Shown: positions 1-63,946 of the stretch, in pieces
Layout: each line of letters opens with the position of its first letter
How positions within the stretch are numbered: the first letter of the stretch is position 1
Origin: Bacteroidaceae bacterium
Lineage (GTDB): Bacteria > Bacteroidota > Bacteroidia > Bacteroidales > Bacteroidaceae
DNA length: 63,946 nucleotides
NCBI GenBank assembly: GCA_024398665.1
Contig: JAKSIS010000011.1
Location: forward strand, 1-63,946
Direction: 5' to 3'
The notes under the pieces: generated by a model
Told to the model about the DNA's origin: nothing
What the model saw: the letters and a program-made list of their open reading frames with translations, nothing else
Databases searched by the model: none
Made by a program: the position numbers and the translations under genes

Positions 1-240
1 TGCATGTGCGGGACAAATGAACCGGGGCTTGGTCCCACTAAATTTCGGGTGAGCCATTAGATTTTTTTAGAATCTGTATATGTCTGATACTCAGCACCAA
101 ACAAATGGTAGTATAAATGGCCTCCATTCCCGAAATCAACGGATAGTGTTTCAAAAAGTGTGTCTGAGCAGGTAAAAATATTGCAAAACAATGTTTATCT
201 TTGACTTCGAAATGCGTGCACTTCAAAGTAGAATTCACCA
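1..240. other. Leader region upstream of fhs
   Basis: This stretch holds no convincing gene. A 67-codon minus-strand reading frame fills most of it but has no recognisable motif and overlaps the fhs start. The first 35 bases contain a weak, bulged inverted repeat (GGGAC near 10 and GTCCC near 34), possibly the end of a terminator belonging to a gene outside the window. The right half is AT-rich and carries the fhs promoter candidate. Confidence 0.4.
196..203 (+). promoter_or_regulatory. Candidate -7 box for fhs
   Basis: TATCTTTG matches the Bacteroidetes -7 consensus TAnnTTTG exactly and lies 37 bases before the fhs ATG. I see no TTTG at the expected -33 spacing, so this is only a partial promoter call. 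Confidence 0.35.
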
Positions 241-1908
241 ATGAAAACGGACATAGAAATTGCCAGAGAGACGGATCTGCAGCCGATAGGCCTGATAGCA
301 GGGAAGATGGGAATGGGACAGAATGTTCTGGAACCTTATGGAAAATACATTGCCAAAGTTCCGTACAACCTTATCAACGAGGACAGGGTGAAAGCCTGCA
401 AGCTGATTCTCATCACTGCAATTACCCCAACGAAAGCCGGAATTGGCAAGACCACAGTCTCTGTGGGTCTGGCCCTGGGTCTGGCCAGAATCGGCAAGAG
501 GGCTGTCCTGGCCCTGCGCGAACCGTCACTGGGTCCGTGTTTCGGCATGAAGGGAGGCGCTGCCGGCGGCGGATACGCACAGGTGGTTCCCATGGACAAG
601 ATCAACCTGCACTTCACGGGCGACTTCCACGCGGTGACAAGCGCCAACAACATGATATCGGCCTTATTGGACAACTACATTTACCAGCACCAGAAAGAGG
701 GCTTCGGAATGAAGCAGATTCTGTGGAAGCGCGTGCTTGATGTGAATGACCGCTCGCTGCGCCATATCGTGACCGGCCTGGGTCCGCACACCAACGGCAT
801 TACGCAGGAGGCGTCGTTCGACATCACTCCGGCCAGTGAGATCATGGCAATCCTGTGCCTCTCAAAGGACCTGGAGGATCTGGAACGCCGCATAAACAAC
901 ATTCTTCTGGGATTCACCCTGGAGGACAAGCCTTTCTATGTGAAGGACCTGGGCGTGGGCGGCTCGATAGCGGCGCTGCTCAAGGACGCCATCAACCCCA
1001 ACCTGTGCCAGACGACAGAGAACACGCCGGCGTTCATCCACGGCGGACCGTTCGCGAACATAGCCCACGGCTGCAATTCGACCCTTGCCACGAAGATGGC
1101 CATGACTTTCGGCGACTACGCGATTACCGAAGCCGGATTCGGCGCCGACCTGGGCGCAGAGAAATTCATGGATATCAAGTGCCGGAAGGCCGGCATTGCT
1201 CCTGCACTGACGGTGATTGTAGCGTCCCTGCGCGGTCTGAAAATGCACGGTGACGTACCGGAGTCCGATATCAAACTGCCCAGTCCGGATGGTGTCAGAA
1301 AAGGATTCGCCAATCTGGACAAGCACATAAGGAACCTGCGCAGTTTCGGCCAGAGCGTTCTGGTGTGCTTCAACCAGTTTGCAGAGGACGCATCGGAAGA
1401 AATAGAGATGGTGCGTGAACACTGCCGTGAAATTGGCGTGCCGTTCGCGCTGAACAACGCATTCACGGAAGGCGGCCAGGGTGCATCGGACTTGGCAAGA
1501 CTGGTGGTCGAAACCATTGAGAAGAATCCGTCTGAGCCCATAAAGTTCGCATATTCCGATGACCAGCCGGTTATGGAGAAGATTGAGGCTGTCGCGAAGA
1601 ACATTTACGGAGCTGACAAGGTCACCTTCTCACTTGAGGCGCGCAAGAAGATACGTATTGCAATGGAACTGGGCTACGCATGGTTCCCGGTCTGCATTGC
1701 CAAGACGCAATTCTCGTTCAGCCAGGATCCCAAGGCCTACGGCGTGCCATCGGGCTTCAATTTCGATATAAAGGACGTGGTGATCAATTCCGGCGCCGAA
1801 ATGCTTGTGGCCATTGCCGGTGACATTATCCGCATGCCGGGCCTCCCCAAGGACCCGCAGGCCACCCGCATCCGCATTGTGAACGGGCAGATTGACGGGC
1901 TCAGCTGA
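241..1908 (+). CDS. fhs: Formate--tetrahydrofolate ligase
   Basis: ATP-dependent ligase that joins formate to tetrahydrofolate to give 10-formyl-THF, supplying one-carbon units for purine and formyl-Met synthesis in the cytoplasm. The 555-residue length is the usual family size. Residues 62-71 ([10 protein letters not shown]) form the variant P-loop of the family, and a glycine-rich stretch near residue 105 ([10 protein letters not shown]) followed by FTGDFHA is the second hallmark. The ATG at 241 precedes the conserved N-terminal segment directly. It stands alone on the plus strand, 11 bp from the convergent ppa stop. The ahcY gene of the methyl cycle lies at the far end of the window, but the two are not linked as an operon. 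Confidence 0.97.
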
Positions 1909-1919
1909 CCTGCCCTGCT

Positions 1920-2417
1920 TTAAAGTTTTCCGCTGCTGGCGGCAAAGCGCGCCCTGCATTCGGCAATACTGGCAAGCGCCTCATGCTTGGGGTGGTAGTC
2001 ACCCACTTCAACCCGTATCTCCTGCAGGGTCTTGTAGTTGCGGAAGAAATCGGCAATCTCCTTCAGGATGAACGGAGGCAGGTCCTCCAGCGAACCCACA
2101 TCGGCATAACGGGGATCACAGGCGACTACTGAAATGAGTTTGTTGTCAGGAACTCCGCCGTCCTTCATGGCCAGATAGCCCAGCACGCGGGCCGGTACGC
2201 GGCAACCGGGGAAAGTGGCCTCAGAACATATCACCAGGATGTCCAGCGGGTCACCGTCCAGTGCCAGTGTGTCTTCAATCATTCCGTATTCAGCAGGATA
2301 TGTCATGGCTGAATACAGCACGCGGTCCAGATGTATGCGGCCTGTCACGTGGTCAATCTCAAACTTGTTCTTCGAACCCAGCGGTATCTCAATCAGTGCG
2401 TCAACAACGTCTGTCAT
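1920..2417 (-). CDS. ppa: Inorganic pyrophosphatase (family I)
   Basis: Cytoplasmic Mg-dependent hydrolase of pyrophosphate to two phosphates. The family signature DGDPLDI is at residues 54-60, with the upstream EYG motif near residues 43-45. At 165 residues it is slightly shorter than the E. coli enzyme. Its ATG overlaps the stop of the GSCFA gene by 4 bp, so it is the last gene of a translationally coupled string. Removing pyrophosphate would pull forward the two nucleotidyltransferase reactions (the gene at 3358 and rmlA) encoded upstream in the same run, a plausible reason for the linkage. Confidence 0.95.
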   Translation of the reverse strand: MTDVVDALIEIPLGSKNKFEIDHVTGRIHLDRVLYSAMTYPAEYGMIEDTLALDGDPLDILVICSEATFPGCRVPARVLGYLAMKDGGVPDNKLISVVACDPRYADVGSLEDLPPFILKEIADFFRNYKTLQEIRVEVGDYHPKHEALASIAECRARFAASSGKL

Positions 2418-3361
2418 TTTCTTCCAATTTTCTCCATTAATGATCCGTAAGCGGCCATGCGCTTCTCTTCAAATTCAAGTGCAGCGGGCGAACCGGGATT
2501 CAGTTGCCTGTGGCTCATCATTCCCATGACCTTTTCGGATTCGGCCAGCAGCGGCCGCTCCCGTTCGTCAAGCACAAAATCCATGAAACGCTCAAAAACA
2601 TACTGCGCAGCCTGTGCTGTGGGGTGCATCATGTCATCGGCATAAAAGCGGTAGTCGCGCAGTTCGTCCATCATGATCTCATATGCCGGGAAATAGTGCG
2701 CATTGGGGTAGCGCTGCAGCAGTTTCTCCACACCCAGCAGCAGGTTGGCCTTGCTCAGCTGGTTGCCATGCAGTCCGTCCGAAAGGTGTCGGACCGGACT
2801 CACGGTAAAAATCCACTGGCGCTGCGGATTGGCCGCAACATACTGGCTCAGTGTGGAATACACCTGGTCAGGGTCAATCATCTCCCTTTCGAAACGGTCA
2901 GAGGGCAGTTTGTGGCAGTTGGCGACAACCATACCGGTTTCACGGTCGCGGTATACATATGCCGTACCAAGCGTAAGTGACACCCACCCCTGCCTGTAGA
3001 AGAAGTCCGATGCTGCAGCCAGCCTGCCATTTGCAAGCGTCAGGAACTCCTGAGCCGTGGGCCGCGCAAAGTTGCCGTGGTGGTGGAACGAACAGTATCC
3101 GCCGGGCGTTTCAATCACGTCTTCAGGAATGAAGCTGCACCCCAGGGAATTGATTCCGTAACCTTCAAGCAGGCCCAGACAGTCCGATATGGAACAGGGA
3201 TTGAACAGCACGCCGAAGGGGTTCACCTGCACGTCAAAATAGCGGTCCGCCATGCGCTGTCCTATCTCCTGTGCAAAGCATGATCCCACCAGAAGCATGC
3301 TGTCAGCATAGGTGAAGCGCCTGTCCAGCGGCTTTATTCCAACCGGTGTCTGCAGTTTCAT
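2414..3361 (-). CDS. GSCFA domain protein (SGNH-hydrolase-like)
   Basis: The family-defining motif GSCFA occurs at residues 26-30, followed by a conserved NPFGVLFNP segment near residue 48. A late ADDMMHPT motif near residue 240 resembles the Asp-x-x-His block of SGNH/GDSL esterases. There is no signal peptide, so it is probably cytoplasmic. The biochemical function of the GSCFA family is not established as far as I know; an esterase or acyl-transfer role is inference. It overlaps the nucleotidyltransferase stop by 4 bp and the ppa start by 4 bp, so it is coupled to the sugar-activation genes and may act on a nucleotide sugar or glycan made from their product. Confidence 0.85.
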   Translation of the reverse strand: MKLQTPVGIKPLDRRFTYADSMLLVGSCFAQEIGQRMADRYFDVQVNPFGVLFNPCSISDCLGLLEGYGINSLGCSFIPEDVIETPGGYCSFHHHGNFARPTAQEFLTLANGRLAAASDFFYRQGWVSLTLGTAYVYRDRETGMVVANCHKLPSDRFEREMIDPDQVYSTLSQYVAANPQRQWIFTVSPVRHLSDGLHGNQLSKANLLLGVEKLLQRYPNAHYFPAYEIMMDELRDYRFYADDMMHPTAQAAQYVFERFMDFVLDERERPLLAESEKVMGMMSHRQLNPGSPAALEFEEKRMAAYGSLMEKIGRK

Positions 3362-4095
3362 CGGGTTATTCCGTGATATGTTTCCGAAACCTTGCGGTAT
3401 GATTCCAGATTGCCTATGTCATAGCGGCTGCCGGGCATCTCCATAGCGTGTACCGGAGTCTGCGTGCACAGCCATGCAATGTAACTGCCCGGAGCGTCAG
3501 TTCCGCATCCGGCTGCTATTCCGGCAGGCACCAGGCGGGCATCGGCCTTGGTGTAATAGTAGAAAGGCGGGCAGCACCAGTTGGACTTGGGCTGTGCGGG
3601 TTTCTCCTCCATGCCAAGAATGCGGTCACTGGCATCAACCTGGACAATGCCGCATTTTATGAGACGCTTCTCATCAGGCTCAAAGTAGCGCATTATGCAT
3701 GAAGTCTTCTTTTCATAAGCGTAGCGCACGAATTTCTGCAGGCTGAAATCAAGCACGTTGTCACCGGCAATGACCAGCATGTCGTCATCAAGCCCCAGCC
3801 TGTCTATGGCGAACTGGATGTCACGGACAGCGCCCAGACGGGTCTCGTTGGTGGATGTCCCGTCATCGACAACGGTAATGTCCACGCTCTTCCGGGCAGC
3901 CCACTCTTCAAAATGGCGGGCAAACTTGTGGTTGCTTATCACCACGTATCCGTCAACAAGACCGGACCCGTCAATGTCATCAATCAGCCAGTCCAGAATG
4001 GTCTTGTCACCTATCTTCAGCAGGGGCTTGGGAAAGTTCTCGGTCAGCGGGTACAGCCTTGTGGCATAGCCCGCAGCAAGTATCAGGCACTTCAT
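3358..4095 (-). CDS. Sugar-1-phosphate nucleotidyltransferase
   Basis: NTP_transferase fold protein that should transfer a nucleotidyl group to a sugar 1-phosphate. The Rossmann-type start ILAAGYATRLYP lies at residues 5-16, with KPLL near residue 23 completing the G-x-x-T/A-R-x(n)-K-P signature. Asp residues of a metal site (AGDNVLDFS) are near 120, and an EEKP motif near residue 173 is shared with RmlA-like enzymes. It is 245 residues, shorter than RmlA (298) and without the C-terminal regulatory extension. It overlaps the kinase upstream and the GSCFA gene downstream by 4 bp each, so it probably uses the kinase product. The nucleotide and sugar cannot be read from sequence. Confidence 0.88.
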   Translation of the reverse strand: MKCLILAAGYATRLYPLTENFPKPLLKIGDKTILDWLIDDIDGSGLVDGYVVISNHKFARHFEEWAARKSVDITVVDDGTSTNETRLGAVRDIQFAIDRLGLDDDMLVIAGDNVLDFSLQKFVRYAYEKKTSCIMRYFEPDEKRLIKCGIVQVDASDRILGMEEKPAQPKSNWCCPPFYYYTKADARLVPAGIAAGCGTDAPGSYIAWLCTQTPVHAMEMPGSRYDIGNLESYRKVSETYHGITR

Positions 4096-5264
4096 AGCTT
4101 CAATCCGTCAGCCGAATGGCATATTGCAGTCATGTATTTACCTTCAAGTGCCGGGAACTCCTTGAGATATTCCCTTGACACCTTATCTATAATGCTCTCG
4201 CGGTATGCGGGGTCGATGAGCGCCATGCAGCAGCCCTTGAACCCGGCGCCGCTGAAACGGCCTCCGTAGATTCCGTCCGTGCGGGTCATGATGTCATACA
4301 GCGTCTTCAGTTCGGGCGAACCGGTCTCCCAGTTGCAGATTGACGAATTGCCTGACTGGAAGCTGAGACGTCCGTACTCCTCAATGTCACCGCGGCGCCA
4401 TGCCTCGGCACCCGCCATGACACGTTCCTGTTCGGTGTACCAGTGTTCGGCACGCTTGCGCCAGTTGTCAGGCAGACGGTCCTTGTAGGTGTCATATACG
4501 TCACGCGGCACATTACGGAAATATGTCTCGCCAAACTTTCCGTAGTCCATTCCGGCATAGGCCATGAGCGCATACGCTGCACTGCGGCATTCGTCCACGC
4601 GCATGTTGAACTTGCTGCCGGCCAGCGTACGCTCCACGCCGCTGAAGAAGATCGCTATCTCATACGGCTTCATTGAGTCCGATGTGGGTATCAGCTCATA
4701 GGTGTCATCCTTAGTGTCCAGGTACAGCAGATGGTCCTTCATGGAATACATCTCGCAGCTCTGGTCAAGCTTTCCGCTGTTCACGCCCACATAGTTGTTT
4801 TCCGATGCCATGGCAATGGTTATCATCTCCAGTGCGCTGAGCCTTATTCCGTTCACCTTGGCCAATGCCGAAAGGAACACCAGACACACTGCTGCCGATG
4901 ATGACAGGCCGCCTATGGGCAGGGTACCTTCAATCACGCCGCAAAGACCGGTTGAAAGGGTGTAGCGCTGGGCAAGCGCAATGGTCACGCCACGCAGATA
5001 GTCTGCCCAGTCATTCTGCCTTACATCGGCCACCTCACGTATATGGAACTGGGCACGCTTGTCAAACTGCAATGAAAGGAGTTCTATCACACCGTTCTGC
5101 TTGGGCCTGTAGGCAAAATGAATGCCGCGGTCAATTGCAAGACCGGTAATACGGCCCAGCTGATGGTCCACATGTGCGCCTATCGGACAGATTCTGTAAG
5201 GGCAGAACGCCACGTCCTCGGGCTGTTTGCCATATATCTCAAAAAATTTCTCTTCACATTTCAT
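4092..5264 (-). CDS. Galactokinase-family GHMP kinase, galacturonokinase-like
   Basis: ATP-dependent anomeric sugar kinase of the GHMP superfamily. The ATP loop GTLPIGGLSSSAA is at residues 113-125 and the C-terminal GHMP motif SGAGFKGCC is near residue 340. The N-terminal sugar-binding signature is unusual. Classical galactokinases read PGRVNLIGEHTDY, whereas this protein reads CPYRICPIGAHVDHQLG at residues 21-37. From memory that is the pattern of plant galacturonokinase (SPYRICPLGAHIDHQ). It may therefore phosphorylate galacturonate or a related sugar at C1 rather than galactose. It sits 14 bp after galE and overlaps the nucleotidyltransferase by 4 bp, so kinase and transferase would form a two-step salvage route to a nucleotide sugar. 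Family assignment is firm; substrate is uncertain. Confidence 0.85.
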   Translation of the reverse strand: MKCEEKFFEIYGKQPEDVAFCPYRICPIGAHVDHQLGRITGLAIDRGIHFAYRPKQNGVIELLSLQFDKRAQFHIREVADVRQNDWADYLRGVTIALAQRYTLSTGLCGVIEGTLPIGGLSSSAAVCLVFLSALAKVNGIRLSALEMITIAMASENNYVGVNSGKLDQSCEMYSMKDHLLYLDTKDDTYELIPTSDSMKPYEIAIFFSGVERTLAGSKFNMRVDECRSAAYALMAYAGMDYGKFGETYFRNVPRDVYDTYKDRLPDNWRKRAEHWYTEQERVMAGAEAWRRGDIEEYGRLSFQSGNSSICNWETGSPELKTLYDIMTRTDGIYGGRFSGAGFKGCCMALIDPAYRESIIDKVSREYLKEFPALEGKYMTAICHSADGLKL

Positions 5265-5278
5265 AGTTGTTGGGGTTT

Positions 5279-6298
5279 TTAGTTTTCAGGATACCCGTCA
5301 GGGTTGTTCTTCTGCCAGTTCCAGCTGTCACGGCACATCTCCTCAATTCCGAATTCAGCCTTCCAGTCCAGTTCGCGTTCAGCCTTTGAGGGATCGCTGT
5401 AGCATGTTGCAATGTCGCCCGGACGGCGGGGCTTAATGCTGTACGGCACCTTCACGCCGTTCACCTTCTCAAATGCCCTGACAACGTCAAGTACCGAATA
5501 GCCGTGGCCGGTTCCCAGGTTGTACAGTCCCAGACCGCACTTCCTTTCAATGGCCTGCAGGGCCTTGACATGACCGCGTGCCAGGTCCACCACATGGATG
5601 TAGTCACGTACGCCAGTGCCGTCAGGGGTGTCATAGTCATTTCCGAAAACGCCCAGTTCCGCACGCTTGCCCACTGCCACCTGTGTCACGTAAGGCATCA
5701 GGTTGTTGGGTATGCCGTTGGGATTTTCGCCTATTGTTCCGCTCTCGTGCGCGCCTATCGGATTGAAATAGCGCAGCAGCACCACGTTCCATTCGGGATC
5801 GGCCTTCTGCATATCCGTCAGGACCTGTTCCAGCATGCTCTTGGTCCATCCGTAAGGATTCGTGCACACGCCCTTGGGACACTGCTCGGTAATGGGAATG
5901 ATTTCGGGATTGCCATATACCGTAGCGCTCGATGAGAAGATGATGTTCCTGCAGCCATGGTCACGCAGTGCCTGAACCAGCACCAGCGTACCGGCAATGT
6001 TGTTCTCATAATACTCCAGCGGCTTGGCGACCGATTCACCCACAGCCTTGAGACCTGCAAAATGTATGCACGCATCGAACTTGAACTGCCCCATGACACG
6101 GTCCAGACCCTCACGGTCGCGTATGTCGACCTTGAAGAAAGGCACTTCACTGCCGGTAATCCTGGCCACGCGGCGCAGGCTCTCGGGGTTCGAATTGCTG
6201 AGATTGTCAACCACTACTGCCGTATGGCCGGCCTTGTAGAGTTCAATGATGGTATGTGAGCCTATGTATCCGGCTCCTCCTGTTACAAGTATGTTCAT
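5279..6298 (-). CDS. galE: UDP-glucose 4-epimerase
   Basis: Short-chain dehydrogenase-type epimerase interconverting UDP-glucose and UDP-galactose (or the uronic-acid forms) in the cytoplasm. The NAD-binding TGGAGYIG is at residues 6-13. The catalytic Ser lies in SSSATVYG (residues 122-129), and the Tyr-x-x-x-Lys pair is Y149/K153 in NPYGWTK. Length (339) is typical of bacterial GalE. It overlaps the rmlA stop by one base and precedes the galactokinase-like gene by 14 bp. With an unusual kinase next door, the epimerase could act on that product after nucleotidyl transfer. That is inference; general UDP-Glc/UDP-Gal balance is the default role. Confidence 0.94.
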   Translation of the reverse strand: MNILVTGGAGYIGSHTIIELYKAGHTAVVVDNLSNSNPESLRRVARITGSEVPFFKVDIRDREGLDRVMGQFKFDACIHFAGLKAVGESVAKPLEYYENNIAGTLVLVQALRDHGCRNIIFSSSATVYGNPEIIPITEQCPKGVCTNPYGWTKSMLEQVLTDMQKADPEWNVVLLRYFNPIGAHESGTIGENPNGIPNNLMPYVTQVAVGKRAELGVFGNDYDTPDGTGVRDYIHVVDLARGHVKALQAIERKCGLGLYNLGTGHGYSVLDVVRAFEKVNGVKVPYSIKPRRPGDIATCYSDPSKAERELDWKAEFGIEEMCRDSWNWQKNNPDGYPEN

Positions 6299-7194
6299 TA
6301 TTCCAAACCTTGCGGCCTCTTTTCACGGGCCAGTTTCAAAAGATATTGTCCGTACTGGTTCTTGAGCATGGGTCGGGCCAGTTCCTCCAGTTTGGCCTCA
6401 TCAATCCAGCCGTTGCGGTATGCAATGGCCTCAAGGCAGCCAATCTTCAGTCCCTGGCGCTTCTCCAGCACCTCGACAAAGGTCGATGCCTCACTCAAGG
6501 AATCATGGGTGCCTGTGTCAAGCCATGCGAATCCGCGGCCCAGAAGCTGCACCTTCAGTTCGCCGTCGCTCAGGAACTGCTGGTTCACAGTGGTGATTTC
6601 CAGTTCCCCGCGTGCTGACGGTCTGATATGGGCGGCCACATCAACCACCTTGTTCGGGTAGAAATACAGGCCCACCACAGCGTAGTTGCTCTTGGGGTTC
6701 GCAGGCTTCTCCTCAATTGAAAGGCAGTTGCCCTCTCCATCGAATTCAGCCACGCCGTAACGCTCGGGATCACTCACCCAGTAGCCGAAAACTGTAGCCT
6801 TACGGTCCTCCTCAGCCGTGCGCACGGCTTCTTTCAGCTTGCTTGTGAAATGCGCCCCGTAAAAAATGTTGTCACCCAGGACCAGGCATGCGCTGTCATC
6901 GCCTATGAAATCCTTTCCTATTATGAAAGCCTGCGCCAGACCGTCGGGACTGGGCTGCACAGCATAGGTGAAATTCACTCCGTAGTCACTGCCGTCACCC
7001 AGCAGGCGCTGGAAGCCCGGCATGTCCTGCGGCGTACTTATTATCAGGATGTCACGAATCCCGGCCAGCATGAGCACGCTGATGGGATGATACACCATGG
7101 GTTTGTCATAAATGGGCAGCAGCTGCTTGCTCACGCCCTTGGTGATGGGGTACAGCCTGGTACCGCTACCACCTGCCAATACTATTCCTTTCAT
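6298..7194 (-). CDS. rmlA: Glucose-1-phosphate thymidylyltransferase
   Basis: Makes dTDP-glucose from glucose 1-phosphate and dTTP, the first step of dTDP-rhamnose synthesis. Residues 7-18 ([12 protein letters not shown]) and [11 protein letters not shown] near residue 24 are the RmlA signature. GDNIFYG near residue 109, EEKP near 162 and the C-terminal helical region are present. Length 298 is close to the E. coli enzyme. The rmlB, rmlC and rmlD genes are not in the window, so either they lie elsewhere or this gene serves the local sugar-activation group. It directly precedes galE in transcription order, overlapping by one base. Confidence 0.94.
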
Positions 7195-7210
7195 GTCCGT
7201 TTGTCCAGTG

Positions 7211-7242
7211 GGGACAGTCCCTATTCAACAGGGACAGTCCCT
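7211..7242. repeat. Two copies of GGGACAGTCCCT
   Basis: The 53-bp gap between the hydrolase stop and the rmlA start holds GGGACAGTCCCT at 7211-7222 and again at 7231-7242, a 20-bp period. Each copy is a near-perfect palindrome, so the transcript could fold into two small hairpins or one longer stem. It may affect expression between the hydrolase and rmlA, or be a short repetitive element. Confidence 0.6.
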
Positions 7243-7247
7243 GCCAA

Positions 7248-8150
7248 TCAGTCAATGTGTTTCTTTTCTGCAGTCCAGTCCTTGCGTGAAGCCAGTCCGC
7301 AGGGATTGCCCAGGAACATGGCACCGGCCTCCTTGTCACCCTTAAGCTGCCATTCCAGCCAGGCGGTTGCCACAACTGAGAATTCGCCGCCGTGGGGCTG
7401 GCCGTATGTTCCGCCGTGCCCAACCGGGAAGTTTGCGGCAAATGCCGGAACGTGGTCAATACGGTGGAAGTCATCCATACCGTTCTCATAGGCTATGTCC
7501 GATGGCCCGCCCAGCAGGTACATTACCGGAGTGTGGATCTTCATCAGGTCTTCCTTCTTGGGCATGGGCATATTAGGAACGGCACCTGAAGGATCAATGA
7601 AACTGCCGCTGTTGCATATCATGATAGCCTTGAGGCGCGGATCGGCAGCGTTGACCAGGGTCTGCAGACCGCCGCAGGACATGCCTGCTGCAGCAATGTT
7701 GTCCACATCAAGCTTACCGTAATACGGACTGTTCCTGTCACTGTTCTGCTTGATGGCCCAGTCAATGCCTTCAATCTGCTGCTCACTGGTCGACATGGCA
7801 CCGCGGTAACGCTCGCCTTCAGCGGGCCAGTGACCTATGGCAACCACCAGGAATCCGTGTGACGCAATCTCGCTCAGGAAATTCTGATGTTCCCAGGGGC
7901 TGTTGGTGCATGCGCCGTTACCCCAGGCAAGAACAGGCAGAGGATTGTTCTTTCCGAACTTGCTCAGGTCCGCCGGACGGAAAATGGTATGTGCCTCAAG
8001 GCTTGGTTCTTCAACCATGATTGCCTTGTAGGGACCTGTTCCGCCGTCCTCGACAACGCGGTTCTGAGTATAGGTTTCAGGGGCTGCACTTTTGCATGCC
8101 ACCATTGTCACAGCCCCAAGAAGGAGCGCCGTCATTGATAATCTGTTCAT
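7248..8150 (-). CDS. Lipoprotein alpha/beta hydrolase (chlorophyllase/PETase-like)
   Basis: A 300-residue secreted hydrolase. The N-terminus has a hydrophobic segment ending in the lipobox VAC with the lipidated Cys at residue 19, so it is anchored in the envelope. The nucleophile elbow GMSCGG places Ser at about residue 158, and an oxyanion-type WGNGAC segment is near residue 77. Other members of this fold cleave ester bonds in plant wall or polyester substrates. Gene context (immediately downstream of GH51 arabinofuranosidase by 11 bp) suggests a carbohydrate esterase that removes acyl or feruloyl groups from xylan side chains. That substrate is inference; the fold and lipoprotein nature are visible. 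Confidence 0.8.
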   Translation of the reverse strand: MNRLSMTALLLGAVTMVACKSAAPETYTQNRVVEDGGTGPYKAIMVEEPSLEAHTIFRPADLSKFGKNNPLPVLAWGNGACTNSPWEHQNFLSEIASHGFLVVAIGHWPAEGERYRGAMSTSEQQIEGIDWAIKQNSDRNSPYYGKLDVDNIAAAGMSCGGLQTLVNAADPRLKAIMICNSGSFIDPSGAVPNMPMPKKEDLMKIHTPVMYLLGGPSDIAYENGMDDFHRIDHVPAFAANFPVGHGGTYGQPHGGEFSVVATAWLEWQLKGDKEAGAMFLGNPCGLASRKDWTAEKKHID

Positions 8151-8161
8151 ATTGTCAATAG

Positions 8162-10717
8162 TTATTGTTGTTTCTTCGTAATGGTCAGTACACCGGCTGA
8201 CAGCGCGGGTACCTGCAGTATGACATCGTTTCCGCTCACCTTTGCGCCGCCTCTCTTCAGGACTACGGCATTCTTGTTCTCCATGCTGTTGGCCACTGTC
8301 AGCGAACCCGGTGCGTAATACTCGAATTCAGCACCGCCAACTCCTGCCCAGTCACCGGTAATCTTCAGTTCCGATGCATTCTCAGTGGCGTTCACCACCT
8401 TTACAATGACATCGGCCCCGTTTTCAGACATGGTGGTGCATACGCTCAGATCACCCGTTTCACCGGTATAGTCAAGCAGATATTTCGAAAAATGGTTGTA
8501 CCACAGTTCGGTCACCTGACAGTTGGGAGCCTTGAATACGTCCTTGTAGTCAAAGTTAAGGAACGCATTGTTCCAGTCAGGCGAATCGGTGCGGCGTATG
8601 AACAGGGCGGCGGCACCCATTGCCACAACGTCCTTCTGTTCGCACATGTTCAGGAATCCGCCTGCAAACAGGCCTGTGCGCCAGTCAATGCTGTTCAGGT
8701 TCCACTCCGATATGAACAGTTTTATGTTCGGGTTGGGGCCTTCGGCAATCATCCTGGCATAACGGTCATACTGCTGTCCCAGACGCGCCGGACCGCTGGC
8801 ATATCCGCCCTGCTGCTCATAGTGGTGCAGGCTGAGGTAATCGAAATAGTTGCCGCTGCGCTTTATGAACTGTTCGTCCTCCTGGAATCCGCCGCAGGCT
8901 ATGATCTTTATTGACGGGTCAATCTTGCGCATCTCAGTGCTGAATTCGCGCACGCACTTCTCGTAGCGCTCAATGCCCATCTCCCACATTTCGTTGTCAA
9001 TCTCCCAGTACTTCACATTGTAGGGCTCCGGATGTCCGTTGGCAGCGCGGCGGGCGCCCCATTCGCCGGTAGCGGGTTCGTTGCAGTAGCGCAGCCAGTC
9101 AAGGGCGTCCTGCAGTATCTGGTCATGTTCCGATTCCGGACGCTCAAACTTTACGCTCACCACAATTATGGGTTCGCTGTTTATCTCACGGCAGAACTGT
9201 ATGAATTCATCGGTACCGAAATTGTTCTGGTCATAGTCCATCCACATCCAGTGCGGCCAGCGAATACGCTCTTCCTGCGGTCCAACACCCCACTTCCAGT
9301 TGTACTGTGCCACATATCCGCCTCCGGGCCAGCGCAGACATGAAGGATGCAGTTCCTTTACGGCCTGCAGTATGTCAGGGCGGAAACCGCCGGTTTCAAG
9401 TCCGGTCTTCGAACTCATGGTCACCTGGTCCACCTGTATCTCGCCCTCCAGTACGCAGATGGCAAAATCGGCATCGCCCACGTAACTTTCAGGCTGCAGC
9501 TTGAATTCGTATTTCTTCCAGTCCTTTGTCACACGGCCCAGGTTCTGCATGGCCACAAAAGCACCGTCCGGCTGACGGAATCCCACCTGCAGCAAGCCCT
9601 TGCCCTTGGCATAAACCGAACCGATGTATGATTCGCCCCTCTTCAGGTCATGCGGTCCCTGACAAACGCCGGCAATCTCATTCCCGGCTTCAATGGCCTG
9701 TGAATAGCGCATGTTGACGGCATCGTCCTTGACAAGGCGGAACCGTCCGTTTCCGAAACCGGTCCACTGCTGCGCCACCTCCGGAATCTGCACATCGGCC
9801 GGAGTGCCTTCAAATACGGTCTTCCTGCCTGATACTACCTTTATGTTCCTGTATGTAGCCTCAGTATAGTTCACCCAGAACACAATGTCGTTCTTTCCGC
9901 TCTTCTCCAAATTGTCAGCGCTGACAACCTGGACACCATCCCAGTACATGGTCATGACGTTGTCCTTGCGCACAATCCTCAGCTTGTGCCACTGCTGGTC
10001 CTCATTCACCTGGCTCTTGTCAGCGGGGGCCGATGCTATGGCCTGCAGTGTGCTCACCCTGCGTCTGCCTCCGAATCCCTGTGTCTCACGTTCAGTCATG
10101 GCGGCAATCGAGAAGTCAGCAGTTGACGGCTGCTGCTGGACCGATGCGCGTGCTGCGGCTTCGTTGGCGGCGGCAATCTGCGATTCGGTCTGCGCCGGAG
10201 TGAACGTGCGGCCCTCATAGTAGGGGTCATGTATACGTGCGAAATAGGCGCTGCCATCGGGCTTGTTGCCCACAGCGAACCTTATGTCCATCAGTCCGCC
10301 GCTCCACGAACGTCTGGCCAGTTTGTAGGCACGCCAGTTTATGTCCATCGTTATCTCATAGTCATCGGATTCAACGGTGGTTATGTTCAGCGGCTGCTCA
10401 TAGCGTGTGGGCGAATGCAGTATCATGTCGTCGTCCATGTACCAGCCGTCAAAGTATCCGTCACGCGGATGTATTCCGGGGTACTGTTCAGGTTCGAACG
10501 AACGCTCGAATATCATTTCGTTCCACACGCCGTTGTTGGCTGAAAAGTATATGTGTTCGAAAAGCTGTCCGTACAGCATCTCGTCAATGATTCCTGACGG
10601 GCTGCCGCTCCTGACGTTTATTTCCAGTCCTTTCGTGTCCTGTGTCTGTGCGCCTGCCAGGGCTGCTGCAAGTGCCATGGCGGCCAGTAATGCGGTTCTC
10701 TTCATAATATGGTTCAA
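8162..10717 (-). CDS. Alpha-L-arabinofuranosidase, GH51
   Basis: Retaining hydrolase that releases terminal L-arabinofuranose from arabinoxylan or arabinan. A signal peptide (hydrophobic core residues 8-20, cleavage after AGA) predicts the periplasm; the start could be M1 or M5. The N-terminal part begins with YGQLFEHIYFS typical of GH51. Residues of about 110-310 form an inserted concanavalin-like domain, then a CBM4-like segment, then the barrel. The acid/base Glu is in WEIDNEMWEMG near residue 575 and the nucleophile Glu in ISEWNLNS near residue 672. At 851 residues it is longer than bare GH51 enzymes because of the insertion. It is coupled with the esterase-like gene downstream and follows the U32 gene. 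Confidence 0.93.
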   Translation of the reverse strand: MNHIMKRTALLAAMALAAALAGAQTQDTKGLEINVRSGSPSGIIDEMLYGQLFEHIYFSANNGVWNEMIFERSFEPEQYPGIHPRDGYFDGWYMDDDMILHSPTRYEQPLNITTVESDDYEITMDINWRAYKLARRSWSGGLMDIRFAVGNKPDGSAYFARIHDPYYEGRTFTPAQTESQIAAANEAAARASVQQQPSTADFSIAAMTERETQGFGGRRRVSTLQAIASAPADKSQVNEDQQWHKLRIVRKDNVMTMYWDGVQVVSADNLEKSGKNDIVFWVNYTEATYRNIKVVSGRKTVFEGTPADVQIPEVAQQWTGFGNGRFRLVKDDAVNMRYSQAIEAGNEIAGVCQGPHDLKRGESYIGSVYAKGKGLLQVGFRQPDGAFVAMQNLGRVTKDWKKYEFKLQPESYVGDADFAICVLEGEIQVDQVTMSSKTGLETGGFRPDILQAVKELHPSCLRWPGGGYVAQYNWKWGVGPQEERIRWPHWMWMDYDQNNFGTDEFIQFCREINSEPIIVVSVKFERPESEHDQILQDALDWLRYCNEPATGEWGARRAANGHPEPYNVKYWEIDNEMWEMGIERYEKCVREFSTEMRKIDPSIKIIACGGFQEDEQFIKRSGNYFDYLSLHHYEQQGGYASGPARLGQQYDRYARMIAEGPNPNIKLFISEWNLNSIDWRTGLFAGGFLNMCEQKDVVAMGAAALFIRRTDSPDWNNAFLNFDYKDVFKAPNCQVTELWYNHFSKYLLDYTGETGDLSVCTTMSENGADVIVKVVNATENASELKITGDWAGVGGAEFEYYAPGSLTVANSMENKNAVVLKRGGAKVSGNDVILQVPALSAGVLTITKKQQ

Positions 10718-10725
10718 GTAATCGG

Positions 10726-11973
10726 TTATTGTTCCCTTTTTATCATCTTGTACAGTTTGTCGCCGCGGCGCACCTTTTCCGGCGTACGGAATGATACACG
10801 TACGCCCTGCGGAACCGTTTCCACTGACTTCAGGTCCACGCGCGGATCATCAAGCGTGAACATCAGGCAGCCGGTGGCGTTGCCGGTCACCATCAGTTTG
10901 TCTCCGGCACTGAGCGGTGCGGCCTCCATCAGGAATTCACCCACGCCCAGCTTTGAGAAATAGTCAGTGCACTTTCCGGCATAGACCTTGGTTTCCGTAG
11001 CCTTGGACCCGTACCGGTCATTCCATTCGCCAAGACGCTGCCCCAGGTAGTATCCGTCCCAGAAACCGCGGTTGAACACGGTGGCAAGACGTTCGTCCCA
11101 GCCGTTGCAGGCCTCCTGCGTAAACTTCCCGTCCAGACAGGCCTGAATGGCCTCGCTGTAGCATTCGCACACCGTACGTACATATTCCGGTCCGCGTGCA
11201 CGGCCTTCAATCTTGAAGACACGCACGCCGGCATCTATCATGCGGTCCATGAAACGTATGGTCTTGAGGTCCTTCGGTGACATGATGTACTGGTTCTCCA
11301 CTGCCAGTTCAATGTCAGTTTCGCGGTCCCGGACAATGTATCCCCTGCGGCATACCTGCATGCACGCACCGCGGTTGGCGCTGGCCCCCAGTTCGTTCAG
11401 ACTCAGGTAGCACTTGCCGCTTATGGCCATGCACAGGGCCCCGTGGCAGAACATCTCGATTCGTACCTGCCGTCCTGACGGGCCGCATATGTTCTCCTCC
11501 CGGATGCGGCGGTATATCTCCGCCACCTGCTCAAGATTCAGTTCACGCGCCAGCACCACCACATCGGCAAAGCGGGCATAGAACCTGAGCGCCTCAATGT
11601 TGCTTATGTTCAGCTGGGTTGAAAGATGCACCTCCATGCCCACCTCGCGGCAGTATGTCATCACGGCAATGTCACATGCTATGATGGCCGATATCCCGGC
11701 CTCAAGCGCGGCATCGACTATCTCATGGATGAGCGGAATGTCCTCACCGTACATGACCGTGTTGAGCGTAAGGTAACTCTTCACACCATGTCCGTTGCAT
11801 TCCGATGCTATCTGCCTGAGGTCGTCAAGCGTGAAATGGCTGGCACTGCGCGAACGCATGTTCAGCTTCTCCACACCGAAGTATATCGAACCCGCACCAG
11901 CCTGAAAGGCCGATGCCAGCGATTCCCATGAGCCCACCGGGGCCATTATCTCAAAATCTTCCCTCTTCATCAT
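10726..11973 (-). CDS. U32 family tRNA hydroxylation protein (TrhP/YegQ-like)
   Basis: Although labelled peptidase U32, characterised relatives TrhP/YegQ and RlhA hydroxylate RNA (5-hydroxyuridine at tRNA position 34, or 23S rRNA). The PROSITE U32 signature is complete near residues 173-191: E-x-F-x(2)-G-A-L-C-x(4)-G-x-C-x-L-S. Further Cys residues follow in GACMQVCRRG, completing the four-Cys set thought to hold a metal centre. The 415-residue length with a C-terminal beta domain fits TrhP better than the shorter forms. The start overlaps dusB by 4 bp, pairing two tRNA-uridine modification genes. Their position between GH95 and GH51 is odd for housekeeping genes. Confidence 0.88.
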   Translation of the reverse strand: MMKREDFEIMAPVGSWESLASAFQAGAGSIYFGVEKLNMRSRSASHFTLDDLRQIASECNGHGVKSYLTLNTVMYGEDIPLIHEIVDAALEAGISAIIACDIAVMTYCREVGMEVHLSTQLNISNIEALRFYARFADVVVLARELNLEQVAEIYRRIREENICGPSGRQVRIEMFCHGALCMAISGKCYLSLNELGASANRGACMQVCRRGYIVRDRETDIELAVENQYIMSPKDLKTIRFMDRMIDAGVRVFKIEGRARGPEYVRTVCECYSEAIQACLDGKFTQEACNGWDERLATVFNRGFWDGYYLGQRLGEWNDRYGSKATETKVYAGKCTDYFSKLGVGEFLMEAAPLSAGDKLMVTGNATGCLMFTLDDPRVDLKSVETVPQGVRVSFRTPEKVRRGDKLYKMIKREQ

Positions 11974-12986
11974 TCCATATTTCCGGCATCGGACCCGTCA
12001 CAGCCTTGTCCCCAGGTCCCGGTTATGCGGTCCATTATCCGGAACAGTTCGTCCACAGTTTCGGCACGCAGCATCTCAATGCGTGTGTGCCTGAAGTCAG
12101 GCAGTCCCTTGAACAGCGGGCTGGCAGCCAGATGCCGGCGTATGTGTACTATTCCGCGGCGTTCGTCAAGACGCGCTATGCTGTCAAGAGTCTCCTGCTT
12201 GAGAACATCCATCTTCCACGCGAATCCGGGGTCAGGCCAGTATTCGCCCGTTTCCAGATAGTGCTTCACTTCACGGAATATCCACGGACGCCCGAAACTG
12301 CCGCGGCCTATCATAATGGCATCGACCCCATAGCGTTCAAAGCATTCCTTCGCCCTTTCCGGAGTAGTGATGTCTCCGTTTCCGATAATGGGAATCCTCA
12401 TGCGGGGATTCTCCCTGACCTTCCCTATCAGGGTCCAGTCAGCCTGACCGGTGTACATCTGGGCCCGGGTGCGGCCATGTATGGTAAGTGCCTGAATGCC
12501 GCAGTCCTGCAGCTGTTCGGCCAGATCCACAATTATTCTGCTCTCGTCATTCCAGCCCAGGCGGGTCTTGACCGTAACGGGAATCTTCACCGCATCGACC
12601 ACAGCACGGGTTATCTCCAGCATCTTGGGAATGTTCTGCAACATACCCGCGCCGCCGCCCTTGCCGGCCACCTTCTTGACCGGACAGCCGAAATTTATAT
12701 CCAGGATATCGGGACCGGCAGACTCGGCCATCCTGGCCGCTCCAACCATGGACTCGGTATCCTTTCCGTATATCTGAATGGCAACGGGACGCTCCTCATC
12801 GCATACGGCCAGTTTCTGCATGGTGCGGTTGACCTCACGTATAAGGGCGTCACTGGACACGAATTCGGTGTAGACCATGTCAGCCCCGAACCGTTTGCAC
12901 AGCAACCGGAAAGCCGGGTCCGTGACATCCTCCATGGGAGCCAGGAACACCGGCTTTTCTCCGAACTCAATGTCTCCTATCCTCAT
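11970..12986 (-). CDS. dusB: tRNA-dihydrouridine synthase B
   Basis: FMN-dependent reductase of uridine in tRNA. The N-terminal FLAPMEDVTD motif (residues 14-23) binds FMN, and the catalytic Cys is in DINFGCPVKKVAGKGGG near residue 101. TIM-barrel phosphate-binding IIGNGDI and IMIGRG motifs follow. Length 338 fits the DusB subgroup. It starts 9 bp after the GH95 stop and overlaps the U32 gene by 4 bp, so it is likely cotranscribed from the GH95 promoter unless an internal promoter exists. A 509-codon plus-strand frame runs opposite to it and its upstream neighbour; I regard that as a shadow. Confidence 0.95.
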   Translation of the reverse strand: MRIGDIEFGEKPVFLAPMEDVTDPAFRLLCKRFGADMVYTEFVSSDALIREVNRTMQKLAVCDEERPVAIQIYGKDTESMVGAARMAESAGPDILDINFGCPVKKVAGKGGGAGMLQNIPKMLEITRAVVDAVKIPVTVKTRLGWNDESRIIVDLAEQLQDCGIQALTIHGRTRAQMYTGQADWTLIGKVRENPRMRIPIIGNGDITTPERAKECFERYGVDAIMIGRGSFGRPWIFREVKHYLETGEYWPDPGFAWKMDVLKQETLDSIARLDERRGIVHIRRHLAASPLFKGLPDFRHTRIEMLRAETVDELFRIMDRITGTWGQGCDGSDAGNME

Positions 12987-12995
12987 TCCTTATTT

Positions 12996-15359
12996 TCAGA
13001 ACGCTACGGTGTAGCTCTTGCCGGCCTTGGTGTCCATTGTTCTGGACTGACCGTTCCAGCTGGCTTTCAGCTGGCCGCCGGCTGTCGATGTGAACTTGAC
13101 GGTAACGGGCTTTCCGTCCTTCCATGTCAGTTCGTCAAGTATGAATCCGCCACGGCAGCGCAGGCCCTTCACACTGCCGTCCTTCCATACGTCGGGCAGT
13201 GCGGGAAGCAGCATGATCTCACCGGTGTGGCTCTGTACGAACATTTCGGCAATACCTGCGGTGCAGCCGAAATTGCCGTCAATCTGGAATGGCGGATGTG
13301 CATCGAACAGGTTTGTATAGGTTCCGCCGCTGCCGCCCATGCCACGACCGCCGCCAACCGGCTTCAGCTGGTCCTGGATAAGCTTGTATGCGTGATTGCC
13401 GTCAAGCAGACGTGCCCACAGGCATACCTTCCAGCCCATTGACCATCCGGTCGATGCGTCACCGCGTGCCTCCAGGCTGGTACGTACGGCCTTGAACAGG
13501 TCAGGCGTACCCTGTGCCGTGATCTGACGTCCGGGATACATGCCCCACAGGTGCGATACGTGGCGGTGGCTGTCACGCGGATTGTCCCAGTCCTGGAACC
13601 ACTCCTGCAGCTGTCCCCAGCTGCCTATCTTCATGGGGGCCAGACGGCTCTTTATTGTCTTCAGCGTGTCCACGAACAGCTGGTTCTCCTTCATGAGGGC
13701 TGCGGCCTCGATGGTGTTGCCGAACAGGTCAGCCAGCATCTGGTTGTCCATTGTCACACCGAATGAAGTGGTGATGTTGCGGTTTTCAGGATCCATCTGC
13801 GGAGCGTTCTCCGGCGAATAGGACGGAGCGGCCACCAGATACCTGTTGCCGGAAACGGGCTCTTCGACAAGGAAGTCAATGAAGAATTCGCAGGCGCTCT
13901 TCATGAGCGGATATATCTCCCTGAGGTAATCCGGGTCCTGATTGAACAGGTATCCGTCCCAGATGGCCTGGCAGAACCATGCGGCGCCGGTGGGCCACAT
14001 GCCGTTGTAGGCGCCGTCAACCATACCGGTCGAACGCCATATGTCAGTGTTGTGGTGCAGCGTCCAGCCGCGGCATCCGTACATCTTCGCCGTTTCCTTT
14101 CCGTGTTCGGCACATTCCTTTGCAAGTTTCAGGAACGGGTCGAAATTGTCTTCCAGACCGCATACGAATGCCGGCCAGTAGTTCATCTCCACATTTATAT
14201 TGGTGGTGTACTTGCCGTCCCAAGGTGCCTGGCGGCTCTCGTTCCATATACCCTGCAGGTTGGCAGCCTGACCGCCCGGCTGCGAACAGCTTATGAGCAG
14301 GTAGCGGCCGAACTGGAAATACAGTTCCACGAACTGCGGGTCAAAGCTGTCATCGAACTGCGCCAGACGTGTGTTGGTGGGCAGTTTGGCCTGGTCATTG
14401 CTTCCCAGGTCAAGGCTTACGGTATTGAACTGCTTCTGATATGCTGCAATGTTGGCAGCCATCATCTTGTCGAATGACTTCCTGCCGTTCTCAAACGGCT
14501 TGAGCCACTTTGCGGCAACGGCATTCTCATCACCGCTCACATCGGTATAGTTCACAAAATTAGTACCTATCGAAATGAATATGAGCACCTCATCGGCCTT
14601 GCTCACGCTGATGGTATTGTCCGATGCGGTGGTGGATCCGCCCTTTGCAAGCACCAGCGTACGGTCTGTGAAACGGACCTTGCCCTCAATGCCCTCATGG
14701 TCGTCGCCCTTGCATGAAACGCTCATGCAGGCACCGCCCTTCACTACTTCTGACGAACGGGATATTATGCGGTCTTCGCGGTAAGGCAGGTTATAGCTGG
14801 CCTTGAATGAAAGCGCACCCTTCTCCGATGCTTTCAGCCGCAGGGCTATCACCTGGTCCGGGAACGAAACGAAGGCCTCACGTGTGTACTCCACACCGCC
14901 GGCTTTGAACCTGGTGGTTGCGACAGCCGTTTCAAGATCAAGTTCGCGGTAATAGTCAGTGTAGTCCTGGATTCCCTCAAAGTCCAGCATGAGCGAACCG
15001 GCAGTCTGGTAAGGCATGCCGTGGGGGCCCGGAGTGTTTATATACTGGTCGCAAAGGGACTGCGCGTCCTTGCGGCGGTTTTCAAACAAAGCCTGGCGTA
15101 TCTGGTCCAGTCCGTCCTTGGCCTTGTAATTGACGTTGTTGTGCGGTCCTCCGCCCCATATTGTCTCTTCGTTGATCTGCACTCGTTCCTGGGCAGGAGT
15201 GCCGAACACCATGGCTCCAAGACGGCCGTTGCCCAACGGAAGGGCGTCAGTCCACTGTTTTGCCGGTTCCTCATACCACAGTTTCAACTGTGTGTCATTT
15301 CCTGACGTGCAGGACAGCGACAGCATCACCGCTGCTGCAAAAAGTAAGGTTTTCTTCAT
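12996..15359 (-). CDS. GH95 alpha-L-fucosidase / alpha-L-galactosidase lipoprotein
   Basis: Inverting exo-hydrolase of terminal alpha-L-fucose or alpha-L-galactose. I start it at the inner ATG (15359) because the signal peptide MKKTLLFAAAVMLSLSC with lipobox Cys begins there and the promoter -7 box lies at 15392-15399, overlapping the longer reading frame. The LPLGNGRLGAMVFG segment opens the GH95 beta domain. The Asn pair of the active site is in TTNINVEMNYWP, a catalytic acid is in QLQEWFQDWD and the late Asp in FQIDGNFG. GH95 enzymes in Bacteroides corn-xylan loci remove L-galactose caps (Rogowski and colleagues); with xylan enzymes nearby, that specificity is as likely as fucose. Specificity is not resolved here. 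Confidence 0.93.
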   Translation of the reverse strand: MKKTLLFAAAVMLSLSCTSGNDTQLKLWYEEPAKQWTDALPLGNGRLGAMVFGTPAQERVQINEETIWGGGPHNNVNYKAKDGLDQIRQALFENRRKDAQSLCDQYINTPGPHGMPYQTAGSLMLDFEGIQDYTDYYRELDLETAVATTRFKAGGVEYTREAFVSFPDQVIALRLKASEKGALSFKASYNLPYREDRIISRSSEVVKGGACMSVSCKGDDHEGIEGKVRFTDRTLVLAKGGSTTASDNTISVSKADEVLIFISIGTNFVNYTDVSGDENAVAAKWLKPFENGRKSFDKMMAANIAAYQKQFNTVSLDLGSNDQAKLPTNTRLAQFDDSFDPQFVELYFQFGRYLLISCSQPGGQAANLQGIWNESRQAPWDGKYTTNINVEMNYWPAFVCGLEDNFDPFLKLAKECAEHGKETAKMYGCRGWTLHHNTDIWRSTGMVDGAYNGMWPTGAAWFCQAIWDGYLFNQDPDYLREIYPLMKSACEFFIDFLVEEPVSGNRYLVAAPSYSPENAPQMDPENRNITTSFGVTMDNQMLADLFGNTIEAAALMKENQLFVDTLKTIKSRLAPMKIGSWGQLQEWFQDWDNPRDSHRHVSHLWGMYPGRQITAQGTPDLFKAVRTSLEARGDASTGWSMGWKVCLWARLLDGNHAYKLIQDQLKPVGGGRGMGGSGGTYTNLFDAHPPFQIDGNFGCTAGIAEMFVQSHTGEIMLLPALPDVWKDGSVKGLRCRGGFILDELTWKDGKPVTVKFTSTAGGQLKASWNGQSRTMDTKAGKSYTVAF

Positions 15360-15391
15360 ATAGATGGTTTGAATAGGTTTGTCAATAATCA

Positions 15392-15399
15392 CAAAATTA
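15392..15399 (-). promoter_or_regulatory. Candidate -7 box for GH95 operon
   Basis: Read on the minus strand this is TAATTTTG, an exact TAnnTTTG match, 32 bases before the chosen GH95 ATG. It rules against the longer GH95 reading frame that begins inside the box. Confidence 0.45.
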
Positions 15400-15474
15400 C
15401 ACCATTTTAATCAAGTACGGGTACATTATTCATAAAAATTTCTGTCCCGTGCGGACCTTTACATTACTTTTCCG

Positions 15475-15482
15475 TACCTTTG
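15475..15482 (+). promoter_or_regulatory. Candidate -7 box for xylB
   Basis: TACCTTTG matches TAnnTTTG exactly and would place the transcription start near 15489, giving a leader of about 57 nt before the xylB ATG at 15546. It overlaps the first TCCGTACC motif. Confidence 0.45.
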
Positions 15483-15545
15483 GAACTCCCAAATTGGGTC
15501 CGTACCGTTTTTTTGACAATTTTCAATAACAAACAATACATTACA

Positions 15546-17024
15546 ATGTACCTACTAGGTTATGACATAGGCAGCTCTTCAGTGAAGTGCAGTCTTGTTG
15601 ACGCTCAAAGCGGAAACTGCGTTGCAACCGCATTCGCACCCAAAAGTGAAGCACCCATCAAAGCCGTCAATCCCGGCTGGGCAGAACAGAATCCAGAAGA
15701 CTGGTGGTCATACCTCAAGGCCGCTACCGCAGACGTGCTCTCACAGAGCAAGGCCGATGTCAATGACATCACAGCCATTGGCATATCATACCAGATGCAC
15801 GGTCTGGTCTGCGTGGACAAGAACAAGAAGGTCCTGCGTCCCGCCATCATCTGGTGTGACTCACGTGCAGTGGGAATAGGCGAAGAGGCTTTCCAGCAGC
15901 TTGGCCGTTCACAGTGCCTGACCCACCTGCTCAACACCCCGGGCAACTTCACGGCTTCAAAGCTGGCATGGGTAAAGCGCAACGAACCGCAGATATTTGA
16001 AAAGATTGACCGTATCATGCTGCCCGGCGACTATATCGCAATGAAGCTTACAGGCGAAATCTCAACCACCATATCCGGCCTTTCCGAAGGCATGTTCTGG
16101 GACTTCCAGACCGGTGACGTTGCAGGATTCCTGCTTGACTACTACGGCATTCCCCGCTCTTTCATCCCTGAAATCAAGCCCACATTCTCCGAACAGGGCC
16201 GCCTCACGGCATCGGCCGCTAAGGAACTGGGCCTGGCGGCAGGCACCCCCGTCACCTACCGCGCAGGCGACCAGCCCAACAACGCCCTGTCACTGAACGT
16301 GTTCGAACCCGGTGAAATAGCATCGACCGCCGGCACATCAGGTGTCGTATACGGTGTCAACGGTGAAATAAGCTATGACCCCAAGTCACGCGTCAACACA
16401 TTCGCCCACGTCAACCACAAGACCAAGTTCAACCGTCTGGGCATACTGCTCTGCATAAACGGTACAGGTATCCTTAACGCCTGGATGAAGCGCAACATCA
16501 TGTCTGAAGGACTCAGCTACAATGACATGAACGACCTTGCCGCACAGGCCCCGATAGGTTCAGGCGGGGTTTCGGTCCTCCCGTTCGGAAACGGTGCTGA
16601 GCGCGTACTGGAGAACAAGGAGCGCGGCTGCAGTTTCCACGGCGTGAACTTCAACATTCACAACCGTTCGCACCTGCTTCGCGCAGCACAGGAAGGCATA
16701 GTGTTCTCATTCAAGTACGGAATCGAAATAATGGAAGACATGGGCATGCCCGTCAACAAGATCCATGCAGGCAACGCCAACATGTTCCTCAGCCCGCTGT
16801 TCCGCAACACTCTGGCAGGTGTCACAGGTGCCACCATCGAACTCTATGACACTGACGGTTCTATAGGTGCCGCAAAGGGTGCAGGCATGGGTGCACATAT
16901 CTACAACGACCACAACGAAGCATTCGCCTCACTGCAGAAAATCCGCGTGATCGAGCCCAAGGCATCGGATATGCCGGCCTATGAAGAGGCTTACCAGCGC
17001 TGGAAATCATATGTTCAGAATTAA
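15546..17024 (+). CDS. xylB: Xylulokinase (FGGY family)
   Basis: Phosphorylates D-xylulose to xylulose 5-phosphate, feeding xylose into the pentose phosphate pathway. I start at 15546 because the FGGY opening YLLGYDIGSSSVK begins there and the upstream part of the frame overlaps the promoter; this gives 492 residues, the normal size. The ATP-binding DIGSS motif is at residues 6-10. The substrate-side YQMHGL and WCDSRA segments are near residues 82 and 104, and the second FGGY Gly-rich motif is in STAGTSGVVYG near residue 260. It is followed by the GH8 gene after 21 bp. No xylose isomerase is in the window, so xylA must lie elsewhere. Confidence 0.93.
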   Translation: MYLLGYDIGSSSVKCSLVDAQSGNCVATAFAPKSEAPIKAVNPGWAEQNPEDWWSYLKAATADVLSQSKADVNDITAIGISYQMHGLVCVDKNKKVLRPAIIWCDSRAVGIGEEAFQQLGRSQCLTHLLNTPGNFTASKLAWVKRNEPQIFEKIDRIMLPGDYIAMKLTGEISTTISGLSEGMFWDFQTGDVAGFLLDYYGIPRSFIPEIKPTFSEQGRLTASAAKELGLAAGTPVTYRAGDQPNNALSLNVFEPGEIASTAGTSGVVYGVNGEISYDPKSRVNTFAHVNHKTKFNRLGILLCINGTGILNAWMKRNIMSEGLSYNDMNDLAAQAPIGSGGVSVLPFGNGAERVLENKERGCSFHGVNFNIHNRSHLLRAAQEGIVFSFKYGIEIMEDMGMPVNKIHAGNANMFLSPLFRNTLAGVTGATIELYDTDGSIGAAKGAGMGAHIYNDHNEAFASLQKIRVIEPKASDMPAYEEAYQRWKSYVQN

Positions 17025-17045
17025 TTACAAACCAATAACAGAATC

Positions 17046-18320
17046 ATGAAATTTTTCAAGACTGCAGCTGTCTGCCTTGCAGCATTGTGCGTGGCAGGAG
17101 TATCATTCAGCTGTGCTTCATCAAAGAAGATGGCACCCGCCAAGAAGGGTTATGCCCAGACAGGCAAGTATCGTAACTATCTGAAGGAATTGGGTTATTC
17201 CCAGGAACAGATTGACGGCAAGATCAATGAGATATACTCGGAAATTTTTGAAAACCCCGAACGTGGCGCATACAAGGACGTTGAAGTTGACGGCAAGAAG
17301 ATGGGCTACATATCCGATGTAAAAAATTCCGACGTACGTACTGAAGGCATGTCATACGGCATGATGGTCGCCGTACAGTTGGACAAGCCCGAACTCTTCA
17401 ACAAGCTGTGGCGCTGGTCCAACTACTACATGCGCCATAACGAAGAAGGTCCGTCCCACGGACTGTTCGCATGGTCCTGCCGCGTTGACGGCCGCCGCAC
17501 ATCACAGGGCAGCGCCAGTGACGGAGAACTTTATTACGTCACAGACCTTCTGCTGGCAGCACGCCGCTGGGGCAGCTTTGAAGAATTCAACTATCTTGAG
17601 GAAGCCCAGACCCTGCTTAACCAGCTCTTCTCGAAAGACGGCACAGGCGGTGTGACCAACATCATCAACATGGAGAAGAAGCTCATCAACTTCTGCCCCG
17701 ACACCCGTTCGAACGAATGGACTGACCCTTCATACCATCTGCCTGCATTCTATGAAATCTGGGCCGAAACCGCACAGGACGGCCGTGAGGCAATATACCG
17801 CGAACTGGCTGACAGCGCACGTGCATATCTGCACCGCGCCACTGACCCCGTGACCGGCATCAACCCCGACCAGAGCCAGTTTGACGGCACCCCCAACCGC
17901 GGCAGCGAATTCCACTATGACTCATGGCGTGTTCCCATGAACATAGCAATGGACTTCACATGGTACCACAAGGATGCCGAATGGCAGTCCGACTATGCAC
18001 GCCGCATGCAGGAAACCATCATAGGCCGCTACGGTCTGACCGAATTCCCCGACCAGTTCGCACTGAACGGCGACGCCCCCCGTTTCCTCATGGGCGGCGG
18101 CCGCTGGCGCGGCAACCTGCGTCATTCCATCGGCTTTGTAGGCACCCTGTCAACAACCAGCCTGATGACTGACGGCCAGTACAGCCAGGACCTTGTGCGC
18201 CACATGATGGAGCAGAAACTGGAACCGTACGAAGACGGCTACTACGATGTCTATTATGACGGACTTGTATACCTGTTCGCGCTTCTGCACCTGAGCGGAA
18301 ACTACCGCATGAACTGGTAA
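17046..18320 (+). CDS. GH8 reducing-end xylose-releasing exo-oligoxylanase, lipoprotein
   Basis: Inverting (alpha/alpha)6-barrel enzyme. The general acid Glu lies in RTEGMSYGMM near residue 102, the GH8 hallmark. The late segment YDSWRVPMN near residue 296 supplies the Asp base region described for Rex enzymes. Similarity in layout is to Rex enzymes, which remove xylose from the reducing end of xylo-oligosaccharides, rather than to GH8 endoglucanases; that is inference from motif style and context. The signal peptide ends in FSC with the lipidated Cys at about residue 23, so it is envelope-anchored, unlike cytoplasmic Rex. It forms an operon with xylB and ends at a strong terminator. Confidence 0.87.
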   Translation: MKFFKTAAVCLAALCVAGVSFSCASSKKMAPAKKGYAQTGKYRNYLKELGYSQEQIDGKINEIYSEIFENPERGAYKDVEVDGKKMGYISDVKNSDVRTEGMSYGMMVAVQLDKPELFNKLWRWSNYYMRHNEEGPSHGLFAWSCRVDGRRTSQGSASDGELYYVTDLLLAARRWGSFEEFNYLEEAQTLLNQLFSKDGTGGVTNIINMEKKLINFCPDTRSNEWTDPSYHLPAFYEIWAETAQDGREAIYRELADSARAYLHRATDPVTGINPDQSQFDGTPNRGSEFHYDSWRVPMNIAMDFTWYHKDAEWQSDYARRMQETIIGRYGLTEFPDQFALNGDAPRFLMGGGRWRGNLRHSIGFVGTLSTTSLMTDGQYSQDLVRHMMEQKLEPYEDGYYDVYYDGLVYLFALLHLSGNYRMNW

Positions 18321-18343
18321 CTCCTGACTTTAGCAAATTGATG

Positions 18344-18380
18344 TGCCGCCGGAAAACGATCATTTCCGGCGGCATTTTTT
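18344..18380 (+). terminator. Rho-independent terminator of xylB-GH8
   Basis: A perfect 12-bp stem (TGCCGCCGGAAA at 18344-18355 with TTTCCGGCGGCA at 18363-18374), a 7-nt loop and six T residues at 18375-18380. Confidence 0.93.
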
Positions 18381-18493
18381 GTATATTTATATAAATTTTC
18401 ATAAACAATTTATTATCTTTACGCGCCAAACATGCGTCCGCACTATGTTCGTGCGCGTATATGCTTGATAGACAACAATAAAAAGCAACCTAT

Positions 18494-20530
18494 ATGAAAA
18501 CCAAAACAAAAAAAATGGCTGGCAGACTGATCGCCGCCGCACTTGTCCTTTCAGCAGGCCTCATGCAGACCTCGTGCTGGGAAGAACAGCATCCGGGCAG
18601 TTACTACACTTTCTCCGGTGAAACTGTAGCTGACTTCCTTTCAAACCGTGACTCCGTATTCAGTGACTTCATCTACTGCCTCAAGACTGCAGAAATCTGG
18701 GGTGAAATGCAGGTTTACGGTGACCACACATGCTTTGCCCCCACCAACGCGGCAATGGCAAATTACCTTGTAGACAAGTTCCCCACAAGGCCAGGCATCA
18801 CTGTCAAAGACCTTACCAAGGATGAATGTGACACCATAGCCAAGACCCACCTGTGCAGCAGCACTTTCTTCTGCAAGGACCTTCAGGACGGCGCATTCCC
18901 CTCACCCAACCTTCTTGACCGTTACCTCACCTACAATACGGATTCCACCATTGACATGGAAGGCAACATGAAGGTCGTCTACAAAGTCAACAAGTCTTCA
19001 GTCATTGTTGAACGTGACGACACCGTGGTCAACGGCGTTGTTCATATTGTAGACAAGGTCATCAGCCCCAGTAACGACTTCCTGCCCGACCGCATCAAGG
19101 TAGACCCCACCGCCACGCTTTTCTACGAAGCGCTTATTCTTACAAAGATGTCGGATTCACTGGTCGCCTATATGGATGAAACCTATCCCACACCGTCATA
19201 TGACTCACTGCTTATCTGCTTCAAGACTACAGGAAAGACAGCAAAGCAGTACAAGACAGCCTATGAGACCGACAACGTGGTATGGCCTGAAAAGCGCATG
19301 TACAAGTACACCGCCTTCATTCCCCAGGACACTATCCTGAAGGAAAAGTACAATGTTGAGAACATTGAAGGTCTCAAGGCACTTGCATACAGCATTTACG
19401 GTGATGACGGCGCAGAAGATGACTTCACCAGCAGAAAGAATTCTCTCAACAAGTTCATCTCATACCACCTGCTTCCCGAATACCTCACATATGACCAGCT
19501 GACCAACAGCCTTGAAAAGATTGTGAACCAGCATGACCAGTATGACTACTTTGACGTTGAAGACTTCTATGAGACCATGATGCCCCATTCATTCATGCGT
19601 ATCAGCATGCCTAAAGTTGACAAGGGACACAAGTATATCAACAGGAAGGGCACTCAGAAATCCGGCAACCTCATTCCGGGCATCAAGGTATTGGAACCGG
19701 AAACTGACGTTACAGGTCTGAACGGCGGTTACTACTACCTGAGCGACATCCTCAAGTATGACGACTACACAAGAAACACCGTATTCAACACCAGAATGAG
19801 ATACATGTGCAACACCATGTCTCCTGACTTCATCAACAGCAACGCCCGCGGACGTGACAGAGAAGTCGTTGACCGTGTCGTATACAGCTTCCTGCCCGGT
19901 TACTGCAAAAACTTCAAGGTTTCTGACGAATCAGAATTCGCAGTCCGCTACGTTGACTTCACTTTCGGAACTTATAACGGTGATGAAATGACCATACGCG
20001 GTATCTATGACGTAAGTCTCAAACTGCCGCCCGTACCGGTTGACGGAACATATGAAATCCGCATGTTCATGAACACCATGGCATCGGACGCCAATGTAGG
20101 AAGTGACCGCGGTGTCGTACAGGTCTACTTCAAGCAGGGTGACTACGCAACAAGTGAAGGCTGGCAGCCCTGCGGTATCCCCGTAGACCTTACACTTGCA
20201 GGCAATGACCCCAAGATTGGCAACTACAAGGACAGCGGCGATGAACTGAAGAGTGACGAAGACCTCATTCAGGCAAATGAAAAGGCACTTCGCAACCGCG
20301 GATACATGAAGGCTCCAAACTCATACCACCAGAGCAGCGGTGACAATCTGCGTGACATCGTAGACTGCCTGAGAAAGATCCTGACTACGGAATACATGTA
20401 TGCAAATCTGGACTATGCAATCAGACTGCGTCTGGTTCTGGACAATCCTTCAGCTGTATGCCCGCTCAACTTCATCGAACTTGTTCCCAAGTCAATATAC
20501 GCAGGTGACACTCCTGAAGACCGCTATTGA
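18494..20530 (+). CDS. Orphan fasciclin-domain lipoprotein
   Basis: 678-residue envelope lipoprotein; signal peptide with Cys in QTSCWEEQHPG at about residue 28, followed by acidic residues that suggest surface export. FAS1 motifs are visible: an H1-type segment TCFAPTNAA near residue 77 and an H2-type segment VVNGVVHIVDKVI near residue 180. A second FAS1-like half and a C-terminal beta domain follow. It is a full-length paralogue of the 675-residue protein at 45843-47870; the two share the Cys-x-x-EQHPG-YYTF opening, domain order and ending (IELVPKSIY versus MEWCPKSIY). It has its own terminator and no SusC/D partner nearby. FAS1 domains mediate adhesion or glycan contacts elsewhere; glycan binding here is inference. 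Confidence 0.82.
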   Translation: MKTKTKKMAGRLIAAALVLSAGLMQTSCWEEQHPGSYYTFSGETVADFLSNRDSVFSDFIYCLKTAEIWGEMQVYGDHTCFAPTNAAMANYLVDKFPTRPGITVKDLTKDECDTIAKTHLCSSTFFCKDLQDGAFPSPNLLDRYLTYNTDSTIDMEGNMKVVYKVNKSSVIVERDDTVVNGVVHIVDKVISPSNDFLPDRIKVDPTATLFYEALILTKMSDSLVAYMDETYPTPSYDSLLICFKTTGKTAKQYKTAYETDNVVWPEKRMYKYTAFIPQDTILKEKYNVENIEGLKALAYSIYGDDGAEDDFTSRKNSLNKFISYHLLPEYLTYDQLTNSLEKIVNQHDQYDYFDVEDFYETMMPHSFMRISMPKVDKGHKYINRKGTQKSGNLIPGIKVLEPETDVTGLNGGYYYLSDILKYDDYTRNTVFNTRMRYMCNTMSPDFINSNARGRDREVVDRVVYSFLPGYCKNFKVSDESEFAVRYVDFTFGTYNGDEMTIRGIYDVSLKLPPVPVDGTYEIRMFMNTMASDANVGSDRGVVQVYFKQGDYATSEGWQPCGIPVDLTLAGNDPKIGNYKDSGDELKSDEDLIQANEKALRNRGYMKAPNSYHQSSGDNLRDIVDCLRKILTTEYMYANLDYAIRLRLVLDNPSAVCPLNFIELVPKSIYAGDTPEDRY

Positions 20531-20555
20531 TCTTTATTTACACCTTTTATAATAT

Positions 20556-20592
20556 AAGGCGGGGCGGATACAGTCCGTCCCGCCTTGTTTTT
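20556..20592 (+). terminator. Terminator of orphan fasciclin gene
   Basis: 13-bp stem (20556-20568 with 20574-20586, one G-U pair), 5-nt loop, followed by GTTTTT. Confidence 0.9.
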
Positions 20593-20611
20593 CCCGGAAA
20601 CAGACTGACAT

Positions 20612-20734
20612 ATGGCAACTACATTCGAACTCAGAACCACAAGAAAGAGCGGTTTTGCCACCCTTTTCGTGCGCGTCCAGTCCTCACCGCTGCACGTCAA
20701 CGTACGCCAGTCCACACAGATGAAAGTTCCTGTC
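20612..20734 (+). pseudogene. Truncated tyrosine recombinase N-terminus
   Basis: The first 41 codons read MATTFELRTTRKSGFATLFV and then VRQSTQMKVPV. This resembles the N-terminal arm domain of Bacteroidetes phage/transposon integrases, which start MAT-x-x-x-LR-x-x-x-K-x-G-x-x-x-L-x-x-R and continue to a T-x-x-K-V-P-x-x-W segment. After VPV the similarity stops and the frame runs into palindromic and tandem-repeat DNA, so the SAM-like and catalytic domains are missing. It is probably a remnant of a mobile element that left or decayed. The call rests on recall of the family pattern, not a search. Confidence 0.55.
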
Positions 20735-20770
20735 CTGTTTTCCGCCGCTCATCGGTCTCCGTTTGTGTTG

Positions 20771-20912
20771 TGCCAAAGTGTCCCGCATCAGTCCGACCGT
20801 GAGTACCGCCAGAGCCTACTCACAGCGTTACATACGTTCATTTTGAAGGCTTGTAACGCAGAATACGTACGCACCTGCGCTGTGGGGGCAGTGCGTGCGG
20901 GACACTTTGGCA
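20771..20912. repeat. 142-bp element with perfect 17-bp inverted ends
   Basis: TGCCAAAGTGTCCCGCA at 20771-20787 is repeated as its exact reverse complement at 20896-20912. Inside are two more inverted pairs: CACAGCG (20821-20827) with CGCTGTG (20878-20884), and GCGTTACA (20825-20832) with TGTAACGC (20852-20859). The nested symmetry fits a MITE-like element, a structured RNA, or an invertible segment. No coding content is seen. Confidence 0.7.
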
Positions 20913-20920
20913 AGATGGGG

Positions 20921-21049
20921 GCCTATGCGGTTATGTGCCAGCCCATGCGGTTATGTGCCAGCCCATGCGGTTATGTGCCAGCCTATGCGGTTATGTGCCA
21001 GCCCATGCGGTTATGTGCCAGCCCATGCGGTTATGTGCCAGCCCATGCG
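20921..21049. repeat. 20-bp tandem repeat array, 6 full copies plus 9 bp
   Basis: The unit GCCCATGCGGTTATGTGCCA (with GCCTATG in copies 1 and 4) repeats head to tail from 20921 without spacers, ending in a 9-bp partial copy. The unit is not a multiple of three, so the apparent protein repeat is a frame-cycling artefact. Copy number is likely to vary between strains. Confidence 0.92.
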
Positions 21050-21065
21050 TGGACTTGTAATTGAA

Positions 21066-21104
21066 AATCCCCCGCAGAGCATCACATGGGCTCTGCGGGG
21101 GATT
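21066..21104. terminator. Bidirectional terminator-like hairpin
   Basis: Perfect 15-bp stem (21066-21080 with 21090-21104) and 9-nt loop, lying 18 bp beyond the CotH-like stop codon. There is only a short A/T context and no long T tract, so termination efficiency is uncertain. Confidence 0.7.
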
Positions 21105-21122
21105 CCCTTCAGTAATAGGGTG

Positions 21123-23618
21123 TTACTTTATGTATTTCTTGTCTGAAATGACAGTGCCGTTCTTAAGAGTGTAGCGGACTACATTCAAGCCGCTGTGAGG
21201 CGTCTTTGACTCTATGCCCTGTGCATTGAAGTAGCTTGTGCTTTGAACCTCACTGAGGGCCGCAGAATTGTCTTCTACGCCATTTTCTCCCATGATGGCA
21301 TTGATGGCTACGCTTTTGGTCCCTTCCTTTATTGTAAGTTCAAGCAGATTGTTCATATAGGTGTTTTCGGTCTTTTTACCATTGGCATCGGTCACAGCCA
21401 CGTTCCAGCCTATTACGTCATATCCTTCTGTACTGCATATGCCGGTGAAACTGTACTTGCGTCCGGCATACAGTTTTCCGTCAAATACGGCTGCGGTAAG
21501 AGGAACCGAATTGATGAATACGGTCTGGGTCGATGAAGGGGCGGTCTGCTTGTTTACGGTTACGGGAATCTGGCTGCCCAGACCGTAATATTCCTGAAGC
21601 TGGTTGTACATCTTCGTGTGGCGTTCGCTTCCCCATCTCTTCATGTCATTCAGCGTGTTCTCCCAACTGCCCTTGCCGGATATGCCCTGCGCACGGGAAT
21701 AGTCATCCCATTCATTTGCCATCAGGTCATGAGCCCATGTGATCCATTTGTTCATGTTGTCAGGTGTCAGGAAGTCGCCCATGTAGACTGTGAAACGGTC
21801 CAGGAACAGGTCCCTGTATTCAGGAACGGCCATCAGGCTGCGGAACAGGCGTGTCCAGTATTCGTAATCCTCAGCAGACGGTGATTCACCTACGTTGTTT
21901 TCAAGCATGAGCAGCCATTTCAGATACTCTTCGCCCGATGAATGACCCCATATTCCGAACGCACGGTCCACGTCCTTGATTATCCAGCGCCAGCGGCCGC
22001 CTTCAGCTGACGGACGCCACAGGACGTTGTTGTTGTGCGGATAGTCGGTATTGCTCATGAATATGTTGTCAATGATCATGTTGGTATATTCAACCACGTC
22101 CATGACTGAATCGAATTCAGCATATGTGCGTCCCGGAGTGGAATAGAAATCCACAAAGTCCAGATACTGCTGATAGTCACCCTTCTTGAGCTCTCCGTTC
22201 TCAATTACAGTCACGTCCTTCAGTTCGCCGTAGTGGCACCATACGTTGTCTTCGTTTCCGCGTTCCCTGAGGTTGATGAGACCCTGGTAATACTGGTTGA
22301 TGTAGAAAATTGCGGGCTGGAATCCCTGCCAGTCAAGGTCAGTGTACATGCCCAGCATCATCTGTCCTATACCGTCACGCATGTTTGAATTGCCAAAGTC
22401 ATTACCGGAATCACGAAGTCCTATTGACGGGGTCTTTCTGATTGAAGGCCTTGTGGTGGGCCAGAACTGCTGTTCGAAATAGTCGTTTGTGCCCAGACGG
22501 TCCTCAGCGTAGACTATCATAGACTTCAGTTTGTTGTCACGGGTATATGCACCGCTTATTCTCACTTCACCGCGCTGGTTGAACTTTGCAGCCATACCGC
22601 CTGTTGCAAAATAACTCAGGTATGTGGGACGGCGCCAGTTGTACTTTGTCTCCCTTGAATTCCTGGTTATGATGCCGTAATCCTTTCCGTACAGGTCCAG
22701 ACTGTCACAGATGATTGCCACAGTGGGTATGTTGGGACGGCGGTTGTTGAATACATATACGCCGGCAACGGAATTGGCGGTAAGATAGCCTTCACAGAAT
22801 ACGGCAGCCTTGACAATGGTATTTTCCTTAATGTACAGGCCGGCTGTGGTGAATGCCTTGCTGGTGTCACAGGGTTCCGTTCCGTCAATTGTATATCGGA
22901 CTTTGGCCGTTGACGGTATAGGAGTTCCGTCAGCAAATTTCAGGCGTGCAACCTTTGTAGCCTTCACGTTGACTATAGTATTGTTCGGTGAGCCTACAAA
23001 TCCCAGAGGTGAAAGGATGGCGTCAGGCAATACGCCAAGTGCATGTCCGCCTTCGTTCCTGGCACCTTTGGTGATGTTCATCTCATAGCCTATCGAATCA
23101 GCCCCGTCAGTGAGTCGCCCTATGCCAACATTGACAGCGGGCATTTTGGGCAGTGCCATGGAATCGACCAGCAGTGAATCCCTGTTGAACAGATACAGGG
23201 CGCTTGGCTCATCGGTCGTTATTCTGAAATCAGTGTGGATTTCCTTCTTTTCCGATGTCACATTGCCCCACCAGTCCGTTGTCCGCTCTACGACAACTGA
23301 ATCGCTCTTGTCACATAATACGACAAGGTAACCGTTGGCCTTGATTGTGATATCCGGAAGTTCGTAGTTCTTCTTGAACTTGTTCTTCTTGCCAATGCGG
23401 TATCCTGCCAGGTTTATGTCACGGGGTCCCGGGTTGTACAGTTCAATCCAGCCGTCAGGATACTCCATAAGGAGGTCCAGATCACCGCCAAAAGTGGACT
23501 GTACCACTTCGTTGATATAAAGTGTATGCGTTAGTTCGTTGAATTCTTTCGCAGAAATGCCGCTTGTCAGCGTCATGAATGCAGCTGTCAGAACAGCGAC
23601 AAGTGAATTTTTTCTCAT
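21123..23618 (-). CDS. Secreted CotH kinase-like protein with lamin-tail domain
   Basis: About 831 residues from the ATG at 23618, where a clear signal peptide (MRKNSLVAVLTAAFMTLTSG) begins; the longer frame starts upstream of the promoter box. Order after the signal: a lamin-tail/LTD domain (INEVVQSTFGG and WIELYNPG, IELYN being typical), a chitobiase-type C-terminal repeat (YTIDGTEP), and a CotH-type kinase domain with NLRERGNEDN in place of the substrate loop and WRWIIKDVDRAFG carrying the metal-binding D-x-D. A region of about 40 residues at the C-terminus (YFNAQGIE to KKYIK) resembles a type IX secretion sorting tail. CotH proteins phosphorylate spore-coat proteins in Bacillus; the target here is unknown. 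Monocistronic by its own promoter and terminator. Confidence 0.85.
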   Translation of the reverse strand: MRKNSLVAVLTAAFMTLTSGISAKEFNELTHTLYINEVVQSTFGGDLDLLMEYPDGWIELYNPGPRDINLAGYRIGKKNKFKKNYELPDITIKANGYLVVLCDKSDSVVVERTTDWWGNVTSEKKEIHTDFRITTDEPSALYLFNRDSLLVDSMALPKMPAVNVGIGRLTDGADSIGYEMNITKGARNEGGHALGVLPDAILSPLGFVGSPNNTIVNVKATKVARLKFADGTPIPSTAKVRYTIDGTEPCDTSKAFTTAGLYIKENTIVKAAVFCEGYLTANSVAGVYVFNNRRPNIPTVAIICDSLDLYGKDYGIITRNSRETKYNWRRPTYLSYFATGGMAAKFNQRGEVRISGAYTRDNKLKSMIVYAEDRLGTNDYFEQQFWPTTRPSIRKTPSIGLRDSGNDFGNSNMRDGIGQMMLGMYTDLDWQGFQPAIFYINQYYQGLINLRERGNEDNVWCHYGELKDVTVIENGELKKGDYQQYLDFVDFYSTPGRTYAEFDSVMDVVEYTNMIIDNIFMSNTDYPHNNNVLWRPSAEGGRWRWIIKDVDRAFGIWGHSSGEEYLKWLLMLENNVGESPSAEDYEYWTRLFRSLMAVPEYRDLFLDRFTVYMGDFLTPDNMNKWITWAHDLMANEWDDYSRAQGISGKGSWENTLNDMKRWGSERHTKMYNQLQEYYGLGSQIPVTVNKQTAPSSTQTVFINSVPLTAAVFDGKLYAGRKYSFTGICSTEGYDVIGWNVAVTDANGKKTENTYMNNLLELTIKEGTKSVAINAIMGENGVEDNSAALSEVQSTSYFNAQGIESKTPHSGLNVVRYTLKNGTVISDKKYIK

Positions 23619-23648
23619 CAGATAATGATTCAGGTTCGTAATTATGTG

Positions 23649-23656
23649 CAAAATTA
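23649..23656 (-). promoter_or_regulatory. Candidate -7 box for the CotH-like gene
   Basis: Minus-strand TAATTTTG matches TAnnTTTG, 31 bases before the ATG at 23618. This is the main reason for preferring that start. Confidence 0.45.
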
Positions 23657-23689
23657 TCCAAAAAAACGGGAATGGGCTAGGATTTAATG

Positions 23690-23720
23690 AAAAAAGAGAA
23701 ACGCACATGCATCTCTCTTT
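23690..23720 (-). terminator. Possible terminator of the sigma operon
   Basis: Minus-strand stem AAAGAGA (23714-23720) with TCTCTTT (23693-23699) followed by a T run, directly after the stop at 23722. The stem is short and AT-rich. Confidence 0.45.
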
Positions 23721-23721
23721 C

Positions 23722-24483
23722 TCATTTCACTCCCCAACCAGGTGTCTGCGAATTGCCTGTTCCGGGCCAGGTGCCTGAATTGCCCCCGCCCTGAGGTCTG
23801 GGAACCGGAGCACCTTGCGGCCATGCGGGGCTGCCGTGATTTGGAGCACCCTGCAGCCATGGTGAGCCGCCGGGTACGGCACCGGGCCACCGGCCTTCAT
23901 TATCGCGCTGGAAACGGCGGAAGAACGACGAATCGGGGCGTTCCCAGTTGCGCCAGTAATTCTCCCACCACTGCTGCTGCTGTTCTGACATGCGCTGCAT
24001 GTCCATTTCATGGCGGTGCTGGAATTCCATCATCTGCGGCTGCTGCATCATGATCTGGCGGTTGTTTTCAGCCCAATGCTGCCACATCTGTATCTGCATC
24101 TCCATACCGCGGCGGCTGCGTTCGTTCCACTGCTGCCATATCTTCTGCCCCAGTTCGAACTGGGCTACGCCTATCTTGGCACGCGTGGAATCAGGAAGGG
24201 CCTTTTCAAGTTTGCCTTCATAGTCGTCATTGACTTCTTTCCAGCGTTTCATGTATTCGGGGTTGTCCGGCTTGAGTTCACGGTTAAGTCTGGCCAGTTC
24301 CTCGTTGTGTTCGACGTAGATTTTTGCAAATTTCTGATATTCCTTCTTGTTCAGGCTGGCATGTTCCATGATGAAACGCAGCTGTGCGTTCACCATCTGT
24401 TCATCAGTCTGCTGCGGTGCCTGTGCTGACACTGTAACTGACAAACCTGCAAATATGGCCAATATGACAAGAAGGCGTTTCAT
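23722..24483 (-). CDS. Periplasmic Met/Gln/Trp-rich protein of the sigma operon
   Basis: 253 residues with a cleavable signal peptide (cleavage near SAQA at residue 21). The first half (residues 25-110) is helical, with charged repeats reminiscent of Spy/CpxP-type chaperones or Bacteroidetes sensor proteins. Residues 125-185 are extremely rich in Met, Gln, His and Trp (for example MQIQMWQHW and EQQQQWWENYW), a composition suited to metal or hydrophobic-ligand contact. The C-terminus is low-complexity Pro/Gly/Trp. I do not recognise a named family. It starts immediately after the 109-residue membrane protein, so it is the third gene of the ECF operon and may be the sensor or effector of that stress circuit. 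Confidence 0.65.
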   Translation of the reverse strand: MKRLLVILAIFAGLSVTVSAQAPQQTDEQMVNAQLRFIMEHASLNKKEYQKFAKIYVEHNEELARLNRELKPDNPEYMKRWKEVNDDYEGKLEKALPDSTRAKIGVAQFELGQKIWQQWNERSRRGMEMQIQMWQHWAENNRQIMMQQPQMMEFQHRHEMDMQRMSEQQQQWWENYWRNWERPDSSFFRRFQRDNEGRWPGAVPGGSPWLQGAPNHGSPAWPQGAPVPRPQGGGNSGTWPGTGNSQTPGWGVK

Positions 24484-24813
24484 TCAATTGCCGTAGTAGT
24501 TGCTCATCATTGAGTAGACACTCAAATCATCGGCTGACATTGTCTGGAAGACTTCGTCAATGCTTGCGCACTGTGAAATGCTTTCATAGTCAGGTACGTT
24601 CAGGTTGCTCATTCCAAACGGGTGGATGAGAAGCAGCGCCACTGCAGCAACACTTGCTGCACCGGCCATGATTGCGTAGAGCCTGCGGTGGGAGTGTCTG
24701 CTGCGCTCCTGACCTATCTGGGACATGACTCTCGCAGTCATGTCATCCATGAAATGCTCCGGCATCCTGTAGGGCATTTCCCTACTGAGACTTTCCAGGT
24801 CCAAATCTTTCAT
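24484..24813 (-). CDS. Small membrane protein, candidate anti-sigma factor
   Basis: 109 residues. About 45 N-terminal cytoplasmic residues are followed by one transmembrane helix (YAIMAGAASVAAVALLLI, about residues 46-64) and a short periplasmic tail. The gene overlaps the sigma-factor stop by 4 bp, the usual position of an anti-sigma factor. It lacks the FecR domain and the zinc anti-sigma HxxxCxxC motif, so the role is inferred from position and topology only. Confidence 0.65.
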   Translation of the reverse strand: MKDLDLESLSREMPYRMPEHFMDDMTARVMSQIGQERSRHSHRRLYAIMAGAASVAAVALLLIHPFGMSNLNVPDYESISQCASIDEVFQTMSADDLSVYSMMSNYYGN

Positions 24814-25400
24814 AACTGATGCTCCAAAATATATTCCTTAATCTTGTTCACAGCGTAGTGATAGTTAGTTTTCAAAGTGTTTACACTGTCACCGACTATC
24901 GTATGTATCTCCTCATAGCTGAGGTCGTCGTAGTATCTCAAGTTGAATACCATCTTCTGCTTGGTTGGAAGCAGTGCAATTGCCTCCTGCAGCAGAATAA
25001 GGGTCTCATCGGCATCCGGACTGGCTTCCGCCCTTACACTGTCCTTCAGCGAATCACCCAGGTCATCAACGGAAACGTTGTACCCGGCCCTGTTCTTCAA
25101 TACCTTGAGAGCTTCATTGGTGGCTATCTTGTACAGCCAGGACGAAAGCGGGAATTCGTTCGAATACGTGCCGCGGTACTTGTACACGTTGATCATTGCC
25201 TCCTGCAGGGCGTCCTCGGCGTCATCATGCGCCACCACCATGCGCCGTATGTGCCAGTAAAGCTGTTCTCCATACTTCTTCATGATGAGGCGCACAGCCT
25301 CCTCCACGTGACTGTCATCACACAGCAGACGGGCAATGGATTCATCGCTCACCGAAAGGGATCCTTGACTGTTCATGCTGTCATTGCGGTCACGTTTCAT
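24810..25400 (-). CDS. ECF RNA polymerase sigma factor
   Basis: Extracytoplasmic-function sigma-70, 196 residues. Region 2 shows the DDAEDALQEAMINVYKY segment near residue 69 (the D-A-x-D-x-x-Q-E hallmark) and SSWLYKIATNEALKVLK. Region 4 shows LPTKQKMVFNLRYYDDLSYEEI with the helix-turn-helix VNTLKTNYHYA. The start may be residue 1 or Met9. It heads a three-gene operon with a membrane protein and a periplasmic protein. No SusC in the window carries the STN domain needed for classic transmembrane signalling, so this sigma factor probably serves envelope stress rather than direct xylan sensing. Confidence 0.93.
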   Translation of the reverse strand: MKRDRNDSMNSQGSLSVSDESIARLLCDDSHVEEAVRLIMKKYGEQLYWHIRRMVVAHDDAEDALQEAMINVYKYRGTYSNEFPLSSWLYKIATNEALKVLKNRAGYNVSVDDLGDSLKDSVRAEASPDADETLILLQEAIALLPTKQKMVFNLRYYDDLSYEEIHTIVGDSVNTLKTNYHYAVNKIKEYILEHQL

Positions 25401-25443
25401 CAGTACTATAAGATACTCTGTAAAAAGTTAAACGGTCTGGCGG

Positions 25444-25475
25444 AAAAAACATCGGACTGTATTTCAAGTCCGATG
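25444..25475 (-). terminator. Terminator of the GH30-GH43 transcript
   Basis: Minus-strand perfect 9-bp stem (25467-25475 with 25450-25458), 8-nt loop and a run of six T (A at 25444-25449 on the plus strand), 23 bp beyond the GH43 stop at 25498. Confidence 0.9.
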
Positions 25476-25497
25476 CTCTTTTCTGCGGATATTGTCA

Positions 25498-27126
25498 TCA
25501 GTATGCTGACTGGTGGAAATAGTCGAAGTCAGCGTAGCCCCCGGCCTGCTTTGTGGCATAGCTGTAGAGACCTGTGCGGTAGCCTGTGAAGTAATCAAGG
25601 CTGAAACTCATCTGGAGGGTGGCATCGACCTTGGTCCATGTCTTGCCGTCAAGAGAGTAGCTCATGAAGGCCTGGTCAGCACGTTCGCCCTCCTCCTGGG
25701 GAGTGAACACGTAGTTGATCTTAAGCCATACCTTGTCCTGAGCAAGAGGCATGCGCAGCGCTTCAGTGTCAGGGCTGGGCTGTTCGGCTCCGGCCTGCTG
25801 GGGTCCGCGACGGCGGCCCATGTTGCGGTGGGTCAGGGCTACAAGGCTCTTTGAACCGTCTTCAGCAACCTCAACGCCAATGGTGCAGTAGTTGCTCTGG
25901 AATGCCACTATTCCGGCCTTGTCACCGGGTTTCATGCCCGATGCGTCAAGCAGGACCTCACTCCAGCAGCGGGGACCTACGGTACGCTGGGTAAGAGTGT
26001 TGCGAGCGTTGGTGATGTCAGTTGCTATCTGACCGGTCTTAAGGCGCAGCCAGCCCTTGCGGTCTGTAAGTGACCATGCGCTGTCATCGGGCTTGTGGTT
26101 CCACTGCCAGATCACGTCAAGTTCATTCTTCTTGTAGTCGAATTCGTCATTGTCCCAAGTGCGGTTTTTGCCTGATTCCTTCAGATTGACCGTGAATTCC
26201 TTGACCGGCTTGGTGTCATCACCCAGAATGGGCCATCCGTCAACCCATTTTACGGGCTGCAGGGTCGGGATACGGCCTACTGCACCATGGTCCTGGAACA
26301 TTATTGCATACCAGTCACCGTTCTGGGTCTCAATGATGCCGCCCTGGGCCACACCGTCACCGCGTCCGTCAAATGCGCCGCTCAGGATAACCTTGCGCTC
26401 ATATTCGCCGAACAGGTCCTTTGAACGCCAGCAGGTTTCAGTACGCGGACCGCCGCTGGGCCAGTCAATCTCAAGAATGTAATAGTAATCCCCTATGTGA
26501 TAGATATGGGCACCTTCAGCGCGCAGGTTGAAGCCCTGACGGGGCGAATCAATGAGAACCTTCTCCTGTGCACCGGCCTTGATGGCTGAAGCGTCAGGTT
26601 CAAGTTCTATGATGCGGATTTCACCGTTGCCCCAAACCACGTAAAGATGACCGTCTTCGAACAGCATTGATGCGTCATGGAAGGCACGCGGTATGACCGT
26701 CTTCTCCCAGTTGCTCTTGGTTATGTCCTTGGTCTTGTAGATGAAGGTCTTGCCCTGGTCGTTGGCAATGAACAGTGCGTAATAGGTGCCGTCCACATAA
26801 CGCAGTGAAGTGGCCCACTGGCCCTTGCCGTATGCGTTGCGGCCGTTGCGCAGGTTGTAGGTGTCATCGTCATTCAGACAGTCGTAGACATAGCTTATCA
26901 GCTCCCAGTGGACAAGGTCCTTGGAGTGCATGATAGGTGCGCCCGGGCAGAAATACATGGTGGTTGAAACCATGTAGTAGTCATCACCTACACGTATCCA
27001 GTCATTGTCCGGAATATCGGTATAGGTAAGCGGATTGGTGCAGACTGTGGTCTTCTGTGCGGTACAGCTGTTTGACAGCGTGAGCACAGCCACGGAAAGA
27101 ACTGCAATTAAACTCTTGATTTTCAT
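25498..27126 (-). CDS. Secreted GH43 beta-xylosidase/arabinofuranosidase with C-terminal beta-sandwich
   Basis: 542 residues. The signal peptide ends at LSNSC, a possible but non-consensus lipobox. The five-blade propeller opens with TDIPDNDWIRVGDDYYMVSTTM (catalytic base Asp region, about residues 37-58), a layout like subfamily GH43_12. The general acid Glu is likely in RAEGAHIYHIGDYYY near residue 208. From about residue 320 a concanavalin-like C-terminal domain (WQWNHKPDD onwards) completes the fold, as in xylosidase-type GH43 enzymes. It is the last gene of the GH30-GH43-GH43 group, 33 bp after its neighbour, and should remove arabinose or xylose from xylan fragments. Exact specificity is not visible. 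Confidence 0.9.
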   Translation of the reverse strand: MKIKSLIAVLSVAVLTLSNSCTAQKTTVCTNPLTYTDIPDNDWIRVGDDYYMVSTTMYFCPGAPIMHSKDLVHWELISYVYDCLNDDDTYNLRNGRNAYGKGQWATSLRYVDGTYYALFIANDQGKTFIYKTKDITKSNWEKTVIPRAFHDASMLFEDGHLYVVWGNGEIRIIELEPDASAIKAGAQEKVLIDSPRQGFNLRAEGAHIYHIGDYYYILEIDWPSGGPRTETCWRSKDLFGEYERKVILSGAFDGRGDGVAQGGIIETQNGDWYAIMFQDHGAVGRIPTLQPVKWVDGWPILGDDTKPVKEFTVNLKESGKNRTWDNDEFDYKKNELDVIWQWNHKPDDSAWSLTDRKGWLRLKTGQIATDITNARNTLTQRTVGPRCWSEVLLDASGMKPGDKAGIVAFQSNYCTIGVEVAEDGSKSLVALTHRNMGRRRGPQQAGAEQPSPDTEALRMPLAQDKVWLKINYVFTPQEEGERADQAFMSYSLDGKTWTKVDATLQMSFSLDYFTGYRTGLYSYATKQAGGYADFDYFHQSAY

Positions 27127-27159
27127 GCTCTATTGTTATTAATATGGTTATTGATATGG

Positions 27160-28506
27160 TTATTCGAATGAAAGCCAGTCAACCTGGACATTGCCCTTGG
27201 AAGCCATGCGGACCTTGAGGTGATGTATACCGGTACCGGCACCCTTCACATCGGCAACGACTTCACTTGCATCGCTCTTTCCGCTTATCTTCACCTTTGA
27301 AATGACCTTGTCATCCTGAAGGATCTCAAGTGTTCCGGCTGACGGGGTGACGACCTTTACCTTGACTCTCTTGGGGGCCTTGGCAAAGTTCACGGTGTTG
27401 TACTTCACCCATGAACCCGGCTCATAGAATACGGTCTTCCAGCCGGCAAAGTAGTTGTCGGTGTCAAGATATGCAATGGAATCACCGCTCTGGGCAATTT
27501 CTGAATAGCGGTCAATCTGGATCTGGGTATCGGATTCAGTTACGCCTATGCCGCGCAGTGTGGGCTTGACCATGCGTATGCTTCCGTCGGGTTCAAAGAA
27601 GATTGAGTCAGCACAGACAGCACGGTTCTTGTCGAATTCAGGCGAATAGTCGTTGTGATGGTAGAACAGATAGGTCTGGCCCTTGAATTCGATGATTGAG
27701 TGGTGGTTGGTCCAGCACTTGTTCTCATGCTCTTCAAAGAACACGCCCATGAACTTGTAGGGGCCGAAAATGTTGTCAGCCATGCAGTATGCCAGAACTT
27801 CCTCAACGTTGCGTGCCCAGGGGAATGTCATGTAGTACTTGCCGTTGTGCTTGAACAGATACGGACCCTCAACAAGACCCTTGGTGGGAACTTCCTCAAC
27901 ACGGTGACGGTCTGCGGGGTCAGTCGATACTGACAGCCAGTCGTCATTCATCTTGGTGATGGTGATACCCGGCATTACCAGATAGCCGGTGCCGTCATCA
28001 TCGACAAAGATACAGGGATCAATGCCGCCTACACCCTCAAGAGGAGTGGGCTGCGGGATGTACGGACCCTGGGGATTGTGTGCAATTGCAACACCTACGC
28101 GGTTGCCGCCCATGCTGCGGCGTCCATCGGCGGTCTGCATTGCCCTGGCACCTGCCGGCCAGAAGAAATAGTAACTGCCGTTGTGTTCCTTGCAGTCAGG
28201 AGCCCACATTGAATAGCCCTTTTCATTTACCCAGGGAGCGGTCCACTGGTCAACTATTACGCCGTGGTCTTTCCAGTCAGTGAGGTTCTTTGATGAAAAC
28301 ACATGATAGTCTGCCATGCAGAACCAGTCCTTGCGGCCATACTCTGCGGGAGCCTTGATGTCATGTGAAGGGAATACGTACACTTCATCGCCCACGACAA
28401 GTGCGGACGGATCAGCCGAAAACTGGTCACGGATGATAGGGTTCTGTGCGGTTGCCAGTGTTGCAGTCATAGCAACTGCCATCACAGTCAGGATTCTTGT
28501 TTTCAT
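27160..28506 (-). CDS. Secreted GH43 with C-terminal CBM6
   Basis: 448 residues with a signal peptide (cleavage after ATAQ, residue 21). The catalytic Asp base is in FSADPSALV near residue 32, the pKa-tuning Asp in VGGIDPCIF near residue 160, and the general acid Glu in GLVEGPYLF near residue 213. From about residue 345 the sequence turns into a CBM6-like jelly roll (IAYLDTDNYFAGWKTVFYEPGSWV, then HLKVRMASKGNVQVDW at the end), expected to bind xylan chains. The GH43-CBM6 pairing is typical of arabinofuranosidases or xylanases acting on arabinoxylan. It sits between GH30 (26 bp gap) and another GH43 (33 bp gap), one transcript. Confidence 0.92.
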   Translation of the reverse strand: MKTRILTVMAVAMTATLATAQNPIIRDQFSADPSALVVGDEVYVFPSHDIKAPAEYGRKDWFCMADYHVFSSKNLTDWKDHGVIVDQWTAPWVNEKGYSMWAPDCKEHNGSYYFFWPAGARAMQTADGRRSMGGNRVGVAIAHNPQGPYIPQPTPLEGVGGIDPCIFVDDDGTGYLVMPGITITKMNDDWLSVSTDPADRHRVEEVPTKGLVEGPYLFKHNGKYYMTFPWARNVEEVLAYCMADNIFGPYKFMGVFFEEHENKCWTNHHSIIEFKGQTYLFYHHNDYSPEFDKNRAVCADSIFFEPDGSIRMVKPTLRGIGVTESDTQIQIDRYSEIAQSGDSIAYLDTDNYFAGWKTVFYEPGSWVKYNTVNFAKAPKRVKVKVVTPSAGTLEILQDDKVISKVKISGKSDASEVVADVKGAGTGIHHLKVRMASKGNVQVDWLSFE

Positions 28507-28532
28507 TCTGTTTGGTTTTTATGAGTTAATGA

Positions 28533-31046
28533 TCATTTCTTCACTTTTCTGACCGACCGGCTTCCGTCAGACCAGGTGCGGACTTCAATGTACAGCCCGT
28601 TCTCAGGATGCAGGCATTCCTTTCCGTTCAGGTCAAAGTACGATACTGATACAGGTAAGTTGGCTGGAGCGTCAACGCCGGTGTCAATCATGAATGTCAC
28701 CTTTATGGTCACCGGACCTGTCACTGTCTTCTTGAGCAGGTTGTCAGTTACAGATGCCGTGCAGTCCGTGCCGTTTACCGTGACGGATTCAAGCCTGTAG
28801 CCCGAATCCGGACTTATGTGCAGCATGAATGATGTCCTGTACTTGACAGGGTTCTCTTCAAGCGTGGCGGTTCCACCCTCACCGCATTCCACATCGACAC
28901 TGAATGCCTCAATGTCGAACTTTGCCTGCAGTGAACGGTTGCCTGTCACTACGAACGTATAGTTTTCATCTTCAGAAACCAGCTGGCGGTTCTCATACCA
29001 GCCCAGGAACTCGTAATGGCTCTTGTTGACCTTTGCCACTACAGTCAGCGTGTCAAGGTAGCGCGGATCACCCTGAATGAACGAACGCTTCATGCCGGCT
29101 GTTCCGCCTGCGGTAGCTGACAGGTCAATATTGAATACGCGTGGTACGAAAACGGCACTTACCGTATGCGGACCGTCAACCGGAAGCACATAGACCGAAT
29201 CAGCGCTTTCAATGGTGTCATTGTCAAGCACCCATTTGTCCACGCAGTATCCGTAGTCCGATATGGCTGTCAGGGTGTCCTTCTGTCCGTGCGCCAGCAA
29301 TCCTGCTCCGTCAACACGGCCATGCGGCGTTTCCGCAACATCCACCTTATACATATTGATTTCCACAACCGGAATGTAGGTCATGGGGGCGTCAACGGAA
29401 ACCGTCATTTCATTCTGCCATATTGAATCATTGCCTGAAATCCAGCACACGAAATGATAGCCTGTTTCAGGTTCAGCCTTGACAGTGACCATGCTGCCCG
29501 GTTCATACACACCGCTTCCAGTGACATTTGCATGCGGGTTTGCAGCCGCCAGGAGCGGGAACAGCTGTCCGCTGCCGAATACGGCCTTCAGACTGCGGTC
29601 ATTGTCAACTGTGAATGTATATACGCTGTCAGCGCTTACAAGTACGGTGTCCTGGAACCAGCCTGTGAAATACATGTCTGTATCAGGCGACGCTGTAACC
29701 GTGATTTCCTTTCCATATGGGAAAGTGCCGTTACCTGCAACGCTGCCGGGACCGTCGGCCGTCAGTTTTATCTTGCCTTCAGTGGCTCTTTTGAAAATGA
29801 AGGTGCATACGCTGTATGCGGGGACAGTCTCAATGGGCGCATCGGTCTTGGACTCATAGCTCAGGGACGTCTTCTTCATGTTCTGGGTTTCAGTCGTGAT
29901 TATCTTGCGGCCGGCATTGACGTCATAAGGCAGTTTGAATGTCATGTCAGTTTCACTTGAGGTTGGGTTCATGACCATGACCACAATGCTGTCACCCGTT
30001 ACCGAACGGTATGCAGACCCGTACATGCCCGTTGAACTGCCGCCCAGCGAAAGGTCCACGCGGGTAGTACCTGAAACGTACTTTGCGAAATGGGACAGTA
30101 TGTATCCGCGCTTGGTAATCTGACCGTCAACCGTACCGAACTGGCCGTCACCTATGCAGCCGTAGTATCGTTTCAGGGAATAGTGCACCCAGGCACTGAA
30201 ATCAGCCAGCATGGCATCATTCACGCTCTTTGCGAACAGGAACCCGTCATCAACCCAGTTTATGTTCTTGCCCTGCTGTTCCTGGCGTTCGTTAATGAGA
30301 TATTCTGTCATCCACACCTCCTTGCCCTTCTGTGCGGCCAGAGGGTACGAACCGCCGTTCCACCCGTAGAAATGCGTTCCTATGATATCAACCTCACGGC
30401 AGGCATCAGGATCGTTCAGGATGGGGTCAATATATGATGTCGTAAGGTGTACGTCTTCAGGACAGATTATATCGGCATTTATCCTGCTGCCGTAGTTCTT
30501 CAGGAAATTCACGAACTGCTGGCTTGTCCAGCGGCAGCTGGCATAGCTGGTGGTATAGTCCGCCTCATTCTGCAATGACACACCGTCCAGTTTGACACCA
30601 TTGTCCTTCATCTTCTGAATGAACTTGTTCAGGTGGTTGGCCCAGTCGCCGTAATGTGATTCAAGCAGCGCACCGCCGTTCGCCTCTTCACCGTTGTCCT
30701 TCCAGCTGGCTGGCGGGCTCCATGGTGACCCGAACACGTATGCACCGTATTTCTTTGCGCGCTTTGCATTGCCTACAGCACTCCCCCAGGACCATTCGCT
30801 GCTGCCAATGAATATACGCATTATATTGTACCCAAGCTGGCTGTCGGATTTTCCGTACATCTTGTCAATGTCTGCGTCACCAAGCCAGTATGACCACTGC
30901 GGACTGGGCGAGAACCCGCCGAAACCGGAAACATGCTGGTGCGTGACTGCCGTGTTGACCCTTGCCGTGGCTTTCCTGTTCTGGGAACTTGCATTCATGG
31001 GAATCATGAGACCCAATGCAAGGAGTATCCAAATATTCCGTTTCAT
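28533..31046 (-). CDS. GH30 xylanase with repeat domains and sorting tail
   Basis: About 837 residues from the ATG at 31046, chosen because the promoter -7 box (31072-31079) would put transcription start at or after the alternative start at 31067. After the signal peptide, the GH30 barrel carries the acid/base Glu in SLQNEADY (about residue 161) and the nucleophile Glu in VWMTEYLI (about residue 248). GH30 enzymes of this shape cut glucuronoxylan or xylan internally. From about residue 425, roughly five degenerate beta repeats of 65-75 residues follow (each with a G-x-G-x(n)-G-x-x-V-T-V-x-A-x-P-x-x-G-Y-x-F-x-x-W pattern), like bacterial surface repeats. The end (SYFDLNGKE to VRKVKK) resembles a type IX sorting tail. 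Confidence 0.9.
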   Translation of the reverse strand: MKRNIWILLALGLMIPMNASSQNRKATARVNTAVTHQHVSGFGGFSPSPQWSYWLGDADIDKMYGKSDSQLGYNIMRIFIGSSEWSWGSAVGNAKRAKKYGAYVFGSPWSPPASWKDNGEEANGGALLESHYGDWANHLNKFIQKMKDNGVKLDGVSLQNEADYTTSYASCRWTSQQFVNFLKNYGSRINADIICPEDVHLTTSYIDPILNDPDACREVDIIGTHFYGWNGGSYPLAAQKGKEVWMTEYLINERQEQQGKNINWVDDGFLFAKSVNDAMLADFSAWVHYSLKRYYGCIGDGQFGTVDGQITKRGYILSHFAKYVSGTTRVDLSLGGSSTGMYGSAYRSVTGDSIVVMVMNPTSSETDMTFKLPYDVNAGRKIITTETQNMKKTSLSYESKTDAPIETVPAYSVCTFIFKRATEGKIKLTADGPGSVAGNGTFPYGKEITVTASPDTDMYFTGWFQDTVLVSADSVYTFTVDNDRSLKAVFGSGQLFPLLAAANPHANVTGSGVYEPGSMVTVKAEPETGYHFVCWISGNDSIWQNEMTVSVDAPMTYIPVVEINMYKVDVAETPHGRVDGAGLLAHGQKDTLTAISDYGYCVDKWVLDNDTIESADSVYVLPVDGPHTVSAVFVPRVFNIDLSATAGGTAGMKRSFIQGDPRYLDTLTVVAKVNKSHYEFLGWYENRQLVSEDENYTFVVTGNRSLQAKFDIEAFSVDVECGEGGTATLEENPVKYRTSFMLHISPDSGYRLESVTVNGTDCTASVTDNLLKKTVTGPVTIKVTFMIDTGVDAPANLPVSVSYFDLNGKECLHPENGLYIEVRTWSDGSRSVRKVKK

Positions 31047-31071
31047 AAGCGTCAATTGATGGTTCAAATTT

Positions 31072-31079
31072 CAAAGGTA
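31072..31079 (-). promoter_or_regulatory. Candidate -7 box for GH30-GH43-GH43
   Basis: Minus-strand TACCTTTG, an exact TAnnTTTG match, 26 bases before the GH30 ATG and just after a terminator. The three hydrolase genes may therefore have their own transcript. Confidence 0.5.
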
Positions 31080-31113
31080 TTGAATTTTTGTCTTAAACTT
31101 CATGACATGGCAT

Positions 31114-31146
31114 AAAAAAAGACCGGCGGAGTCTCCCCCGCCGGTC
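31114..31146 (-). terminator. Terminator of the 1244-residue protein gene
   Basis: Minus-strand stem GACCGGCGG/CCGCCGGTC (31121-31129 with 31138-31146) followed by seven T (A at 31114-31120). The stem core is shared with the terminator at 34977-35007 of the tandem copy. Confidence 0.93.
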
Positions 31147-31179
31147 CAAACGTTATCAAATAACTGTGTTATCCGATGC

Positions 31180-34100
31180 TTACTTTACAAGAACCTTCTG
31201 AGCCTTGCCGTCAGTTACCTTGATGGCAATGCCTGCAGGATTCTTGACCTCTACGCCGTTCAGGTTGTAGAACTTGGCATCACTGTTCTGCTTGGTGGCA
31301 GGAACAATTGTGATGAGTTCGTTCAGAGCAGCCTGAGCTTCAGTAGCGGCAGCTTCGTACTGGAAGTTGTCATCAATGCCGGTCATGATGGCGGTGAAGT
31401 CGTAGATATAATCCCAACCGTTACCAGAACCGATAGAGTACTTGATTGATGCTTCACCTGCGGGCAGGAGAACTTCGTCCATTGTCAGGACACCTGTTGA
31501 CTTGGCCATGGTCATGGTTGAATCCATGCCTTCAGGTACGGTTACCTGGAATGTGCAGTTGTCAACACCGTGCTGTACGTTTGCACCCAGTGAGTATACG
31601 CCAACGGGCAGTCCGCTGATAGTACCTGAAATGACAGCACCTGATGTCCAGTCGCAAGACAGACCTGCGTCGAATACGGGAGCTTCAGTGTCCCAGTTGC
31701 GGCCTTCATTTCCTACATGTGCGCTTCCGAATACGCCGGATACTGTCCAGCCCGGGAATACGTTGTCAGTGAAGGTGATGTTGGTCTTCAGTCTGTAGCG
31801 CCATACACTGCTGTAAGAGTAGAAGTAGTACTCCATGTCTTCCTTAGCCATCACGTTGTACAGAGCGTAGTTGGTGATGAAAGGATAGAGTTCGATGTTC
31901 TCACCTGCGGGATCAAGTTCGCCGGCAGCGATGAGGCTGTAGATCTTGGCCTTGATAGCCTGCTTGTAGATCTCGGCCAGTTCCTGGTCGTCCTCAGTTG
32001 CAGATGCAAGGCGTGCTGCAACATCAGCGGCTGCTGAACCGAAGTCAACGTCATAAGCTTCAGCCAGTTCGGCAAGAGCCTTGATCTGCATGGTCTTTGC
32101 ACCGACAGCTGCGACAGCGTTGTTGTAACCTCTGCGACCTGCAAGCAGGGCTTCGGTAGCACCGGTAATTTCATCATCGGTAGCGGCAATCTTGTCAACG
32201 CTGTTGTACTTTTCATATGTTGAAACCATTTCAGCATATTCCTTGAACTGCTTCAGGGCACCTTCAGCTTCAATTGTGCTCAGGTTGTCAGCAACTTCCT
32301 GCTCATAAGCCTGAGTGATCTTGATACGGTTGTCAACTGCAGCGACAGCATCGTCAAGAATCTTCTTGACTGAAGCAACTGAATCATCGCTGAGAACAGT
32401 AGGATCAATTCCTGTGAACTTGGCGATAGCAGCCTTCAGAGCGATGTTGGCAGCGGTCTTGCCGTAAACGGTGTCAGTAGATTCAGCCTTTGCCTGGGCA
32501 GCATCGAATGATGTGTACATTGCATCAACTGCATCCATGCGCTTCTGCATGTTTGAAGTGGCAACGTTAAGGCTGTCGACTACGGTGTTGTAGCGTGAAG
32601 GCTTGGTATCGGAGAATCCGTTGTAGAATTTGATGAGAGCAACGAAGCTGTCATAGTATGCGCCGGTATACTTCTCAGATGTCTGAGCTGCAACGGCAGC
32701 CTTGTCCTGAGCCTTCTGATAAGCTGTGTTGAACTTGTCAATGTAAGCGTAAGCGCTTGAGAAGTTGTTCATCAGTCTTACAAAGTACAGTACACGACCG
32801 CCCTTATGACCGCCGCTCCATGAGTTTTCGTTGGGAAGTGTGAACTTCAGGGTGTAGTCACCTGCTGCGGGGAAAGCAACCTTGAAGCCGTTCTCGTCAA
32901 TTGCGGTGACCTGGCCGCCTTCATCGGGCTTGTTTTCAGAACCTTCTTCAGTGTATGATGCCAGTTCATTGCCTTCAGCGTCAACAATTGTCACAATCAT
33001 CTTGCAGGCATCGTTCCATGAACCCTTGTTGCAGCCTGATGTACCGAAGTATACGTTGTATGTATCGGCCTTGTCAATGCTGATAGTGTATGAAAGGACA
33101 GGTGCACCGTTGGGAACGTTGACACCGTAGAGACCGAACATGAGAGCCTTCTCATAGAGACCCTGGAATTCACCGACCTTCATTACGCAGCTTTCGTTTG
33201 TTGAGAAGCCGTCAATTTCAGTTGCCTGGTATTCCGATGTCTGCATGTTGTTGAAGTTGATTTCGCTCAGGATTTCAGGAGCTACATCGGCAGGACCGAA
33301 TGACAGTGACATGGTGTAGTCAGGACCCTTTTCATAGCTGTCCTCTTCACCTGCACGCATGTTCATGACAGTGAATTCATAGTCACCCTTCAGTTCACCG
33401 CTGCCCTGACGTGTGAAGGTTACGGTGTAGGTGTCTGCGTCATAAGCTGTGGGCAGGCAGTATTCTGACACGCCGGCAGCCTTGAGAGTTGCAAGAACGC
33501 CGTTGGTGTTCACACCGGCAGCAATGTCAACGTAAACTTCCTTTGAGAAGGTGACGTTGAAGTTCTTGGTAGCGGGATCCAGATTGAATGAACCGTTTTC
33601 AGGATCTGCGCTTGCAACGGTGGGAGGAAGGAATTCAAGTGAAGTTGCGAATACGTCGGGGTTCGGAAGAACGAACTCGTTCTCGAAGTTGGGAACCAGC
33701 TTGCCGGCGTCAACCCATTCGGTGTCAAGTGACTTGGGGTACAGTGAACCGGTGTACTTCAGAGCCAGCTTGGGATCATCAACAGGGTTGGTGAAGTTGA
33801 CCTTGATGTCCTTGTAGTAGTCGCAGTCGTCATCCAGCCACATGTAGAGATAACCGTCAGCGTGGTATTCAGCTGAAAGAACCTTGATTTCCATAGGTTC
33901 GGGACTCTGCTCCTCATCGATACCCATAACTGAGAAGTATTCACCCGGCAGCTTGATGGCTCCGTTGGGATCAGCCTTAGCCAGAGTGGCAAGGTTGGTC
34001 TCATAACCGAAGTCAACGCGGATGATATCGGCATTGCATTCAGCACCGCCAATCCATGACTTGTAAAGTGCAATGTCATCAACATAGAATGTCGAACCCG

Positions 34101-34914
34101 GACTGCGGAATGCGAAACGTACGAAATAGGTGTCGAACTGGTCAATCTTGTTGTAGGTCTTCTCTTCACCTGACTCAGGATCAGTTACGGTAACCTTCCA
34201 ACTGTCGTTCCACCAGTAACCTGCCTTGTACATGTGGTTGGTGGCAACTGAGTCGTTCTGGTAGTATGACATAAGGGTGTGGCGCTGCCATACGTCCTGC
34301 TTGAACTCCTTAAGTTCCAGAAGGAATTCGTTGCCGCTTGCACCGTTCATTGACAGGGGCTTTTCCGAATTGTACTGGCCGCGGAAGATACCTGCCTGTA
34401 CGGTACCGCTTGTACCGGTTGACTTCAGATAGAATACCAGACGGTAAGAGGTCTGGTCTTCAATCTCAAGACCGCGGATGAAAAGGTTGGCTTCATAGTC
34501 GTTGCAGAGTGATCCGTCTTCATTGCTGAATGCCCCTGCGGTCTGCCATTTGAGCCACTTGCTGCCGCCCTCGGCACCCATCTCTGTAAATTCAAGTTCG
34601 TGAGCGCCTTCAGCGTCTTCAACGATTGAAACAACGTCCTTTTCACCGCTGCGGTTAGCGGGTGAATAACCGTTCAGAAGATTCATGACAGAGTCCTTGG
34701 TGTAGACAATTGTCCAGTCACCGCTCGATGTGGGATCATCTGCAAAGTAATCAATGTGGTCAATTACCTGTGCGGGCTTGGATGAATCCTCGAAAGATGT
34801 CAGTCCGTCTTCGAAACCGAAGAAGAACATCTCACTTTCCGGTCTGTCCTGTGCGCTTGCGTTAAGGCCGAAACCCAGCAGCAATGCACTTGCAAAAAGT
34901 AAGTTCTTTTTCAT
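31180..34914 (-). CDS. Giant secreted mosaic protein, copy B (1244 aa)
   Basis: Secreted multidomain protein of unknown function. Signal peptide residues 1-22, then an N-terminal beta region, an Ig-like SbsA/Big_5 domain around residues 435-540 (VASADPENGSFNLDPATKN, NVTFSKEVYVDIA), a beta domain with a jelly-roll look (555-720), a helical stretch (720-935) of FIVAR-like bundles (AYQKAQDKAAVAAQ, TVVDSLNVATSNMQKRMDAV), a second jelly-roll-like region (990-1160) and a tail YNLNGVEVKNPAGI to QKVLVK resembling type IX sorting tails. It pairs with the 1258-residue copy upstream. The last 309 codons are identical in DNA; residues 555-720 are unrelated or strongly diverged. Position after two SusC/D pairs suggests a surface glycan-binding role; no enzyme motif is seen. 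Confidence 0.75.
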   Translation of the reverse strand: MKKNLLFASALLLGFGLNASAQDRPESEMFFFGFEDGLTSFEDSSKPAQVIDHIDYFADDPTSSGDWTIVYTKDSVMNLLNGYSPANRSGEKDVVSIVEDAEGAHELEFTEMGAEGGSKWLKWQTAGAFSNEDGSLCNDYEANLFIRGLEIEDQTSYRLVFYLKSTGTSGTVQAGIFRGQYNSEKPLSMNGASGNEFLLELKEFKQDVWQRHTLMSYYQNDSVATNHMYKAGYWWNDSWKVTVTDPESGEEKTYNKIDQFDTYFVRFAFRSPGSTFYVDDIALYKSWIGGAECNADIIRVDFGYETNLATLAKADPNGAIKLPGEYFSVMGIDEEQSPEPMEIKVLSAEYHADGYLYMWLDDDCDYYKDIKVNFTNPVDDPKLALKYTGSLYPKSLDTEWVDAGKLVPNFENEFVLPNPDVFATSLEFLPPTVASADPENGSFNLDPATKNFNVTFSKEVYVDIAAGVNTNGVLATLKAAGVSEYCLPTAYDADTYTVTFTRQGSGELKGDYEFTVMNMRAGEEDSYEKGPDYTMSLSFGPADVAPEILSEINFNNMQTSEYQATEIDGFSTNESCVMKVGEFQGLYEKALMFGLYGVNVPNGAPVLSYTISIDKADTYNVYFGTSGCNKGSWNDACKMIVTIVDAEGNELASYTEEGSENKPDEGGQVTAIDENGFKVAFPAAGDYTLKFTLPNENSWSGGHKGGRVLYFVRLMNNFSSAYAYIDKFNTAYQKAQDKAAVAAQTSEKYTGAYYDSFVALIKFYNGFSDTKPSRYNTVVDSLNVATSNMQKRMDAVDAMYTSFDAAQAKAESTDTVYGKTAANIALKAAIAKFTGIDPTVLSDDSVASVKKILDDAVAAVDNRIKITQAYEQEVADNLSTIEAEGALKQFKEYAEMVSTYEKYNSVDKIAATDDEITGATEALLAGRRGYNNAVAAVGAKTMQIKALAELAEAYDVDFGSAAADVAARLASATEDDQELAEIYKQAIKAKIYSLIAAGELDPAGENIELYPFITNYALYNVMAKEDMEYYFYSYSSVWRYRLKTNITFTDNVFPGWTVSGVFGSAHVGNEGRNWDTEAPVFDAGLSCDWTSGAVISGTISGLPVGVYSLGANVQHGVDNCTFQVTVPEGMDSTMTMAKSTGVLTMDEVLLPAGEASIKYSIGSGNGWDYIYDFTAIMTGIDDNFQYEAAATEAQAALNELITIVPATKQNSDAKFYNLNGVEVKNPAGIAIKVTDGKAQKVLVK
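31183..32109. repeat. 927-bp identical segment, copy 1 of 2
   Basis: Identical to 35045-35971 (offset 3862 bp, same orientation) over the 3' ends of the two giant genes, with divergence at both edges (TAA stop here, TGA in the other copy; CGCAGC against TTGCTG at the inner edge on the minus strand). I compared most lines and saw no mismatch. Confidence 0.93.
34003..34266. repeat. 264-bp identical segment within giant gene copy B
   Basis: Matches 37913-38176 with no difference that I can see, flanked on both sides by positions that differ between the copies. It encodes part of the N-terminal region (around residues 217-304). Confidence 0.85.
34583..34904. repeat. 322-bp identical 5' segment within giant gene copy B
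   Basis: Matches 38484-38805 and encodes residues 4 to about 110 of both giant proteins. The first codons differ (MKKN against MKKRD, a 3-bp insertion in the upstream copy). Confidence 0.9.
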
Positions 34915-34976
34915 AGAAAAATGTTTTGTTAATAAAAGAGTAAATATGCTTTGTAAATTATTCCTCTTTAACCGAC

Positions 34977-35007
34977 AAAAGACCGGCGGGATTAACTCCC
35001 ACCGATC
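34977..35007 (-). terminator. Terminator of the 1258-residue protein gene
   Basis: Minus-strand 10-bp stem (34998-35007 with 34981-34990, two G-U pairs), 7-nt loop and TTTT. It is a diverged copy of the terminator at 31114-31146, so the duplication included the terminator. Confidence 0.85.
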
Positions 35008-35041
35008 TTTATTGTCTATCAGTAAGTTGTACTTCCGATAA

Positions 35042-38000
35042 TCACTTTACAAGAACCTTCTGAGCCTTGCCGTCAGTTACCTTGATGGCAATGCCTGCAG
35101 GATTCTTGACCTCTACGCCGTTCAGGTTGTAGAACTTGGCATCACTGTTCTGCTTGGTGGCAGGAACAATTGTGATGAGTTCGTTCAGAGCAGCCTGAGC
35201 TTCAGTAGCGGCAGCTTCGTACTGGAAGTTGTCATCAATGCCGGTCATGATGGCGGTGAAGTCGTAGATATAATCCCAACCGTTACCAGAACCGATAGAG
35301 TACTTGATTGATGCTTCACCTGCGGGCAGGAGAACTTCGTCCATTGTCAGGACACCTGTTGACTTGGCCATGGTCATGGTTGAATCCATGCCTTCAGGTA
35401 CGGTTACCTGGAATGTGCAGTTGTCAACACCGTGCTGTACGTTTGCACCCAGTGAGTATACGCCAACGGGCAGTCCGCTGATAGTACCTGAAATGACAGC
35501 ACCTGATGTCCAGTCGCAAGACAGACCTGCGTCGAATACGGGAGCTTCAGTGTCCCAGTTGCGGCCTTCATTTCCTACATGTGCGCTTCCGAATACGCCG
35601 GATACTGTCCAGCCCGGGAATACGTTGTCAGTGAAGGTGATGTTGGTCTTCAGTCTGTAGCGCCATACACTGCTGTAAGAGTAGAAGTAGTACTCCATGT
35701 CTTCCTTAGCCATCACGTTGTACAGAGCGTAGTTGGTGATGAAAGGATAGAGTTCGATGTTCTCACCTGCGGGATCAAGTTCGCCGGCAGCGATGAGGCT
35801 GTAGATCTTGGCCTTGATAGCCTGCTTGTAGATCTCGGCCAGTTCCTGGTCGTCCTCAGTTGCAGATGCAAGGCGTGCTGCAACATCAGCGGCTGCTGAA
35901 CCGAAGTCAACGTCATAAGCTTCAGCCAGTTCGGCAAGAGCCTTGATCTGCATGGTCTTTGCACCGACAGCAGCAACCTGGAAGTTGTAAGCTGTGCGTG
36001 CGGCCTTCATGGCATCGGTAGCGGCTGTGATTTCATCATCGGTAGCGGCAATAACGTCAACGGCGTTGTTGGCTTCATATGTTGAAACCATAGCTGAATA
36101 CTCCTTGAACTGCTTGTAAGCACCTTCAGCCTGGATTGTTGAAAGGTTGTCCTCACATTCCTTATTGTAAGCATCGGCGTTCTTGATGCGGGTGTCGATA
36201 GCTGCAACAGCGTCATCGAACTGCTTCTTCAGGTTATTGACAGAATCATTGTCGATAACGGTGACGTCAAGGTTCTCATACTGGGCAATCAGTCCCTTGA
36301 GAGCTTCGTTGGCAGCGGTCTTGCCGTAAGCTGAGTCAGTAGCTTCAATCTTGCTCTGACCGGCAGCATATGACTTGTAGTAGTTGTCAACGTTGCTGAT
36401 ACGGGTGTTCATAGCAGTGGTGGCATCCTTCAGAGCCTTTGTAGCAGCCTCATATGCTGAAGGTGATGTGCTGCTGAAGCCGTCGTACTTTGCAATGATT
36501 CCAGCGAATTCATCCTGATACTGGCCGCTGTACTTGGCATCCTCCTTAGACTTGGCAAGGAGAGCATTGGCATCAGAATAAGCATCGTTAATCATCTTGA
36601 TGTACTTGTAGGCTGATGAATACTGGTTGGTCAGCTCAATGCCGCCGATAAGGCTGCCTGTCCAACCTGCACCCTTCGGGAGACGGAATTCGATTACATA
36701 GTCACCATCCTCGGGAACGGTGATGTTGTAACGGCATGATGTCATTCCTGTGCAGACATATGACTTGTTGTTGGCTGAACCGCTGGGTACGCTGTTCTCG
36801 GGCTTTACTGTACCGATGGGATCACCTGTCTCTTCTGCGCCAAGAGCATAGAAGTATACATTGGTGCTGTAGACGTTGTCCCAACCGATAATCTTGAATG
36901 ACAGCCAGTAGTCACCTGCTGTAAGACGCAGAGGAGTGCCGTCTTCCATACCGTAGGCGAAACGTGAATCAGTGCTTCCACCGCGCGGGCTGATGTACAT
37001 ACCGTACTTGATGTCGCTGCCTGCAGCATACCAGTACATACGGCTGCAACCTGACTTGGCGGTTCCGTCACCGAATGAGAAGTCAGTTGAGCTGGCAGCT
37101 GTTGAAGCCCAATGCATAGGTATGCACTGTTCGGGATGTGTAGCTGCATCGGCCCATGATTCGTCAGAATTGTAGTATGAAATGGGCTCACCGCCGGTGA
37201 TTGCACCGAACGACAGTGAAATGGTTACAGGATCAGCAGCCTCATAGCTGTCTTCCTCACCTGCACGCATGTTCATGATGGTGAAGTCATAGTCACCCTT
37301 CAGGTCACCGCTGCCCTGACGTGTGAAGGTTACGGTGTAGGTGTCTGCGTCATAAGCTGACGGAGTCCAGTATTCCTTGCCTGCAGCTGACTGGAGCTGT
37401 GCAAGAACGCCGGTGGTGTTGATGCCTGCGGCAATGTCAACGAACACTTCCTTTGAGAAGGTGACATTGATATCCTTTGTTGCGGGATCCAGGTTGAATG
37501 AACCGTTTTCAGGATCGGTTGATGCAACTGAAGGAGCAAGGAATTCAAGTGAAGTTGCGAATACGTCGGGGTTCGGAAGAACGAACTCGTCCTGGAAGTC
37601 GGGAACCAGCTTGCCTGCATCGACCCATTCCTTGTCAAGTGCCTTGGGATACAGTGAACCGGTGTACTTCAGAGCCAGCTTGGGATCATCAACGGGGTTG
37701 GTGAAGTTGACCTTGATGTCCTTGTAGTATGAGCACTCGTCATCAAGCCACATGTAGAGATAACCGTCAGCATGGTATTCAGCTGAAAGAACCTTGATCT
37801 CCATGGGTTCGGGACTCTGCTCTTCATCGATACCGATTACAGAGAAATATTCACCCGGCAGTTCGATTGCGCCGTCGGGGCTTGCCTTTGCAAGGTCAGC
37901 AAGGTTGGTCTGATAACCGAAGTCAACGCGGATGATATCGGCATTGCATTCAGCACCGCCAATCCATGACTTGTAAAGTGCAATGTCATCAACATAGAAT

Positions 38001-38818
38001 GTCGAACCCGGACTGCGGAATGCGAAACGTACGAAATAGGTGTCGAACTGGTCAATCTTGTTGTAGGTCTTCTCTTCACCTGACTCAGGATCAGTTACGG
38101 TAACCTTCCAACTGTCGTTCCACCAGTAACCTGCCTTGTACATGTGGTTGGTGGCAACTGAGTCGTTCTGGTAGTAGGTCATAAGGGTATGACGCTCCCA
38201 AGTGTCCTCCTTGAATTCCTTAAGTTCCAGAAGGAATTCGTTGCCGCTTGCACCGTCACGTGAAATAGGCTTCTCTGAGTTGTACTGGCCGCGGAAGATA
38301 CCAGCCTGTACGGTACCGGTAGCTGCAGCTGACTTCAGGTAGAATACCAGACGGTAAGAAGTCTCGTCCTGGATGTCAAGACCGCGGATGAACAGGTTGG
38401 CTTCATAGTCGTTGCAGTCTGAACCGCCGGCTGCACCTGCAGTCTGCCACTTGAGCCACTTGTTGCCGCCCTCGGCACCCATTTCTGTAAATTCAAGTTC
38501 GTGAGCGCCTTCAGCGTCTTCAACGATTGAAACAACGTCCTTTTCACCGCTGCGGTTAGCGGGTGAATAACCGTTCAGAAGATTCATGACAGAGTCCTTG
38601 GTGTAGACAATTGTCCAGTCACCGCTCGATGTGGGATCATCTGCAAAGTAATCAATGTGGTCAATTACCTGTGCGGGCTTGGATGAATCCTCGAAAGATG
38701 TCAGTCCGTCTTCGAAACCGAAGAAGAACATCTCACTTTCCGGTCTGTCCTGTGCGCTTGCGTTAAGGCCGAAACCCAGCAGCAATGCACTTGCAAAAAG
38801 TAAGTCGCGTTTTTTCAT
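35042..38818 (-). CDS. Giant secreted mosaic protein, copy A (1258 aa)
   Basis: Paralogue of the 1244-residue protein and the first of the tandem pair in transcription order. It shares the signal peptide, N-terminal region, Big_5-type domain (VASTDPENGSFNLDPATKD), helical bundles and the identical C-terminal 309 residues. Residues of about 553-700 differ: here ISYYNSDESWADAATHPEQ, then SPRGGSTDSRFAYGM and YWLSFKIIGWDNVYSTNVYF, consistent with a carbohydrate-binding beta sandwich of another type. Helical residues 715-945 are homologous but diverged. The tail QKVLVK at the C-terminus suggests type IX export. It follows SusD by a 209-bp gap with hairpins. Swapping only the middle module would alter ligand choice while keeping anchor and export parts. 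Confidence 0.75.
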   Translation of the reverse strand: MKKRDLLFASALLLGFGLNASAQDRPESEMFFFGFEDGLTSFEDSSKPAQVIDHIDYFADDPTSSGDWTIVYTKDSVMNLLNGYSPANRSGEKDVVSIVEDAEGAHELEFTEMGAEGGNKWLKWQTAGAAGGSDCNDYEANLFIRGLDIQDETSYRLVFYLKSAAATGTVQAGIFRGQYNSEKPISRDGASGNEFLLELKEFKEDTWERHTLMTYYQNDSVATNHMYKAGYWWNDSWKVTVTDPESGEEKTYNKIDQFDTYFVRFAFRSPGSTFYVDDIALYKSWIGGAECNADIIRVDFGYQTNLADLAKASPDGAIELPGEYFSVIGIDEEQSPEPMEIKVLSAEYHADGYLYMWLDDECSYYKDIKVNFTNPVDDPKLALKYTGSLYPKALDKEWVDAGKLVPDFQDEFVLPNPDVFATSLEFLAPSVASTDPENGSFNLDPATKDINVTFSKEVFVDIAAGINTTGVLAQLQSAAGKEYWTPSAYDADTYTVTFTRQGSGDLKGDYDFTIMNMRAGEEDSYEAADPVTISLSFGAITGGEPISYYNSDESWADAATHPEQCIPMHWASTAASSTDFSFGDGTAKSGCSRMYWYAAGSDIKYGMYISPRGGSTDSRFAYGMEDGTPLRLTAGDYWLSFKIIGWDNVYSTNVYFYALGAEETGDPIGTVKPENSVPSGSANNKSYVCTGMTSCRYNITVPEDGDYVIEFRLPKGAGWTGSLIGGIELTNQYSSAYKYIKMINDAYSDANALLAKSKEDAKYSGQYQDEFAGIIAKYDGFSSTSPSAYEAATKALKDATTAMNTRISNVDNYYKSYAAGQSKIEATDSAYGKTAANEALKGLIAQYENLDVTVIDNDSVNNLKKQFDDAVAAIDTRIKNADAYNKECEDNLSTIQAEGAYKQFKEYSAMVSTYEANNAVDVIAATDDEITAATDAMKAARTAYNFQVAAVGAKTMQIKALAELAEAYDVDFGSAAADVAARLASATEDDQELAEIYKQAIKAKIYSLIAAGELDPAGENIELYPFITNYALYNVMAKEDMEYYFYSYSSVWRYRLKTNITFTDNVFPGWTVSGVFGSAHVGNEGRNWDTEAPVFDAGLSCDWTSGAVISGTISGLPVGVYSLGANVQHGVDNCTFQVTVPEGMDSTMTMAKSTGVLTMDEVLLPAGEASIKYSIGSGNGWDYIYDFTAIMTGIDDNFQYEAAATEAQAALNELITIVPATKQNSDAKFYNLNGVEVKNPAGIAIKVTDGKAQKVLVK
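35045..35971. repeat. 927-bp identical segment, copy 2 of 2
   Basis: The upstream partner of 31183-32109. As direct repeats 3862 bp apart, they could recombine, deleting one gene and leaving a hybrid. Confidence 0.93.
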
Positions 38819-39027
38819 AAAGTGATTTTTTTTAGTTAATAAAAGGTTATATCAATTATAATTCTCCACTTACACTGCAGTATAAGGATATTTCCTAATT
38901 CTGCATTGTGATGACCAGGTATGTGCGCATACCTGTCAACAGTTTCAATAATTATTTAATCGGAACAAACTATTGAAACCCCTGGATCCGTACCGGCGGA
39001 ACCGGTACGGAATCAGGAGCCAATCGC
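38819..39027. other. Hairpin-rich gap between SusD and the giant genes
   Basis: 209 bp with three separate inverted repeats: CAGGTATG/CATACCTG (38916-38935, 4-nt loop), GTTTCAATA/TATTGAAAC (38942-38950 with 38971-38979) and TCCGTACCGG/CCGGTACGGA (38987-39011, 5-nt loop). There is no T run after the strongest stem, so these may be RNA processing or stability elements that set the SusCD level relative to downstream genes, or operators. No clear promoter box was found, so the giant genes could be read from the SusCD transcript. Confidence 0.55.
38987..39011 (-). promoter_or_regulatory. Strong hairpin after the SusD stop
   Basis: Perfect 10-bp stem with 5-nt loop lying 17 bp beyond the SusD stop, without a T tract. 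Both arms contain the TCCGTACC motif also found at the xylB promoter. Confidence 0.65.
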
Positions 39028-40938
39028 TTATTTCATATCAGGAAGCCTGAGGAACCAGTTGGGGTTCAGTTTTGAACCGTCACCGTTCAGCTTGTCAAAC
39101 AGCACTGCATCAAAGTCAGCGTCAGCGGGGTCTGCAAAGGCAGCACCACGGGAAGCTACTCTGGTAGCAAGGAATTCGTCATCGCTGTAAAGGCCGTTGT
39201 CTTCACCACGGTGCATTGCAACGCGGTACAGGTCAGCGAAACGGTAACCCTCGAAACAGGTCTCAAGTGCCATTTCATCACTGATCATGATTTCAACGTC
39301 ACGGATCTGGGCAAGCTTTCTTGCTGCCAGATTGGTGGAATCGATTTCAGCGTGATGCGGGAATACGTATGATGTGTCAACTGCAGCATCACCGCAACCG
39401 CGTGAGTGGATACCCATGGTGTTGTATCTGTTGGTCTCAATGTATGAGGGCAGAGTAGCACCCACCGCGACATCGATTTCAGCGGGCATAAAGACGTTCT
39501 CGTTGAAAACAAGCTTCTCGTCAGCAGGATCAAGGCTCAGACCTAAGGTCTTTGCATAATCCTTCTCTTCCTGGTTGATTATATCATTATTGTCAATGTT
39601 CGTCTTGCAAAGACCGTATTTGAGTATTGCGAAAGCCGTCTGAGGAAGGCCTGCTCTGTTCAATGCCTCTGCAAGCCTCAAAAATACTAGGTCATTTCGA
39701 TATAAACAAATTTTTTCAGGATTAATTTTTTTTAAGGTTTGACGAGAGTCGCTGTACCTTGATGTCTCCTTGCTGAATTCGGTCTTTTCAGTAAGAACCG
39801 ACTGCAGTCTCAGGTCACCCTTGAGCATTTTCTCAGTCTGCAGGTCAGGATCTACATAAACAATTGAAGATACGTGTGTATTGGGGTTGACATCATGATA
39901 GCAGTACTTCTGCTTTGCGGCAAGTGATGTCAGGGCCTGGGAACGTGTCAGCTGATAGAAGTAGTAGTTGTCCTCAGTTGAGCAGAAAATGTTCTCAAGG
40001 TCGCTTACAATACCGTTGTATTCTTCAGACTCCATGGGGATGTAGCATATCCAGTTTTCCTTAAGATTGCTGCCGAACATGGTTGAATAGGTGTCCTGGC
40101 CAAGGTCAACGAAATCCTTGTCCTGCCAGCCTACGTGATTTGTGGTTGTGGGGACAGGTGCTGTGTTCAGAGTCAGGAACTCATGATAGCAGAGAGCTGC
40201 GTTCACATAGTCTTCAGCCCAGAGATACAGGTCACCGAGAATAAGGCGTACCGGTATGAACAGGTCTTCCGATGAATGTGATTCCGATGACGAACCGTCA
40301 CCGTTGGTACCACCGCCCAGACTGCCGTACATGGGGCTCTTAAGCTTCCTGTATGGTTCAAGTGCGGGGATGAGTCTCTGTGCAATCTGCTTTACATCAA
40401 GCATGGGATAATCCTTCTCTGCCTCATCACCGCTCAGGATAGGCTCCTCAATGAAGGGAACCTTTCCGTAGGTGATGGCCATCTGCAGATATGTCCATGC
40501 CCTGAAGCTGAGGACTGCGACATATTCGCGGAGGAACACGTTCTCGTGGTTTCTGACATAGGTGGTGTCAGCACGGCTCAGGTAGAAGTTGCAGTTGTTG
40601 ATTACTGAATAGTAGTCAACCGGCTGGTCGTACTTGTTCTTTGAGCTGAGACTCCCAAAGTTAAAGTCATAAAGTTCACGGATGTCATCGGTAGCATAGT
40701 CAGTGGTTGTGACCAGATCGCCGCGCATCTCGTTGAGAATGACGGTACGGTCAGCAATCTTCTGCATCTGCTTGATGATACCCATCACTGAGTATACGGT
40801 ATCTGTTGCATGGCTCAGTGTGTTGTCCTCTTCGTACATGACAGTCTTTGAGTCAACGCTCAGCAGATCACTGCAGGATACAAAGCCTGCTGCAGCTACT
40901 GCAGCCAGGGCTGAAAATATTATGCTTTTAGTCTTCAT
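39028..40938 (-). CDS. SusD/RagB family glycan-binding lipoprotein (pair 2)
   Basis: 636 residues; signal peptide ends in FVSCSDLLSV with the lipidated Cys at residue 22. TPR-type helices of the SusD fold run through the protein (for example AVLSFRAWTYLQMAITYGKVPF near residue 139 and the C-terminal LARKLAQIRDVEIMISDEMALETCFEGYRFADLYR, typical of SusD ends). It is longer than usual (500-600) because of a Gly/Ser-rich insertion near residue 205-220 (GGGTNGDGSSSESHSS). It should cap its SusC partner upstream (12-bp gap) and capture xylo-oligosaccharides at the cell surface. It is more diverged from the family than the SusD at 47909. Confidence 0.9.
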   Translation of the reverse strand: MKTKSIIFSALAAVAAAGFVSCSDLLSVDSKTVMYEEDNTLSHATDTVYSVMGIIKQMQKIADRTVILNEMRGDLVTTTDYATDDIRELYDFNFGSLSSKNKYDQPVDYYSVINNCNFYLSRADTTYVRNHENVFLREYVAVLSFRAWTYLQMAITYGKVPFIEEPILSGDEAEKDYPMLDVKQIAQRLIPALEPYRKLKSPMYGSLGGGTNGDGSSSESHSSEDLFIPVRLILGDLYLWAEDYVNAALCYHEFLTLNTAPVPTTTNHVGWQDKDFVDLGQDTYSTMFGSNLKENWICYIPMESEEYNGIVSDLENIFCSTEDNYYFYQLTRSQALTSLAAKQKYCYHDVNPNTHVSSIVYVDPDLQTEKMLKGDLRLQSVLTEKTEFSKETSRYSDSRQTLKKINPEKICLYRNDLVFLRLAEALNRAGLPQTAFAILKYGLCKTNIDNNDIINQEEKDYAKTLGLSLDPADEKLVFNENVFMPAEIDVAVGATLPSYIETNRYNTMGIHSRGCGDAAVDTSYVFPHHAEIDSTNLAARKLAQIRDVEIMISDEMALETCFEGYRFADLYRVAMHRGEDNGLYSDDEFLATRVASRGAAFADPADADFDAVLFDKLNGDGSKLNPNWFLRLPDMK

Positions 40939-40950
40939 AATCCAAAGTAA

Positions 40951-43900
40951 TTAGAGGTTGATCTTGAGGCCGAATGAGAAGCTGGGTGTCTGAGGAGCAA
41001 GACCGCGGTCAATGCCCATCATGTAAGCGTTGTTACCGGCTGAGAATTCAGGATCGGAACCAAGATATTTGCTGAGAGTAGCAATGTTGTTGGCAGCACC
41101 CCATATGGTAAGACCCTGCAGATAAGTGTTCACAATAGGAATCTTATAGCTGAGTGTCACATTCTTTAAACGCAGGTATGAACCGTCTTCAATCCAGCGG
41201 TCTGAGAAGCGTGAATTGCCGTGCGGGTCTTCATAGATAATCTTAGGCATGCTGGTCTGCTGACCTTCGCATGTCCAGTGGTTGGTGACTGCCACAGTCT
41301 GGTTCATGAAACGTGAACCGCTTTCAAGAAGCATTCTCTGGTAGTTGTAGATGTCACCGCCCAGTGAATAGGTCAGAGTGGCACTCAGGGTCAGGTTCCT
41401 GACACTGACGTTTGTGAAGATACGTCCGTACAGGTCGGGGTTCGGGTCACCGATCTGAACCATATCCTTCTCATTGATGATATCGTCATTATTCTGGTCA
41501 ATGAACTTCATGTCACCGGCTTCGAAGAAAGTCTTCTGCTGGGTGTCGGACAGCATATAATGTCCGTCAGCGTCAGCGTCAGCGGTAGTGGCGTATACAC
41601 CGTCGGTCTGATAGCCCCAGAACACGCCGATAGGACCGCCTACAGCAGTTCTGATGGTAGCGCCGTAGAGAGATGTCTCAATGGTCTTGTCATTGTCAGG
41701 AAGCTTGGTGATTTCAGTCACATACTTGCCTGCCGATGCGCCCAGTTCCCACTTGACCATGTCAGTGTTGAGAACCTTGCCGGTCAGGGTTGCACTGAAG
41801 CCGGTATTTGACAGAGAACCGCCGTTGCTCCATGTGTTGGAAAGACCTGTACGATATGACAGGGCACTGATTGAAAGAAGGTTGTCAGTGTTGCTCTTGA
41901 AGAAGTCTGCAGCAAGTCTTACACGGTTGTCGGCAAGTGAAAGGTCAATGCCTGCGGTCAGCTTCTTGACACTCTCCCACTGCAGTGAGCTGTTACCGAT
42001 ATTGGCAATTGCGGTACCGCTCATCTGGAGGATCTTCACGGGTGAGAAGTAAGTCTTTGATGCTGAATCGTCAAAACCGTCGTTACCGGTAATGTCAAAG
42101 CCTGCGCTGACCTTCAGGTAGTTCACAAAGTCCGTATTGAACCATGATTCGTTTGAAGCTACCCATGCACCCTGAACTGACGGGAACAGACCCCAAGGCA
42201 CCTTGAACATTGTGACACCGTTGGAAACGTTGCCGCCGAACCTTGAAGATGCAGAAATACCCAGACCTGCGCTCAGGTAGTACTTTTCCATGTAGTTATA
42301 GTTGCCCTGGCCATACCATGTGATGGATATGTCCTGAGTATCAATACCGTCAGTGGCCTTGTACTTGAGTGAAGTAGTCATGTTCGGGGTCTTGTCATTA
42401 CCTGAATTGTAACCTATCATTGCAGTCTGGTAGAGTGCATTGTTCAGATAGCGGACACCGGCTGTCAAATTCACGTCATGTGCCTTGAAGCGCTTTGCAA
42501 ATTCCATGTAGGTGTCGCTCATGAAGCCGTCCTGCTTTGAATTCATTGCAGAAGCCTTGTTCTCAACCTTGCCTACGCCCTCAATGTCAAATGTGGGAGA
42601 ACCGGTGATAGGAATGTAGTAGTTCTCATCAGAATTGATCAGAGTGTAGCAGAAGTGCTCATTGAGTGAGAGACGGGGAGTGATGTCCCACTTGGGGGTA
42701 ACTGCAAGTGTGATGAGACGGTTGCCGAAATAGTTCTTGTTTATACCGTCACCGTTCTCAAGGATTGACAGGGGGTTTGAAAGTGAAACCTCATCGCCAA
42801 GTACCTCATCAAGATAGTCGTCTGCTCCTGCAAGATAGCTTGAAAGCTGGCCAGAATAAGCATATTCATAAGGGCTCAGGAACGGAGACTTGGCAAGTGC
42901 CAGGAATGTGGGTGCTGTGATCATGTTGTCATCGATGTTGTCAATGGCACCGTCATCACGCATGTCACGGGTAATGTCGCTGTAGCTGGCGTCGAAACGA
43001 AGAGTCAGCTTGTCGGACAGGATGATGTCCGAATTCAGTCTCAGGTTGAAACGTGAATAGTCACTTTCCTTGAGAATGGCGTCGCCCTTTGCATAACCTA
43101 CTGAAAGGGTATACTTGGCAATTTCATCACCACCGTCAACGTTCACGCTGTAGTTCTGCACGAAGGCGTTCCGGTAAGCGACATCAGTCCAGTCAGTATC
43201 ATTGTGATACTTGTTGTAGAAAGGATACTGCTTGTCAACTGACATGAACTTGAATGAATTCATCTTGGTACCGGTTGTTCCGAGAAGTTCAGATACATAG
43301 TTGCGGTACTGTGAAGCGTTCATCATTGCAGGGAACTTGGGCATCATCTGATACTCGCCTGACAGGGACACGTCAATTCTTGTAGCCATGCTGCGGTTGC
43401 GCTTGGTCTTGATGACTATCACACCGTTGGCACCCTTTGCACCGTATACGGCAAGACCGTTCTTCAGTACGGTAATTGATTCGACGTCATCAGGCATGAT
43501 GTTTGCCAATACGTTGTTGTAGAAACCGTCATGCATTGAAAGGCGGTCATAGCCCATATCAAGGATCACACCGTCAAGAACAACCAGAGGCTGGGTGTTG
43601 ATGTTCAGTGAATTGATACCGTCAATGATGGAAAGGTTGCCTACGCCCAGCTGGCTGGAACGTGAAATTGACAGGATATCACCCATGAGACCTTTCTGGA
43701 TCTGGTTGTCAATGCTGATGTCAGAATTGAGCATGGAGGTACCGGCCGATTTCTGGGTACTTGCAACTGTCTTGGCCTGATAGGTCTCGCTGAATGCGTC
43801 CGAATACATCTTGACATCAACGCCGTCAGTGCGGCCGTTGAGGGCGCATACTGTGGTGTTGCAGCCGTCAACAGTGAATGTCAGTGATGTGACATACTCA

Positions 43901-44148
43901 GGAAGCTTGATTGTATATGTACCGTCCTCCTTGGTCATGGCCGAATGTGAACGGTTGTTATATGCCTGCACACGGACACCCTGCATGGGAGTACCGAGAG
44001 CGGCATCAGTAACCTTACCGGTAATGACGGTACTGGCTTCATTGGAGCCACTCTGTGCGAATGTTGAAACGGGGAACAGAAGCATAAGGCCTATGGTTCC
44101 CAGGGCTTTTAACCCTTTCATGTTGTTTATTCTCATATTCTTAGGCAT
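40951..44148 (-). CDS. SusC/RagA TonB-dependent transporter (pair 2)
   Basis: 1065-residue outer-membrane beta barrel importing oligosaccharides with energy from TonB. After the signal peptide comes a carboxypeptidase regulatory-like domain (ITGKVTDAALGTPMQGVRVQAYN, about residues 42-64), then a plug with the SusC signature GAKGANGVIVIKTKR near residue 238. The barrel follows, with a DADADGHY and DQNNDDIINEKD acidic loop near residue 890 that may bind calcium, ending in the barrel strand SFGLKINL with its terminal aromatic/hydrophobic pattern. The start may be residue 1, 5 or 10. It has no STN domain, so it does not signal through an anti-sigma factor. Its stop is 12 bp from SusD, and a fasciclin lipoprotein precedes it by 5 bp. 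Confidence 0.94.
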   Translation of the reverse strand: MPKNMRINNMKGLKALGTIGLMLLFPVSTFAQSGSNEASTVITGKVTDAALGTPMQGVRVQAYNNRSHSAMTKEDGTYTIKLPEYVTSLTFTVDGCNTTVCALNGRTDGVDVKMYSDAFSETYQAKTVASTQKSAGTSMLNSDISIDNQIQKGLMGDILSISRSSQLGVGNLSIIDGINSLNINTQPLVVLDGVILDMGYDRLSMHDGFYNNVLANIMPDDVESITVLKNGLAVYGAKGANGVIVIKTKRNRSMATRIDVSLSGEYQMMPKFPAMMNASQYRNYVSELLGTTGTKMNSFKFMSVDKQYPFYNKYHNDTDWTDVAYRNAFVQNYSVNVDGGDEIAKYTLSVGYAKGDAILKESDYSRFNLRLNSDIILSDKLTLRFDASYSDITRDMRDDGAIDNIDDNMITAPTFLALAKSPFLSPYEYAYSGQLSSYLAGADDYLDEVLGDEVSLSNPLSILENGDGINKNYFGNRLITLAVTPKWDITPRLSLNEHFCYTLINSDENYYIPITGSPTFDIEGVGKVENKASAMNSKQDGFMSDTYMEFAKRFKAHDVNLTAGVRYLNNALYQTAMIGYNSGNDKTPNMTTSLKYKATDGIDTQDISITWYGQGNYNYMEKYYLSAGLGISASSRFGGNVSNGVTMFKVPWGLFPSVQGAWVASNESWFNTDFVNYLKVSAGFDITGNDGFDDSASKTYFSPVKILQMSGTAIANIGNSSLQWESVKKLTAGIDLSLADNRVRLAADFFKSNTDNLLSISALSYRTGLSNTWSNGGSLSNTGFSATLTGKVLNTDMVKWELGASAGKYVTEITKLPDNDKTIETSLYGATIRTAVGGPIGVFWGYQTDGVYATTADADADGHYMLSDTQQKTFFEAGDMKFIDQNNDDIINEKDMVQIGDPNPDLYGRIFTNVSVRNLTLSATLTYSLGGDIYNYQRMLLESGSRFMNQTVAVTNHWTCEGQQTSMPKIIYEDPHGNSRFSDRWIEDGSYLRLKNVTLSYKIPIVNTYLQGLTIWGAANNIATLSKYLGSDPEFSAGNNAYMMGIDRGLAPQTPSFSFGLKINL

Positions 44149-44153
44149 TTTTA

Positions 44154-45821
44154 TTATTCAAGAATAGGTTCAAGAATAATGCAGTCAAGATTCATTGTGG
44201 TATTGTAGTTCTTGACCTCAGAACTCTTCATGGAGCACTTTATTCTGACAGAAAGCTTTGCCCTGTCTGTCTTGTAGTCGCAATAGGGAATCTCAATGTA
44301 GTCCCTGTCCATCTTCACGCTGTCCTTACCCTGGATGAGGATGGTGTCAACCTTACCTACTACATTGTTGAAAGTCAGATCACGATTCCTTGTGTCCTTG
44401 GGATCGAAAATGGCTGCATTGTTGTAGTAGATGGTCGGATGGATCTGGATGGGCTTCTTCGAGTCAGTGTTGGGAGCGATTACCATGTACACTTTGTACT
44501 TGCCCTTCAAGTTGTTCTTGACGGGAATGTCAATCTGCCATGAATATGCACCGCCTTCACCGGCAACCTGAAGGATTCTCTCACTTGAAATCTTTCCGTA
44601 ATCACCGTTACGCATTGACTTTGAGACAGGCTTGGTAAGGTTTGCCTTGTAGTCAGCGTTTTCACCTTCAACCTTGATGGGCCGGAGCCATGTCAGACTG
44701 TCGGCAAAAGGCCATGTGTTCACCTGGATGATGTATCCGTTACTGCACCTGATGGAATCAACACGATTCTTCACGAACAGGCCGTCGGCTGAATAGGGAG
44801 CATAGTAGGTGTGATATGCAATGGGGTCTGTCTGACGGCCGTAACGGTCAAATGTGGTCGAAATGGCTGAGTCAGCAAGACCGTGCTGGATGTTCATGTT
44901 GAAGAACATGTCAGTCATGATGGCGTTCTGGGTCCAGTACATCTTGATTGAGTCAGCGTACTCGATCCTTCCGTAATCGTAGAACTGTGAGATTCTGTCA
45001 TAAGCAGCCTGCCATGCTTCAGGAGTGGGAAGAACCATTGCAAAGTTGCTGTCCTCTTCATTGATGAGTCCGAAACGGTCCATGAGGATGCTCTTTGTGA
45101 TAAGCACAGAGTCAACGTACTCCATTTCACCATCAGCATTGATACCCTGCTGGACACTGCGGTTGGGGTCAACCTCCTCTTTTGTGTACTTGGCAAAGAA
45201 CTTGCCCAGGACATCAGTGTATGCGGGTTCAGTGGTGATGTACTCGTAAAGGCTCTTTCTGTACTCGATACGGCCGTTCAGGGTGTGAAGGATACCGTTG
45301 CGGCAGGCTATGTTCTTTTCCAGATAGTTCACGCCGTCAATTGAGTTTGCCGATGCAGTGTACATCTTCTTGCTGAGCATGTAGATCTTCTCGTCATCTC
45401 CGCCTGCAGGATGGCTGTAGCGGGCCAGATAGTTCTGGATGAACTCCTGACCGGTTATCTTATGATCCTGCGGGGTCTTTTCAGTGACATCCTTGAGGAA
45501 AATTTCCTTCAGTGAGTCAGGAAGAGCGTTTATGGCTTCATTGGAAGGAACCCAGACAGTCATGAACTGATCCTCGTCAAGGAACTCATAGTAACTTACG
45601 GTAAGCTGCTTGGCACCGTTGTACATGAAGGTATTCTGAAGAATCTTCACGAACTGACTGGCGTTGTCCAGCTTTGAGATTGTTTCCGCGAGAGATTCTC
45701 TCGGGACAACGGAGTAATCAGTAGAGTAGTGTTCATCCCATACGTCTGAGCACGAAGCGCAGAGGAGTACAGCAGAAGCTACCCAAACTGATTTCTTGAA
45801 TGAATTGAAATAGTTTTTCAT
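44154..45821 (-). CDS. Fasciclin-domain lipoprotein (555 aa)
   Basis: Envelope lipoprotein with the Cys in LCASCSDVWDEHY at residue 24 followed by acidic residues. FAS1 H1-type segment TVWVPSNEAINALP is near residue 89 and H2-type RNGILHTLNGRIEY near residue 174, so one full FAS1 domain is N-terminal. The C-terminal half (about 350-555) is a beta domain rich in Lys/Asp. It stands directly before SusC of pair 2 (5-bp gap) and after another fasciclin gene (21 bp), the slot where SusE/SusF-type surface glycan-binding proteins often occur. A glycan-binding or complex-assembly role is inference; FAS1 itself is clear from motifs. Confidence 0.8.
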   Translation of the reverse strand: MKNYFNSFKKSVWVASAVLLCASCSDVWDEHYSTDYSVVPRESLAETISKLDNASQFVKILQNTFMYNGAKQLTVSYYEFLDEDQFMTVWVPSNEAINALPDSLKEIFLKDVTEKTPQDHKITGQEFIQNYLARYSHPAGGDDEKIYMLSKKMYTASANSIDGVNYLEKNIACRNGILHTLNGRIEYRKSLYEYITTEPAYTDVLGKFFAKYTKEEVDPNRSVQQGINADGEMEYVDSVLITKSILMDRFGLINEEDSNFAMVLPTPEAWQAAYDRISQFYDYGRIEYADSIKMYWTQNAIMTDMFFNMNIQHGLADSAISTTFDRYGRQTDPIAYHTYYAPYSADGLFVKNRVDSIRCSNGYIIQVNTWPFADSLTWLRPIKVEGENADYKANLTKPVSKSMRNGDYGKISSERILQVAGEGGAYSWQIDIPVKNNLKGKYKVYMVIAPNTDSKKPIQIHPTIYYNNAAIFDPKDTRNRDLTFNNVVGKVDTILIQGKDSVKMDRDYIEIPYCDYKTDRAKLSVRIKCSMKSSEVKNYNTTMNLDCIILEPILE

Positions 45822-45842
45822 ATCTTTTGTTTATTAATACTC

Positions 45843-47870
45843 TTAATGCTTGTCTTCATTGAAGTCATAGATGCTCTTGGGGCACCACTCCATGTAGTCA
45901 AAGTTCATTTCAGCTTTCGGGTTGTCAAGAACCAGCTTCATTCTGAGGTAGTAGTCCTTGCCGGCATAGAAATAGTCAGTCGTGATGATACGTCTGGCCA
46001 TAGTGCTGAGCTTGCGGAATACGTCAGTACCATTTGAATGTGAGTCAGGACCCTTCATGTAGCCGCGGTTGTGCATGGCCTTGTCATGAGCCAGGATCTT
46101 TTCCTCATCACCGCCCAGTTCCTCACTGTCATCGGCAACCCAGCCTATGTTGTGGTTACCGTCAGCGCTGAGTCTGAGATCTGTGGGAATGCCGCAGGGC
46201 TGCAGGTTGTTGGGATCGTCTCCGACATAGTTCTGAACCACGCCGCAACCTTCATAACCACGGTATGAAAGCCTGAGTTCCCAAGTGCCGTCAAACGGTA
46301 CGGGAGGAAGCTTTACCATGATGTCATAGTTGCCCTGAAGGTCAAGACCGTCACCCTGATAACTCCAGTTTGCGGTACTTGCTACGCGCACCCACATAAT
46401 GTAGTCTTCATTGAATGAGTGGAAACGTTCAGGCTGTTTGAAACCCTTGCCGACGTAACCGCTTGAATTGGAAGCCTGGCGCGCACCTGATGTCATGAAG
46501 TCAGGTGACAGAGTGCAGCAGTCAATTCTCATACGACGGTTCAGGATATCTTCACGGACAAACTTGGAATAGACCAGCATGTTGTCAATGTAGTGGAAAT
46601 ATCCGTTGCATCCTTCTGAATCCACACCAGACATTTCTGAAGCGGTATAGACACGGATACCGGGTTCGAACGGACGGCCTAACTCAGGTTCATGTGAGCT
46701 GCCTATACCGCGGCGGTTGATATACACACCTGCGTCATCGCCGTTGCGGACTGTTGAGACGCGCATGATTGAATGCGGCATGAATGTCTCGAAATAGTCC
46801 TCGGGGTCAAGCAGGGACAGAATGCATCGGCTGTCAATAATATCGCGACGGATATTGAAATTGGAAGCAGATGGAACTGCGAACGGAAGTATATGGTATG
46901 ATATGAATCTGTTCAGCGGGTTCCTGCGGTCATGATAGTCGGTATCATATGCAGTACCGTCTGAAGGATATGATTCATGATATACCTGGTTTGCATACTC
47001 TATGAGGTCGTTCAGATTATTGATACCGTTCTTTCTCATGACGGAGTCCGGTTCAACCAGGACGGTGAAGTTGGTCTTCCTTTCACCCCAGTAGTAAACC
47101 GTGTAGTCCGAACCGCCACCCTGTCCGATGACGCCTTCGTAAACTGAGTCATAAGAAATTGTGTATGTTTCATCTTTCCACCTCTTCAGAGAATCTTCAA
47201 GTCCAACAAGATTCAAAGCAGCAAAGAAGATGCTTGAATTGCTGTTTTCCTTGAGAACGTCAAATACATATTCGCCAGCCACCTTGATGACACTGTCAAC
47301 GACCTGTACAACGCCGTTTTCAACGGTGTCGTCCAGTTCGATGATGTGTGTCGTCTTGTTGATGCAGTTCCTCAGTCTGTAATGGCCCTCTTCGTTGGCT
47401 GCGCTGTCATATGACAGTGACAGGAAACGGTCCAGAAGGTTTACAGAAGGCAGTGCACCCTCAACCATATCGGACATGAAGTACGTAGTCTTGATAAGGT
47501 GGGTCCATGCGATTGTATCGCAATCCTCCTTGGAAATGTCCTCAGCAGACACAATTGTTCTGCCCTCCTTTTCAGAGAGCTGGGCGTAGTGTGCTGCAAA
47601 TGCATCGTTGGTCGGTGCAAAGCAGGTAAATTCACCGTAGGTATCCAGTTCACCCCATGTCTGGGATTTCTGCAGAACCTTTATGAATTCAGAGAACCTT
47701 CCCTGTGGATCCTGTTCAAGGAAATCGGCCACGGTCTGTCCGGTGAAGGTATAGTATGTGCCGGGGTGCTGTTCGTCAAAACAGGACCCTAACAGCAGCA
47801 GCATACCTGCAACGGCTAAGATGGAGGCCAGCTTTCCTGATCTGTTATTATTTGTGTTCATTGTTCTCAA
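45843..47870 (-). CDS. Fasciclin-domain lipoprotein (675 aa)
   Basis: Envelope lipoprotein; signal peptide ends in LLGSCFDEQHPG with Cys near residue 30. FAS1 H1-type segment TCFAPTNDAFAAHY is near residue 80 and H2-type ENGVVQVVDSVI near residue 182. A second partial FAS1 module starts near residue 200. It is the locus-resident paralogue of the orphan at 18494 (678 residues), sharing opening (EQHPG-YYTF-G-TVADFL), motif positions and end (PKSIY). It lies between SusD of pair 1 (38 bp) and the 555-residue fasciclin gene. It could form part of the surface complex with either SusCD pair. Confidence 0.82.
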   Translation of the reverse strand: MRTMNTNNNRSGKLASILAVAGMLLLLGSCFDEQHPGTYYTFTGQTVADFLEQDPQGRFSEFIKVLQKSQTWGELDTYGEFTCFAPTNDAFAAHYAQLSEKEGRTIVSAEDISKEDCDTIAWTHLIKTTYFMSDMVEGALPSVNLLDRFLSLSYDSAANEEGHYRLRNCINKTTHIIELDDTVENGVVQVVDSVIKVAGEYVFDVLKENSNSSIFFAALNLVGLEDSLKRWKDETYTISYDSVYEGVIGQGGGSDYTVYYWGERKTNFTVLVEPDSVMRKNGINNLNDLIEYANQVYHESYPSDGTAYDTDYHDRRNPLNRFISYHILPFAVPSASNFNIRRDIIDSRCILSLLDPEDYFETFMPHSIMRVSTVRNGDDAGVYINRRGIGSSHEPELGRPFEPGIRVYTASEMSGVDSEGCNGYFHYIDNMLVYSKFVREDILNRRMRIDCCTLSPDFMTSGARQASNSSGYVGKGFKQPERFHSFNEDYIMWVRVASTANWSYQGDGLDLQGNYDIMVKLPPVPFDGTWELRLSYRGYEGCGVVQNYVGDDPNNLQPCGIPTDLRLSADGNHNIGWVADDSEELGGDEEKILAHDKAMHNRGYMKGPDSHSNGTDVFRKLSTMARRIITTDYFYAGKDYYLRMKLVLDNPKAEMNFDYMEWCPKSIYDFNEDKH

Positions 47871-47908
47871 TGTAAGTAGTTTCTTATATTTGGTAGAGTA
47901 TGAAACAG

Positions 47909-49618
47909 TTACTTTGCCTTCTCGATGAATTCGTCCTCAATGTAGGCAGGATTCTGATGAAGAAGAGTATTGATCTTTCTCTCATCCTTGCTGATCGGGA
48001 AGTAAAGGGCCAATGTATCGGCCAGCTTGATACGTACAGCACTTACGTTGTCAGTGTACTTTGTCAGGACAAATGTTGACAGACGTGTGGTGTTGCCGTC
48101 ACGACGTGCCATTCTGACAAGGTCAAACCAGCGCTTTCCTTCAAAGCACAGTTCGCGGCGACGCTCGTCAAGCACAAGTTCCTCCATCTTCTTGACTGAA
48201 CCGTTATAGTTCGAATACTTCAGTGTATCACCTACAGCAGTGGTGTACTGGTCAATGCAGAGAGCACGCTGGTTGACAACCTGAACATACTTGAATGCCT
48301 CACGGAACAGTGAATCCTGAGCGGCAGTTGCGCCATCACCCAGCTGGCCGGCCTTCATGACAAGAGCCTCGGCCTTCATGAGCAGAACCTCAGAGAAACG
48401 GTAGATGATCCAGTTGGGGATCTGTGAGTTTCTTGATTCACGTGAAAGGCTACCGGTCTGGAGTTCACCTGTTGAAAGGTTGTAGCGGACATCAAGGTTA
48501 ACATACTTTGAAATGGCGAAGTCACCGCCGTCATTGTCCTTGGTCATGCTCTCATAGAAACGTCCGTCGAACTTTGAGATGAACACCTTGTTGCTTCCCT
48601 GCTCGAAGTTGTTACCCATCTGGGGAGCTGCAAGCAGATTGCCCTTTGTGGTGTTACGGCTGCCGTAATAGGTGCTTACGAATGAATTCTCAACGCTCTG
48701 GTTGGCTTCAAATGCAAGTTCGAAAAGGACTTCGAATGAATTGCCTTCACCGAAATTCTCCTTATAGGCATTGCCGGCGGTGCTTGAACCAAGTGTGCTC
48801 TTGATCATGGGGATACCCTTGATCAGGTCAACAGTGCAGTCAGCGCCTTCCTTTTCCTTGAGTTCTTCATATTCCTTGGTCTTATACTCGATGATGAAGT
48901 CGCAGCATTCAATTGCCTTGTCCCAGTCACCGCGCCACAGGTACATGTCAGCAAGCATGGCGTAGATGGCCACCTTGGTGATACGGCCTGTGTTGGCCGA
49001 TTCGAGAGTGTACTTGTTCACTGCCCAGTCCTTGACTGAATCAAGGTCATTGATAAGATTTGTCAGAACCTCACCGAAAGGAGTGGCGGGAATGAAGAAG
49101 TTGTAGGTATCGTCAATTGAAGGATGCTCAACATAGGGAACGTCCTTGTATGCACGGATAAGATACCAGTAGCAGAGTGAACGCAGGGCAATGGCCTCGG
49201 CCTCATTTGAAGCAAGTTCGGCATTGGTGTAGTTCGGGTCAATGTCAGCAACCTGAGGTGCGAAATAAAGAACCGTGTTGGCCCTGTTGATCACATCATA
49301 GAAGCACTTCCATGAGGTGTAGCTGTTGGTTTCAAGAATGTTGTCCTTGGTGATCTGGATAATGTCGTTCGATGCGTTGCTTTCATTGGCAACGATGTTG
49401 TCGGAACGCATTTCGCCCCAGATTGACATACGGGTGATGCAGTCAGATTTTTCAAGTGCGTTGTATGCGCCAAGAAGAACGCTCTCAACGTCGGACTTGT
49501 CTGTCCAGAAGTTCTCAAGAACGATTTCGTTCAGAGGCATCAGCGTCAGGAAATCCTTGCAGGATGTCAGGGAAAGTCCGGCAAGCGCTATGCAGATGAT
49601 TGATTTTATATTTTTCAT
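47909..49618 (-). CDS. SusD/RagB family glycan-binding lipoprotein (pair 1)
   Basis: 569 residues, the typical family length. The lipobox LTSCKDFLTL places the Cys at residue 20. The SusD N-terminal pattern ENFWTDKSDVESVLLGAYNAL near residue 35, the TPR-like helices (ALRSLCYWYLIRAYKDVPYV near residue 144) and the C-terminal LDERRRELCFEGKRWFDLVRM (near residue 480) are all canonical. It pairs with SusC at 49638 (19-bp gap). Of the two SusDs this is the more conventional, so it is the better candidate for the main xylo-oligosaccharide binder. Confidence 0.95.
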   Translation of the reverse strand: MKNIKSIICIALAGLSLTSCKDFLTLMPLNEIVLENFWTDKSDVESVLLGAYNALEKSDCITRMSIWGEMRSDNIVANESNASNDIIQITKDNILETNSYTSWKCFYDVINRANTVLYFAPQVADIDPNYTNAELASNEAEAIALRSLCYWYLIRAYKDVPYVEHPSIDDTYNFFIPATPFGEVLTNLINDLDSVKDWAVNKYTLESANTGRITKVAIYAMLADMYLWRGDWDKAIECCDFIIEYKTKEYEELKEKEGADCTVDLIKGIPMIKSTLGSSTAGNAYKENFGEGNSFEVLFELAFEANQSVENSFVSTYYGSRNTTKGNLLAAPQMGNNFEQGSNKVFISKFDGRFYESMTKDNDGGDFAISKYVNLDVRYNLSTGELQTGSLSRESRNSQIPNWIIYRFSEVLLMKAEALVMKAGQLGDGATAAQDSLFREAFKYVQVVNQRALCIDQYTTAVGDTLKYSNYNGSVKKMEELVLDERRRELCFEGKRWFDLVRMARRDGNTTRLSTFVLTKYTDNVSAVRIKLADTLALYFPISKDERKINTLLHQNPAYIEDEFIEKAK

Positions 49619-49637
49619 ACCAATACGCTTTTATTGA

Positions 49638-52600
49638 TTAGAACGATACTGAAACACCAAGTGTGAATGACTTTGAACGAGGTGTCTGTGAGTTGTCAGC
49701 TGCAACCTGGCCACGGCCGCCTGAAACTTCAGGATCAAGACCTGTGTACTTGGTCCAGCGTAATACGTTGCTCAGGTTGAAGTTAAAGCTTACGCCACTG
49801 AGACCCAGAGGCTTGGTGTACTTCTGGTCAAGTGAGTAGTTCAGAGCTGTATGGTTCCAGCGGACGAATGAACCGTCCTCAACGTAGCGGTCACTGCCAA
49901 GATAGTTGTAACCGTAGTTGTGGAGTGCGCGCGGCATGATGGTTTCATCACCCTCGACACGCCAGCGCCAGTTGATGGCTGCCGATGTGTTGTCAGTGTT
50001 GTACATGCACTCAGCGTTCATACGTGACTTGTTGACGATTCTGTTACCCCAGCGGAAGTTGAACTGGTTGTTCCATGAAAGACGTCCGAACTGCAGACGC
50101 ATACCGAAACCACCGTTCAGCTTGGGCAGTGATGAACCCAGATAAACAATGTCAAGTTCGTTGATGTTACCGTCATGGTTGATGTCCTCATAAATGGCAT
50201 CACCGCCCACGAATTCATATTCGTTGGTTGTGCCGTAAGCGAACATCATGGGTTTTGCACGACCCTTCTGGTTCAGGATGACGGCACCGTTCTCATCCTT
50301 TACGACAGGTGCGTTGGGACCGCTTACACCGGGTATTTCCTCTTCACTGTAGTCACTGTACTGGTAAACGCCGTTGTACTTGAATCCGTAGATTGAACCG
50401 AATGCGTTGTTCAGGGCTACATATGAAAGGTAAGAACCGTTTCTGTAGTCGAAGTCCGAATTCATCTTGTCAAGAATGGTGGGGTTCATTTCCAGAATCA
50501 CGTTGGTGTTGTCTGCAAATGAAACGTTTCCGTTTATGCTCCACTTCTTTCCGAACAGTTCACCTGATGCTATGCGGTTGCAGTTCAACTGAAGTTCCCA
50601 ACCGGCATTCTTCATTGAACCGTCGTTCACGACGTCAAGTGATGTGAAACCTGATGATGTGGGGATTGAGTAACCGCTCTGCAGCATCTTTTCTGTAACA
50701 CGTGAATACAGGTCAATGTCAGCACCCAGTTTGTCGTGGAACAGGCTGAAATTGAAGCCCAAGTTCCATGATGTGGTCTCTTCCCACTGCATTGTGCTGA
50801 GCCTGATGTTGGCAGGATAGATGGTCGATGTGCCCAGATATGCGTCACCGCTGGTGTAACGGCTGTAGAACAGACCGTCGCTACCGGGGGTGTTACCTGT
50901 GATACCCCAGCTGGCACGGATACCCATCATTGTTATGTAACCTGCATCGCGAAGAGCGTCGAACCACTTTTCGTCACTGACGTTCCAACGTCCTGACAGA
51001 GCGGGGAAGGTACCCCAGCGCTTGGCGTCACCGAAACGGGTGCTGCCGTCCGAACGGGTGGTCAGGTCAAGTGAATACTTTCCTTGGTAGGAATAGTGTG
51101 CAGAGAATGTGACGTTCATGCTGCGGTTGCGGTTGGCGCTTGTGCTGATGCTGCTGATATTGCCGTCAAGAGCAGTTGACTTGAATGTACCTGAAGGCAG
51201 ACCGTTTACGGTTGCGTTCTGGCTCTTGCTGTTGCTTGTATCCAGCTGGAAACGGACCATGGACATGAATGAGTGGCCCGGCTTGTTGAAGTGCGGCTGG
51301 AACGTGAGAGTGTGGTTTGTACCAACTTGCGAACTCTTGCTTGAGCTTGTCGTAGCCTGGTTTGCAGAACTTGAAGACCAGCCGTCAGTAACAAGGCTGA
51401 CAGGATTGAATCCGTCATTGCCGCTGTTCTGGACACTGAAGTTGACACGTGCGTCATAAGTCAGTTTGGTCTGATTGTTCTCAAGACCCAGAAGGTTGTA
51501 AACCAGTGAGAAGTCAGGCTGTACGCTCAGTGATGTGCTGTACTGTTCCTTTTCGTCAGCTGTTGCAAGCGGGTTGGTGTTTCTGGGGAGTTCGCTTGAT
51601 GCTGAAGCCAGCATGTGGTAGTACTCTCCGGTTGAATTTCCGTTTTCGTCCTCGTAGTAGATAGCCAGGTTAGGCATCATCTTCATGGCGGTACCGATAG
51701 CGGTCGAATTCTGCTTGTTCTTCGAATAGGTCATTGCGAAGTTGGTGGTAACCTTGATTCGGTCTGATACGAAGTAGTCGAATGCGACACGGGTTGTGAA
51801 ACGGTTCATCTTCTGACCGATGACAGAACCAGTCTGGTTATCGAAACCGGCTGAAATACGGAAGTTGGCCTTTTCACCACCACCGGATACTGAAACGTTG
51901 TGTGACTGCTGGATACCAAGCTGCTTGACAGCTGCCACCCAGTCAGTGTTGTCGTTATACATTTCATATTCTGAGAATGACGGATCATAGTTGAGTTCTA
52001 TGATGTCCGATGCGGCATCGCTCAGATGGGGGTTGAAGAATGACTCCTTCATGAACATGGTGTACTGGTCACCGTTCAGCAGCTTGTAGCCGAGAGGCTG
52101 CCAGGTACCGTTCATCCTGTATGAGTAGCTTACACGTGTCTTACCGCGTGTACCGCGCTTGGTCTTGATTTCCATGACACCGTTTGAACCGCGGGCACCC
52201 CAGATGGCTGTTGCAGCGGCATCCTTGAGGATTGAAATGCTCTGGATATCTTCAGGGTTGATGTTAAGGAGCTCAGATACCTTCTCTTCATTCTGTGAGT
52301 CGTTCTGGTAGTCGAAGTTGTTCCTCAGGTTGGCTTCAACTTCAAAGATGTTACCGTCAACGACAATCAGCGGGTTGGCATCACCTGTCATGGTTGCGAC
52401 ACCACGAAGGTGCATGGTTGAACGTGCACCAAGGTTACCTGAATCGAACACGATGTCAAGACCTGAGAAACGGCCCTGGATAGCTTCATCAAGAGTTGTG
52501 ATTCCAAGTCCTTCAAATTCCTTCATATCGATTGTCTGGATAGCTGAAGGGTTCTCACGCTCAGGAATCTGAAGACCAGAACCGCCTACCACGCGGTCAG

Positions 52601-52958
52601 CTACGATATCGACCACGTCAATGTCATTGGTCATTTCCTTGAGCTTGATTTCGAAATATGTCTTGTTGAAAGGAATGTCAACCGTTTCGTAACCCACGTA
52701 GGTGACCTGCAGTCTGTCCTTCGGGTTGACAAGACGGAATGAGAACTGTCCTTCCATATCGGTTACGTCATGAGCCATGATACGGCCGGTGGCGTCAACC
52801 TCAACTACGTTTACCATCATCATCGGGCCCTCGCTGTCTTCAATGACACCACTGATGACATCGCCGGCTTTCTGAGCGAAAAGCAAACCAGGCAGGGAAG
52901 CCAGAGCAAGAACTGAGGCTCCTCTCATAAGTTTATTCATTATCTTTTCCATTGTCAT
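49638..52958 (-). CDS. SusC/RagA TonB-dependent transporter (pair 1)
   Basis: 1106-residue outer-membrane transporter. The signal peptide (core MRGASVLALASLPGLLFAQ, ending at about residue 29) is followed by a carboxypeptidase regulatory-like domain (VISGVIEDSEGPMMMVNVVEV) with the FSFRLVNPKDRLQVTYVGYE turn. A plug with WGARGSNGVMEIKTKRG near residue 252 carries the SusC signature. The barrel ends with SFTLGVSVSF. Possible starts are residue 1, 3 or 7. SusD lies 19 bp downstream and the 983-residue fasciclin gene 12 bp upstream. No STN domain is present. The two SusCs are only moderately similar by eye, so they may take different oligosaccharides. Confidence 0.95.
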   Translation of the reverse strand: MTMEKIMNKLMRGASVLALASLPGLLFAQKAGDVISGVIEDSEGPMMMVNVVEVDATGRIMAHDVTDMEGQFSFRLVNPKDRLQVTYVGYETVDIPFNKTYFEIKLKEMTNDIDVVDIVADRVVGGSGLQIPERENPSAIQTIDMKEFEGLGITTLDEAIQGRFSGLDIVFDSGNLGARSTMHLRGVATMTGDANPLIVVDGNIFEVEANLRNNFDYQNDSQNEEKVSELLNINPEDIQSISILKDAAATAIWGARGSNGVMEIKTKRGTRGKTRVSYSYRMNGTWQPLGYKLLNGDQYTMFMKESFFNPHLSDAASDIIELNYDPSFSEYEMYNDNTDWVAAVKQLGIQQSHNVSVSGGGEKANFRISAGFDNQTGSVIGQKMNRFTTRVAFDYFVSDRIKVTTNFAMTYSKNKQNSTAIGTAMKMMPNLAIYYEDENGNSTGEYYHMLASASSELPRNTNPLATADEKEQYSTSLSVQPDFSLVYNLLGLENNQTKLTYDARVNFSVQNSGNDGFNPVSLVTDGWSSSSANQATTSSSKSSQVGTNHTLTFQPHFNKPGHSFMSMVRFQLDTSNSKSQNATVNGLPSGTFKSTALDGNISSISTSANRNRSMNVTFSAHYSYQGKYSLDLTTRSDGSTRFGDAKRWGTFPALSGRWNVSDEKWFDALRDAGYITMMGIRASWGITGNTPGSDGLFYSRYTSGDAYLGTSTIYPANIRLSTMQWEETTSWNLGFNFSLFHDKLGADIDLYSRVTEKMLQSGYSIPTSSGFTSLDVVNDGSMKNAGWELQLNCNRIASGELFGKKWSINGNVSFADNTNVILEMNPTILDKMNSDFDYRNGSYLSYVALNNAFGSIYGFKYNGVYQYSDYSEEEIPGVSGPNAPVVKDENGAVILNQKGRAKPMMFAYGTTNEYEFVGGDAIYEDINHDGNINELDIVYLGSSLPKLNGGFGMRLQFGRLSWNNQFNFRWGNRIVNKSRMNAECMYNTDNTSAAINWRWRVEGDETIMPRALHNYGYNYLGSDRYVEDGSFVRWNHTALNYSLDQKYTKPLGLSGVSFNFNLSNVLRWTKYTGLDPEVSGGRGQVAADNSQTPRSKSFTLGVSVSF

Positions 52959-52970
52959 GTAATTTGCTGA

Positions 52971-55922
52971 TTAGAAAATGACTTCGCCGTTGCACAGCGG
53001 ACCGTCAATCTGATGGATCACCACATATGATGAAGTCTCAATCTGTGTAGCGCTGCTGGCGTTGGCATTGTTATACTCATACTCACGGCACATGATGTTA
53101 TACAACGGCAGTCCTGCAGCATTTGTTTTCTTCTGGACTGTTCTGGTGTGCCTGCGGTCCTTGTCAGTTACTATCACGTCGGTACCGCCCTTGATGGTCA
53201 GCTTTTCAAACTGCTGCTTTCCGTTCATGAAAGCGGTTTCGTAGTTGGCCTCACCTGCGGGGTTCTCACGCAGATCCACATTGAATTCTGCATTCACATA
53301 GACTGAATTATCCTGGATATGATACTTCACGAAGTCTGTGAGACGAAGCTTGAGGGCATCAGTGTAGGCTGTGCATGTGAAGTTCTCCCTCTTCACGATC
53401 TTGGTGGTATCATAGTCAGTGGGAAGTGCTGCACGATACTCGGTGTAAAGGTCATCCATCTTGGTTTCCCAGACTTCTTCAGAAAGTACATCGGCAAGTG
53501 AGTCATACTCATTTTCAAGAGCATCGATCATTTCAGGTGAATAGAGGACCTTTGCGTCGAGAAGAGCCTGAACTGACTCGTTGGTGGGAACGTACAGAGT
53601 GTAGTGGTAAGTGTTGAATGTTGAAACATTGAACTGGCTTCCTACAGCATGACCGTTTGAACGGTTTGTGAACAGACGGGCTGCGCTTGTACCGGATCCT
53701 TCCATCAGGTCAAAGAACAGACCGAAGTTGTCAATGTATGCTGAATCGGAAAGGATGTCATAAACAGACTTTCTTGATGTCTGAAGCGGCTTGTCAATGA
53801 CATATGTCCTACCGTTACCCTTTGTTGAACTGTTCTTTGAAAGGTCATGGCGGTTAAGGATCTTGACATCGTCAACAAGTCCGGGATACATGATGGGAGA
53901 CTCCAGCTGGTAGCCACCGGCAACCTTGCTTGAAGAAGGATCACTTATGTCACCGGAGAAGTCGAAGTAGATGGTACCGCGACCCTTTGTCTTGTAGTAC
54001 TTGTATGAAGGATTGGCTTCAACATCACCTATTATAATATGGTAGTCGAGCAGGTCCTCGAGACGGTCGCGGATCTGGTCTGAAGAAGCGCTGGTACCGG
54101 TACCTGTTGTGATTACCGTATTGGTTGAATCGTTGTAGTCGAAGATTCTGGCTTCAACGGCCTTTGATGAATTGTTGTAGTTGAACACAAGGGCCTTCAG
54201 ATGACCGGCGTTATCAGCTCTGTTGCCGAATGAAACGGGGTCAATATAGATCATTCTGCCTTCCAGCTTGGGATCATCGGAAGATGTTACGGCAGGAACG
54301 AAGAAGCTGTATGTTGCAACCATAGAATTAAGGTATGCGTCAAAGTCATATTCGTTGATGGCCCAGTCGATTATCTTCAGGCTCTCTGTAACGAGAACAG
54401 GATAAGATACCGAACGGTAAGCTGTAGGACTGAACACCTTTGTGGTGAAGTAGATGGCACCGTTGCAGCACATCTGAACGCTCTGTACGTCATCAGGCTG
54501 GATGCCCATCTTGTCATTTGCGTCATCAAGGACATTGTCGAACTTGCTGGGAACTGAACCGACCAGTGAATTGAGCATGTTCACGTTGACAAGCTTGCTG
54601 ATAACCTCATCGGGAACGCTGTCCATATCCTGAATGACTTCATCAATATTGACGGGATCCCTGTGAAGGGTGCTGTATCTTTCACGCAGGGCCTTGCCGC
54701 CGGTGTTAACCCACCAGTCCATGAGAACAGTGTCCAGAGGAACGAGTATTACACCCATGTTCTGCTGGAGAGCCACATCGGCAGTGGTGGTTGAAGATGT
54801 AGAAGAATAATAGGTGTTCCAACCCGGGTCAAACTTGAGAAGGTTGCCCTTTGCAACGTTTGCACGACCGGGGGTCTGTGAATTGGAAACGTTACCGGCA
54901 GTACGCTGTGAGAAGAAGCGCATCTGGAACAGGGTGTCCTGATCAAGGTCGAATCCGGGAATGTCAAGCAGCAGCTTGTGTTCCTGAACATTCTTGATGA
55001 AAGTGGCCCTGATGTCACCGTCCTGTACAGGATAAGGTGCGCAATAGCGGTTCAGGATAGAACTGAAGATTCTTGCATTCTCAGCTTCATTTATAAATTC
55101 AGCCATGTTGGGAAGAGAATAGATTACATCTTCCATTACATGCAGGAAGCCGTTGAAGCACTTCTTGTTCTGGATAAGGATCTTTACACCGTTCACGGTG
55201 GCGTCACCGGGCTGGTGTGAAGGCTTGCCGAACTTGGGACCCTGGTTGAAGAGGAAATCATAGTCTTCATCAGTGATCTTCTTTGCGGTGAGGAACTTGT
55301 TGACGAAGAATACGATAGGCCTCTTGGTAGCGTCCTGGAAAATTGGAATTGACTTGCCCGAGTTCTTGTAGAACTTCCACTGCTTGGTTTCAGGCATGTC
55401 TGACGGATTGAGAACTGTCAGAGAGTCATAGATTGAAGCTGATGAGATTCTTCTCATGCAGTCACCCAGAACAGGGCCCTCGCTGCTTGACAGCATGGCA
55501 ACCTGATAAACGTTGTTGAGCATTGAACCGTTGAGGATCATCTTCTTCTGAGCAAGAGACAGGTCATCATAGGTTACGGTACCGCCGTTGCCTGCGTTCT
55601 TGAACACTCCGCTGTTGAGGAATCTTTCAAATGCCTCATCGTCAGCAACGAACAGCGTCTTACTACCGGTCTTGGCAAGCACATTCTTGTAGTCAAGATC
55701 ATCGATTAGTCTCACATAGTTGTCAAAATGGTAAGTCTTACCATTCTCATCCGTGATACCCTCCTGAAGGGTCTCATAGATACTGGAACCGAGCCACTCC
55801 GGGAACCTGGTGTCAAGGTCGTAATCCGGTGTACATGAAGAAACACCGAATGCGGCCAAGGCTGAAAGGCATACCAGTCCGCAAATGTGGGAACGGTTCT
55901 TTCGTGAATTGATTTGTTTCAT
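52971..55922 (-). CDS. Large multi-fasciclin lipoprotein (983 aa)
   Basis: Envelope lipoprotein whose Cys is near residue 30 (VSSCTPDYDLDTRF, acidic residues following). FAS1-type segments recur: TLFVADDEAFERFL near 88, CFNGFLHVMEDVIYSL near 260, YTLYVPTNESVQALLDA near 790, and ISKLVNVNMLNSLVG near 440, which suggest three or four FAS1 units. The total length is well above a single- or double-FAS1 protein. It is the second gene of the locus (29 bp after GH43 and 12 bp before SusC) and precedes pair 1 as a SusE/F-like element would follow it. A role in substrate capture or in holding the complex together is inference. Confidence 0.78.
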   Translation of the reverse strand: MKQINSRKNRSHICGLVCLSALAAFGVSSCTPDYDLDTRFPEWLGSSIYETLQEGITDENGKTYHFDNYVRLIDDLDYKNVLAKTGSKTLFVADDEAFERFLNSGVFKNAGNGGTVTYDDLSLAQKKMILNGSMLNNVYQVAMLSSSEGPVLGDCMRRISSASIYDSLTVLNPSDMPETKQWKFYKNSGKSIPIFQDATKRPIVFFVNKFLTAKKITDEDYDFLFNQGPKFGKPSHQPGDATVNGVKILIQNKKCFNGFLHVMEDVIYSLPNMAEFINEAENARIFSSILNRYCAPYPVQDGDIRATFIKNVQEHKLLLDIPGFDLDQDTLFQMRFFSQRTAGNVSNSQTPGRANVAKGNLLKFDPGWNTYYSSTSSTTTADVALQQNMGVILVPLDTVLMDWWVNTGGKALRERYSTLHRDPVNIDEVIQDMDSVPDEVISKLVNVNMLNSLVGSVPSKFDNVLDDANDKMGIQPDDVQSVQMCCNGAIYFTTKVFSPTAYRSVSYPVLVTESLKIIDWAINEYDFDAYLNSMVATYSFFVPAVTSSDDPKLEGRMIYIDPVSFGNRADNAGHLKALVFNYNNSSKAVEARIFDYNDSTNTVITTGTGTSASSDQIRDRLEDLLDYHIIIGDVEANPSYKYYKTKGRGTIYFDFSGDISDPSSSKVAGGYQLESPIMYPGLVDDVKILNRHDLSKNSSTKGNGRTYVIDKPLQTSRKSVYDILSDSAYIDNFGLFFDLMEGSGTSAARLFTNRSNGHAVGSQFNVSTFNTYHYTLYVPTNESVQALLDAKVLYSPEMIDALENEYDSLADVLSEEVWETKMDDLYTEYRAALPTDYDTTKIVKRENFTCTAYTDALKLRLTDFVKYHIQDNSVYVNAEFNVDLRENPAGEANYETAFMNGKQQFEKLTIKGGTDVIVTDKDRRHTRTVQKKTNAAGLPLYNIMCREYEYNNANASSATQIETSSYVVIHQIDGPLCNGEVIF

Positions 55923-55951
55923 TTAGTTGGTTATTTGTTGTTGATTTCTGA

Positions 55952-56962
55952 TCATTTTGAAGCATTCTCCTGGTCCAGACCTTCAATGGTCTTTATATGG
56001 CCTTCTGCATCATACTCAAGTTCACATACCTTGAGGCTGCGGAGCCATGACTTGCCGCCTGAAGGCACGCTGTCATGATGGAAGAGATACCACTTGCCTT
56101 TGTATTCGACAATTGAATGATGTGTTGTCCAGCCTACCACCGGAGTAAGGATTACGCCCTGATAGGTGAACGGGCCGTAAGGATTGTCACCTATTGCATA
56201 GCACAGCAGGTGAGTGTCACCGGTGGAATATGAGAAATAGTATTTTCCGTTGTATTTGTGAACCCATGTTGCTTCGAAGAAACGGTGCGGGTCATCGGCT
56301 GTAAGGGGCTTGCCCTGAGCGTCAACCACAACTACCGGCTTGGGTTCTTCAGCATACTGGAGCATGTCACCTGAAAGGCGCACGACACGGCTGGGCAGAG
56401 CCGGCTGCTTTCCGCTTGGGAGAAGCTTGCTGTCCGGTGTGTTGTTGACTGCCGGATCCTCAATGCCGATGTTGTCGCGGTAGCACTGGAGCTGACCACC
56501 CCAAAGACCGCCGAAATACATGTAATAGCTGCCGTCCTCATCCTTGAGAACAGCCATGTCAATGCTGTAGCTGCCATGGATAGGTTCCGGTTCCGGAATG
56601 AAAGGACCTGCAGGATTGTCAGCGATTGCAACGCCCTGACGGAATACGTCATTCTTGTCCTTCATGGGGAAGTACATGTAATACTTGCCGTCCTTTTCTG
56701 CGACGTCACAGTCCCAGAGCTGGCGTCCTGCCCAAGGAATGTCTTCAAGGCCGAGAACCTTGCCGTGGTCGATGACTTCTCCGTTCATGACGTCATCGGT
56801 GGACAGAACGTGATAGTCCTTCATCACATACTGGTCGCCATTGTCGTTTTCGACGTTTTCGCATTCCCAATCATGCGAAGGGTAGATGTAAACCCTGCCG
56901 TTGAACACATGGACAGAAGGATCTGCCATGTAATCTTTGGGGAACAAATAGCGTTTCTTCAT
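55952..56962 (-). CDS. Cytoplasmic-type GH43 (beta-xylosidase-like)
   Basis: 336 residues with no signal peptide, so probably cytoplasmic (or periplasmic only by another route). The catalytic Asp base is in YMADPSVHVFNG (residue about 13), a second Asp in SIDMAVLKDEDG near residue 134 and the general acid Glu in RFFEATWVHKYNGKYY near residue 230. A His in VVGWTTHHSIVEY near residue 285 is the usual propeller-centre residue. The layout fits GH43_1-type xylosidases that finish imported xylo-oligosaccharides. It is the first gene of the locus, 57 nt from the candidate promoter box. Confidence 0.92.
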   Translation of the reverse strand: MKKRYLFPKDYMADPSVHVFNGRVYIYPSHDWECENVENDNGDQYVMKDYHVLSTDDVMNGEVIDHGKVLGLEDIPWAGRQLWDCDVAEKDGKYYMYFPMKDKNDVFRQGVAIADNPAGPFIPEPEPIHGSYSIDMAVLKDEDGSYYMYFGGLWGGQLQCYRDNIGIEDPAVNNTPDSKLLPSGKQPALPSRVVRLSGDMLQYAEEPKPVVVVDAQGKPLTADDPHRFFEATWVHKYNGKYYFSYSTGDTHLLCYAIGDNPYGPFTYQGVILTPVVGWTTHHSIVEYKGKWYLFHHDSVPSGGKSWLRSLKVCELEYDAEGHIKTIEGLDQENASK

Positions 56963-57018
56963 AACTTAACTGGTTGTTATTATTAGTAATTATTAATTAT
57001 ATGCTTACGTAAAGCGGT

Positions 57019-57049
57019 CAAAGTTAACCATTTTTTTTTGAAAATTGAA
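57019..57049 (-). promoter_or_regulatory. Candidate promoter of the locus (P2)
   Basis: Minus-strand -7 box TAACTTTG at 57019-57026 matches TAnnTTTG. Nineteen bases upstream is TTTC (57046-57049), one mismatch from the TTTG -33 box. The 5' leader to the GH43 ATG would be about 50 nt. Confidence 0.5.
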
Positions 57050-57093
57050 AAAACACAAAAAAAATTGGAAAAAAATATCACATAAGCTGACAG

Positions 57094-57124
57094 AAAAAAA
57101 GAAGGAGCCGCATACAGCAGCTCC
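57094..57124 (-). terminator. Terminator upstream of the locus
   Basis: Minus-strand hairpin GGAGCTGC/GCGGCTCC (57104-57124, one G-U pair) followed by seven T (A at 57094-57100). It would end transcripts from P1, from tRNA-Gln or from tyrS before they reach the locus. Confidence 0.85.
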
Positions 57125-57212
57125 AACTTGTCAGGTTCTCCCTAAATCTTCACAGACCAGAAGAAACTTTCACGAAAGTCAATTACTAACCAAATATGTG
57201 CATGAAAACTTA
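57094..57212 (-). ncRNA. Candidate small RNA or leader, about 119 nt
   Basis: Between the P1 promoter and the terminator lies a transcript of about 119 nt with a short hairpin (ACTTT, loop CGTG, AAAGT; 57166-57179) and the terminator stem. No reading frame of note begins in it. It does not match SRP, tmRNA or 6S patterns that I know. It could be a trans-acting RNA or an attenuator leader for the downstream locus. Confidence 0.4.
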
Positions 57213-57217
57213 CGGCG

Positions 57218-57250
57218 CAAAGGTAAGCCATGTTCAAGCCGGCAGACAAA
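57218..57250 (-). promoter_or_regulatory. Strong Bacteroidetes-type promoter (P1)
   Basis: Minus-strand TTTG at 57247-57250, 21-bp spacer, then TACCTTTG at 57218-57225. Both boxes match the consensus exactly, the only such complete pair I found in the window. Expected start is near 57212. Confidence 0.6.
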
Positions 57251-57266
57251 TAATCGCGTTGCATAG

Positions 57267-57347
57267 ATTTTAGAATTTGTTCCGGGCGGCGTTCCATGAG
57301 GGTGTAAAATTTTAAAATTTGTGCCAGGTATTTTAAAATTTGTGCCA
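57267..57347. repeat. Phased direct repeats upstream of P1
   Basis: ATTTTAAAATTTGTGCCA occurs exactly at 57309-57326 and 57330-57347, and a variant ATTTTAGAATTTGTTCC is at 57267-57283. Spacing is 21 and 42 bp, two and four helical turns, on one face of the DNA and centred about 60-130 bp upstream of the expected start. The pattern fits activator binding. The same spacing also makes a heptad (AQILKYL, AQILKFY, EQILKSM) in an overlapping minus-strand frame, so a coding origin cannot be fully excluded. Confidence 0.6.
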
Positions 57348-57458
57348 TAAAACCGCGCCACAGATATGCATAGAGGCATTTTCCGTTTTTATTACATTTT
57401 CGCATAAATACGGCATAAAAACAGGAAAGACAGAACCATGTCTGCCTTTCCTGACGTG

Positions 57459-57529
57459 CTGTCGTACCCGGATTCGAACCAGGACAAAGACGACCAAAAT
57501 GTCTTGTGCTGCCATTACACCATACGACA
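57459..57529 (-). tRNA. tRNA-Gln (anticodon TTG)
   Basis: Minus-strand cloverleaf: acceptor TGTCGTA pairs with TACGACA over 7 bp; the D arm GTG/CAC encloses TAATGGCAG; the anticodon arm AGACA-TTTTGGT-CGTCT carries TTG; the T arm CCTGG-TTCGAAT-CCGGG follows a 4-nt variable loop; discriminator G. The CCA end is not encoded. Position 31-39 is an A-C mismatch. It follows tyrS by 61 bp on the same strand. Confidence 0.93.
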
Positions 57530-57590
57530 ATCACCACTTCGCCCGTCGGGGCGCGCCCCCGGAAGGGGACTTGCAAATATACTCAAAAAA

Positions 57591-58889
57591 TTACTCCGCT
57601 ATCAGCAGGTAATAGTTCTTCTTTCCTCTCTGGAGGACAATATAGCGGTCATCAACCAAATCGGCCTTTGTCATTATACGCGAATGGTCGTATGTCTTTT
57701 CCTTGTTGATGGAAACTCCGCCGCCCTGCATCATCTTACGGGCCTCACTCTTGGAGAAGAATACCGGACAGATGTCGGTCAGGAAATCGGATGCCTTCAC
57801 TTCACCTTCAAGAACTGAACGCTGGAACCGGAACTGGGGAACGCCTTCAAAAACAGAAAGCAGCAGCGATTCGTCAATGCCCTTCAGGTCTTCTGATGAG
57901 GCGCTGTTACCGAAAAGGATCTCAGATGCGCTGGCTGCAGCCTCATAATCGGCCTCGCTGTGGACCATGCATGTGACATCCTTGGCAAGACGCTTCTGGA
58001 GCAGGCGCAGATGGGGAGCGGCGTCATGTTCGGCAGTCAGAGATTCACATTCCTCCTTGCCTATGTTCGTGAATATCCTGATATAGCGCTTTGCGTCCTC
58101 GTCCGACACATTGAGCCAGAACTGGTAGAACTTGTACGGTGATGTGTATTCCGGATTCAGCCAGATGTTTCCGCCTTCAGTCTTGCCGAACTTGGTTCCG
58201 TCCGACTTTGTGATGAGAGGACAGGTAAGAGCGTAGCATTCCGTACCGTTGATGCGGCGTATCAGTTCGGAACCGGTGGTTATGTTGCCCCACTGGTCCG
58301 CACCGCCCATCTGGAGCTTGCAGTTCTTGTGTTCGTTAAGATACAGGAAATCATAGCCCTGAAGCAGCTGGTATGTGAATTCAGTGAATGAAAGTCCGTC
58401 ACGGGCCTCACCGTTCAGGCGCTTCTTTACTGAATCCTTGGCCATCATGTAATTGACTGTGATGTGCTTGCCTATGTCACGGCTGAAATCCAGGAAAGAG
58501 ATGTCCTTCATCCAGTCATAATTGTTGACAAGTTCCGCACGGTTCGGTGCGTCGCTGTCAAAATCCAGAAACTTGGAAAGCTGCTTGCGTATGCATTCCA
58601 CGTTGTGTTTCAGAGTCTCTTCATTCAGCAGATTGCGCTCCTGCGACTTTCCGCTGGGATCACCTATCATACCCGTAGCGCCGCCAATCAATGCCAGGGG
58701 CTTGTGGCCGCAGCGCTGGAAATGACGGAGAATCATGATGCTGCACAAGTGTCCTATGTGCAGTGAATCAGCGGTCGGATCAAAACCGACATAAGCGGTA
58801 ACCTGTTCCTTCGACAGGAGTTCGTCTGTACCAGGCATCATCTGATGTATCATGCCCCTCCAGGTGAGTTCTTCTACGAAATTTGTCAT
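57591..58889 (-). CDS. tyrS: Tyrosyl-tRNA synthetase
   Basis: Class I synthetase charging tRNA-Tyr. I begin at 58889, which gives 432 residues and starts just before the conserved N-terminal helix ([13 protein letters not shown]); the longer frame begins upstream of the -7 box at 58930. The HIGH motif is HIGH in [14 protein letters not shown] near residue 45 and the KMSKS equivalent is KFGKT near residue 230, normal for bacterial TyrRS. A C-terminal S4-like RNA-binding domain ([15 protein letters not shown] onwards) is present. It is the last protein gene of the rnpA-yidD-tatD-tyrS string. Confidence 0.97.
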
Positions 58890-58929
58890 AATATTCTTGT
58901 TTGTTTTCCTATTTGCGTTTTCAGGTGCG

Positions 58930-58937
58930 CAAAAGTA
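58930..58937 (-). promoter_or_regulatory. Candidate -7 box for tyrS
   Basis: Minus-strand TACTTTTG (TAnnTTTG match), 41 bases before the chosen ATG. TTTG lies 15 bp upstream of it (58953-58956), shorter than the usual spacing. Confidence 0.35.
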
Positions 58938-58944
58938 CAAATCT

Positions 58945-59595
58945 TTAACTTACAAAGCAAGAGTGGCCCAAAAAGTCTGATGCATTGCGTGAAGCATCCA
59001 GCCGGACAGCATCGGGGCTGACATTCCTGACAGCAGCTGCCATTTCCACAACGCGTTCTATAGCGCACTGCCCGTCAGTTTCCAGAAAAAGGCGTTCAGG
59101 TGGCATGAAACGCATTGTCTCGGGACGTGACTTAAGTCCCAGCGACAGTTCAAAACCGAGAGCCGTAAGCTGCTGCGCCTGCTGCCACCCGCCCCTGAAT
59201 CCGTGAATAAGCCAGCGCTGGGCAGGTTTGAGGCGCTTTTTCAGTGCGATAATCTGATCGAAACACCTTACCACATGAAGAACCACAGGCTTTTCAAAAG
59301 TTTCAGAAAATCCGATCTGGCGAATCAGCACATCGGTCTGGATTTCCAGCGACGGGCCCTTCAGAGCGTCAAGCCCGCATTCACCCACAGCTGCGATGGA
59401 CGGGTCATGCAGCATCCCATAAAGCAGGTCAAGACGACCTGGAGTATTTTCATCGGCTGTCCACGGGTGTATCCCGGCGCTGAAAAGGTGTCCGGCAACA
59501 ATACCGTCAGGATTACAGTCCAGAGCCACCAGGGCCAGTCCCGGCTGATCAGGCAGAACATGAGTATGTATGTCAAGCACTTTCATGGCAGTCAT
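58945..59595 (-). CDS. TatD-family metal-dependent hydrolase
   Basis: 216 residues, shorter than typical TatD (about 260). The metal-site pattern is intact: DIHTH at residues 8-12, GECGLD near 91, His in VVLHVVRC near 127, His in LIHGFRGG near 149 and Asp in LETDGQ near 190. Family members are 3'-5' exonucleases or D-aminoacyl-tRNA-type hydrolases; this short version is common in Bacteroidetes next to tyrS. The ATG at 59595 overlaps the yidD stop by 4 bp; a second ATG at 59586 is possible. Confidence 0.85.
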
Positions 59596-59885
59596 GGAAC
59601 CGGATCATAGCCCGAGCCCCCTCCCGGACGGCATCGCAGTATGCGGCGTACGGCAAGCCACGAACCTTTCAGAGGGCCGTGTTTCTTCAATGCTTCAATG
59701 GCGTATTCCGAACAGGTGGGTGTAAAACGGCACGACGGAGGAGTGAGCGGTGATATGCACTTGCGGTAGAAGCGGATTGGTAGAATGAGCAGCTGGCTTG
59801 CAAGAGTTGAAAGCCAGCGTAGAATTTTCCTTACAGCTCCGGGATTGCCATCCATAGCGGAATCATTGGTTTCCATTATCTTCAA
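59592..59885 (-). CDS. yidD: Membrane protein insertion efficiency factor YidD
   Basis: 97-residue small protein that helps YidC-dependent insertion at the inner membrane. The family core is [19 protein letters not shown] near residue 52, with three Cys, and [10 protein letters not shown] precedes it. The N-terminal amphipathic helix is present. The frame overlaps the rnpA end by 23 bp from M1 (or 14 bp from M4 at 59876). The rnpA-yidD order matches other bacteria. Confidence 0.95.
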
Positions 59886-60258
59886 GACGTTTCAGGAGCC
59901 GGTTTGCAGCCTGTTCAAGTCTGGGAACAAGTTCATCGGACGGCATCAGCCTGTCACCTGTATACACGAATGCAAGAAGCAGCCCGCCGCCGCGCATGGA
60001 CACCGCCTGTTTCAGAGCAGAGCAGCCCGTACGGTAGAATTCCCTTATCTGGCGCTTTGCCCTGTTACGGTCAACGGCATGTTTGAAATGGCGTTTGGAA
60101 ACGCTTACAAGAACCCTGATGCCCTGCAGTTCAGACCCGGGCATTTCAAGCCACACAAGCCTGACAGGGAAACTGCCAATAGAGCGGTTTCCCTCTGTAA
60201 ACAGCCTGTCTATCAGCTTGCTGCTGCACAGGCGCTCAGACTTGGTGAATCTCTGCAT
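59863..60258 (-). CDS. rnpA: Ribonuclease P protein component
   Basis: 131-residue basic subunit that with the catalytic RNA removes tRNA 5' leaders. The family signature [13 protein letters not shown] is near residue 74 (RNR motif) and a central aromatic cleft FTKSERL begins at residue 4. The ATG at 60258 is 67 bp from the hemD stop with a terminator between them, so it is likely expressed from its own promoter, not identified here. It leads into yidD. Confidence 0.95.
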
Positions 60259-60274
60259 ATTATGATATCCGGAT

Positions 60275-60307
60275 AAAAAAAGGGCCCCTTTCTGCTTGAG
60301 GGACCCT
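60275..60307 (-). terminator. Terminator after hemD
   Basis: Minus-strand stem AGGGTCCCT/AGGGGCCCT (60299-60307 with 60281-60289, one G-U), loop of 9 nt and a run of T (A at 60275-60280). Confidence 0.88.
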
Positions 60308-60324
60308 CCAGTAGAGTCTTGCCG

Positions 60325-61071
60325 TTACTTTTTGTGGGCTGCAAGATAGTTCTCAATGGCAGCCGATATTGAAGTGACGCCTGGAGCCGGGGCCTCAATG
60401 TCAAGCCTGAAGCCGGCATCTCTGATAGCCTGGGCTGTCTTGGCGCCAAGACAGCCTATCAGCCTGTCGCCCTGTACGAAATCAGGAACGTTTTCCTTCA
60501 GTGAATCTATTCCGGCGGGGCTGAAGAAGACCAGCATGTCATATGCGTTGATTTCTTCAGGGCTTATCTCATTGCTCACCGTGCGGTACATGACAGCTTC
60601 AGTATGCTTTATTCCGGCAGCGTCAAGCAGTTTCTTGAGTTCATCGGTATGGACCGTCGACATGGGAATGAAATAGGATTCGGTCTTATGCTTGAGAATT
60701 GGAGCCATGAGACTGTCAACTGATCCCGTTGTGCCGAAAAAGACCTTGCGCTTGCGGTACTGGACATATTTCTGGATATAAAGCGAAACCTGCTCCGTTA
60801 TGCAGAAATACTTCATGTCGTCAGGAATTGTAATACGCAGTTCCGTACACAGATTGAAGAAATGGTCAACCGCATGTCTTGAAGTGAAAACAATGGCAGT
60901 ATGGTCCAGGATGGATACTTTCTGCTGTCTGAATTCCTTTGCAGAAAGGGCTTCAACACGAATAAGCGGCTTGAACACAAATTCCACGCCATATTTCGCA
61001 GCAATGTCAAAATAAGGAGATTTCGCTGTTGCAGGCTGAGGCTGCGAAATGAGAATTTTATTTACTTTCAA
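60325..61071 (-). CDS. hemD: Uroporphyrinogen-III synthase
   Basis: 248-residue enzyme that cyclises hydroxymethylbilane with D-ring inversion, for heme or cobalamin-type tetrapyrroles. The two alpha/beta lobes are recognisable, with VFTSRHAVDHFF near residue 61 and VFFSPAGIDSL near residue 185 (the paired S-x-x-A/G pattern). The family is poorly conserved, so the call leans on these motifs and the DUF4271-hemD-rnpA order typical of Bacteroidetes. Other heme genes are not in the window. Confidence 0.88.
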   Translation of the reverse strand: MKVNKILISQPQPATAKSPYFDIAAKYGVEFVFKPLIRVEALSAKEFRQQKVSILDHTAIVFTSRHAVDHFFNLCTELRITIPDDMKYFCITEQVSLYIQKYVQYRKRKVFFGTTGSVDSLMAPILKHKTESYFIPMSTVHTDELKKLLDAAGIKHTEAVMYRTVSNEISPEEINAYDMLVFFSPAGIDSLKENVPDFVQGDRLIGCLGAKTAQAIRDAGFRLDIEAPAPGVTSISAAIENYLAAHKK

Positions 61072-61100
61072 AGCGTTTACAGATTAAATTCCACTATTGA

Positions 61101-61772
61101 TCATTTTGCCAAAACGAACCATAATGCAGCCAATGGTCCAATTTCGAGCGCACAAAGGTAGGCAAAAAATCCCAAAAATGTGCATCTATTTTTCAATAAG
61201 GATGTTTTAATCTTGAAAATACAGCCAATTTCCAGCACAGCCACCGCTGCAGCAATGGCAGCCAGCGGGACAGCCGGCGGCAGAACGAAAAACATGGATA
61301 CCGCAGCGAACAGACTTGACAGCAGCCCGCAGAATGTGAACACCATTATAAAGAAGCCGTTCCACCTGACAGGTTTGACAGTAATGGTCTGCTTGCGGTA
61401 AAGTTTGCTGTTCACAAAAGAGTACAAGGCCAGCCGGAAAAGGAAAAATACCAACACAAGAACGCTGAAGCTCAGAATCCGGGCAAGATCATCAGGACTT
61501 TCTGCAGGCATGATGCATACAAGAAGCAGAGCGCTGGCCGAACATGAGGCCAGAACTGAAACAGCCGACACGAAATGAGAAAGTACAGGGAAATGGACAT
61601 TGCCGTCCGGACTATTGAAGCGGTACATGGATGACAGCCCCCTCCTGTACGACTCCTGTTCGGGCCCCATGACAAGGAACTGGACAAGGACTGTCACAAT
61701 GAGAATGACAAGAGTCCAGTCTCCCGCCTGGCAGGCGGTGTCATTGAACGGGAAAAGGGACATCGGATTCAT
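61101..61772 (-). CDS. DUF4271 family membrane protein
   Basis: About 223 residues from the ATG at 61772, chosen because the longer frame would overlap the LOG gene. Six to seven hydrophobic segments run from residue 20 to the end (for example TLVILIVTVLVQFLV and LVLVFFLFRLALYSFV). I recognise this as DUF4271, a membrane family of unknown function that precedes hemD in many Bacteroidetes. It follows the LOG gene by 7 bp. Confidence 0.82.
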   Translation of the reverse strand: MNPMSLFPFNDTACQAGDWTLVILIVTVLVQFLVMGPEQESYRRGLSSMYRFNSPDGNVHFPVLSHFVSAVSVLASCSASALLLVCIMPAESPDDLARILSFSVLVLVFFLFRLALYSFVNSKLYRKQTITVKPVRWNGFFIMVFTFCGLLSSLFAAVSMFFVLPPAVPLAAIAAAVAVLEIGCIFKIKTSLLKNRCTFLGFFAYLCALEIGPLAALWFVLAK

Positions 61773-61779
61773 GTGCCGG

Positions 61780-62355
61780 TCAGATTTTGCTTTCGGAACA
61801 GTCCCAGTCAGGCAAAGTGTCCAGAAGTTCAAGCGCCTGCTGCGGGGTGTCGGCGACAGCCCAGAGTCCTGTGAACCTGGAGCTCATGAAATGACGTTCC
61901 ACGGCACGGTCAAGCATGGCAAACATCGGGTCATAATACCCGTCAGTATTGAGAATTACGATTGGTTTGACGAAAATTCCCAACATTTTCCAAGTGATCA
62001 CTTCAAACAGTTCCTCAAATGTGCCCGTCCCGCCGGGAAGCGCAATCACGGCATCGGCCATCTGAGCCATGCGCTCCTTGCGCTGATGCATGGTCTCAGT
62101 GGTGATGACACGTGTAAGGCCCTGATGCAGCCAGCCGTTGTCAATCATGAACTGCGGTATTATGCCTATGGCGGTCCCGCCGGCCTGCAGAGCACCGTTT
62201 TCGACCGATGCCATGAGACCGGTGCTTCCGGCACCTGTCACAATGGTCTTTCCCGCTCCGGCAAGAAGTGTGCCCAACTCATATGCGGAACTGGAGAACA
62301 CGTCCTCGGCCTTTGGGCTTGATGCGCCATAAACGACAATGGTGGTGCGTTCCAT
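61780..62355 (-). CDS. LOG family protein (TIGR00730)
   Basis: 191 residues from the ATG at 62355 (MERTTIVVYGASS), chosen because the conserved Rossmann start begins there and the ahcY stop lies just before it. The LOG motif PGGTGTFEE is near residue 102 and the preceding R-K-E-R-M is conserved. Family members release the base from nucleoside monophosphates (cytokinin activation in plants, AMP hydrolysis in bacteria); a bacterial function beyond that is uncertain. It directly follows ahcY with one base between. Confidence 0.9.
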   Translation of the reverse strand: MERTTIVVYGASSPKAEDVFSSSAYELGTLLAGAGKTIVTGAGSTGLMASVENGALQAGGTAIGIIPQFMIDNGWLHQGLTRVITTETMHQRKERMAQMADAVIALPGGTGTFEELFEVITWKMLGIFVKPIVILNTDGYYDPMFAMLDRAVERHFMSSRFTGLWAVADTPQQALELLDTLPDWDCSESKI

Positions 62356-62356
62356 A

Positions 62357-63775
62357 TCAGTAGCGGTAATGTTCGGCTTTGTAAGGACCTTCAACGGGAA
62401 CTCCCAGATAATCGGCCTGAGCCTTGGTCAGTTTTGACAGATGGACGCCTATCCTTTCAAGATGCAGGCGGGCAACCTCTTCGTCAAGGTGCTTTGGCAG
62501 ACGGTATACTCCGGCACTGTACTCCTTGTTGAACAGTTCTATCTGGGCCAGTGTCTGGTTGGTGAAGCTGTTGCTCATCACGAAACTGGGATGTCCTGTG
62601 GCGCAGCCCAGGTTCACAAGGCGGCCGTCAGCCAGCAGGATAATGCTGTGGCCGTCAGGGAAGAAGTAGCGGTCAACCTGAGGCTTGACGTTCTGGCAGA
62701 CAATTCCGGGTATGTTCTTAAGGGCATCAACCTGGATCTCGCTGTCGAAATGGCCTATGTTGCAGACAATGGCCTGGTCCGGCATGACCTGCATGTGCGC
62801 GGTCGTGATGACATCAATGTTGCCGGTGGTTGTGACGAATATGTTGCCCTGGGGTGCAGCCTCATCCATGGTCACGACTTCATATCCCTCCATGGCGGCC
62901 TGAAGTGCGCAGATGGGGTCAATTTCTGTCACAAGAACGCGCGCACCGTATGAGCGCATGCTCTGCGCGCAGCCCTTGCCAACTTCACCGTATCCGCATA
63001 CCACACATACCTTGCCGGCAATCATCACGTCAGTGGCGCGCTTTATTCCGTCAGCCAGGGATTCGCGGCAGCCGTACAGGTTGTCGAACTTGCTCTTTGT
63101 AACCGAATCGTTCACATTGAATGCGGGGAACAGAAGTTCGCCGCGCTGCTGCATCTGATACAGACGGTGTACGCCCGTGGTCGTTTCCTCACTTACACCG
63201 CGTATTCCGGCAGCGATGTCCTTCCAGTAGCAGGCACCCTTTTCCGCATATACCTTCTTGAGTATGGCAAGCAGTTCGCGTTCATCTCCCGAAGTGGCTT
63301 CATAGTCAAGGGCTGACGCATCATTTTCACCCTTTACGCCAAGATGCACCATCAGTGTGGCGTCACCTCCGTCATCGACTATCATGTTGGGACCTCCCTG
63401 AGGGAAGTTCATGGCCTGCAGGGTGCACCACCAGTAGTCTGCCAGCGATTCGCCCTTCCAGGCGAACACAGCGGCGCTGCCGGCTGCGGCTATTGCAGCT
63501 GCGGCATGGTCCTGGGTTGAATATATGTTGCATGAGCACCAGCGGATTTCAGCGCCCAGTTCATGAAGGGTTTCAATGAGGACTGCGGTCTGGATTGTCA
63601 TGTGGAGCGAACCCATGATACGCGCACCCTTAAGCGGTTTACTGTCACGGTACTTGTCACGCAGGGCCATCAGACCCGGCATTTCCTTTTCCGCCATTTC
63701 AATCTCCTTGCGGCCGAATTCAGCCTGTGCCATGTCTGCCACCTTGTATGGCAGTGTAGAAAACAAATTCTCCAT
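62357..63775 (-). CDS. ahcY: Adenosylhomocysteinase
   Basis: NAD-dependent hydrolysis of S-adenosylhomocysteine to adenosine and homocysteine, completing the methyl cycle. I start at 63775 ([15 protein letters not shown]), giving 472 residues, the standard size; the longer frame only adds upstream codons near the promoter. The N-terminal [16 protein letters not shown] motif is near residue 14, the NAD loop [13 protein letters not shown] near residue 264, and the C-terminal segment [10 protein letters not shown] and the last residues YKAEHYRY are the family ending. Product adenosine links to the LOG gene downstream. Confidence 0.97.
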
Positions 63776-63793
63776 ATTTATTATAATGTGGTG

Positions 63794-63801
63794 CAAAGTT
63801 A
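63794..63801 (-). promoter_or_regulatory. Candidate -7 box for ahcY
   Basis: Minus-strand TAACTTTG, an exact TAnnTTTG match, 18 bases before the chosen ATG. No TTTG is seen at the right distance upstream. Confidence 0.4.
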
Positions 63802-63871
63802 TAAGAAGTTGTTTAAATTTGTTCGATTAAAAATTTTATGAAAGATTTTCGAGATGAAAATCCGGTTGTTT

Positions 63872-63912
63872 GAAGGAGCAATGGGGCTCCATTGGCTTCG
63901 CCTTCCTCCTTC
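63872..63912. repeat. Nested inverted repeat at the window edge
   Basis: GAAGGAG (63872-63878) pairs with CTCCTTC (63906-63912), enclosing CAATGG/CCATTG (63879-63884 with 63889-63894). A further TCAAGC/GCTTGA lies at about 63926-63939. No gene is visible in 63797-63946. The segment looks like a structured intergenic repeat cut by the end of the window. Confidence 0.55.
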
Positions 63913-63946
63913 GCACCTCGGACATTCAAGCAAGCTTGATGTCGCT

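Follow-up and report, generated by a model that had tools for sequence, protein, structure and literature searches.

Our analysis of a 63,946-nucleotide stretch of DNA from a member of the Bacteroidaceae (the window, hereafter) indicates that three lipoproteins carrying fasciclin (FAS1) domains and two SusCD transporters are inherited as one unit—and that this unit probably works as a two-transporter uptake machine, in which FAS1 proteins, through a suggested surface exposure, glycan binding and physical association with the transporters, would replace the SusE/F-type proteins. Glycan import by SusCD systems characterizes the Bacteroidota of gut and rumen, and the role of the accessory surface lipoproteins of these systems is still being worked out. 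The three lipoproteins, of 983, 675 and 555 amino acids, are termed here F983, F675 and F555, respectively.

The seven genes of the module lie on the - strand, in a run that is transcribed in the order GH43, F983, SusC1, SusD1, F675, F555, SusC2 and SusD2, with intergenic gaps of 5-38 bp. F983 (52971..55922), the first module gene, stands before SusC1 (49638..52958), a TonB-dependent outer membrane transporter of 1106 amino acids (TIGR04056, 622.7 bits against a cut-off of 368), and SusD1 (47909..49618), a lid lipoprotein of 569 amino acids (Pfam SusD_RagB, 91 bits; SusD-like_3, 47.1 bits). The pair formed by F675 (45843..47870) and F555 (44154..45821) is found directly downstream of SusD1 and is followed by SusC2 (40951..44148), a second TonB-dependent outer membrane transporter, of 1065 amino acids (TIGR04056, 529.2 bits against the cut-off of 368). 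The last gene encodes SusD2 (39028..40938), a divergent SusD of 636 amino acids with a lipoprotein-type N-terminus; both of its Pfam scores are below the cut-off (SusD-like_3, 18.2 bits; SusD_RagB, 14.7 bits), and SusD-type genes occupy the same place in other complete modules. The length of F675 is counted from a TTG codon, and an ATG occurs three codons further on. With SusC/SusD pairs and carbohydrate-active enzymes side by side, the window locus has the composition by which a PUL is recognized. A previous reading made from this DNA without database searches (the sequence-only reading) had placed the three lipoprotein genes correctly and on the right strand (44154-45821, 45843-47870 and 52971-55922), and the association with a double SusCD locus that it proposed is borne out and constant across related loci. 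The SusE/F position that it assigned to them holds for F675 and F555, both downstream of a SusD, and does not hold for F983, which is upstream of SusC1; instead of three genes flanking both SusC/D pairs, moreover, we observed a seven-gene block with nothing of FAS1 type after SusD2.

The FAS1 segments that had been claimed for the three lipoproteins were recovered by a profile search with Pfam PF02469 (Fasciclin), which scored F555 at 25.5 bits, F675 at 58.8 bits and F983 at 38.3 bits—all above the cut-off of 22 bits. At E 0.001, Fasciclin was also matched by all 62 members of the F675 family (one of them a stand-alone copy from the window), by 55 of the 71 members of the F555 family, the other 16 falling below that level, and by 44/44 scanned members of the F983 family, of 82 available. 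When the family profiles were compared with solved structures, periostin and TGFBI came first for all three, the E values against periostin being 5.7e-14 for F555, 1.3e-30 for F675 and 2.7e-14 for F983. As judged from these sequence profiles, all three lipoproteins are FAS1 proteins. The motifs quoted in the sequence-only reading were found in part: NG-x-x-H is present in all three proteins, and CFAPTN in F675 alone; a D or N three residues past the H of NG-x-x-H occurs in F675 and F555, whereas F983 has an E there. No Pfam family besides Fasciclin was detected at E 0.001 in the scanned members of the three families—neither those that SusE and SusF have of their own nor any known glycan-binding family—and the sole extra Pfam match of the window proteins, to DUF494, was below its cut-off.

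Domain boundaries were drawn with a FAS1 profile that was seeded with the first domain of F675 and that of F555 and then iterated within the families; it is thus trained on these same families, and it gave 0/615 matches at i-E <0.01 among controls consisting of 118 SusC, 77 SusD, 210 reversed and 210 shuffled sequences. By this profile, F675 and F555 would contain two FAS1 domains each, and F983 two or three, perhaps four. The F675 domains, FAS1-1 (residues 45-197, 47280..47738; Pfam 58-195) and FAS1-2 (residues 201-435, 46566..47270), were predicted in 62/62 members, and are followed by a C-terminal region (residues 436-675, 45846..46565) without a known family; Fasciclin was the sole Pfam family in the 62 members at E 0.001, and a profile of the C-terminal region matched the F675 family alone among 953 locus proteins. 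F555 shares this plan, with FAS1-1 (residues 42-190, 45252..45698; Pfam 79-182) and FAS1-2 (residues 191-369, 44715..45251) both predicted in up to 71/71 members, and a C-terminal region (residues 370-555, 44157..44714) that likewise has no known family, Fasciclin being the sole Pfam family in the 71 members at E 0.001. Homology between the C-terminal region of F675 and that of F555 was considered and not found (profile-profile probability, 4.2%). In F983, the profile predicted FAS1-1 at residues 46-272 (55107..55787) in up to 77/77 members, a weaker FAS1-2 at residues 274-496 (54435..55103) in up to 60/77 members, with an i-E of 0.077 in the window protein itself, and a last FAS1 domain at residues 718-979 (52986..53771; best Pfam stretch 767-814), covered across most of its length in 74 to 77 of the 77 members. 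The intervening residues 497-717 (53772..54434) have no detected family, and the iterated profile found no FAS1 domain in them; the spacing of motifs, judged by eye in the alignment, suggests that they may form a fourth one. All of these segments are encoded on the - strand.

The N-termini of F983, F675 and F555 display a signal-like stretch that ends at a Cys and is followed by acidic residues, and 68/76, 50/62 and 55/71 members of the respective families have a loose LxxC-type box. The acidic residues after the Cys, which the sequence-only reading had pointed out, proved to be a property of the families, with means of 1.74-2.13 such residues at +2 to +7 in the FAS1 families against 1.35 in SusD1. 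These signals are consistent with exposure of the three lipoproteins on the cell surface.

To the end of the contig or of the fetched stretch, the order F983-SusC1-SusD1-F675-F555-SusC2-SusD2, on one strand, is kept in 80/80 related loci. These are the best 80 of 167 relatives from species genomes scanned with the F983 family; F983 is present in all of them by selection, since the loci were found through it, and the order of the remaining module genes was not selected for. The succession F983-SusC-SusD-F675-F555-SusC was read in 57 loci and the identical order without F675 in 13, and ten loci end early—in one of these (L133), F555 comes straight after SusD, again without F675. Altogether, F675 is missing in 14/80 loci (13 of the 70 that reach SusC2, plus L133), and this absence after SusD1 suggests that it is dispensable or supplied elsewhere in these cases. 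An apparent absence of F983 in four loci (L110, L112, L113 and L115) was discarded: a longer antisense ORF covers the gene, the F983 frame is open, and the profile count recovered it. The 80 loci come from assemblies titled Bacteroidaceae, Prevotella, Prevotellaceae, Bacteroidales or Bacteroides, many of them obtained from herbivore rumen, hindgut or faeces, and one is from Candidatus Colenecus caballi. Across 151 sampled genomes of the family, F983 was detected in 98 (E 1e-20) and F675 in 99 (E 1e-8); 95 genomes have both, 7 have a single one of the two and 49 have neither. We also examined a chosen set of 27 F675 loci from other genera of the family; the seven high-ranking ones (L191-L197) all lie in modules, and the 20 lower-ranking ones comprise 12 in modules, three of which carry two or three F675 copies, and 8 that stand alone.

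Beyond the family, F983 was identified in 5/246 other genomes of the phylum (E 1e-10), and matches of high score were likewise confined to five genomes for F555 (129-142 bits, next best 45) and for F675 (126-163 bits, next best 93); the F675 profile had weaker matches in 48 more phylum genomes, which fell over the FAS1 part among the matches listed. The five are the same genomes for F983, F555 and F675, come from two families of the class other than the Bacteroidaceae, and each contain all seven genes of the module in unchanged order, at an F983 identity to the window protein of 20-22%. A sixth genome (L183) has a shorter plan, FAS1-SusC-SusD-FAS1-SusC-SusD. In a set of 28 modules with all seven genes, in which the end of the stretch clips F983 of L197, L292 and probably L280, the distance matrices of the seven genes agreed at r 0.89-0.97, with mean protein distances of 0.51-0.71. 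Moreover, two modules were read in each of four genomes, and 56/56 gene comparisons there placed a gene nearer to the module of another genome than to the second module of its own; therefore, the module was duplicated and inherited largely as a block, with the nearest other module differing between genes in several cases.

Conserved order and matched divergence together show that the module is inherited, and probably also functions, as a unit; they do not imply a physical complex. The question arises whether the FAS1 genes could be passengers, functionally uncoupled from the rest of a block that is inherited or mobile. Any co-inherited block would show correlated divergence too, and the patchy occurrence of the module outside the family may reflect block transfer; yet the order persists at the low F983 identity and the mean protein distances given above, while flanking genes differ, and F983 and F675 occur together in well over half of the sampled family genomes—a combination that makes mere passengers highly improbable.

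We further asked how FAS1 genes relate to SusCD in general. Within the stretches read around 40 further FAS1 genes from the phylum sample—part of a longer match list, with some of the stretches shortened by contig ends and with profiles that may miss distant SusD—35 loci were without SusC and SusD, one had SusC only, one had SusD only and three had both; among 20 shifted control regions, SusC was found in one. A general FAS1-SusCD link, which would be based on SusC or SusD in 5/40 FAS1 loci vs 1/20 controls, was thus rejected, and the predominance of loci without either indicates that the link is a property of the F983, F675 and F555 families. This distinction matters for an alternative role of the FAS1 lipoproteins, i.e., as general adhesins to plant fibre or host mucus that are merely co-regulated with the PUL and have no direct part in uptake. 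FAS1 is known above all for adhesion or ligand interaction, as presented in a review of the domain (PMC6032426), attachment to fibre would suit a fibre degrader of the rumen or hindgut, and stand-alone F675 copies do occur away from SusCD. These three families, however, are held in a fixed order with two SusCD pairs, as the great majority of the other FAS1 genes are not, and they diverge in step with those pairs; we accordingly regard a role confined to adhesion as unlikely.

The surroundings of the module in the window point to xylan. A GH43 beta-xylosidase-like enzyme is encoded just upstream in the same gene run (55952..56962, - strand), 29 bp from F983, and its best PDB match is the beta-xylosidase 4mlg (E 6.2e-155). 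On the same strand are two further GH43 enzymes with GH43-CBM6 and GH43-GH43_C2 architectures (25498..28506; Pfam) and a GH30 glucuronoxylanase-like enzyme with InlB-type repeats (28533..31067; Pfam), the PDB matches of which include GH30 xylanases and the glucuronoxylanase XynC (best E, 3.4e-64). A second locus, on the + strand (15480..20530), consists of a xylulokinase-like gene (XylB, 319 bits, below the cut-off of 380), a GH8 gene whose product resembles reducing-end exo-oligoxylanases (Rex exo-oligoxylanase, E 4.5e-75) and a stand-alone F675 paralogue of 678 amino acids (18494-20530, + strand; Fasciclin, 65.4 bits). Two further genomes of the genus (L187 and L189) carry the same trio, and two from a second genus (L282 and L283) have GH8 next to F675; in a non-random sample of 16 stand-alone F675 loci, five, including that of the window, have GH8 alongside.

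Enzymes near other modules of the family (42 ORFs) include GH43, GH115, GH98, GH67, GH10 and esterases, and GH43 and CBM6 reappear in the flanks of one paralogous module group (44 ORFs), whereas the flanks of another (40 ORFs) offer few glycan-related families other than GH2-type domains. Neighbours in the five distant genomes (58 ORFs) are mixed, e.g., GH2, GH92, GH28, rhamnogalacturonase-type enzymes and GH115. The tallies refer to chosen ORFs sampled from longer lists, save a few from the module loci themselves, and cover 25 listed families out of 99 for the distant genomes, 79 for the family modules, and 74 and 65 for the two paralogous groups, respectively. Xylan as a universal substrate is not supported by these mixed distant flanks. 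Because the distant modules adjoin mixed enzymes, xylan is best regarded as a local feature, not established as the defining substrate; and, given that one paralogous group has little for glycans nearby, a glycan substrate is not proven for each module. The xylan setting assumed in the sequence-only reading is therefore upheld for the enzymes around the module in the window, and not as a defining feature of the module.

The stand-alone F675 genes also bear on the possibility that the FAS1 lipoproteins are structural or assembly partners, which would clamp the two SusCD pairs or aid their insertion without binding glycan. Such a role is compatible with the finding that each module read to its end encodes two SusCD pairs, which co-diverge with the lipoproteins, and with Fasciclin as the sole Pfam family at E 0.001, i.e., with no known glycan-binding family. 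Even so, F675 occurs alone beside GH8 and xylan enzymes with no SusCD nearby, so glycan binding fits better than clamping, and it is absent from 13/70 loci that reach SusC2; we hold a purely structural function to be rather improbable.

F983, F675 and F555, in our view, most likely act at the cell surface as glycan-binding or docking subunits of a SusCD machine with two transporters, a model for which the levan and dextran utilisomes, described as assemblies in which SusC-held lipoproteins catch and process glycan (PMC7618045), served as the template. The three lipoproteins would be located on the outer leaflet, where their FAS1 domains could hold long glucuronoarabinoxylan chains close to surface enzymes; the resulting fragments would then be passed on to the two SusD lids, and labour might be divided between the two transporters. 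A more specific version, in which the FAS1 lipoproteins join the two different SusCD transporters as a hetero-assembly and one glucuronoarabinoxylan chain on FAS1 arms feeds two lids with differing preferences, is possible and put forward only tentatively. Part of this version is that the module would be the only SusCD import system of the cell in some members of the genus. Three SusC matches exceed the model cut-off in the window genome (assembly 84% complete), and the module accounts for two of these. Across 37 genus genomes, the assemblies of which are partly incomplete, we counted 165 SusC matches at E 1e-90, ranging from 0 to 14 per genome, and F983 was present in 35. Three of these genomes (G020, G021 and G022) have just two SusC genes at E 1e-90, and F983 in each case: both SusC places adjoin F983 in G020 and G022, and in G021 at least one SusC lies by F983 among the matches listed, with a complete module read directly (L311). 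A further genome, G023, has zero SusC at E 1e-90 and is without F983. A genus with so few strong SusC genes may offer a simple natural setting for studying how the module feeds the cell.

If FAS1 lipoproteins are fixed partners of a double SusCD module, the F983 gene of which occurs in 98/151 sampled family genomes, a widespread class of fibre importers has gone largely unstudied, and FAS1 gains a role beyond classical adhesion. The sequence-only reading had called this use of FAS1 little described, which agrees with the accessible text of the open-access literature: among the papers listed there, none was found to describe FAS1 lipoproteins as partners of SusCD, and the one earlier trace is a figure legend on a Gramella PUL of cellulose/hemicellulose type, which names a FAS1 domain protein together with SusD (PMC4891872). 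Neither a double SusCD module nor a role for FAS1 is described in the accessible text of that paper. A SusCD link is also absent from the bacterial section of the FAS1 review (PMC6032426), as is FAS1 as a word from the main text of the utilisome paper (PMC7618045).

The module can be compared with several known systems. Like the levan and dextran utilisomes of Bacteroides thetaiotaomicron, it encodes a SusC barrel, a SusD lid and extra surface lipoproteins together, one of the latter being a glycan-binding protein in the utilisome account (PMC7618045). The utilisomes described there have a single type of SusCD, with one glycan-binding protein and one glycanase at the surface, whereas the module combines two distinct SusCD pairs with three FAS1 lipoproteins, without a glycanase between them. 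Periostin and TGFBI, the best solved-structure relatives by profile, resemble the module proteins in their tandem FAS1 domains and differ from these lipoproteins in being animal extracellular proteins; prokaryotic FAS1 proteins are typically single-domain, according to the review text (PMC6032426). The Sus starch system shares with the module a pair of lipoproteins encoded right after SusD—SusE and SusF there, F675 and F555 here—and differs from it in that the module proteins match Fasciclin and not the SusE/SusF Pfam families, and in that F983 precedes SusC. In the Xus xylan system of Prevotella (xusA-E), the SusC/SusD pairs are contiguous, and one unknown gene and then a GH10 gene come after them. 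The module is thus like Xus in having two SusC/SusD pairs in a xylan setting in rumen Bacteroidota, and departs from the tandem arrangement by which Xus is defined in carrying F675 and F555 between the pairs and F983 before them.

Copy number within the seven-gene module (F983-SusC1-SusD1-F675-F555-SusC2-SusD2) varies at F675, one of its three FAS1-domain lipoproteins, which stands in two or three tandem copies between SusD1 and F555 at three of the loci read from other genomes (L279, L280 and L292). A homologue of F675 is also retained singly in G023, a 96% complete genome of the same genus as the window, despite the finding there of zero SusC matches at E 1e-90 and of no F983. In the window itself, a stand-alone F675 paralogue (18494-20530) shares its gene run with a xylulokinase-like gene and a GH8 exo-oligoxylanase-like gene, a trio that is also present in L187 and L189.

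Adjoining the xylan genes of the window is a protein (21123-23708) whose domains are of the lamin-tail, Fn3-associated and CotH kinase types, and a relative of it occurs near the module in L185. These xylan genes include a GH30 glucuronoxylanase-like enzyme (28533-31067) carrying several InlB-type B-repeats (Flg_new_2) C-terminal of its catalytic part. Beside the module of a distant genome (L179, 16146-19991), the adjoining genes look by eye like those for rhamnulokinase, rhamnose isomerase and a short-chain dehydrogenase, a reading that points tentatively to a pectic substrate at that locus.

Antisense reading frames of 921-939 aa are open across the F983 gene in L110, L112, L113 and L115, probably as an effect of codon use, and ORF calling based on length was misled by them.

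After SusD2, the last gene of the module, the window encodes two tandem secreted proteins with a Big_5 domain, of 1244 aa (31180-34914) and 1258 aa (35042-38818), and several other modules among the loci read are likewise followed by relatives of these genes. The two proteins are identical or nearly so over their N-terminal ~70 and C-terminal 45 residues, and their C-terminal end looks like a type IX secretion sorting signal.
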